Below are positions 1-34,138 of a stretch of 34,138 bases of DNA, piece after piece. The translations under genes and the position numbers were made by a program. The stretch's first letter is position 1, and the number at the start of each line of letters is the position of its first letter. This DNA comes from Elusimicrobiota bacterium (GTDB taxonomy: Bacteria > Elusimicrobiota > Elusimicrobia > UBA1565 > JACRDR01), in contig JACQPK010000193.1 in NCBI GenBank assembly GCA_016207565.1, positions 1-34,138 on the forward strand, written 5' to 3'. The notes under the pieces were generated by a model. That model made no database searches. It saw only the letters and a program-made list of their open reading frames with translations, and had not been told where the DNA came from.

Positions 1-1
1 G

Positions 2-739
2 CTGCCGACCGCGCCGGCCCCCACACCCCAGGAGCCCCCGAAACCGGTCTCGCCCGAGCAACTGCCCGAATTCGAGGTCAAGCTCGTCACGCCTCCGGCG
101 GCCGAGGCTCCGAAGGCCGCCCTTCCGCCTCCGGCTTCCCCGCCTCCGCCGCCTCCGGCCCCCGCCTTGGCCGCCGCGGCGCCGACACCTGCGGAGCCTC
201 CCAAGCCCACGGAGCCTCCGAAGGCGGCGGAGCCTCCGAAGCCGGCGGAACCCCCGAAGGCGGCGTTGTCCCCCAAGCCGGTCGAGGCCCCGACGCCCGG
301 GGCTGCCGCCGCGACGGGGGCCGGCGGGCCGGCGATCGCGGTCGAGCCGCCCGCGATCCCCGACAACACGCCGCCCGACCAGATCCGGCGCATCGCGTTC
401 TTGTTCGCGGGGACGCATAAGGCCAAGATGACCGAGTTCATCACGTTCTTGGACACGGTGGCGGTGAAGGTCTCGAAGAAGCCGATGTACGTGGAGCGGC
501 CGCTCCTCTGCTCGGTGAGCACGGCCGACGACCCGAAGCGCATCATCGACCGCGCCAAGGAGTCCGGGGCCAAGGGCGCCATCGCGATCCTGGACGGGCT
601 GCCGGACGGCTGGATCCGCGAGTTGGATGAAGCCGCGAGCGAGCAGGATTTCTTTTTCCGCGTCGTCGCCGCCGGGGACGTGGCCAAGCGTTCCGCCGCG
701 GTCGAGCTGTTGGTGGACATGATGCTGTTGCCCGGATGA
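2..739 (+). CDS. Pro/Ala-rich protein with C-terminal globular domain (5' partial)
   Basis: The frame is open from the first bases of the window and ends with TGA at 737-739, so the true start lies upstream. A TTG at 167 could initiate, but the Pro/Ala/Lys-rich composition continues unchanged before it, so I treat the gene as cut by the window edge. The visible N-terminal part is low complexity, with EPPKPx/EPPKAA hexapeptide repeats at about nt 190-290. The last ~125 residues (from about nt 350) form a normal alpha/beta-looking domain starting IRRIAFLFAG. I do not recognise that domain. The next gene, five bases downstream, also joins a Pro-rich linker to a ~110-residue C-terminal domain, so the two products may act together. 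No function is assigned. Confidence 0.7.
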   Translation: MPTAPAPTPQEPPKPVSPEQLPEFEVKLVTPPAAEAPKAALPPPASPPPPPPAPALAAAAPTPAEPPKPTEPPKAAEPPKPAEPPKAALSPKPVEAPTPGAAAATGAGGPAIAVEPPAIPDNTPPDQIRRIAFLFAGTHKAKMTEFITFLDTVAVKVSKKPMYVERPLLCSVSTADDPKRIIDRAKESGAKGAIAILDGLPDGWIRELDEAASEQDFFFRVVAAGDVAKRSAAVELLVDMMLLPG

Positions 740-743
740 ACTT

Positions 744-3236
744 ATGGTCGAACTCTGGTCGATCGAACCGTCGCCGACGCCGAAGGACCCGTCGCGCCAC
801 ACCCTCTGGGTGAAGGGCCCGCTGGCGGACGTCCAGGCGTTGATCCGCCGCTTCGGCGCCATCTGCGGCCGCCCGCAGAAGGAGCGGCCGGACTCGGAGT
901 ACGATTTCAGCATCTACCTCCACGGCGCCGGCCCCGAGGCGCTCGGGCGCGTCGAGACCTGGCTCAAGACCGTGGGGCCCGAGGTCCCGTCGCCTTCGCC
1001 CGCGCGCGCGAGGCACGGCGCTCCCGGCAACGGCTCGTCCGGGGTCGCGACGCCTCCCCCGGTGTTTTTGCCGCCCCCGCCGGAGCCGGTTCCCGCGCCC
1101 GCGCCGGCCGGCCCGGAGAGCCTCTCGCCTGGGGAGCCGGTGAGCCCGCCGGAGCCCGCGCCCGAGATCCAAGAGCTCGCGCTTCCTCCCGCACTCCCGC
1201 CCGCGCCGGCGCTCGAGCCCGTCGCCGCCGAGCCCGCGCTTCCCGAGCCGGCCCTGCCCGCCCCCGGGCCGGCAGGCCCGGAGAGCCCCTCCTTTGGGGC
1301 ACCCGAGCCGGCAGGCCCGGAGAGCCCCTCCTTTGGGGCACCCGAGCCGGCAGGCCCGGAGAGCCCCTCCATGGTGGCGCCCGCTCCGACCGCCAATCCG
1401 TTCGACGCGCTGCTTCCCCCGATGCAGCCGCCGCCGTCCGCCAAGCCGGGCCTTTCCGCCTTCGCGGACTTGGCCTCTCCCGGAACCCCGCCGCCCGCCG
1501 AGGCGGCGTTGCCGGAGATCGGGGCCGTCCCGCCGCTCCCGGTGCAGGAGCCGGAGCCCGCCCCGCTCATGCGCACGCCCACGCCGCCGCCGGCGCAAGC
1601 CCCCGCCGCCGAGGCGCCCGCGCCCGGCGACAACCCGTTTATGATCCCGCCGCCGCTGTCGGAGGCGCCGTCATGGCCGGGCGAGTCTCCGACGGCGACC
1701 CAGGGCGCGACGGGCGGGCCGCCTCCGTTGACCGAGGCGCCCGCGTGGGGGCCGTCCACGACCGGCGGTCCGGCTCCCGGTCCGGCCCTCGGGCCCGGCG
1801 ACTCGCCGTTCACGAACCTCCCGCCCGCGCCGTCGGTGTTCCCCGTGCCGCAGGAGCCCACGCCGGCCGCGCCCGAGGCGGCGCCGGCTCCCGCGCCGAT
1901 GGAGATGCCCTCGATCGCGCCGGCCCCCGCTCCGGCCGCCGGGCCGGCGATCGCGGCCGTGCCGGCCGCCGAGGGTCCGATGCCGGAGACTCTCACGGCG
2001 CTCGCCCCGAGTCCCCTCGGCGAGCTCTTCGGCGCGGCGCTGCCGCTCAACCCCTTCTATACGATGGACACGCTTCAGGTCGGGTCCTTCAACCGCTTCT
2101 CGCACGCCGCGAGCATGTCGGTGATCTCGAACCCGGGCGCGATGTACAACCCGCTGTTCTTGTTCGGGGGGCCGGGCGTGGGAAAGACCCACTTGCTCCA
2201 CGCCATCGGCAAGGCGCTCCAGGAGCCGAACCCTTCGGACACCCTCTTCGTCACCACGGGTCCGAGGCTCGCGCGCGCCGTCGCGGAGGCCAAGAAGGCG
2301 GGCCGGGTGGCGGAGATCGAGGCGTTCGCGAAGAAAGCCCGGGCGATCCTGATCGACGACATCCACGTGCTGGGCGTCAATGAGCACAACCAGGAGGCCT
2401 TGGCGCAGCTCCTCGCTTCCTGCTTCTCGTCGGCCAAACAGGTCGTCATGACCTCGGTCTATCCGCCACGCGCGTTGGGCGCCCTCGAGGAGGCGCTGCG
2501 CTTCCAGATCAGCGCGGGCTGGTCCGTGGACATGAAGCCCGTCACGCTCGAGGTGCAGAAGGAGATCCTCGGGCCCACGATGGCGCGCGCCGGCTTCGAG
2601 CTCGACGCGGCGCTCATCGACGGCATCATCCCGAAGCTGGAAGGCTCCTTCGGCGAGCTGAACCGCTGGTCCGACCGCCTGCGAGCGCTGCTCGAGCTGC
2701 GCGCGCTGAACCACCAGCCTTCCTCGCTCCAAGACCTGTTCCCGATCCTGCTCATGCCCGACGTGCCGGCGACGGCCCCCGCTCCGACCGAGGAGATCCA
2801 GTCCCTCCTGGAGGCCATGCAGCCCAACCCGCAGGACGCGAAGGCGCTGCCGACCGCCGTCTTCTTCCCGCAGGGACGCGATGTGCACGGCGAGTTCATC
2901 GCACGCCAGTTCCATGCGGTGATGTCCCAGAACAAGTGGCCGATCGTCCTCAAGATCGTGCACTCGCAGCCGTACGACCCCGAGCAGCTCTTCGGCGTGC
3001 CGTTCGTGATCGGGGACGCCACGCACGACGCCGGCGCGCGCGTCGCGCTCGTGCTCGGCCCCAACCCCGGCTCCGGGCTCGCGTCCCGCGAGGTCGAGTT
3101 CCAGCACGCGGTCCAGCATCTGCTCGAGGGGATCGACCTCCGGGTCGGCTGGGTGAACTTCCTCAAGATCAAAGAGGTGGGTCCGTACTTCCGCGCGGGC
3201 CTCGACGTCTTCGGGGTGTTCCGGAGCCACGCATGA
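744..3236 (+). CDS. DnaA/Hda-like AAA+ ATPase with Pro-rich linker and no domain IV
   Basis: The 830-residue product has three parts: an N-terminal domain of ~80 residues, a Pro/Ala/Glu-rich linker (about 85-425), and a DnaA-type AAA+ module (about 430-670) followed by a ~110-residue C-terminal domain. The AAA+ part opens with LNPFYTMDTLQVG and NRFSHAA, as in DnaA domain III. It has Walker A GGPGVGKT (475-482) and Walker B ILIDDIH (D538, D539). The box VII region (LRFQISAGW) keeps an arginine. At the sensor II position, where DnaA has a VRELEG-type motif, this protein reads FGELN, so the sensor II arginine appears lost. No DnaA domain IV helix-turn-helix follows, so origin binding is unlikely. 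This is not the replication initiator; a regulatory or scaffolding ATPase is more plausible. The linker contains a 39-bp tandem repeat. It overlaps the kinase gene by ATGA. Confidence 0.85.
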   Translation: MVELWSIEPSPTPKDPSRHTLWVKGPLADVQALIRRFGAICGRPQKERPDSEYDFSIYLHGAGPEALGRVETWLKTVGPEVPSPSPARARHGAPGNGSSGVATPPPVFLPPPPEPVPAPAPAGPESLSPGEPVSPPEPAPEIQELALPPALPPAPALEPVAAEPALPEPALPAPGPAGPESPSFGAPEPAGPESPSFGAPEPAGPESPSMVAPAPTANPFDALLPPMQPPPSAKPGLSAFADLASPGTPPPAEAALPEIGAVPPLPVQEPEPAPLMRTPTPPPAQAPAAEAPAPGDNPFMIPPPLSEAPSWPGESPTATQGATGGPPPLTEAPAWGPSTTGGPAPGPALGPGDSPFTNLPPAPSVFPVPQEPTPAAPEAAPAPAPMEMPSIAPAPAPAAGPAIAAVPAAEGPMPETLTALAPSPLGELFGAALPLNPFYTMDTLQVGSFNRFSHAASMSVISNPGAMYNPLFLFGGPGVGKTHLLHAIGKALQEPNPSDTLFVTTGPRLARAVAEAKKAGRVAEIEAFAKKARAILIDDIHVLGVNEHNQEALAQLLASCFSSAKQVVMTSVYPPRALGALEEALRFQISAGWSVDMKPVTLEVQKEILGPTMARAGFELDAALIDGIIPKLEGSFGELNRWSDRLRALLELRALNHQPSSLQDLFPILLMPDVPATAPAPTEEIQSLLEAMQPNPQDAKALPTAVFFPQGRDVHGEFIARQFHAVMSQNKWPIVLKIVHSQPYDPEQLFGVPFVIGDATHDAGARVALVLGPNPGSGLASREVEFQHAVQHLLEGIDLRVGWVNFLKIKEVGPYFRAGLDVFGVFRSHA
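1269..1370 (+). repeat. 39-bp tandem repeat, 2.6 copies, in the AAA+ gene linker
   Basis: Units start at 1269, 1308 and 1347. The first two are identical over 39 bp and the third matches for 24 bp. The period is 13 codons, so each unit adds a peptide beginning PAGPESPSFGAPE and the frame is kept. Identity at synonymous positions indicates recent duplication or slippage. Confidence 0.9.
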
Positions 3237-5122
3237 GCGAGCTCGCCTGGGCCCTCGTCGGAGCCTCCGCCGCCTTCGGGGTCTATTGGTGGCGGCGGCT
3301 CGCGCAGGCCGGCCCGTCCCTCGGGGAGGGCCCGGCGCGGCACGCCGGCGTGCCAAGCTCGCGGCTCGCGCAGGAGCTGCTCGCGTCGGCCCGGCTGCCG
3401 TCGGATCCCGTGTTGTTCGACGAGATCCTGCGCAGCGGGGCGGACCGGCTCTTGTCGCGCGCCGAAGGACTCTCGATGGCGGTCTGGAAGCGCGGGGAGG
3501 GCGGGGACGCGCTGGTGTACAGGACGGGGGCGCTCGCCGGTCTTTCCTCCGATGAGCTGCGGCTCTCGGAGCGTCATTGGGAGTCCGCCGCGAGCCTGCC
3601 TCGCGGAGTCGATTGGCGCGGCAACCTCACGCTCTTGTCGGAGCCGGCGGCCGCGCGGGGTCTCGGCGCGGCCCGCGTGCTCGCGTGGGGCGGGGGGAAC
3701 CTGCGGGGGCTGCTGGTCGCCGCCGAGCCGGACGCCGGCGGGCGTACGATCGACTCCGCCGGCGGCGACCTCGACCTGCTCGCCGCCCATTTCGGCGCGG
3801 CCGCCGCGCTGGCCCTGAGCCTCTGGGAGATGCAGCGCTCGAAGAAGCGCCTCGAGGGGGGGTTGACGACCCTGCACGAGGTCGCGTCCACGATCGCGGC
3901 TCCCCGGTCGGGCGGCGGCGACAGCCTCAGCGCCGTCGTCTCGATCGTGGCCAAGGCCCTCAACGCCGACCTGTGCGCGTTCCTGCTCTACGACGAGAAG
4001 GCGGGAGAGCTCGTCGTGCAGCCCGGGGCCTACGGGCTCAGCGGCGACGAGGGCTCGCTCTACCGGCTGCCGCTCGACAAGGAGGAGGCCTCCTCCGTCC
4101 GCGTCTTCCGCTCCGGCATCCCCTTCATGACCGGCGACGCTCTCAACGACCCGCGCGTCGTCCAGCAGTACGCCCGCCTGTGGAAATGCCATTCGCTCAT
4201 CGTCGTGCCCCTCACGCTCGAGGGCCGGCGTATCGGCGTGCTCAGGGTCGGCAGCTTCCAACGAGGCTTCTTCAGCCCGGAGCAGATGGAGTTCGTGCAG
4301 CTCCTCGCCGAGGAGGCGGTGGTCGTCCTCGAGAGCGCGATGCTGACCCGCAAGCTCGAGGAGACCAACCAGCGCTTGGGGGAAGTGAACCGGATCAAGG
4401 ACGATTTCGTGTCGACGGTCAGTCACGAGTTCAAGACGCCGCTGACGTCGATCAAGGGCTTTACTACCGTCATGCTCGAGGAGACGGCGGGCCCCCTGAC
4501 GCTCGAGCAGAAGCGTTTCCTCACGATCATCGCCAACGCCTGCGACCGGCTCACGATGCTCGTCGGGGATCTCCTCGACATCGCGCGTCTGGAGGGCGGC
4601 GCCCGGATGGAGTTCGGCCCCGTCTCTCTGGTGGAAGCGTTGCGCCACTGCCGGGAGGTGCACCAGTGGCAGGCGGACGGCCGGTCCATCGAGTTCCGCG
4701 TCGAGTTCCCGGAGGGCCTGCCCTCGGTGCGCGGAGACGGGCGGTGGCTGCGCCAGGTCCTCGACAACCTGGTCTCCAACGCGATCAAGTTCACGCCGCC
4801 GGGCGGCCAGGTGACGGTGGCGGGCCGCGAGCGCGGGGACGCGGTGGAGCTGACGGTCTCCGACACGGGCGTCGGCATCGCGCCGGAGGACCAGGGGCAC
4901 ATTTTCGAGAAGTTCTACCGGGCCCGCAACCGCGCTACCGTGAACGCGCCGGGCACGGGGCTGGGCCTGGCGATCGCGAAGGCGGTCGTCGAGAAGCACG
5001 AGGGGAAGATCTGGTTCGAGTCCGAGGCCGGACGCGGAACGACGTTCCACGTGCTCCTGCCCGCGTCGGTGAGGCCGGGAGATCCGCAGGAGACCGTTTC
5101 GTCGGCGAGTGAGTCGCATTAG
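3233..5122 (+). CDS. GAF-domain sensor histidine kinase
   Basis: Start is ATG at 3233, overlapping the previous stop as ATGA, with GGAG six bases upstream. An in-frame start at 2936 would lie inside the AAA+ gene and is rejected. The product is 629 residues. It has one hydrophobic N-terminal segment (about 4-20), a divergent GAF-like region (about 45-200), a clearer GAF domain (about 210-375) and a short coiled linker. The HisKA domain follows with SHEFKTPLTSIKG and phospho-acceptor His398. The HATPase domain has an N box at N516, a G1 box DTGVG at 544 and a G2 box GTGLGLA at 574. There is no receiver domain, and no response regulator is in the window. It probably autophosphorylates in response to a cytoplasmic or membrane-proximal signal. 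Its place between the AAA+ gene and the lipoprotein cluster suggests control of, or from, an envelope process. Confidence 0.93.
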   Translation: MSELAWALVGASAAFGVYWWRRLAQAGPSLGEGPARHAGVPSSRLAQELLASARLPSDPVLFDEILRSGADRLLSRAEGLSMAVWKRGEGGDALVYRTGALAGLSSDELRLSERHWESAASLPRGVDWRGNLTLLSEPAAARGLGAARVLAWGGGNLRGLLVAAEPDAGGRTIDSAGGDLDLLAAHFGAAAALALSLWEMQRSKKRLEGGLTTLHEVASTIAAPRSGGGDSLSAVVSIVAKALNADLCAFLLYDEKAGELVVQPGAYGLSGDEGSLYRLPLDKEEASSVRVFRSGIPFMTGDALNDPRVVQQYARLWKCHSLIVVPLTLEGRRIGVLRVGSFQRGFFSPEQMEFVQLLAEEAVVVLESAMLTRKLEETNQRLGEVNRIKDDFVSTVSHEFKTPLTSIKGFTTVMLEETAGPLTLEQKRFLTIIANACDRLTMLVGDLLDIARLEGGARMEFGPVSLVEALRHCREVHQWQADGRSIEFRVEFPEGLPSVRGDGRWLRQVLDNLVSNAIKFTPPGGQVTVAGRERGDAVELTVSDTGVGIAPEDQGHIFEKFYRARNRATVNAPGTGLGLAIAKAVVEKHEGKIWFESEAGRGTTFHVLLPASVRPGDPQETVSSASESH

Positions 5123-5134
5123 GGGGAAAGAGAG

Positions 5135-5584
5135 ATGAGAATCAACGTCGTCGTTGCTTCGGTGCTGGCGTTGGCGTTCGCGGGGGCCGCTTGCGGCGGG
5201 CCGCAGAGCCGCGTGAAGAAGGGGCAGGTCCAGAACACGATCGATCAGGACCCGACCCGCAAGAGCTATCTGGAGACCATCGGCATCGGCGCGTCCGATC
5301 CGAACCTGCCGTCGGACACGCAGCGGAAGTCCCTCGCTCGGGACGCCGCCATCGTGAAGGCCCAGTACGAGATGCTCGCGATGGTCAAGGGCGTCCAGCT
5401 CGAGGGCGGCGTGACCGTCTCTCGCGCCATCGAGACGGACTCGACGCTCGAGGCGAAGCTCAAGGAGTCCATCAAGGGCGCCGAGGTCATCAAGAGCGAG
5501 TTCACCGCCGATAACGGCTGCGTCGTGACGATCCGGCTCCCGAAGAAGCGCCTCGAGGAAATGATGGGAGTAAAGTTCAAGTGA
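5135..5584 (+). CDS. LPP20-family lipoprotein
   Basis: 149 residues with a lipoprotein signal peptide and lipobox AGAAC, so lipidation would fall at about Cys20. A purine-rich ribosome site (AGGGGGAAAGAGAG) precedes the ATG. The mature part contains a Ser/Leu-Ala-Arg-Asp-Ala-Ala helix (LARDAAIVKAQYEML) followed by beta strands. This is the pattern of LPP20 lipoproteins, which also occurs in the FlgT N-terminal domain. LPP20-type proteins sit in the outer membrane or periplasm and often neighbour CsgG-type genes. The gene overlaps the next by GTGA, so the two are probably translationally coupled. Family assignment rests on pattern recognition only. Confidence 0.75.
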   Translation: MRINVVVASVLALAFAGAACGGPQSRVKKGQVQNTIDQDPTRKSYLETIGIGASDPNLPSDTQRKSLARDAAIVKAQYEMLAMVKGVQLEGGVTVSRAIETDSTLEAKLKESIKGAEVIKSEFTADNGCVVTIRLPKKRLEEMMGVKFK

Positions 5585-6654
5585 GATTCCGACAGCGGCT
5601 ATGGAGCGTGGCCGCTGTCGCGGCCACGCTCCTGGCCGGATGCGCGCACGACCGGCTGAGGCTCGGGAAGGGCGAGGAAGGAGAGGTCATCGAGGCGGAG
5701 GGCTGGTCGCCGATCGATGCCCAAGACGAGATCGGCACCAAGCAGCGGGCCCTCGCCGAGGCTCAGAAGAAGGCGGTGGAGCGCGTCGTCGGCGTGTTCA
5801 TCTCGGCGAAGACCCGGGTGGATCAGGCCGTCAACGTGGACAGCCGCATCCTCGCCAACATCAAGGGCTACATCCGCAAGTACGACGTGGTGAAGGAGCG
5901 CAAGGAGGCCGGGTTCCACAAGACGACGATCCGGGCCTTGGTGCTCTACCGGAAGATCGGAGAGGACTTAAAGGAGCTCGGGCTCGTGCGGCCTCCTCCT
6001 CCTCCGGGCAACCCCCGGGTCGCCGTGCGCATCCAGGCGAAATCCAAGGAGAAGGCCGCGGCGGCGGAGGCCGCGGCGCACGGAGTCCGTCGCGGGCTGC
6101 TCGAGCGGGGGTTCCAGGTCGTCGACGAGGACGAGAAGGAGAACAAGGCGGACGTCCTCGTCACCGGCGACGCGGAGGCGTATCCGATCGAGGACGCCCG
6201 GCTGGCGGGTTTCCGCTCCATGCGCGCGCGGGTGACCGTGAAGGCGACGAAGGCGGGCGGGCAGGTGATGTCGCACAAGACCCAGGAGGCCTCGGGTCTC
6301 GATCCGTCCGCCGAGGTCGCCGAGGGGAAGGCGTACGACAGCGCGGGCGCGCTGGCCGGGGAGGCCTTGGCCAACGAGCTGAACTCGCTCCTCAAGGGAC
6401 GCGTGAACGTGACGGTGCGGGTCCTCGGCCTCAAGGACTTGGGCGAGGCGCAGCGTTTCATCGACGACCTGCGGAACAATCCCGGGATCGACGCGGTCAC
6501 CCTGTCGACCTACGGGGAAGGCCGCGCGGTCCTCGACGTGATGACGGAGGACGTCGCGGGCGAGGAGCTCGCGGCGATCATCCTGCGGATGAAGAAGTAC
6601 GACCTGCTCGCGAAGTCCGTCTCGGCGTACGAGGTCGAAGTGGAAGGGCGGTAG
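5581..6654 (+). CDS. Lipoprotein with FlgT-N/LPP20-like domain
   Basis: Starts at GTG 5581, overlapping the previous stop, with GGGAG about ten bases upstream. The 357-residue product has a signal peptide with lipobox LLAGC (Cys about 21). Residues ~35-130 read ALAEAQKKAVERVVGVFIS, then SRILANIKGYIRKYDVV. This resembles the N-terminal domain of FlgT, where repeated Ala-rich helices precede a conserved Gly-Tyr-Ile/Val strand. After a PPPPPG linker, a second domain (about 145-265) starts RVAVRIQAKS, and a third ~80-residue domain follows. No flagellar genes are nearby, so a role in flagella is not supported. A periplasmic partner of the LPP20 and CsgG proteins of the same operon is the better reading. 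Confidence 0.7.
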   Translation: MRFRQRLWSVAAVAATLLAGCAHDRLRLGKGEEGEVIEAEGWSPIDAQDEIGTKQRALAEAQKKAVERVVGVFISAKTRVDQAVNVDSRILANIKGYIRKYDVVKERKEAGFHKTTIRALVLYRKIGEDLKELGLVRPPPPPGNPRVAVRIQAKSKEKAAAAEAAAHGVRRGLLERGFQVVDEDEKENKADVLVTGDAEAYPIEDARLAGFRSMRARVTVKATKAGGQVMSHKTQEASGLDPSAEVAEGKAYDSAGALAGEALANELNSLLKGRVNVTVRVLGLKDLGEAQRFIDDLRNNPGIDAVTLSTYGEGRAVLDVMTEDVAGEELAAIILRMKKYDLLAKSVSAYEVEVEGR

Positions 6655-6679
6655 GCCGGCTCCCGGGGACTCCGGCACC

Positions 6680-7294
6680 ATGGGACAGCGGCGAACGGCA
6701 GTGTTGGTTCTCTCGGCTCTGGCCTGGGGCTGCGCGTCGCGTCACACGGTGCGGTACGTCGCTCCGGACTACGCGGCGAAGGCGCCGCCCCGGGTCGCCG
6801 TGCTGCCGTTCGACAACCGGAGCGTGGACCTGCTCGGTCCCGAGATCCTGCGGAAGCTGGTGCACGCGGGGCTCGCGGAGCGGGGCTACGAGCCGGTGCC
6901 TTTGGACGCGGTGGACGCCGGGCTCGACGGGCTCGGGATCCACGAGGGCGGGCAGCTCGCGGGACTGGAGCCCGGCGCGGTGGCCGAGGCCCTCAGCGCG
7001 GAAGGGCTGTTGTACGGGACCGTCGAGGAGTTCACGATGCAGAACGTGGGCTTCGTCGTCCGGCGGGCGGTGCGGCTGAGCCTGAGGCTCGTGCTCGCGC
7101 CCGCCGGGGAACGGTTGTGGGAGGACACGGGAGAGGGGATGACGGGGAAGGTGACGCTCGACAAGAAGGAGGCGCAGCGTACGTTCATCGAGGGCGTGCT
7201 CACGCGAGGCCTCGAGAACCTGTTCCACACGCCGCTGATGCCGGAGTCGAAGGCGGCGGTGCGTGATCTGTTTTCTAGACTTCCTAGGAGGTAG
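6680..7294 (+). CDS. DUF799/GNA1162-like lipoprotein
   Basis: 204 residues with a short hydrophobic N-terminus ending at a plausible lipobox (LAWGC, Cys about 18). The mature part begins with a strand, RVAVLPFDNRS, and then the motif GPEILRKLVHAGLAERGYEPVPL. It continues with a mixed alpha/beta domain that includes GLLYGTVEEF and an effector-like helix near the C-terminus. The order of strand, helix, RGYEPVP-type strand and 'GTV' strand matches the GNA1162/DUF799 family of putative outer-membrane lipoproteins. That family typically sits beside CsgG. The start codon has only a weak upstream GGGGA. The csgG-family gene begins four bases after the stop. Confidence 0.72.
   Translation: MGQRRTAVLVLSALAWGCASRHTVRYVAPDYAAKAPPRVAVLPFDNRSVDLLGPEILRKLVHAGLAERGYEPVPLDAVDAGLDGLGIHEGGQLAGLEPGAVAEALSAEGLLYGTVEEFTMQNVGFVVRRAVRLSLRLVLAPAGERLWEDTGEGMTGKVTLDKKEAQRTFIEGVLTRGLENLFHTPLMPESKAAVRDLFSRLPRR
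7286..7292 (+). promoter_or_regulatory. Strong ribosome-binding site for the CsgG-family gene
   Basis: A perfect AGGAGGT lies six bases before ATG 7299. It decides the start in favour of 7299 rather than an in-frame codon at 7263 inside the preceding gene. Confidence 0.85.
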
Positions 7295-7298
7295 TGCT

Positions 7299-8231
7299 AT
7301 GCGGAAGGGCGGTCTGATCGCGGCCACGGTGTTGGTCGCAGCGTGCGCGCCGAGCGCGTCGGTGAAGCGGAAGCAGGCGATGACGGCGACGGAGACCGAG
7401 AGAGTCGAGTCGAAGTTCACCGGACCCAAGCGCCGGATCGCCGTCGTCGACTTCGAGAACAAGACGGCGTACGGGCAGAACCGACTGGGGTCGGCCGCCA
7501 CCGACGTCTTGATCACGGAGCTCGCGAAGACCGGCAAATTCGTCGTCGTCGAGCGCGACAAGCTGAACAAGGTCCTCGACGAGCAGAAGTTCCAGGCGAC
7601 CGGCGCGGTCGACCCCCGGACCGTCGTCAAGATCGGCAAGATCCTCGGCGTCAACGCGATCGTCACGGGCGTCATCTCGCAGTTCGGCGAAAAGACCCAG
7701 GGCTCGGACTATCTGATCGTCCAGCGCAAGACGCAGATCGCGGAGACGACCATCGACGTCCGCGTCGTCGACACGGAGACGGGACAGGTCCTCTACGCGG
7801 ACTCCGGCAAGGGCGCCGGGAAGTCCACGCTGCGCAACGTCCTCGGCATGGGCGGCCGCGGCGGCTACGACGAGACGCTCGCGGGCGACACGCTCCGCGC
7901 GGCGATCGTGCAGTTCACCGACAACATCGTCAGCCAGGTGAACAAGAAGCCGTGGTCCTGCCGCATCGCGGCGGTCAAGAGCGACAAGCTCTACCTGAAC
8001 GCGGGCCCGACGATGGGGGTCGAGCGCGGCATGGAGCTCGACTGCTTCCATCTCGGCGCCGAGGTCCTCGATCCGACGACGGGGCTCGTCCTCGGAAACG
8101 AGGAGGTCTCCTTGGGCCGCGCCGTCGTGGAGGGTCCGCTCGGCGACAGCGGCGAGGGCTCGATCGCGCGCCTCACGCGCGCCTCCGGCCCCAGCCCGAC
8201 CGCTAAAGACATCTGCCGCCTGGCTCAATAA
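7299..8231 (+). CDS. CsgG-family outer-membrane lipoprotein
   Basis: 310 residues with signal peptide and lipobox LVAAC (Cys about 16). The mature protein has the CsgG pattern: RIAVVDFENKTAYG, then TDVLITELAKTGKFVVVERDKL, then GKILGVNAIVTGVIS, then the strand region TIDVRVVDTETGQVLYADS. CsgG proteins form nonameric outer-membrane channels for curli subunits, but many CsgG-fold proteins outside curli operons have other envelope roles. The ~100 residues after the core (SCRIAAVKSDKLYLNAG, GVERGMELDC) look like an added beta domain seen in many CsgG-like proteins outside enterics. No CsgA/CsgB curlin genes are in the window. It is the last gene of the operon; its stop codon lies at the edge of a large palindrome. 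Confidence 0.9.
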   Translation: MRKGGLIAATVLVAACAPSASVKRKQAMTATETERVESKFTGPKRRIAVVDFENKTAYGQNRLGSAATDVLITELAKTGKFVVVERDKLNKVLDEQKFQATGAVDPRTVVKIGKILGVNAIVTGVISQFGEKTQGSDYLIVQRKTQIAETTIDVRVVDTETGQVLYADSGKGAGKSTLRNVLGMGGRGGYDETLAGDTLRAAIVQFTDNIVSQVNKKPWSCRIAAVKSDKLYLNAGPTMGVERGMELDCFHLGAEVLDPTTGLVLGNEEVSLGRAVVEGPLGDSGEGSIARLTRASGPSPTAKDICRLAQ

Positions 8232-8375
8232 ACGGAGGAACGCAGAGGTACGCAAAGGAAATGACGGAAAGGATCGCAGAGGACAGCCAGGGGGAACTGG
8301 GGGATTTTCACCCCTTATCCGTCCTTCGCGCCCCTTTCCGTAACTTCCCTCTGCGTACCTCTGCGATACTCCGTT
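8231..8375. repeat. ~145-bp imperfect palindrome, MITE/REP-like
   Basis: The outer arms 8231-8254 and 8352-8375 are complementary except at three positions, with the shared core CGCAGAGGTACGCA. Pairing continues inwards with small mismatches and a one-base shift (ACGGAAAGG at 8264-8272 against its complement near 8331-8342). It ends in a GGGG/CCCC apex around 8300-8314. The axis is near 8303. The left end overlaps the stop codon of the CsgG-family gene and the element fills nearly all the gap before comM. It has no coding potential. From memory, CGCAGAGG-type direct and inverted repeats recur in intergenic regions of many environmental bacteria. A role as transcript 3'-end hairpin is possible, but there is no T-tract. 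Confidence 0.8.
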
Positions 8376-8423
8376 CTCGACGGGGAAGGGAACTTTTTCG
8401 GGCGTTTGGCGTATCTATGGGGG

Positions 8424-9938
8424 ATGATCGCTAAAGTGTGGTCCGCGGCGGTGCGTGGGATGGAGGGGTACCCGGTCTCGGTCGAGCTCGAGATCTCGGG
8501 CGGCCTGCCTCGGTACGCGACGGTCGGGCTGCCGGATACGGCCGTCCGCGAGTCGCGCGAGCGGGTCGCGAGCGCCCTGCGGAACTCGGGGTACCAGTTC
8601 CCCGCGCGGAGGATCACGGTCAACCTCGCGCCCGCCGAGCACCGCAAGCGCGGCACGCAGTTCGACCTCCCGGTCGGCTTGGGCATGCTGGCGGCCAGCG
8701 GGCAGCTCCCGGACGGGGACTGGCGGTCGCGCTTCTGGTTCCTCGGCGAGCTGGCGCTGGACGGCCGGGTGAAGCCGGTGTCGGGCGTGCTGCCGATGGC
8801 CGCCGCCGCCCGGGCGCACGGGGCGCAGGGGCTCGTGCTCGCTCCCGAGAACGCCGCGGAAGCGGCCGCCGTGGGCGTCCCGAGCTTCCCCGTCGAGAGC
8901 CTCGAGCACGCGGCGCGGTTCGTCGCCGGGCGGGCGGCGTTGTCGCCGGCCAGGCCCCGGCCCGCCCAAGACGCCGTCCTGGCGCCGGACCTTGCCGAGG
9001 TGAAGGGCCAGGCGCTCGCCAAGCGCGCGCTCGAGATCGCCGCCGCGGGGGGGCATCACCTCCTGCTCTCGGGGCCGCCCGGCTGCGGCAAGTCCATGCT
9101 CGCCCAGCGGCTGCCCGGCATCCTCCCGCCGTTGTCGGAGCCGGAGGCGCTCGAGCTCGCGACGGTGCTCTCGGTCGCGGGAGAGCTGCGCGAGGGCCGG
9201 TGGCCCTCGCAGCGCCCCTTCCGGTCGCCGCACCATAGCGCCTCCCCGGCCTCCTTGATCGGGGGCGGCCAGCCGGCCCGGCCGGGAGAGGTCTCGCTCG
9301 CCCACGCGGGGGTGCTCTTCCTGGACGAGCTCCCGGAGTTCTCGCGGGACGCGCTCGAGGGGCTGCGCGTGCCCTTGGAGTCGGGCCGCGCCGCGGTGGC
9401 CCGCGTCCAGGACCGCGTCGTCTTCCCGGCGCGGCTGCAGCTCGTCGCCGCGCAAAACCCGTGCCCCTGCGGCTACCTCGGACACCCCGGGCGCGAGTGT
9501 GCCTGCGGCCCGGGGCAGATCGCCCGCTACCGGGCCAAGGTCTCGGGGCCTCTCTTGGACCGCATCGACCTGCGCGTCGAGCTCGCGCCCCTGGCGTTCG
9601 AGGAGTGGGCCGACGGGGCCGCGTCGGGGGAGCCGAGCTCGGCCGTCTTGGCCCGCGTGCTCGCCGCCCGCGGGCGCTCCGAGGAGCGGCTGGGCCCCGG
9701 ACGGGCCAACGCCTCCTTGAGGCCGTCCGAGCTCCGGCGGCTCGTCCCGCTGTCTTCGGCCGCGCGCGCGACGCTCGAGAAGGCGGCGGATCGTTTTCAG
9801 CTGTCCGCGCGAGGCCTGGACCGGGCGCTGCGCGTCGCGCGGACGATCGCAGACCTGGCCGGAGAAAGCCGGGTCGCTTCGGCGCACGTGGCCGAGGCGG
9901 CCTTGCTCACGGCGGGCTCAAGGGAGACCGGAAGATGA
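8424..9938 (+). CDS. comM: ComM/YifB-family Mg-chelatase-like AAA+ ATPase
   Basis: 504 residues from ATG 8424, the start expected from family alignment (MIAKVWSAAVRGMEGYPV); a TTG at 8406 is in frame but less likely. The N-terminal ChlI domain shows VGLPDTAVRESRERV and a run ending VNLAPAE. The AAA+ core has Walker A GPPGCGKS (217-224) and the Walker B region VLFLDELPEF. The finger-like Cys cluster NPCPCGYLG...CACG is typical of the family, and the C-terminal helical Mg_chelatase_C region follows. ComM is a hexameric helicase that drives branch migration during natural transformation. dprA lies four genes downstream, which supports a DNA-uptake or recombination role. The stop overlaps the next start by ATGA. 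Confidence 0.95.
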   Translation: MIAKVWSAAVRGMEGYPVSVELEISGGLPRYATVGLPDTAVRESRERVASALRNSGYQFPARRITVNLAPAEHRKRGTQFDLPVGLGMLAASGQLPDGDWRSRFWFLGELALDGRVKPVSGVLPMAAAARAHGAQGLVLAPENAAEAAAVGVPSFPVESLEHAARFVAGRAALSPARPRPAQDAVLAPDLAEVKGQALAKRALEIAAAGGHHLLLSGPPGCGKSMLAQRLPGILPPLSEPEALELATVLSVAGELREGRWPSQRPFRSPHHSASPASLIGGGQPARPGEVSLAHAGVLFLDELPEFSRDALEGLRVPLESGRAAVARVQDRVVFPARLQLVAAQNPCPCGYLGHPGRECACGPGQIARYRAKVSGPLLDRIDLRVELAPLAFEEWADGAASGEPSSAVLARVLAARGRSEERLGPGRANASLRPSELRRLVPLSSAARATLEKAADRFQLSARGLDRALRVARTIADLAGESRVASAHVAEAALLTAGSRETGR

Positions 9939-10645
9939 CGACGGCGATACTGACGGTGCTGCTCGCGGTGTCCGCGGATGCCGCCCGGAAGCATACGGTG
10001 GTGCCCAAGGACTGCATGTGGGACTTGGCGCAGCATTACTACAAGGACCCGTTCCAATGGCGGAAGATCGCGGACGCGAACCCGCCGCCCGACGTGAAGG
10101 ACCCGCACTGGATCTATCCCGACCAGGTCCTCATCATCCCCGACATCGACGAGGATGTGCCCGAGCCCGAGGAGCCGGCGCCCGAGGAGGCGGCGACGAC
10201 GCCCGCCGCGCCGATCCAGCCCGTGACCTTCCAGTCCGACCAGGGGGAGCAGACCGTTACCGTCCCGGAATCGCTCTCGACCAAGTTCCCGGAGGGCCTC
10301 GTCTCGGCGCCGCCGTCGAACTACCGCATGATGGCGCTGCCCGGCTGGACGGCCGACGGCTCGGTCGCCGCGTTCAACGGGACGGAGATCATGGCGGCGG
10401 AGGGCGACCTCATCGATCTCGCGATCGAGCGCGGCAAGCCGTCCTCCGGCGACCGCTACGAGGTCTACCGCAAGGCCGCGCCCACCGAGGCCGACACCAA
10501 CAAGGCGGCGACCTACGTGGTGAAGATCGGCGTCGTGCAGCTCCGCAAGCCCGTGGCCGGGAACCGCTTCCGCGCGGTGATCCTCAAATCGAACGACTCG
10601 GTCCAGATCGGCGACCTGATCGTCAAAGCCGCTAAAGGGGGATAG
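9935..10645 (+). CDS. Exported LysM-domain protein
   Basis: 236 residues, coupled to comM by ATGA. A short hydrophobic stretch (ILTVLLAVSADA) serves as signal peptide or anchor. A LysM domain follows at about residues 19-64: KHTVVPKDCMWDLAQHYY through WIYPDQVLIIPD, with the family's W-x-L-A and I-x-P-x-Q features. A Glu/Pro/Ala-rich linker (about 65-90) leads to a C-terminal domain of ~140 residues with several beta strands (GDLIDLAIERG, VVKIGVVQL, VQIGDLIVKA). LysM domains bind peptidoglycan glycan strands, so the protein is probably periplasmic and wall-associated. The C-terminal domain is seen after LysM in other bacterial proteins but I cannot name it. Confidence 0.88.
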   Translation: MTTAILTVLLAVSADAARKHTVVPKDCMWDLAQHYYKDPFQWRKIADANPPPDVKDPHWIYPDQVLIIPDIDEDVPEPEEPAPEEAATTPAAPIQPVTFQSDQGEQTVTVPESLSTKFPEGLVSAPPSNYRMMALPGWTADGSVAAFNGTEIMAAEGDLIDLAIERGKPSSGDRYEVYRKAAPTEADTNKAATYVVKIGVVQLRKPVAGNRFRAVILKSNDSVQIGDLIVKAAKGG

Positions 10646-10647
10646 GG

Positions 10648-11046
10648 ATGGATTTCGGCTTCGTCAAGAAAGGCATCTACGCGGTCGTCATCTTCTGCGC
10701 CGCGGTGTGGTACGTCAACTCGCACTACACGTTCGAGCAGGTCCTCGAATACCAGAAGAAGCACCCGCACGCGGAATACTCGCCGCCGATCGTCTACTAC
10801 TCCGGCATGGCCTACTACATCCGCGACCAGCACGAGGGGGCGATCAACGCGTTCACGCAGCTCCTGGCCGACTACCCGACGTGCCAGTACGCGCCCCTGG
10901 CGATGGTCCGGCTGGGAAGCTCCTTCATGGAGCGGAACCGCTACGCGGAGGCGCGCGAGGTCTTCGACCGGTACTTCGAGCAGTTCCCGGAGGATCGCAA
11001 TCGCAAGACCGTCGAAGCGAAGTACGAGTACATCAAGTTCAAATAG
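10648..11046 (+). CDS. Membrane-anchored TPR-like protein
   Basis: 132 residues beginning two bases after the LysM gene. An N-terminal transmembrane segment (about residues 9-24, GIYAVVIFCAAVWYV) is followed by TPR-like helical pairs. Examples are YYSGMAYYIRDQHEGAINAF, then LADYPTCQYAPLAMVRLG, then NRYAEAREVFDRYFEQFPED. The pattern resembles the C-terminal TPRs of YbgF/CpoB and BamD-type proteins, but it is much shorter. It probably mediates protein contacts at the inner-membrane or periplasm interface, perhaps with the LysM protein. The exact role is unknown. Confidence 0.8.
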   Translation: MDFGFVKKGIYAVVIFCAAVWYVNSHYTFEQVLEYQKKHPHAEYSPPIVYYSGMAYYIRDQHEGAINAFTQLLADYPTCQYAPLAMVRLGSSFMERNRYAEAREVFDRYFEQFPEDRNRKTVEAKYEYIKFK

Positions 11047-11049
11047 ACG

Positions 11050-11475
11050 ATGGAACGAACGCTCCCCTTCGCCGAGATGGTCCGCCGCCGCATGGAGTCG
11101 CGGGGACTCGGACTGCGCGAATTCTGCCGGGGCGTCGACCTCGATCCGTCCTTCTTCTCGAAGGTGCTCGCCGGCAAGCGGAGCCCGCCTTCGGAGGACG
11201 ACGTGTTGAGGCGGATCGCCCGCTTCCTGGAGCTCGACGCGTGCGAGCTGATCGTCGCGGCGGGCCGCATCCCGAGGGAGTGGGACCGGCTGTGGACCGA
11301 CCGCCCCCTCCTGGAGGCGGTCAGCCGTTTGTGCGCGCCGGGCATCCGGCGGACCGAGAGCGCCGCTCCCGCCGCCGTCAGGCCGCCTCCCCGCGCCCAG
11401 GGTCTGGGCCCCCGCGCCCAGGGTCTGGGCCCCCGCGCCCCGGCCCCTAAGGCCTTCGGCGACGAGCTCCTGTAG
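11050..11475 (+). CDS. XRE-family helix-turn-helix regulator
   Basis: 141 residues starting three bases after the TPR gene. Residues ~7-75 form a Cro/C1-type helix-turn-helix: FAEMVRRRMESRGLGLREFC, then SFFSKVLAGKRSPPSEDDVL, then RIARFLELDACELI. The order of helices and the Ser-x-x-Ser-Lys-Val recognition helix fit the family. The tail (about 95-141) is low complexity, contains a duplicated heptapeptide RAQGLGP, and ends in a lysine-containing segment before the stop. It may regulate its own operon or dprA/comM, but no operator is apparent. Start codon choice rests on spacing only. Confidence 0.85.
   Translation: MERTLPFAEMVRRRMESRGLGLREFCRGVDLDPSFFSKVLAGKRSPPSEDDVLRRIARFLELDACELIVAAGRIPREWDRLWTDRPLLEAVSRLCAPGIRRTESAAPAAVRPPPRAQGLGPRAQGLGPRAPAPKAFGDELL
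11392..11440 (+). repeat. 21-bp tandem repeat in the XRE gene tail
   Basis: Copies start at 11392 and 11413 and are identical; a partial third starts at 11434. The period of seven codons keeps the frame and encodes RAQGLGP. Confidence 0.88.
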
Positions 11476-11482
11476 GCGTGTC

Positions 11483-12373
11483 ATGACCCTGCACCGGCTG
11501 AAACGGGGCGAGCCGTCTTATCCCGAGTTGCTGGCGTCGATCCCCGACGCGCCCGCCTCCCTGTATGTCCGCGGCCGCCTGGACGCCCTCCCCGCGGTGG
11601 CGATCGTCGGCTCCCGCCGGCCCACCGCCTACGGGCGGCGCGCCGCGCGGACGTTGGCGGCCGACGCGGCGCGCGCCGGCCTGGCGGTCGTCAGCGGCCT
11701 GGCCCGCGGGATCGACACGGAGGCGCACGAGGCGGCGCTTGCCGCCGGAGGAGTCACCTGGGCGGTCTTGGGTTCGGGGCTGGACCGCGTGTACCCGCCG
11801 GAAAACCGGGGCCTGGCCGGCCGGATCATTTCCCGCGGCGCGGTCTTGTCGGAGTTCGAGCCGGGCGAAGGGCCCGAGGCCTGGCGGTTTCCCCGGCGCA
11901 ACCGGATCATCAGCGGTCTCGCCTGGGTCACGGTCGTGGTGGAGGGCCTGATCACTTCCGGCTCCCTCATCACGGCCAAGCTCGCGCTGGACCAGGGGCG
12001 GGAGGTGGGCGCCGTTCCGGGTCCGATCGACTCTCCCATGAGCCAGGGACCGCTCTACCTATTGGAAAGCGGGGCCTTCCCGGTGCGGTGCTTCTCCGAC
12101 GTGCTGGCGAGGCTGCCCTCGGGCCTTTCCTTAGAGTGTCACGGGCCCGTCAAGGAAGGGGGACTTGACGCGGCGGGGATTTCCCATTATAAGGAAGACG
12201 TTGGAGGGACGAGGCAAAAAATCCTAGAATTATTGGGCTCCGGCGAAATCGCCTTCGACGAACTCGTCAAACAGGCGGCCTTAGACGGTCCGGCGCTGCT
12301 GCGCCTCCTGGCCGAACTGGAGATCGACGGCCTCGTGGAGTCCCTCCCCGGCCAAAACTATGCCCGAAGATAG
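11483..12373 (+). CDS. dprA: DNA processing protein DprA/Smf
   Basis: 296 residues. The Rossmann-like DprA core shows VAIVGSRRPTAYGRRAA, VVSGLARGIDTEAH, VLGSGLDRVYPPENR, then FPRRNRIISGLA and SGSLITAKLALDQGREV with AVPG. All are diagnostic for the family. A C-terminal winged-helix-like segment (about 245-290, RQKILELLGSGEIAFDELVK) completes the usual layout; an N-terminal SAM domain is absent or very short. DprA protects incoming single-stranded DNA and loads RecA during transformation. The last 14 bases overlap topA. A locally AT-rich patch at about 12175-12240 covers the junction to the winged helix, but the frame is intact. Confidence 0.96.
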   Translation: MTLHRLKRGEPSYPELLASIPDAPASLYVRGRLDALPAVAIVGSRRPTAYGRRAARTLAADAARAGLAVVSGLARGIDTEAHEAALAAGGVTWAVLGSGLDRVYPPENRGLAGRIISRGAVLSEFEPGEGPEAWRFPRRNRIISGLAWVTVVVEGLITSGSLITAKLALDQGREVGAVPGPIDSPMSQGPLYLLESGAFPVRCFSDVLARLPSGLSLECHGPVKEGGLDAAGISHYKEDVGGTRQKILELLGSGEIAFDELVKQAALDGPALLRLLAELEIDGLVESLPGQNYARR

Positions 12374-14792
12374 GAAGAAAACCAAGAAAACGGCGAAGAC
12401 GGACAAAGCCGCGCCGGCCCAGGCCCCGAAAGCGTCGTCCAAACCTGCAAAGGGGGCCGCCGCGTTGGTCATCGTCGAGTCGCCGGCCAAGGAAAGGACG
12501 ATCTCGCGCATTCTGCAGAAGGACTTCGTGGTCCGTTCCTCCTACGGCCACGTCCGCGACCTGCCCGAGAAGAAGATGGGCGTGGACGAGAAGAAGAACT
12601 TCGAGCCGACGTACGTGCTCCTGCCCCGGACCAAGAAGATCCTGCCCGAGCTGGAGACCTTGGCCAAGAAGGCGTCCATGGTCTATCTGGCCACCGACCA
12701 TGACCGCGAGGGCGAATCGATCGCCTGGCATCTCGTGCATCTGTTGGGGCTCGGCGACGACCGCGTCCGCCGGATCACCTTCCATGAGATCACCCCGGCG
12801 GCGATCCAGGAGGCCATCAAGGAGCCGCGGGGCATCGATCTCCACCTCGTCCACGCCCAGCAGGCCCGGCGAGTGATCGACCGCCTGGTCGGCTACAAGC
12901 TCTCGCCGCTGCTCTGGAAGAAGGTCCGGCGGGGCCTCTCCGCGGGCCGCGTCCAGTCGGTCGCCGTCCGCCTCCTGGTCGAGCGCGAGCGGGAGATCAA
13001 GGATTTCGCGTCCAAGCCTTACTACAGCCTGGGCGCCAAGCTCTCCGCCGGCACGCCGCCGCCGTTCGACGCCCGGCTGACCCAGTGGAAGGGCGAGAAG
13101 GTCGAGTCCACGCAGGTTTACGACCTGTTCTCGGAGCAGTACCGCGTCCATTCGACGAGGTTCGGCAGCCGGCCCGAGATCGACGCCGTCGTGGTCGCGC
13201 TCTCGGGGGTGCCCTTCACGGTCGCTTCCGTCGACAAGAAGGAGGTGCGCCGCCGGCCCACGCCGCCGTTTACGACCAGCACGCTCCAGCAGGCGGCCTC
13301 GCAGCGCTACGGGTTCCCCGCCGAGAAGACGATGCGGGTGGCCCAGGGGCTGTACGAAGGCGTGGATCTCGGAGACGCCGAGCCCGTCGGTCTCATCACC
13401 TATATGCGCACGGACTCCGTGTCCGTGGCCAAGCTGGCGCAGGAGGAGGCCCGGCGGGTCATCAAGTCCCAGTACGGCGACCCCTACGCCCCCGCCGAGT
13501 ACCCGATCTACCAGACGACGTCGAAAGGGGCCCAGGAGGCCCACGAGGCGATCCGCCCCACCAGCGTCACCCGCGGGCCCGACCAGGTCCGGAAGTATCT
13601 CGACCCCGACCAGGCCAAGCTCTACGACCTGATCTGGAAGCGCTTCGTGGCCAGCCAGATGACCGAGGCCGTCTACGACACCGTGGCGGCGGACATCTCG
13701 GCGGGCCCCGACGCGATATTTCGCGCCAACGGCCGGACGCTCAAGTTCGACGGCTATCTGCGCGTCTACGTGGAGGCGGAGGAGGCCGACGCTCCGTCCG
13801 ACGAGGAGCAGGAGGGACGGCTGCCGGACCTCAAGGCCGGCGACGTCTTGGCCCTCGAGGGGCTGGACCCCGAGGAGCACAACACCAGCCCGCCCCCGCA
13901 CTACAACGAGGCGAGCCTGATCCGCGCGCTCGAGCGCCACGGCATCGGCCGCCCCTCGACGTACGCGCCGACGATCAAGACGATCATCGAGCGCGGCTAC
14001 GTGAAGCGCGGCATCAAGGACCGCAAGCTCATCCCGAGCGAGCTGGGCGTCCTCGTGACCGGGAAGCTCAAGGAGCATTTCCCCGACGTCGTGAGCCTCA
14101 CGTACACGGCCGAGGTCGAGGAGCGGCTGGACCGGGTCGCCGAGGGCGCCGACCAGTGGCAGAAGGTCGTGGGCGAGTTCTACGACCCCTTCCAGAAGGC
14201 CCTCAAGACCGCCTCCTCCGCGATGGAGGACTACAAGCCGATCGAGACGAAAGAGCCCTGCCCGATCTGCGGCCAGTTCATGCTGATCCGCGAGAGCCGC
14301 TTCGGGAAGTACCTCTCCTGCTCCCAGTTCCCGACCTGCAAAGGGAAGATCCGGCTCACCGAGGACGGCCAGAAGGCCGTCCCCGAGATGACCGAGGAGA
14401 AGTGCGAGAGCTGCGGCAAGTTCCTGGTCATCCGCATGGGCCGGCGCGGCAAATTCCTCGCCTGCTCCGGCTATCCCGCGTGCAAGATCACCTATTCGCT
14501 CGACGCCGAAGGCAAGAAGATCGAAGGCTCGCGGCCCTTGGCGACGTCCCGCGGCTGCGAGAAGTGCGGCAAGTCGATGTGGCTGAGGCTCGGCAAGCGG
14601 GGGCATTTCCTTGCCTGCTCGGGATTTCCGAAGTGCCGGAACCTCAAGCCCGTCGGCAAAGTCGAGGCGGAGACGCTCCGGACCGAGGCCCTCGCCAAGG
14701 AGGCCGAGACCCGCGCCGCCCTTCAGGCTCAGTCTGGCAACGGGAACGCCGCTCCCGCGCCGACCACGCCGGTTTCCAAGTCGCAGCCGTAG
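12360..14792 (+). CDS. topA: DNA topoisomerase I (type IA)
   Basis: 810 residues. After a Lys/Ala-rich N-terminal tail (about 1-33) comes the Toprim domain, ALVIVESPAKERTI, with the acidic triad in ATDHDREGE. The catalytic tyrosine is Y348 in GLITYMRTDS. The RPTSV-type motif (EAIRPTSVT) and the GIGRPSTYAPTI motif are intact. The C-terminus carries three C4 zinc ribbons starting at about 634 (CPIC...CSQFPTC), 682 (CESC...CSGYPAC) and 733 (CEKC...CSGFPKC). The enzyme relaxes negative supercoils. The start overlaps dprA. The dprA-topA-xerC order is a common bacterial arrangement. Confidence 0.98.
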   Translation: MPEDRKKTKKTAKTDKAAPAQAPKASSKPAKGAAALVIVESPAKERTISRILQKDFVVRSSYGHVRDLPEKKMGVDEKKNFEPTYVLLPRTKKILPELETLAKKASMVYLATDHDREGESIAWHLVHLLGLGDDRVRRITFHEITPAAIQEAIKEPRGIDLHLVHAQQARRVIDRLVGYKLSPLLWKKVRRGLSAGRVQSVAVRLLVEREREIKDFASKPYYSLGAKLSAGTPPPFDARLTQWKGEKVESTQVYDLFSEQYRVHSTRFGSRPEIDAVVVALSGVPFTVASVDKKEVRRRPTPPFTTSTLQQAASQRYGFPAEKTMRVAQGLYEGVDLGDAEPVGLITYMRTDSVSVAKLAQEEARRVIKSQYGDPYAPAEYPIYQTTSKGAQEAHEAIRPTSVTRGPDQVRKYLDPDQAKLYDLIWKRFVASQMTEAVYDTVAADISAGPDAIFRANGRTLKFDGYLRVYVEAEEADAPSDEEQEGRLPDLKAGDVLALEGLDPEEHNTSPPPHYNEASLIRALERHGIGRPSTYAPTIKTIIERGYVKRGIKDRKLIPSELGVLVTGKLKEHFPDVVSLTYTAEVEERLDRVAEGADQWQKVVGEFYDPFQKALKTASSAMEDYKPIETKEPCPICGQFMLIRESRFGKYLSCSQFPTCKGKIRLTEDGQKAVPEMTEEKCESCGKFLVIRMGRRGKFLACSGYPACKITYSLDAEGKKIEGSRPLATSRGCEKCGKSMWLRLGKRGHFLACSGFPKCRNLKPVGKVEAETLRTEALAKEAETRAALQAQSGNGNAAPAPTTPVSKSQP

Positions 14793-14822
14793 ACCTCTCC
14801 GCCGAGAGGAGTTCGGTGGCAC

Positions 14823-15779
14823 GTGGCTGACAGTCTCGGACTCTGGGTTCAGCGTTTCCTCGCCCACCTGCGGGGCACCCGCGGCGTTTCCCCGCACACG
14901 CTGCGGGCGTATTCGGGAGACCTGGGCGAGCTCCTGAAATTCGCGGGAGCGGGGCTGCCCGTCGCCTCCCTCGATCGCTCGCGCGTCCGGGCCTGGCTCG
15001 CCGAGCTCCAAGGCCGCGGCCTCGCCCGGGCTTCCGTCCTGCGGAAGGCCTCGAGCCTGAGGTCCCTCACGGCCTACCTGCTCGACCAGGAGGGCCTGGC
15101 GTCCGACCCATTCTTAAACGTCCGCCTGCCCAAGCGGGAGAAGCGCCTGCCGCGGTTTTTGACCGAGTCCGAGATGGAGAGGCTGCTGGCGGCGCGTTCC
15201 CCCGTCGGGGGCGAGCCCCTGCGGCGTCGCGATCGCGCGATGATCGAGCTCTTCTACTCGGCGGGGCTGCGCCGTTCCGAGCTGCGGGGGCTCAACGTCG
15301 GGGACGTCGATTTCCTGGGAGGGGTCGTCCGGGTCATGGGCAAGGGCTCCCGGGAGCGGGTCGTGCCGGTCGGCGACGCCGCGCTCCAGGCCCTGCGGGG
15401 CTATCTGGACTCCCGGGCCGGGCCGGGCGGCGGGCGGGACTCCCGCCTCGGGGGGCAGCAGCCGCTCTTCGCCAACGCCGACGGCGCCAGGCTGTCCGAC
15501 GCGGGCGTCGCCTTCGTGGTCCGGCGCTGGACCCGCGCGGCCGCCGCCCTCAAGTCCGTGTCGCCGCACGTCTTCCGCCACAGCTTCGCCACCCATCTCG
15601 TTTCGCGAGGCTGCGACATCCGCACCGTCCAAGAGATGCTCGGACACCGGAGCCTGGCGAACACCCAGATCTACACGCATTTGTCGCTGGAGCGCCTCCG
15701 CGAGGTCTACGAGAAGTCTCACCCGGGCGCGAAGCGCCCGGAGAGTCCTTTCGGGCACCCCCGGGGAGGCGCCGGGTGA
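14823..15779 (+). CDS. xerC: Tyrosine recombinase XerC/XerD
   Basis: 318 residues from GTG 14823, with GAGAGGAG about eleven bases upstream. The N-terminal SAM-like core-binding domain reads VQRFLAHLRGTRGVSPHTL. The catalytic domain has Arg150 in SAGLRRSEL, the MGKGSRER lysine region, H249-x-x-R252 in HVFRHSFATHL, H275 in LGHRSL and nucleophile Tyr284 in TQIYTHLS. The full set of catalytic residues indicates an active enzyme. Xer proteins resolve chromosome dimers at dif. Position after topA favours XerC, but I cannot separate XerC from XerD with certainty. No dif-like site was identified here. Confidence 0.93.
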   Translation: MADSLGLWVQRFLAHLRGTRGVSPHTLRAYSGDLGELLKFAGAGLPVASLDRSRVRAWLAELQGRGLARASVLRKASSLRSLTAYLLDQEGLASDPFLNVRLPKREKRLPRFLTESEMERLLAARSPVGGEPLRRRDRAMIELFYSAGLRRSELRGLNVGDVDFLGGVVRVMGKGSRERVVPVGDAALQALRGYLDSRAGPGGGRDSRLGGQQPLFANADGARLSDAGVAFVVRRWTRAAAALKSVSPHVFRHSFATHLVSRGCDIRTVQEMLGHRSLANTQIYTHLSLERLREVYEKSHPGAKRPESPFGHPRGGAG

Positions 15780-16702
15780 GGGACAAGATCGACCTCCTCA
15801 TGCAGGAGACCGGCTGCGAGCAGGGCGAGGCCGAGCTCGCCCTCGAGCTCTGCGGCTACGAGGTGGAGAAGGCGGTCGCGGCCATCCCGCGTCTGTTCCA
15901 GAACATCGGGGTGCTGAAGGCCAAGTTCCACGAGCCGGCCGAGTCGCTGTATGGGCTCATGCTCGTGATCCTGAACCTTCGCGACCAGAGCCTCCTGAGA
16001 GCCCGCTTCGTCGTTTCCTATAACCCGGCGGTCTACGCGACCTCCCTCGAGCAGGGCTGGTTCGATTTCGAAAAGTACCTCTACGCCTGCCGGCTGTGGG
16101 ACGGGAGCCTCCAGTCCCTCTCCCAGGAGCTCGAGCAGCTCGCCGGAGCCTTCTTCGCGAGCCCCGAGGCCGCGCCCTTCTACTCGGAGTCCGCCGACGC
16201 CTCGCTGGAGAGCGGCGTCGCAGGGCTCCGCGCCGCCCTCGGACGCCGCTTCAGCCGCGAGGGCCTGCGCCTGGTGGCGCGCCGCGACGTCCTCGACATG
16301 GGCCAATTCCAGCAGCTCGGCACCGCCTCGCGGCCGAGCCGGCCCCGGCCGCGCCGCCACGCCTTGGGCGGCTCGCTGATCCTGCGCATCGCCCTCGAGC
16401 CCCAGGCCGACGGGCTGCCGGCGGGCGAGCTCCGCGCCGGAGACCTCGTCTACGTCACGATCACCGACCACCGCGACATCGCCCAGTACCTCGCCCGGCT
16501 GTTCGGCCCTTCCGACGCGCCCGGCACGTTGCTCGTCCCCGTCGAGGCGGTCGAGACCGGCCCCAAAGGCGAGGTGGGCGTCCGCGTGCGCTTCTCGCTC
16601 GGCGTCTGCGGGGACGTCAACCTCCCGCCCGACATCCGCCTCAAGGTGGTCCGGCGCAACACGCCCCGCCCGTGGTGGAAAAAGCTCTTCCAAGGCGCCT
16701 GA
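15776..16702 (+). CDS. Unrecognised protein with UBA-like N-terminal domain
   Basis: 308 residues starting at GTG 15776, overlapping xerC as GTGA, with GGGGAGG seven bases upstream. The first ~40 residues (LLMQETGCEQGEAELALELC, then GYEVEKAVAAIPRL) resemble the UBA/TS-N fold found in EF-Ts and in NAC-type proteins: helix, Gly, helix of acidic pairs, then a hydrophobic helix. The middle part is helical. The C-terminal part (about 200-300) has strands such as GSLILRIALEP and GEVGVRVRFSLG, and the end carries a Trp-Trp-Lys-Lys patch. No signal peptide or membrane segment is evident. It is not EF-Ts, since the EF-Ts dimerisation domain is missing. No function is assigned. Confidence 0.75.
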   Translation: MRDKIDLLMQETGCEQGEAELALELCGYEVEKAVAAIPRLFQNIGVLKAKFHEPAESLYGLMLVILNLRDQSLLRARFVVSYNPAVYATSLEQGWFDFEKYLYACRLWDGSLQSLSQELEQLAGAFFASPEAAPFYSESADASLESGVAGLRAALGRRFSREGLRLVARRDVLDMGQFQQLGTASRPSRPRPRRHALGGSLILRIALEPQADGLPAGELRAGDLVYVTITDHRDIAQYLARLFGPSDAPGTLLVPVEAVETGPKGEVGVRVRFSLGVCGDVNLPPDIRLKVVRRNTPRPWWKKLFQGA

Positions 16703-18055
<1,353 letters not shown>

Positions 18056-18077
18056 GTCCTCTCGTCGACAAAACGCG

Positions 18078-18101
18078 TTGTCAAGGCATGGGCCTTGACA
18101 A
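18078..18101. promoter_or_regulatory. 10-bp perfect inverted repeat, candidate operator
   Basis: Arms TTGTCAAGGC (18078-18087) and GCCTTGACAA (18092-18101) flank a 4-base spacer. The right arm contains the whole -35 hexamer TTGACA. No T-tract follows, so a terminator for purA is unlikely. A dimeric repressor bound here would block RNA polymerase. Confidence 0.6.
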
Positions 18102-18122
18102 GTCTAGTCCGTCTGCTATACT
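18095..18122 (+). promoter_or_regulatory. Sigma70-type promoter of the riboswitch operon
   Basis: TTGACA (18095-18100), a 16-base spacer and TATACT (18117-18122). The -35 is a consensus match and the -10 matches five of six positions. Transcription would start near 18129, a few bases before the aptamer's P1 stem, as expected for a riboswitch leader. Confidence 0.82.
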
Positions 18123-18132
18123 AGCCCCAGCA

Positions 18133-18229
18133 CGTTGTACCGACAAACTGGCAAACCGTTCGAAAGGGCGGGGCGCAAAGCGTAGGGCGCGGGGCCGAAC
18201 TCCGCGTCGCCTGGCTGCCGAAGACAACG
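18133..18229 (+). promoter_or_regulatory. Cyclic-di-GMP-I (GEMM-I) riboswitch aptamer
   Basis: The segment is closed by a perfect P1 stem, CGTTGT (18133-18138) with ACAACG (18224-18229). Inside, GGCAAACC (18150-18157) is followed by a stem capped with a GAAA tetraloop (18162-18165). The conserved GGGGCGCAAAGC (18170-18181) comes next, then a second hairpin with GCGGGG pairing to CTCCGC, and finally the 3' motif GCCGAA near 18217-18222. These are the conserved blocks of class I c-di-GMP aptamers. The base matching G20 of the Vibrio cholerae Vc2 aptamer is G (about 18151), which favours c-di-GMP over 3',3'-cGAMP; the intercalating adenine matching A47 is at about 18178. Identification is from memory of the consensus, without a covariance-model score. 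Confidence 0.88.
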
Positions 18230-18262
18230 CCTAAGGCGGCGATTTGGAGTAGCTTGCTTTCC

Positions 18263-18329
18263 GCCCGGCCCTGACTGGCTATCTTCGGGATAGAGGGGTG
18301 AGATAGTCAGCGGGGCCGGGCCTTTTTTT
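18263..18329 (+). terminator. Intrinsic terminator of the riboswitch expression platform
   Basis: GCCCGGCCC (18263-18271) pairs with GGGGCCGGGC (18312-18321), with further inner pairing TGACT/AGTCA, followed by seven Ts (18323-18329). It lies between the aptamer and the first ORF, so it acts as a leader terminator rather than an operon end. The apex holds two copies of GATAG (near 18288 and 18302) that can each pair with CTATC (18279-18283), so alternative folds exist. GGCGGC at 18235-18240 could pair either with GCTGCC in the aptamer 3' strand (18214-18219) or with CCGCC at the terminator foot, a possible switching element. Whether ligand turns transcription on or off cannot be decided by eye. 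Confidence 0.82.
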
Positions 18330-18347
18330 GTGGGGAGGCGGGAAAGG

Positions 18348-18869
18348 ATGTCGAGAAGGTGCGCCGAGTTGGGCCGAGCCCCGAGCCGGGGCCGCCGGGC
18401 GTGGGCCGTGGCCGTATGCGCCGCAGGGTTCCTTGCCGCGGCCGCCTCGGCGGAGCCCCTCCCGGTCGGCCTCGAGGCGCACGGCGTGGATGTGCGGGCG
18501 ACGCTCCGCAGCGACCTCGACGTGCGCGACGCCCTCAACCGCCCCGTCTCGCGGGTCCTCGTCGAGCGGCAGCTCGCGGCGGGCGCCGCCGCGGCCGACC
18601 CGAGCCGGGTCGTTTCGGCCTTGCCCTTCGCCCGGGCGCTGTGGGAAGCGATCAACCGGATTCTCTTCGGCGCCGGGCTGCGCGGCGGACGGCCGGCGCC
18701 GGCTCAGGCGGCCGCCCCCGGGTTGCCGTGGAGGTTGCCGCGCCCCGAGCCCGCCGCCCTCGCCGCCGTCGCCGCCGCCTACGCGGCGGTCGTCGTCTCG
18801 CTCTTCCTACGGCCCGCCGCCGTCGCGGCGGCCCCCGCCTTCGCGCGTCCTCACGTCCTCCGCTGCTGA
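18348..18869 (+). CDS. Small exported protein, unknown function
   Basis: 173 residues from ATG 18348, with GGGGAGG nine bases upstream. Two other frames are open here, but only this one has a good ribosome site and a plausible export signal. An Arg-rich n-region is followed by a hydrophobic core (AWAVAVCAAGFLAAAASA) with likely cleavage after ASA, about residue 35. The mature part has a short conserved-looking segment (VDVRATLRSDLDVRDALN), a Pro/Ala-rich middle and a C-terminal hydrophobic stretch (about 140-163) that could be a membrane anchor. I do not recognise it. As the first gene behind the riboswitch and terminator, it should share c-di-GMP control with the giant gene. A coding call in such GC-rich DNA remains moderately uncertain. 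Confidence 0.6.
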   Translation: MSRRCAELGRAPSRGRRAWAVAVCAAGFLAAAASAEPLPVGLEAHGVDVRATLRSDLDVRDALNRPVSRVLVERQLAAGAAAADPSRVVSALPFARALWEAINRILFGAGLRGGRPAPAQAAAPGLPWRLPRPEPAALAAVAAAYAAVVVSLFLRPAAVAAAPAFARPHVLRC

Positions 18870-18969
18870 GCCTGCCTGGGGAGGCGCTCCCCGACACAAA
18901 CTCGTAACCACCCGTCGTGTCCGGACCGTTATCCTTGCCGTGCTCCGCCCAAGAAGCGGGAAAAAAAGA

Positions 18970-19677
18970 GTGCTCGAAAGCCGAAAATCGACGACGCCGG
19001 CCGCCCCTCACGCGCGCGCGCGATACTATATCGCCGCGCTAGCGGCGTCCCTCGGCTTGGCGCTCGTCTCCCCCGCCCGGGCCCAGGCCCCGGCCGAACC
19101 GAAGAAAGACGCGCCGAAGGCGCTCAAGGACGTCCGCGGCGATCTCAAGGCGCGCAAGGCCTCCGACCGGCGGCGGGCGGCCGAGGCGGTTCGCCGGAGG
19201 GAGGCCATCGCGCCCGCCGCCGAGCTGCGGGCCGCCATCCGGGCCGAGACGAACCCCCACGCGAAGGTCTCCCTCCTGCAGGCGCTCCGGGCGCAGGAGG
19301 GCACCGCCGCCGCCGCCCCCGACCTGGTGGCGGGCCTGAAGGACCGCGTGCCCCTCGTGCGAGTCGTGGCTGCCCAGAACCTGGCCCAGTCGGGCTCCCC
19401 GGCCGCGACCGCGGCGCTGATCGGGGCCCTCGCCAAGGACGAGGATCCGGATGTCCGCAAGGCGTGCGCGGTCAGCCTGGGCCTGCACCGGAGCACCCAG
19501 GCGGTCGCGGCCCTGGCGGCCGCCGCGCAGGACCCGGACCCCTCGATCCGCTGGCACGCCGGCCTGGGCCTGTCCCGGCAGCCGGCCGGTCCCGAGGTGA
19601 CCGCCGCCCTGGACCGGCTCGGGAAGGACCCCGATCCCCGGGTCCGTGAGCGCGTGGCGGCCTGGAGGAAGCGGTGA
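18970..19677 (+). CDS. Exported HEAT-repeat protein
   Basis: About 235 residues if started at GTG 18970; a GTG at 18940 is an alternative and neither has a strong ribosome site. A signal peptide is visible (YYIAALAASLGLALVSPARA, cleavage near AQA). The mature protein has a basic segment (KALKDVRGDLKARKASDRRR) and then at least four HEAT-like helical pairs of the PBS-lyase type. Examples are DRVPLVRVVAAQNLAQSG, then DEDPDVRKACAVSLGL, then DPDPSIRWHAGLGLSRQ, then DPDPRVRERVAAW. HEAT repeats form a curved protein-binding scaffold. The stop overlaps the GTG of the giant gene, so it is translated in step with it and may be its periplasmic partner or chaperone. That role is an inference from linkage only. 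Confidence 0.75.
   Translation: MLESRKSTTPAAPHARARYYIAALAASLGLALVSPARAQAPAEPKKDAPKALKDVRGDLKARKASDRRRAAEAVRRREAIAPAAELRAAIRAETNPHAKVSLLQALRAQEGTAAAAPDLVAGLKDRVPLVRVVAAQNLAQSGSPAATAALIGALAKDEDPDVRKACAVSLGLHRSTQAVAALAAAAQDPDPSIRWHAGLGLSRQPAGPEVTAALDRLGKDPDPRVRERVAAWRKR
19664..19668 (+). promoter_or_regulatory. Ribosome-binding site of the giant gene
   Basis: GGAGG lies five bases before GTG 19674, inside the end of the HEAT gene. Together with the GTGA overlap and the signal peptide that follows, it fixes the start of the giant frame. Confidence 0.85.
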
Positions 19678-22600
19678 GCCTCCGGTCCCGCTCGTGGAAG
19701 GGGCTTCCCGTACTCGCGGGCCTGCTCCTCTGCGCGGCCTTCCTGCGGTTGGCGCGCTCCTGGGCCGCCACCGAGGCGATGGTGGTCTACCAGGAGGGCC
19801 TGTCCGCCTTGGCGACCCGCGACCTGGACACGACCAACGACGTCTGGGGCACGGTCACCCAGGCGGAGGACTTCAACAGCATGCCGGTCTGGGTGCGCAT
19901 CGCGGCCGCCCCCGTCGGTTCGGCGCGCCCGAACGAGAAGGTCATGGTCATCTTGGACAGCAACTCGGTGCTCAAGGCCATGGTGTTCGACGGCTCGACC
20001 TGGGGGCCGCCGCAGATCCTGTCGACCGCGCTGACCATCACGCGCACGCACATGCGGCCGTACGACGTGAGCTACACGGGGGACTACGCCCTGGTGGTCT
20101 ACGCCAACGGCGCCAACACGGGCTCCGGCTCGATGGCCTACCAGACCTGGGACGGCACGTCGTGGAGCGGAGAGTCGACGTCTACGAACGCGCCGGGGAC
20201 CGTCTGCGCCGCGCGCTGGGTCAAGCTGGCCCGCCATCCCACGACCTGGGAAAACGCGCTGATGGTCATCGACATCTGCAACCCGGCCTGGGTCTTCTTC
20301 GGCCGTCAGACCCAGCAGGTGCCGCCGATCTTCGCGTTCAACCTCCCCACCGGGCAGGAGGTGACGGACGCCAACTACGAGGGCGCCGACGTGGCCTACG
20401 AGATGCTCTCCGGCGAGATCCTCGGCGTGTGGGACCGGCCGTCCGCCAGCGAGAACGACAACGAGCTCGAGTACGCCCATTACAACGGCACGTGGAGCCA
20501 GGGCGAGTTCTCCAACGTCACGGCCGCCAACGGCGACACCGCCCGAAGGGTCAAGCTCGCCTCCAGGCCCGGCTCCGACACGATCGTAGTCGCGACCTAC
20601 GACAACCAGAACGATCTCGGCACGATCCAGTGGAACGGAACGGGCGAGACGACGTTCACCACCGTCCGCGTGGAGACCGCGCTCCGCAACACCGGGATCT
20701 ACAACTTCGACATGGCATGGGAGGAGAGCGGGGGCCAGCTCGTCCTCGCGTACACGGACAGCAACAACTACCTCCGCTACCGGACCTGGGGGGGCTCCGG
20801 CGACTGGGGCGCCGAGAGCGGCAACCTCGCGACGCTGGCGACGAACGCGCCGATTCGCTCGGTCGTCGTCTTTCCGGACCGGGGCTCCGACTACGTCAGC
20901 ATCTTCGGCGTGACCGACGAGCTGCCGACGCTCCCGGGAGGCGCCGTCTACGGCGTCCACTGGGACGGCAACGGGATCTCGAACGGCGCCTCGGGCTCGG
21001 ACGCCCCGCAGCTGGTCACGAACTACCTGTCCGACTGGACCCACGTGCCTTTGGCCGGCGCGGCGGGAACTCTCGTCTATTCGGACGCCGGCCGCCGAAT
21101 GACGACCCGGATCAACAACGAGTCCGACGGCAGCTGGCAGGGAGAGGGCGTGACCCAGCTCCTGGGAGGCGTCCGCTCCTCGGTCCTCAGGTCCGGCACC
21201 ACGCGCGAGGAGAAGGTGCTGGCGACGCTCGACGTGGAGGGCCGTTTGAAGGTGCAGGTATGGACCGAGGCGGGCGGCTGGTCGGCGCCCTTGGAGCTCG
21301 CCAACGGGCTGGCGGGAGTCGCGGCGTACCGGCCCTTCGACGTCGCCTATGAAAGGAAGAGCGGCCGGGCGGTCATCTTCTACGCGAACTCCAACATCCC
21401 GCGCTACAACATCTGGGACGGCACGACCTGGCTGTTCGGTGGGACCGGCGCGGCGATGCCCACCGGCGCGCCCGCCCAGTCCGGAACGCCCTGGTGGATT
21501 CGGGCCGAGGCGAATCCGGATCCGAACTCCGACGAGATCGTGGTCGCGACGCTCGACAACGCCGCGACGCCGGACCTGCGGGCCTACGTCTGGGACGGTT
21601 CCTCCTTCATCAGCGAGCTCCTCCTCGAGGACACGGCCGAGGCGACCGCGGCCAACAACCCGATCACCCAGGTCTTCGACCTCGCGTGGGAGAGCCAGTC
21701 GGGCCGCTGCATGGTGATCTGGGGGGACAACAACAGCACCACCTACCCGAATACCGGCGAGAAGATGCTCCGCTACCGCATCTGGGACACGGGTCCGAAC
21801 ACCTGGGGCTCCGAGACCAACACGCCGGACCAGGATTCGGACACGCCGGACATCCGTTGGGTCCGTGCCGTGGGCGACCCGAGGTCCAACCGCATCATCA
21901 TGGCCTCCTCCTTCTGGCGGTCCGGCCCGAACACGAGCCTCACGCTCAACAGCTGGAACGGCTCCGCGTGGGCGACCGCGACCCCGGGCTTCTACCAGGA
22001 GGTCGTCCTCAACAACCTCGAGCCGAACTTCACCCCCTCGACGTGGGAGCGCCGTCCCTTCGACCTGGGCTTCGAGGCCTCCGGCGAGCAGGGCCTGGCC
22101 GTCTGGTCCGCCGCCAACAACGACGCGCTCCAGTATCGGAAATTCGCCTCGGCGAGCGGCTCGTGGGACGCCACGACGGCGACGGGTCCGAACCTCATCT
22201 CCGACCCGCAGGTGATCCGCATCAACGCCGACACGATCACCGACGAGATGTACGTCCTGGCTTCCAACGCTCAGGGCATGATGTACTCGACTCGCTGGAC
22301 CGGCGCGGCCTTCGACGGGCCGAGCACGACGCTCCTGGGCGCCGTGCCGTTGAACGAGCAGTATCCCCGCGACGGAGGCCCGTCGAGCGGCTTCGTGCGC
22401 TACGAGCAGTTCGACGCCTCGTACCACCGGGACATCCTCAAGCCGGTCACGACGATCACGGCGCCCACGAACAACTCGCACTACAACAGCCTTTCGACGT
22501 TGAGCGGAAGCTCCAACGATCCCACGCCGAACGCCTCGGGCCTCAACCTGGTGGAGCTCAAGCTCGTCCGCCAGTCCGACGGCAAGTGCTGGACCGGGAC

Positions 22601-25600
22601 CGAAGCGGCCGACGACTCCGACTATGTCGCCTGCGGCGCCGGCGGCGTCTGGTTCAACGCCGCGGGCTTCACGCCCTGGACGAAGTCCATCACGACCCAG
22701 TCGAACGTCTTCGCGGACGGCCAGACCTACGTCCTCACCTCTCGCGGCACCGACAAGACGGGGAACGTCGAGTCGGCGACGCCGTCGGTGACGTTCGTCT
22801 ACGACCAGACCCTGCCGACGGGCGAGATCGTCGCGCCGAAGACGATCGCCGGCCTCGACGGCTACTACTCGGAGGCGGGCATCGCGACCGTCTCGGGAAC
22901 GGCCAACGACCTTAACCCCGGCGACGTGAACATCATCCGGCTCAAGCTCGAGCGGGTCGGCGACGGCCAGTACTACGACGGCACCAACTGGAACACCTAC
23001 GCACCGGGCTCCGAGCCGCTGCTCACGCCCAGCCCGAGCAACGGCACGGGCCTGGTCAACTGGTCGCTGAACATCGAGGCGCTCAACGGCAGCGACTCCG
23101 TCTACGACGACCAGGAGACCTACCGGCTGTACCTCCGCGTGACGGACAAGGCGGGCAACGATCGCGCGACCGAGGACGTGGTCACCTTCGCCATCGACGA
23201 GACCGCGCCCACGATCACCTTCGAGGTGCCCAAGCCCCTCACCCCGGGCCCGCTGGTCGGCCCGTCCGAGGAGCCGGTCTATCGGCCCTTCGGCTTCACC
23301 GCTCCGCCGCCTCCGATCGACGCCTACGACGGCGCGGCGGCCGACAACTTCGTGGTGGCCCAGATCGACGTCTCGATCCGTAACGAGATCAGCCTGAACT
23401 GCTGGTCGCACACCAACCAGGCGTTCAACGCCGCCTGCCCGCCGGACCCGGCCGGCTGGTTCAACGCCAACGGCACCACCGACTGGACCTACACCTGGCC
23501 GCCCGCCACCACCAACCTCGACGACTCGCGGCTCCGGCTCACGGTCCACGCCCGGGACGCGGTCGACTACGAGGCGAGCGAGACGTCCGTGATGTACTTC
23601 CGCGTGGACAAGACGACGCCGACCATCGCGATGATCAATCCCCTCGATACCGCCTGGAAATCCACGCTGACGTCGATCCGGGGCACGGCGGAGGACAACG
23701 CGCGCGGCTACCTCGAGGGCGTGCGCGTCCGGATCAAGCGCCTCTACGACAACGCCTACTGGAACGCCGGAAGCTGGGACACGACCCCGCCGGACGTGAA
23801 CTCGGCCAACTTCGTGCAGGCGATCGACGACCGCGACGGCGACACGTTCCTTCATACGCCGGACGTGACGTTCCGGCAGACTTGGACCAGCCCGTTCACC
23901 GATACGGACTGGTACAAGAAGCCCGGGGGGGGCTTCTACACCGCCGCGGACTTGAGCGGCACGCAGTTCAAGCTCTATATCACCGCCCTCGACCGCGCGC
24001 GAAACCGGACGGGGGCGCTCCAGCCCCACGAGCAGAAGTTCGAGGCGGACCCCGCGTTCCCGGCGAATCTCGGCGGGGGGTACGTGACGTTCAACTGGGA
24101 CGCGATCGCGCCGGACACGACCCTCACGTCGCCCGTCGGCGCTACCCTCGGCCCGGGGACTCCGTCGTTTTCCGGCGCCGCCACGGACGCCCACGCGGAC
24201 ATCGACGAGGTCCAGTACCGGCTGAGGCGGACGGACGTGGGTCCGAACCAGTACTGGACGGGCGCGCAGCAGTACCCCGACGGCCCCGACAACACCTGGG
24301 TGACGGTCGAGACCTGGGTGACGGCCAACTACACGGGGCCGGGCTGGAACGCGACCGATGAGCCGAACTACACGGCGACGGACTCCGGCAGGACCTACGA
24401 GCTCACGGTGCGCGCCTGCGACCGGGCGGGGGACGTCGCCCGCCCTTGCGGCGATCCGCTCAAAGAGGCGAACGTCACCACCTCGTTCACCGGGGCGAAC
24501 CAAAAGACGTTCACGATCGACAGCACGCCGCCGACGCTGGGCATCGACGACCCCGCGGTCGACGGCGAGTCGCGGAACCTCGCCAACGACGGCATCGGCC
24601 CGGCCCTCGACCCGAGCGGGAGCGCGGGCGACGCGAGCGGCATCGCCACGACGGAGGTCCAGATCTCCAAGGGTTGTCCCGGCAGCTGCCAGTATTGGAA
24701 TGAGACGACCCCGGGCTGGCAGGCGGGGGTGTTCTGGAACACGACCGACCTGGGGGGCGCCTCGTGGAGGTTCGACTTCGACCATATCACGCTCACGGAC
24801 GGACTCACCTACACCGTGACGCCGCGGGCCACCGACACCATCGGCAACCAGGGCGTCGGGGCCTTCAAGCGTTTCGTCTGGGATGTCTCGCCGCCCACCG
24901 CCAATGTGCTCTTCCCGTCGAGCGGCGCCGCCGTCTCTCCGAACGCGGTCGTGGGCGCCTGGGATAAGTCCGTGTCGGGCGACGCGGCCGACCCGGCGCC
25001 CGGCCAGCCCAACCAGGCCGAGATCTATATCCAGGACCGGACCACCGGCTGGTACTGGGACCCGGTCGACGCCCAGTTCGAATCCTCGCCCTTGGCGCCG
25101 TTGTGGTTCGCGATCGCGGACAGCCCGGCCGACCTGGCCTGGAGCGCCACCTTCAACGCCGTGACCTGGCAGACCGGGGTGTGGTATCACGTCTCGGCGC
25201 GCATCCGCGACCTCGCCGACAACGAGACCGGCCAAAGCTCTCCGGGGAACCCGGGCGACGGCACGGTCCCGCTTCCGATCTTCTACGACACCGAGAAGCC
25301 CGTCTCGCGCGTCTCGAGCATCGCCGACGGGACGTATGTCAACTCCCTGACGAACGTATCGGGCACGGCCTCCGACTTCGGCACCGGACCCCGCCGCGGA
25401 CAGGTCAGCAAGGTCTTCCTCCACGTCTACAACGTCAGCCAGGGCCAGACCTACGACTGGCTCGTGCCCGAGTGGGACACGGGCGACCTCGATCTCGCCG
25501 CCGCCAATCCCGAGACCGTCACGAACCACTGGAAGGAGGTTTCCTTCGTCGGCCAATCGAGCGGCACCTGGAGCCAGTCCCTGACGTTTTTGCCCAGCGG

Positions 25601-28600
25601 CTTCACCTACCGGATCACCGTCCGGGCCAAGGACTGGTCGGGGCAGATCGAGAGCGCGCCCGTCTCGGTTTCGTTCACCTACGACGCGCCGGCGGGCAGC
25701 GACTTCACGAACGAGATGCCGCGCGTGACCATTACGGCTCCGGCCAACAACCTCCATACCTACTCGATCCTGACCCAGCTTACCGGCACCGCCTACGACG
25801 ACGTGAAGGTGCAGAGCGTGAGCGTGATGTGGCGGCGGTTCAACGCCAACGGCACGACGGACTACTGGAACGGCGCCGCGTTCACGGGTACCGAGTCGTG
25901 GGTGGCCGGCCCCCTCGTCGTCCCGCCCGGCGACTCGACCTCCGAGGCCTTCACGTTCAACTTCCCGGGGGCCGACATCTTCTGGCTCGCCGACACCGCC
26001 CACGACGTTCGGGGCCGGGCCCAGGACGCCGCGGGGAACCTGACTCAGTTCGCGTTCTCGACGAGCACGTTCGTCTACGACGTCTCCCGTCCGACCGCGA
26101 CGATCGGCTTCCCGCTGCCGGGCGGCTTCGTGGCCGAGACGGCGCTCTCCTCCGGGTCCGCGGTCGACACCGGCGCGGGCAAGATCGGGCAGGTCCAGGT
26201 CCGGATCCAGCGCAATACCGACAACCGCTGCTTGGACATGGGCGTGCCGCCGAACGGCGACTGGGTGCTCTGCGCCTGGCCGACCTACGATTTCGAGAAG
26301 TGGAACGACGCGACGCTCTCGGGAAACAATCCTTATACGTGGACCTTCTCAAGCGCGGCATGGAACTCGGACGGCCTCGGCGGGCAGTTCACGCTGAACG
26401 CGCGGGCGTGGGACCTGGTTCCCCGTTTGGGCGTGACGTACTCCACGGTGACGTTCAACGCGGACTTCCAAAAGCCGAACTCGAAAGTCACGTTGCCGGA
26501 GCATTCCGCGAGCTACTCGAGCCTCCCGGAGGTCCGGGGCACCGCGCAGGACGCGGGGCCGGCCGGAATCCGGCGCGTGTGGGTGTCCTTCCGCCGGAAC
26601 TCCGACAACAAGTGGTTCAATCAGTCGAACAAGACCTTCGATCAGGACTCGGGCACCTCCCGGCCTCCGGGCGACTCCGGCAGCGGGTCCGTCGGAGGCA
26701 ACTACTGGGTCTCCGTCGACACCGACAACGCCAACCCCGTGAACTGGCTGGCGACCGGGTCTTCGACGCCGACGTGGCAAGACGGCGTGAGCTATACGGT
26801 CTTGAGCGCGGCCGAGGACCGGGGCGGCAACGTGGAGGACCGCCCGACGACGCCCGCGGCCAACAGCAACCGGGTGACGTTCAGCTTCGTGCAGCCCGGT
26901 CCCGAGTCCGGCGTCACGAAGCCGGTCGCCGGGGGGCCGCTCTTCAAGACGGGCGTCGTCTTGCAGGGAACCGCCAACGACCAGACCACGCTCGTGGAGG
27001 TGCAGATCAAGGACGTGACGGACAGCCAGTGCTGGTGCGACCTGCCGGAGGTCTGCGCGGGCGGGGCCGGCTGGAAGGATGAGCCCTGCTCCTTCTGGGT
27101 CAACGTGGTCGGCTACGTCGCCCAGTCGCCGACGTGGAATTTCACGATGCCCGCCGATCCGTCGAGCCAGCTTCACCAGTACTCGATCCAGTCGCGCTCC
27201 CGGCGAACGATCCCGGCGGCAACCGAGAGCCCGAAGCCGGCGAGGACGTTCTACCTCGACGACGTCGCTCCGGTGAGCAACCTGACTCTGCCCGATACCG
27301 GCTTCAAGAACCGGCTGCCGCTCCTCGCCGGCAACGTGACCGACGACTCGACCGACCCCGCCCCGGTCGGGCTGGCGAACAAGACCGTGTACTTCCGCAT
27401 GCAGCACGAGAACGGGAACTTCTGGGATCCCGTCGGCGAGAGCTTCGTGGCCGCCGGGGGGATCGACTGCCTGACCCCGGGGACGACGAACGGGACCTGC
27501 CTGGTCGCGACGCCCACGGGCGCCAGCAGCTACGAATACACGCACGCGCGGTTCACCGACGGAACGGCGTTCACCAACGACAAGCAGTATACGGCCAGCC
27601 TGATCGCAAGGGACTACGCGAGCAACAGCCCCGGAGCCGTGAGCCGGAGCTTCCGCTGGGACCTGGACCCGCCGGTGGCGGCAAGCACGCAGCCGGCGAC
27701 GGCGCCGACGATCAACAGCCTCGGGACCCTGGCCGGCACGGCCTCGGAGGACTTTTCGCCCGTGGTGGTGACCAGCGTCTCCATCCGCTCGCTCCTCGAC
27801 GATAAGTGCTTCGACGGCAGCTTCTTCACCCAGACCTGCCCCTTCTGGCTTTCGGCCAGCGGCTCGGGCAACGCCACGGCCGGCTCGGGGGTCTGGAGCC
27901 GCGCGGCCGGCGGCCTGACCACGCTGCTGGGTACCTACAACACGTGGTACACGATCCTCTCCCGGGGCATCGACGAGGCGGGCAACCATCAGACCACGTT
28001 CGCCGACAACGTCTCCTCCCGTACTTTCCTGTTCGACTCCCTGGCCCCCTTCACCCAACTGACGGTGCCGACCGACAAGGATGCCGGCTCGACGAGCGGA
28101 CGCTACAACAGCTCCGAGCTCGGGACGATCGCGAGCCCGCTGGAAGGCACCGCGCAGGACCAGAACGCCCCCTGGGACTCGGGGATCCGGGACGTGCGGT
28201 TCCAGCTCTATTACACCCAGGCGTCGGAGAACTGGTATCTGCGCACGGACTGGACCCCGATCGCGTTCTCGTCGCACGTGCCCCTCGATAACGGGGGCTG
28301 GGTGCAGCGCTCCGTCTACGACTCGGGGACGAAGGTCTGGAAGTTCCTGCCGGTCATCCCGTGGGGCTACCCCGTCGAGCGTGTCTACACGATGAAGTCC
28401 CGGGCCGAGGACGCGAGCTTCACCGGCACGGGAGCGGCGACCGGCAACTTCGGCAACCCCGTGACCGACGGCGTCGACGTCCGCGACTTCATCGTCGATG
28501 ACACGTCGCCCACCGTGACGCTGACCGCCCCGGCGGCGGCGGCGGTTCGCGAGCTCCCGTCGATCACCGGGCAGGTGAACGCCGACATCTCGGGCCTCGA

Positions 28601-31600
28601 CAAGGTCGAGCTGAAGCTGGCGCGCCAGGACGGCAAGGAGTGGGACGGCGACTCCTGGGAGACGGGGCCTTTGGGGTGGCTCACGGCCTCGTGCCCTGGT
28701 TGCACGACCGGGCTCGTCGCGTGGAGCTACAGCAGCGTCTCCGGCGCGTTCCAGGACAACAACCAGTACACGATCTCCCTGCGGGCGAAGGACCTGGTCG
28801 GAAACACCCAGACGAACGCCGACTTCACGTTCAAGTTCGATACCTCGTCTCCGACCTTGACGATCGAGTTCCCGAGCCCGAAGACGCCGGAGCCGTACTA
28901 CTCGAACGACTCCCTGTCCACGCGCAAGAGCACGTTCACGTGGGGCAACATCACCGATCCGGGGGCCAACGCCTCGGGCGTGACCCAGGTCTGGGTCGCG
29001 ATCTCCTCGGGTCTCACGGGCAACGATATCTGGTGGAACCCGGCCTCCTCGGCCTTCGACCTGGGCGACAACACCGCGATCGAGTGGTCGACGCAGGTGT
29101 ACCGCTACGTCGGCGGCACGTGGGAGTACACCCCGGGCTGGACGCTCAAGGACGGCTACCGGTATTCGATCTTCGTGAAGGCGCGCGACCTGGCCGGCAA
29201 CACCACCAACTACGTGCTGACGCCGGGACAGTCGGGCGGGGCCCACACGCAGGTCTTCCATTATGATGTCACCCGCCCGACCGCGACGGCGACGACGCCG
29301 GCGAACGGCTCGGCCTACGCCGCGCTGACGCAGTTCCAAGGCAGCGCGGCCGACACCGGCGCCGGCGCCTCGGACGTGTCGAACGTCTACCTCGCCGTCG
29401 AGCACGCGGACGGGCCGACCGGTCAGATCGGCTTTTGGCACTGGGGTAACTCGGCGTTCACCAACTCGATCGTCGGGCAGCCGAGCCTCGACCCCGACAG
29501 CTTCAGCCCGGCCTGGCAGCAGGTGGCGAGCGGGCCGGGGGCCTGGACCTGGCCGGTGCCGGGGGGGATGTTCTCCAGTTCGAACACCTACCGGGTCATC
29601 GTCGCGGCGAAGGACAGGGCCTCCAACCGGCCCTCGGACGCCCAGGCGGGCGGGGCCGGCTTCGGCAACTACTTCCGCTACGACACCGAGTCGCCTTCCG
29701 CGAAGGTGACCGCGCCGGCGCTGGCGCCCCGCAACCCCTCGACGATCGGCGCGAACATCACGGGCACCGCCTCGGACGCGACGAGCGGCGCCTCGGGCAT
29801 CAAGACGGTGCAGGTGCTGATGAAGCTCAACTCGCCGGGCTTCGAGGCGTACTGGAACGGGTTCACCTCGGGCATCTTCGGCACCGACTGGGATCAATCG
29901 GCGAGCCGGCGCAACAACTGGCGGGACGTGTCGGCGCCGCTGGACAGTTGGACCGAGGCGCTTCCTCCCCTGCCCGCGGGCGGCCAGCACGACTCGCGCT
30001 ACTACACGATCTGGGTCCGCACCACGGACTACGCGAACAACGTGCTCGCGACCCCCTCGGACGTCCAGCTCGACGCCAACCAGAACTCGGACGGCTCCGG
30101 GGCCTGGCGGTTCATCTACGACGCCACGCCCCCGACGTCCGTGTCGACGGGCCCGGCCCGCTACCTGGCCGCCGCGCCTTTTGCCCTGGCGGGCAACTCC
30201 TCCGACGCGTTCCCGGGCCGGCAGCCGTCGGGGGTCAACGAGGTGAAGCTGCGCCTCAAGCGCTCCGACGGGCTCTACTGGAACTTCGACGACGCCTGGG
30301 GCGGAGAGACCTGGGCCGGGGTCTTGAGCGCGGTTGACCCGTGGTCGATGCCGGTGCCCGTCGTCCAGTTCGCCGACGGCTACGAGTACTACGTGAACTC
30401 CTGGGCGAAGGACGCCTCCGCCAACGGCGAGACGGACCTGTCAACCTGGACCTTCACGCTCGACCAGACCCGGCCGGTCTCGCGCGTGGGCGTCCCGGCG
30501 CACAACGGCTTCTTGGGCGCGGTCACGCAGATCACCGGCACCGCCGATGACCGCTACTGCCAGTGGAACGCCCCGTTCACCTGCCCCGGCGCGGGCGGCC
30601 GGAACTTCGAGAGCGGCATCGCTCCCTCGAGCGTGACCGTCGCGCTGATGCGCTACAGCGACGAGAAGTACTGGAACGGCGCGGACTTCGCCTCGAACGT
30701 GCCGGTCTGGTCGACCGCGTCCTTCGTCGGCCAGTCGAGCGGCACCTGGACCTATAACCTCTCGGCCGGCGCGCTGGTCGACGGCTCGAGCTACACCGCC
30801 TCCTCGCGCGTGGTGTGGGACCGCGCGGGCAACGTCGAGACCCTGATCACGACCAACACCTTCACGATGGACAACCAGGCGCCGGTCTCGCTGGCGACGG
30901 CCCCGACCGGCGCCGTCAGCCAGATGAACGCGCTCTTCGGCACCGCGCGCGACCCGCTGATCGGCCAGCTGGACGTGGTCCTGCTCAAAATCCACCATGT
31001 CTCGGGCCCCGGCTCGCGCGCCGTGTGGAACGGGACCGGCTGGACGCCCGGCGACGACGATATCTGGGTCGGCACGGGCACGATCGGGGGCCTCGTCGAG
31101 CAGACGACCTACACGTGGACGTTCAACCAGGCGGTCACGTGGCGCAGCAACGCGAACTACGAGATCAAGACGCGCGCGCGCGACCGCGCCGGCAACCTCT
31201 CGCCGATCCCGCCGGTTCCCGAGCTGACCTTCACCATCTCGGGTCCCCAGTCGGGCATCACCGGACCGGGCGCGGGCGAGCCCCATTTTCAGCCCGCGAA
31301 CCTGGGCGCGATCACGGGCACCGCGGTGAACGCCTCGACCGCCGCCGTACGGATCATCGACGCGGGCCCGGACCGCGTCCTCGACGACGGCAACGACGAC
31401 CTCGTGTGGACCGGCGCGGTCTGGGCGTCGACCAGCCCGTGGCCGGCGATCTGCGCCGCGGACCTCTGCTATATCGGCGCCTCGGGCTACAACGGCGCGC
31501 CGAACCCGAACACCTGGAGCTTCGCGTTCCCGACCGCGAGCTGGACTCCCGGGCGCCGCTACCGCGTGCAGGCGAAGGCGATCAACCCGCCGGACGGCGA

Positions 31601-34138
31601 GATCGACTTCACGGGCGAGGAGACTCGCACCTTCATCATCGACGCCGCGGCTCCCACGCCGACCGTGACCTTCCCGGCGGGCCAGGCCTACCGGCGCAAC
31701 CAGCTCGGGACGCTGACCGGCAGCGTCTCGGACGCGGCTCCGGGCATCCTGGTGAACACCAACGTGCGCTTCCGCTTCGTGCGGGTGATGGACGGTTACG
31801 AGTGGGACGACACGATCGACGGCTTCGCGGCCCCCGCCTCCAATCCCGCCGGCCAGGACCTGGTGGCGACCCCCGCCGGCGGCAACAACTTCACCTATAC
31901 GAACACGGAGCTCGGTAACGACGCCGGTTTGGAAGACGGCCTCCTCTATCAGATCCGCTTGACGGGCGTCGATCAGGCGGGAAACAACGGGACCGTCAAC
32001 CAGCCGGCCGCCGGCTTCCGCTACGACGTGTCCTACCCGACCGCGACCATGACGACGCCGTTGCCGAACGTGATCATGAACCGGGTCGGACGGATCGTCG
32101 GCAACCATGCCGACCGCGATCCCAACGGCGCCAGCTCGAACTACGACCCCTCCGGGGTCACGCAGGTCAAGATCTTCGTCCAGAGCCAGCAGAACGGCGG
32201 CTTCTTCCAGGACGCGCCGACCGCCGGGTTCTTGAGCGGCACGCCCTTCGGCCTCCAGGCGACCGTGCACGAGACGTCGTTCACCTACAACAACCCCGAC
32301 CTCAACGCGGCGATGTCCGACGGCCGCTACACCCTCTATGTGCAGGCGGTCGACCGCGCCCTCAACGAGCAGTACAGCTTCGCGGCGGCGAACTCGTCGT
32401 TCACGATCCTCGTGGACAAGACGGGGCCCACGATCGGCCTCACCCAGCCGGCGCTCCCCGCCTACAACCAGGGGGCGATCGTCGCGGCGGGCATCGGCGG
32501 CAACGCGGACGATCCCTTGGTCCCCTTGGCCAACGGTACCTCGTCCGGCTTGTTGACGACGGGCGAGGGCATCGACGTGAACCTCTGGTACGTGGTCGGC
32601 GTCAGCAGCAACTACTGGAACGGGTCGAACTGGGTCCCCTCCTTCTCGACCCTCCCGGTCAACGGCGCCGCCGGCTGGACCCTGCTCGCCGCGCCGAACG
32701 CCGCGCAGTGGGCGGCGGCGGGGGACCAGACGTTTTTCGTCCGCGCCCGGGCCCACGACCGCACCGTGCTCGAGGACGGTAACGTCAGCGTGTCGAGCGG
32801 CAACGTGAGCGCGTTCACGCCGGACCGCTCGTTCATCGTCGACAACACGCCCCCGGTCTCGTCGCCGACGTGGCCGGTCAACGGCAGGTACGCGAACGCG
32901 ATCTCCTCCATCACCGGCACCGCGAACGCGGCGTTCTCGGGCCTGGCGTCGGTCGCGGTGAAGATCACGACGAACAACGCCACGGGCCCGTGGTGGGGAG
33001 GCGGGGGCTGGACCTTCGACGCGGGACAGTCCTGGCGGCCGGCGCAGGTGCTGAGCCAGACCACCTGGATCTACCCCGGGACGGCGGGCGACGCGCCCGC
33101 CGCCTTCGCGGCGGCGTTCCAGAACGACTACCGCTACCTCTTCTACACGCGCGCGACCGACAACGCGGCGAACCAGGAGAGCTCGCCGCCCGTCATCGCG
33201 ACGGACTTCGATACGACGCCTCCCATCATTACGATCGCGCGGCCGGCGGGACCGCCCTCGAACCCTGCGTACACCTCCAGCGACACCGTCGACACGACGC
33301 GCTGGATCAACCTGACGTCCGGCACGGTCAACGACCTCGGCACGTTCGCGTCGGGCGTGGGCACGGTGTGGGTCGCGGTCTCGTCGGGCGTGCTCGAGAA
33401 CCTGTGGTGGGACGCGACCTCGGGGCTGTTCACGCAGAGCCAGGCCAACATCCACTGGACCACGAACGTCTTCACGGGGGGCACGAGCTGGAGCACGGCG
33501 CCCGCGACCTTCCTCCACCAGGCCTGGCGCGACGGCGCCTCCTACCGCCTGCACGTCAAAGCCTGCGACGTGGCGGGGAACTGCGGCAACAACAACACCG
33601 CGCCGGGCCTTTCCGCCGCGGGCTGGAACCAGCTCTTCAAGTTCGACCTCAGCCGCCCGACGTCCACCGTCACGACGCCGGCCAACGGCGCCGACCAGCG
33701 GGCGATCGCGCAGCTCGCAGGCAACGCCTCCGACGCGAACGCCGCCGTCTCGCGCGTGTACGCGGCGGTGCAGCACACCGGCGGCGCGGGCGCGCAGCCG
33801 CTCGGCTGGTGGAACTGGGGCAGCGGCGCCTTCGACGCCGTCGGCAACCCGTCGCCGAACGAGCCGCCGGGCGTCTACTGGACGCTGGTCGCCTCCACGA
33901 CGCTCTTCGACCAGTTCACGATGAACTGGTCCACGCCGGCCCCGGCCAACATGTTCAAGTCCTCGGAGACCTACCGCGTCGTCGCGATGGCGGTCGACAA
34001 CGCGGGGAACTTCCAGGCGGGCCCGGATTTCGCGGGGGCCGGCTCGAGCTTCCGCGTCGACACGAGCTCGCCCGTCGCGAAGGTCACGGCGCCGGTCGGC
34101 AGCGTCCGGCTCGCGACCTTGGGCAGCCTGCTCGGGAC
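19674..34138 (+). CDS. Giant exported multi-Ig-like repeat protein (3' partial)
   Basis: The frame starting at GTG 19674 has no stop to the window edge: at least 4,821 codons. Frame was confirmed at many points by continuous domain-like translation (for example near 21336, 25281, 30474 and 34080). A signal peptide is clear (GLPVLAGLLLCAAFL, cleavage near ARSWA-ATEA, about residue 31). Residues ~32-920 hold irregular beta-rich repeats with motifs such as FDLAWESQSGR and YRIWD...TWG, suggesting a propeller-like module. From about residue 923 (nt 22440) come Ig-like repeats averaging ~134 residues: PTxTxTxPxNG, then [IL]xGTAxD, a central aromatic motif like YWNG, and an end motif RAxDxAGN. Twenty-nine are complete and a thirtieth is cut. 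Paired cysteines occur in several repeats. It is likely secreted or surface-bound, as an adhesin or stalk; anchoring and any C-terminal secretion domain lie beyond the window. Confidence 0.93.
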   Translation, partial: MSLRSRSWKGLPVLAGLLLCAAFLRLARSWAATEAMVVYQEGLSALATRDLDTTNDVWGTVTQAEDFNSMPVWVRIAAAPVGSARPNEKVMVILDSNSVLKAMVFDGSTWGPPQILSTALTITRTHMRPYDVSYTGDYALVVYANGANTGSGSMAYQTWDGTSWSGESTSTNAPGTVCAARWVKLARHPTTWENALMVIDICNPAWVFFGRQTQQVPPIFAFNLPTGQEVTDANYEGADVAYEMLSGEILGVWDRPSASENDNELEYAHYNGTWSQGEFSNVTAANGDTARRVKLASRPGSDTIVVATYDNQNDLGTIQWNGTGETTFTTVRVETALRNTGIYNFDMAWEESGGQLVLAYTDSNNYLRYRTWGGSGDWGAESGNLATLATNAPIRSVVVFPDRGSDYVSIFGVTDELPTLPGGAVYGVHWDGNGISNGASGSDAPQLVTNYLSDWTHVPLAGAAGTLVYSDAGRRMTTRINNESDGSWQGEGVTQLLGGVRSSVLRSGTTREEKVLATLDVEGRLKVQVWTEAGGWSAPLELANGLAGVAAYRPFDVAYERKSGRAVIFYANSNIPRYNIWDGTTWLFGGTGAAMPTGAPAQSGTPWWIRAEANPDPNSDEIVVATLDNAATPDLRAYVWDGSSFISELLLEDTAEATAANNPITQVFDLAWESQSGRCMVIWGDNNSTTYPNTGEKMLRYRIWDTGPNTWGSETNTPDQDSDTPDIRWVRAVGDPRSNRIIMASSFWRSGPNTSLTLNSWNGSAWATATPGFYQEVVLNNLEPNFTPSTWERRPFDLGFEASGEQGLAVWSAANNDALQYRKFASASGSWDATTATGPNLISDPQVIRINADTITDEMYVLASNAQGMMYSTRWTGAAFDGPSTTLLGAVPLNEQYPRDGGPSSGFVRYEQFDASYHRDILKPVTTITAPTNNSHYNSLSTLSGSSNDPTPNASGLNLVELKLVRQSDGKCWTGTEAADDSDYVACGAGGVWFNAAGFTPWTKSITTQSNVFADGQTYVLTSRGTDKTGNVESATPSVTFVYDQTLPTGEIVAPKTIAGLDGYYSEAGIATVSGTANDLNPGDVNIIRLKLERVGDGQYYDGTNWNTYAPGSEPLLTPSPSNGTGLVNWSLNIEALNGSDSVYDDQETYRLYLRVTDKAGNDRATEDVVTFAIDETAPTITFEVPKPLTPGPLVGPSEEPVYRPFGFTAPPPPIDAYDGAAADNFVVAQIDVSIRNEISLNCWSHTNQAFNAACPPDPAGWFNANGTTDWTYTWPPATTNLDDSRLRLTVHARDAVDYEASETSVMYFRVDKTTPTIAMINPLDTAWKSTLTSIRGTAEDNARGYLEGVRVRIKRLYDNAYWNAGSWDTTPPDVNSANFVQAIDDRDGDTFLHTPDVTFRQTWTSPFTDTDWYKKPGGGFYTAADLSGTQFKLYITALDRARNRTGALQPHEQKFEADPAFPANLGGGYVTFNWDAIAPDTTLTSPVGATLGPGTPSFSGAATDAHADIDEVQYRLRRTDVGPNQYWTGAQQYPDGPDNTWVTVETWVTANYTGPGWNATDEPNYTATDSGRTYELTVRACDRAGDVARPCGDPLKEANVTTSFTGANQKTFTIDSTPPTLGIDDPAVDGESRNLANDGIGPALDPSGSAGDASGIATTEVQISKGCPGSCQYWNETTPGWQAGVFWNTTDLGGASWRFDFDHITLTDGLTYTVTPRATDTIGNQGVGAFKRFVWDVSPPTANVLFPSSGAAVSPNAVVGAWDKSVSGDAADPAPGQPNQAEIYIQDRTTGWYWDPVDAQFESSPLAPLWFAIADSPADLAWSATFNAVTWQTGVWYHVSARIRDLADNETGQSSPGNPGDGTVPLPIFYDTEKPVSRVSSIADGTYVNSLTNVSGTASDFGTGPRRGQVSKVFLHVYNVSQGQTYDWLVPEWDTGDLDLAAANPETVTNHWKEVSFVGQSSGTWSQSLTFLPSGFTYRITVRAKDWSGQIESAPVSVSFTYDAPAGSDFTNEMPRVTITAPANNLHTYSILTQLTGTAYDDVKVQSVSVMWRRFNANGTTDYWNGAAFTGTESWVAGPLVVPPGDSTSEAFTFNFPGADIFWLADTAHDVRGRAQDAAGNLTQFAFSTSTFVYDVSRPTATIGFPLPGGFVAETALSSGSAVDTGAGKIGQVQVRIQRNTDNRCLDMGVPPNGDWVLCAWPTYDFEKWNDATLSGNNPYTWTFSSAAWNSDGLGGQFTLNARAWDLVPRLGVTYSTVTFNADFQKPNSKVTLPEHSASYSSLPEVRGTAQDAGPAGIRRVWVSFRRNSDNKWFNQSNKTFDQDSGTSRPPGDSGSGSVGGNYWVSVDTDNANPVNWLATGSSTPTWQDGVSYTVLSAAEDRGGNVEDRPTTPAANSNRVTFSFVQPGPESGVTKPVAGGPLFKTGVVLQGTANDQTTLVEVQIKDVTDSQCWCDLPEVCAGGAGWKDEPCSFWVNVVGYVAQSPTWNFTMPADPSSQLHQYSIQSRSRRTIPAATESPKPARTFYLDDVAPVSNLTLPDTGFKNRLPLLAGNVTDDSTDPAPVGLANKTVYFRMQHENGNFWDPVGESFVAAGGIDCLTPGTTNGTCLVATPTGASSYEYTHARFTDGTAFTNDKQYTASLIARDYASNSPGAVSRSFRWDLDPPVAASTQPATAPTINSLGTLAGTASEDFSPVVVTSVSIRSLLDDKCFDGSFFTQTCPFWLSASGSGNATAGSGVWSRAAGGLTTLLGTYNTWYTILSRGIDEAGNHQTTFADNVSSRTFLFDSLAPFTQLTVPTDKDAGSTSGRYNSSELGTIASPLEGTAQDQNAPWDSGIRDVRFQLYYTQASENWYLRTDWTPIAFSSHVPLDNGGWVQRSVYDSGTKVWKFLPVIPWGYPVERVYTMKSRAEDASFTGTGAATGNFGNPVTDGVDVRDFIVDDTSPTVTLTAPAAAAVRELPSITGQVNADISGLDKVELKLARQDGKEWDGDSWETGPLGWLTASCPGCTTGLVAWSYSSVSGAFQDNNQYTISLRAKDLVGNTQTNADFTFKFDTSSPTLTIEFPSPKTPEPYYSNDSLSTRKSTFTWGNITDPGANASGVTQVWVAISSGLTGNDIWWNPASSAFDLGDNTAIEWSTQVYRYVGGTWEYTPGWTLKDGYRYSIFVKARDLAGNTTNYVLTPGQSGGAHTQVFHYDVTRPTATATTPANGSAYAALTQFQGSAADTGAGASDVSNVYLAVEHADGPTGQIGFWHWGNSAFTNSIVGQPSLDPDSFSPAWQQVASGPGAWTWPVPGGMFSSSNTYRVIVAAKDRASNRPSDAQAGGAGFGNYFRYDTESPSAKVTAPALAPRNPSTIGANITGTASDATSGASGIKTVQVLMKLNSPGFEAYWNGFTSGIFGTDWDQSASRRNNWRDVSAPLDSWTEALPPLPAGGQHDSRYYTIWVRTTDYANNVLATPSDVQLDANQNSDGSGAWRFIYDATPPTSVSTGPARYLAAAPFALAGNSSDAFPGRQPSGVNEVKLRLKRSDGLYWNFDDAWGGETWAGVLSAVDPWSMPVPVVQFADGYEYYVNSWAKDASANGETDLSTWTFTLDQTRPVSRVGVPAHNGFLGAVTQITGTADDRYCQWNAPFTCPGAGGRNFESGIAPSSVTVALMRYSDEKYWNGADFASNVPVWSTASFVGQSSGTWTYNLSAGALVDGSSYTASSRVVWDRAGNVETLITTNTFTMDNQAPVSLATAPTGAVSQMNALFGTARDPLIGQLDVVLLKIHHVSGPGSRAVWNGTGWTPGDDDIWVGTGTIGGLVEQTTYTWTFNQAVTWRSNANYEIKTRARDRAGNLSPIPPVPELTFTISGPQSGITGPGAGEPHFQPANLGAITGTAVNASTAAVRIIDAGPDRVLDDGNDDLVWTGAVWASTSPWPAICAADLCYIGASGYNGAPNPNTWSFAFPTASWTPGRRYRVQAKAINPPDGEIDFTGEETRTFIIDAAAPTPTVTFPAGQAYRRNQLGTLTGSVSDAAPGILVNTNVRFRFVRVMDGYEWDDTIDGFAAPASNPAGQDLVATPAGGNNFTYTNTELGNDAGLEDGLLYQIRLTGVDQAGNNGTVNQPAAGFRYDVSYPTATMTTPLPNVIMNRVGRIVGNHADRDPNGASSNYDPSGVTQVKIFVQSQQNGGFFQDAPTAGFLSGTPFGLQATVHETSFTYNNPDLNAAMSDGRYTLYVQAVDRALNEQYSFAAANSSFTILVDKTGPTIGLTQPALPAYNQGAIVAAGIGGNADDPLVPLANGTSSGLLTTGEGIDVNLWYVVGVSSNYWNGSNWVPSFSTLPVNGAAGWTLLAAPNAAQWAAAGDQTFFVRARAHDRTVLEDGNVSVSSGNVSAFTPDRSFIVDNTPPVSSPTWPVNGRYANAISSITGTANAAFSGLASVAVKITTNNATGPWWGGGGWTFDAGQSWRPAQVLSQTTWIYPGTAGDAPAAFAAAFQNDYRYLFYTRATDNAANQESSPPVIATDFDTTPPIITIARPAGPPSNPAYTSSDTVDTTRWINLTSGTVNDLGTFASGVGTVWVAVSSGVLENLWWDATSGLFTQSQANIHWTTNVFTGGTSWSTAPATFLHQAWRDGASYRLHVKACDVAGNCGNNNTAPGLSAAGWNQLFKFDLSRPTSTVTTPANGADQRAIAQLAGNASDANAAVSRVYAAVQHTGGAGAQPLGWWNWGSGAFDAVGNPSPNEPPGVYWTLVASTTLFDQFTMNWSTPAPANMFKSSETYRVVAMAVDNAGNFQAGPDFAGAGSSFRVDTSSPVAKVTAPVGSVRLATLGSLLG
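19767..22437 (+). other. Propeller-like N-terminal module of the giant protein
   Basis: This part lacks the Ig-like motifs. Instead, FD-x-A/G-[WYF]-E motifs recur at 20706 (FDMAWE), 21336 (FDVAYE), 21675 (FDLAWE) and 22059 (FDLGFE). Each is followed by strands such as MVIWGDNN and LRYRIWD, and by TWG or SW segments. Spacing is irregular (630, 339, 384 bp). A beta-propeller or similar beta-sheet head is an inference; no calcium- or sugar-binding motif was identified with confidence. Confidence 0.55.
22440..34138 (+). repeat. Ig-like protein repeats, 29 complete plus one partial
   Basis: Approximate repeat starts (nt): 22440, 22810, 23207, 23610, 24107, 24525, 24885, 25292, 25716, 26085, 26466, 26895, 27264, 27663, 28044, 28506, 28845, 29268, 29690, 30126, 30468, 30876, 31239, 31644, 32025, 32418, 32847, 33213, 33645, 34065. 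Mean spacing is ~400 bp. DNA identity between most units is low, so the array is old; only a few segments are nearly identical. Confidence 0.8.

Follow-up and report, generated by a model that had tools for sequence, protein, structure and literature searches.

This locus raises the question of whether a terminator-shaped hairpin, lying between a c-di-GMP-I riboswitch aptamer and an operon for a giant secreted protein, serves simply as the output of the riboswitch or represents a genetic element of its own. The window analysed is the whole of contig C77 (34,138 nt) from a draft Elusimicrobiota MAG of 4.95 Mb (519 contigs, 77.5% complete, 5.4% contamination). All genomes with which it was compared are likewise MAGs or drafts, and throughout, the starts of genes and transcripts and the leaderless promoters are those inferred from sequence.

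A c-di-GMP-I leader ahead of a giant-protein operon

Directly 5' of the unit lies purA (adenylosuccinate synthetase; 16736-18055, + strand; Pfam PF00709, 1.6e-165), a synteny anchor found on the same contig as the hairpin element, adjoining or near it, in most genomes searched. It is followed by a near-consensus sigma-70 promoter (TTGACA-16 nt-TATACT, 11 of 12 matches; 18095-18122, +) with a predicted start at ~18129, and the aptamer match begins 18 nt behind this promoter. An Rfam scan of the whole window returned a single match at gathering threshold, c-di-GMP-I (GEMM-I; RF01051) at 18140-18222 (+), which spans the full length of the model (1-87) at 53.9 bits against a cut-off of 35 (E 5.2e-8); the score for c-di-GMP-I-GGC (RF03167) was 50.4 bits, below its gathering cut-off of 59. 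The covariance model bears out the earlier note, which had proposed a c-di-GMP-I riboswitch from the letters of the sequence. Each of the motifs on which that proposal was built was also located (GGCAAACC, CGAAAG, GCGCAAAGC and GCCGAA), as was a closed P1 stem (CGTTGT, 18133-18138, with ACAACG, 18224-18229), such that the aptamer with its closing stem, as read from sequence, extends over 18133-18229 (+).

Position 20 of the window aptamer is G (GGCAAACC, not AGCAAACC). In Geobacter GEMM-Ib riboswitches, A20 confers specificity for cGAMP and an A20G change reverses it (PMC6456294). Given G20, c-di-GMP would be the expected ligand of the window aptamer; the five best GGDEF domains of the window genome all retain the c-di-GMP-type Asp.

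Four GEMM-I copies are present in the window genome and at least one in 43 of the 57 relatives searched, and the loci sort into classes by their downstream content. Another class, from the same family as the window genome (loci L034, L038, L039 and L042; G000 C513, G001 C155, G002 C227 and G003 C238), carries the cGAMP-type identity, A, at position 20 (TAGCAAACC or TAGAAAACC); no cGAMP-type GGDEF was found among the best GGDEF matches in G000 (77% complete). Enlargement of the first stem-loop by ~35-50 nt was observed in L079, L082 and L066 (G005 C9, G009 C7 and G016 C67), and a pair of near-identical aptamers 1.6 kb apart in L051 (G008 C59:28140 and 29761). Other GEMM-I leaders, e.g. L082 (G009 C7), L047 (G006 C25) and L083 (G013 C1), have an ATG 2-10 nt past the aptamer, and their hairpin and T-run fall within the coding sequence, where the T-run encodes the core of the signal peptide. 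Terminator-like scores of -15 kcal/mol or lower were obtained for 25/50 leaders with such an ATG, compared with 18/137 control signal-peptide ORFs.

Downstream of the window leader, on the + strand, are genes for a small exported protein of 173 aa (18348-18869), an exported HEAT-repeat protein (~18970-19677; PF13646, 7e-21; predicted GTG start at 18970) and a giant secreted Ig-like repeat protein (19674-34136; Big_3_3 and Big_13), of which the window holds the N-terminal 4,821 aa, the frame being open at the contig end. Two exported proteins and a giant repeat protein had been described here before, correctly, together with a proposed link between the riboswitch and the giant gene. This link is upheld by the recurrence of the same three genes, in the order small exported protein, HEAT protein and giant repeat protein, behind leaders of the window class in other genera and families. 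It had assumed that no strong internal promoter intervenes, and a scan of 16.7-22.5 kb detected none from the leader up to the giant-gene start, the site at 18095-18122 being the only promoter-like one on either strand.

The small exported protein has no match in Pfam or NCBIfam and yields a weak AlphaFold model (pLDDT 68, pTM 0.32); its family alignment (A4) is defined by the motif [LV][DE][LV]RDxxxRP[VI]S and a C-terminal LxC, with RD, RP and LxC invariant. The giant ORF has a signal peptide-like start, and its complete orthologues are encoded in a single open frame of 11,262 aa (G025) or 14,133 aa (G038), with a FlgD-type Ig domain at the C-terminal end (tested on the G025 copy). In both of these genomes, a second HEAT gene (HEAT2) and then a CHASE2-cyclase gene come after the giant gene. 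In four aptamer-bearing genomes the CHASE2-cyclase gene lies 36-45 kb downstream of the hairpin; three of these were read through, and in each it stands past the giant gene. A (GC)n run (encoding ARAR or similar), at ~19013-19025 in the window, occurs just before or at the HEAT gene start in many homologous loci, and in G030 at the giant-gene start. Elsewhere in the window, positions 744-3236 encode an 830-aa protein whose C-terminal half contains a DnaA-like AAA region (TIGR00362 at 140 bits, which is below its cut-off).

The -35 box of the promoter is overlapped by an inverted repeat (TTGTCAAGGC-N4-GCCTTGACAA, 18078-18101), and a dyad TGTCAAG-N-CTTGACA spans the -35 box both here and in homologous promoters. 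Its upstream half, TGTCAAG with at most one mismatch, is present in 19 of 29 promoters, compared with 0.6 expected after shuffling. Several homologous promoters also carry CTTGACAAATCAAG, which has FNR/CRP-like spacing. The dyad is a possible operator, adjacent to a set of genes that includes the CHASE2-cyclase.

A hairpin conserved in sequence as well as in shape

Before the first ORF the earlier note had placed an intrinsic terminator. A hairpin with a U-run is indeed present at 18263-18329 (+) and has the shape of such a terminator, comprising a GC-rich stem-loop of 59 nt (18263-18321; -41.9 kcal/mol, z -5.2 against dinucleotide shuffles) and U7 (18323-18329). As a full description, “terminator” falls short, for the element is conserved separately and is kept where aptamer and operon are both absent. 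Leaders of the window class align gap-free across the hairpin. Among 33 distinct hairpin sequences 97.3% of cells are paired, compensatory changes on both sides are observed in 10 of 21 pairs, and the covariation score is 0.373, compared with 0.192 for shuffled and no more than 0.156 for slid versions. The 14-nt apical loop (CGGGATAGAGGGGT, 18286-18299, +; consensus CGGGAYAGAGGGGT) is near-invariant, with a mean pairwise identity of 94.5% as compared with 68% and 72% in the flanking P2 strands. The hairpin is thus conserved in sequence as well as in shape. An intrinsic terminator does not require a conserved loop sequence, and in place of the unconstrained loop of a terminator and nothing more, we found a loop held nearly constant above a covarying helix. 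An alternative small hairpin within the element (CTATC:GATAG) was rejected, having 73% of cells paired and zero compensatory changes.

No family in Rfam 15 matches the hairpin above gathering threshold, the matches returned being sub-threshold and unrelated. We built a covariance model, R1, which scores the window copy at 94.1 bits and whose E-values are rough. Across 341 genomes of the phylum this model identified the hairpin in 39, once per genome except for two copies in G023, and the genomes that carry it all fall within one order and two other families of that order's class. Also, in an exact-pattern search of 84,980 named species genomes, every record that contained it bore the title Elusimicrobia(ota), apart from two with the title “bacterium”. 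In G054 and G055 the loop also matched coding-like DNA without the hairpin, and we dismissed these additional matches as chance. A U-run follows nearly all copies. The second G023 copy (C35, L129) is situated away from purA with a promoter of its own and no sense gene directly downstream; its stem is differently compensated and its loop is the same.

P1 and the terminator stem do not overlap, as 33 nt separate the 3' strand of P1 from the stem. A conserved antiterminator between the aptamer or linker and the 5' arm of the hairpin was rejected, as pairing of this arm with upstream sequence (0.58) was no better than that of shuffled arms (0.56). Given these two results, direct control of termination at the hairpin by c-di-GMP is something that we infer rather than observe, and the antiterminator result likewise leaves no ground for claiming an ON or OFF sign. 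In the OFF-switch Cd1, aptamer P1 and terminator can coexist, and in the ON-switch pilM a P1 strand is shared with the terminator (PMC9262584); the window leader resembles the former in the coexistence of aptamer and terminator and, unlike the latter, keeps the strands of P1 and hairpin separate.

The hairpin with and without the aptamer

A GEMM-I aptamer lies just upstream of 31 hairpin copies (23 read directly and 8 from coordinates), and nine copies in eight genomes have no detectable GEMM-I, absence in these eight being scored with stricter filters. The same promoter is found at loci of both kinds. In the copies without the aptamer the hairpin begins 13-64 nt past the predicted start, the G017 copy being cut by a contig end, and the giant operon is not behind it. 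Furthermore, a genome-wide comparison detected the small exported protein family in 8/8 aptamer-bearing and 0/8 aptamer-less genomes tested. From this comparison of gene content and of loci, the aptamer and the giant operon, which flank the hairpin on opposite sides, are seen to be present or absent jointly. Loss of c-di-GMP signalling was rejected as an explanation for loss of the aptamer, because the aptamer-less genomes still encode GGDEF proteins.

On a PurA tree, the distribution of aptamer and operon calls for five changes, at least four of them forced by well-supported branches, with the hairpin retained each time; the tree is of one gene with 27 rows, and the count is approximate. The loop and the compensated stem are equally well conserved in genomes with and without the aptamer, except in G046, where a free-standing copy displaced from CHASE2 has a drifted loop. 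The genus g5 possesses the aptamer and operon without the hairpin, and some relatives are without the hairpin altogether. From this distribution the hairpin appears to be inherited INDEPENDENTLY of the aptamer.

Close behind the hairpin in most aptamer-less genomes is the CHASE2-cyclase gene, and at most of these loci the HEAT or CHASE2 gene follows the hairpin in sense, where a cis role is possible. The gene that follows usually has its own leaderless-type -10: TAGAAT was found just before the HEAT2 or CHASE2 start in 6/7 aptamer-less loci, compared with 15/505 background ORFs, with a peak at 6 nt. In aptamer-bearing genomes also, HEAT2 has a leaderless-type -10 (TAGAAT or TATTAT) 6 nt before its start. 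As the hairpin is kept without the aptamer and operon, and as the gene behind it mostly brings a leaderless-type promoter of its own, the promoter and hairpin, which stand alone in eight genomes, look like a transcription unit of their own.

What the promoter-hairpin unit may be

We favour, with a probability of roughly 0.6, a reading in which the leader consists of two separate RNA devices, the hairpin loop would be recognised in trans, and the promoter and hairpin would form a functional unit, most likely a small-RNA gene. Transcription would begin at the sigma-70 promoter behind purA and run through a leader with the c-di-GMP-I aptamer (G20), the 59-nt hairpin and the U-run. Without readthrough the transcript would stop at the hairpin, giving a short RNA of ~200 nt here and of ~80-140 nt in lineages lacking the aptamer. 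If extended past the hairpin, it would become the operon mRNA for the exported protein, the HEAT protein and the giant Ig-like protein (11-14 thousand aa in orthologues), and c-di-GMP would thereby set how much is invested in a giant surface or secreted protein. The partner recognising the loop might be an RNA or a protein, and the aptamer and giant operon would have been built into the leader of the small-RNA gene. Judged across loci, the promoter and hairpin appear to behave like a free-standing small-RNA gene or a loop-recognised attenuator, to which the aptamer would be accessory.

We advance more tentatively, at somewhat less than even odds, a specific form of this reading in which the hairpin is the body of a new Elusimicrobiota small RNA acting in trans through its 14-nt loop. 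In giant-operon lineages a single RNA would then report c-di-GMP, terminating to give the small RNA and reading through to give an mRNA of 35-45 kb. No exact complement of the loop was found in the genomes of the 57 relatives, nor a conserved one within about 2 kb of the element, so that we have no RNA target to name.

The main rival to a small RNA, which we regard as a real if unlikely alternative, is that the hairpin is a cis-acting attenuator and forms with the aptamer a two-input leader, a protein or ligand bound to the loop governing readthrough into the giant operon or into HEAT/CHASE2. The near-universal U-run, the sense genes behind the hairpin in most loci and the drifted loop of the G046 copy that lies apart from CHASE2 would all be accounted for. 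Such an attenuator sits less easily with the -10 elements that HEAT2 and CHASE2 possess in their own right, or with the intact loop of the G023 copy that has no sense gene directly downstream. It seems improbable that the leader is an ordinary GEMM-I transcriptional switch, in which c-di-GMP promotes or counteracts a standard intrinsic terminator, with the conservation of the hairpin being incidental. Aptamer, hairpin, U-run and ORF do stand in the usual order, and P1 and terminator coexist as in the OFF-switch Cd1 (PMC9262584), but the constancy of the loop beside a covarying helix, the survival of the element without the aptamer and an antiterminator signal not above that of shuffled arms all speak against it. 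It is very improbable that the unit is left over from lost riboswitch operons and is now decaying: every aptamer-less genome is also without the operon, and some relatives have no hairpin at all, but outside G046 the loop and compensated stem are no less conserved than in aptamer-bearing genomes, the promoter is retained too, and the hairpin outlasted each of four to five changes on the tree.

The locus shares features with several known systems. The window resembles the RF01051 riboswitches Cd1 of Clostridioides difficile and Bc2 of Bacillus thuringiensis, the latter upstream of the collagen adhesin gene cap, in aptamer family, G20, leader position and an adhesin-like target (PMC4933901). Unlike these, its aptamer precedes a sequence-conserved hairpin that also occurs without an aptamer, and a downstream operon of more than 35 kb, in the phylum Elusimicrobiota. 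The cGAMP riboswitches of Geobacter (GEMM-Ib) share its fold and the presence of several GEMM-I leaders per genome before surface-structure genes (PMC6456294), whereas the window copy has G20 and would be expected to bind c-di-GMP. The abundant non-coding merRNA, which contains a c-di-GMP riboswitch, is similarly a short RNA with a GEMM-I aptamer that has been proposed to act alone, but it lacks a downstream operon and was found only in Bdellovibrio (PMC3627812); in Elusimicrobiota it is the hairpin that is conserved rather than the aptamer. The Listeria trans-acting riboswitch (as cited in PMC3627812) and Rli51 (PMC11394854) are likewise terminated leader RNAs with a possible trans role beyond attenuating the gene behind them; the present locus differs from both in that the terminator hairpin itself appears to be the conserved, separately inherited part. 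Giant genes were already known from Elusimicrobia and Omnitrophota (West-Roberts et al. 2023, as cited in PMC12057145), and the window likewise encodes a giant secreted protein within this broad group. What it adds is an RNA leader for a second messenger and a fixed gene neighbourhood, neither of which we found described in the portions of the literature searched; a search for papers combining Elusimicrobia, riboswitch and c-di-GMP likewise found none.

The hairpin provides a concrete candidate RNA family, present once per genome with the exception noted above and possessing a defined loop, in a largely uncultured phylum. In the lineages with the giant operon, the leader would tie second-messenger control to the making of proteins of more than 11,000 aa. 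That aptamer and operon were repeatedly lost or gained while the hairpin between them stayed unchanged also argues cleanly that a “terminator” can be a gene of its own. To our knowledge riboswitch terminators are seldom checked for sequence conservation, and other such elements may therefore have been missed.
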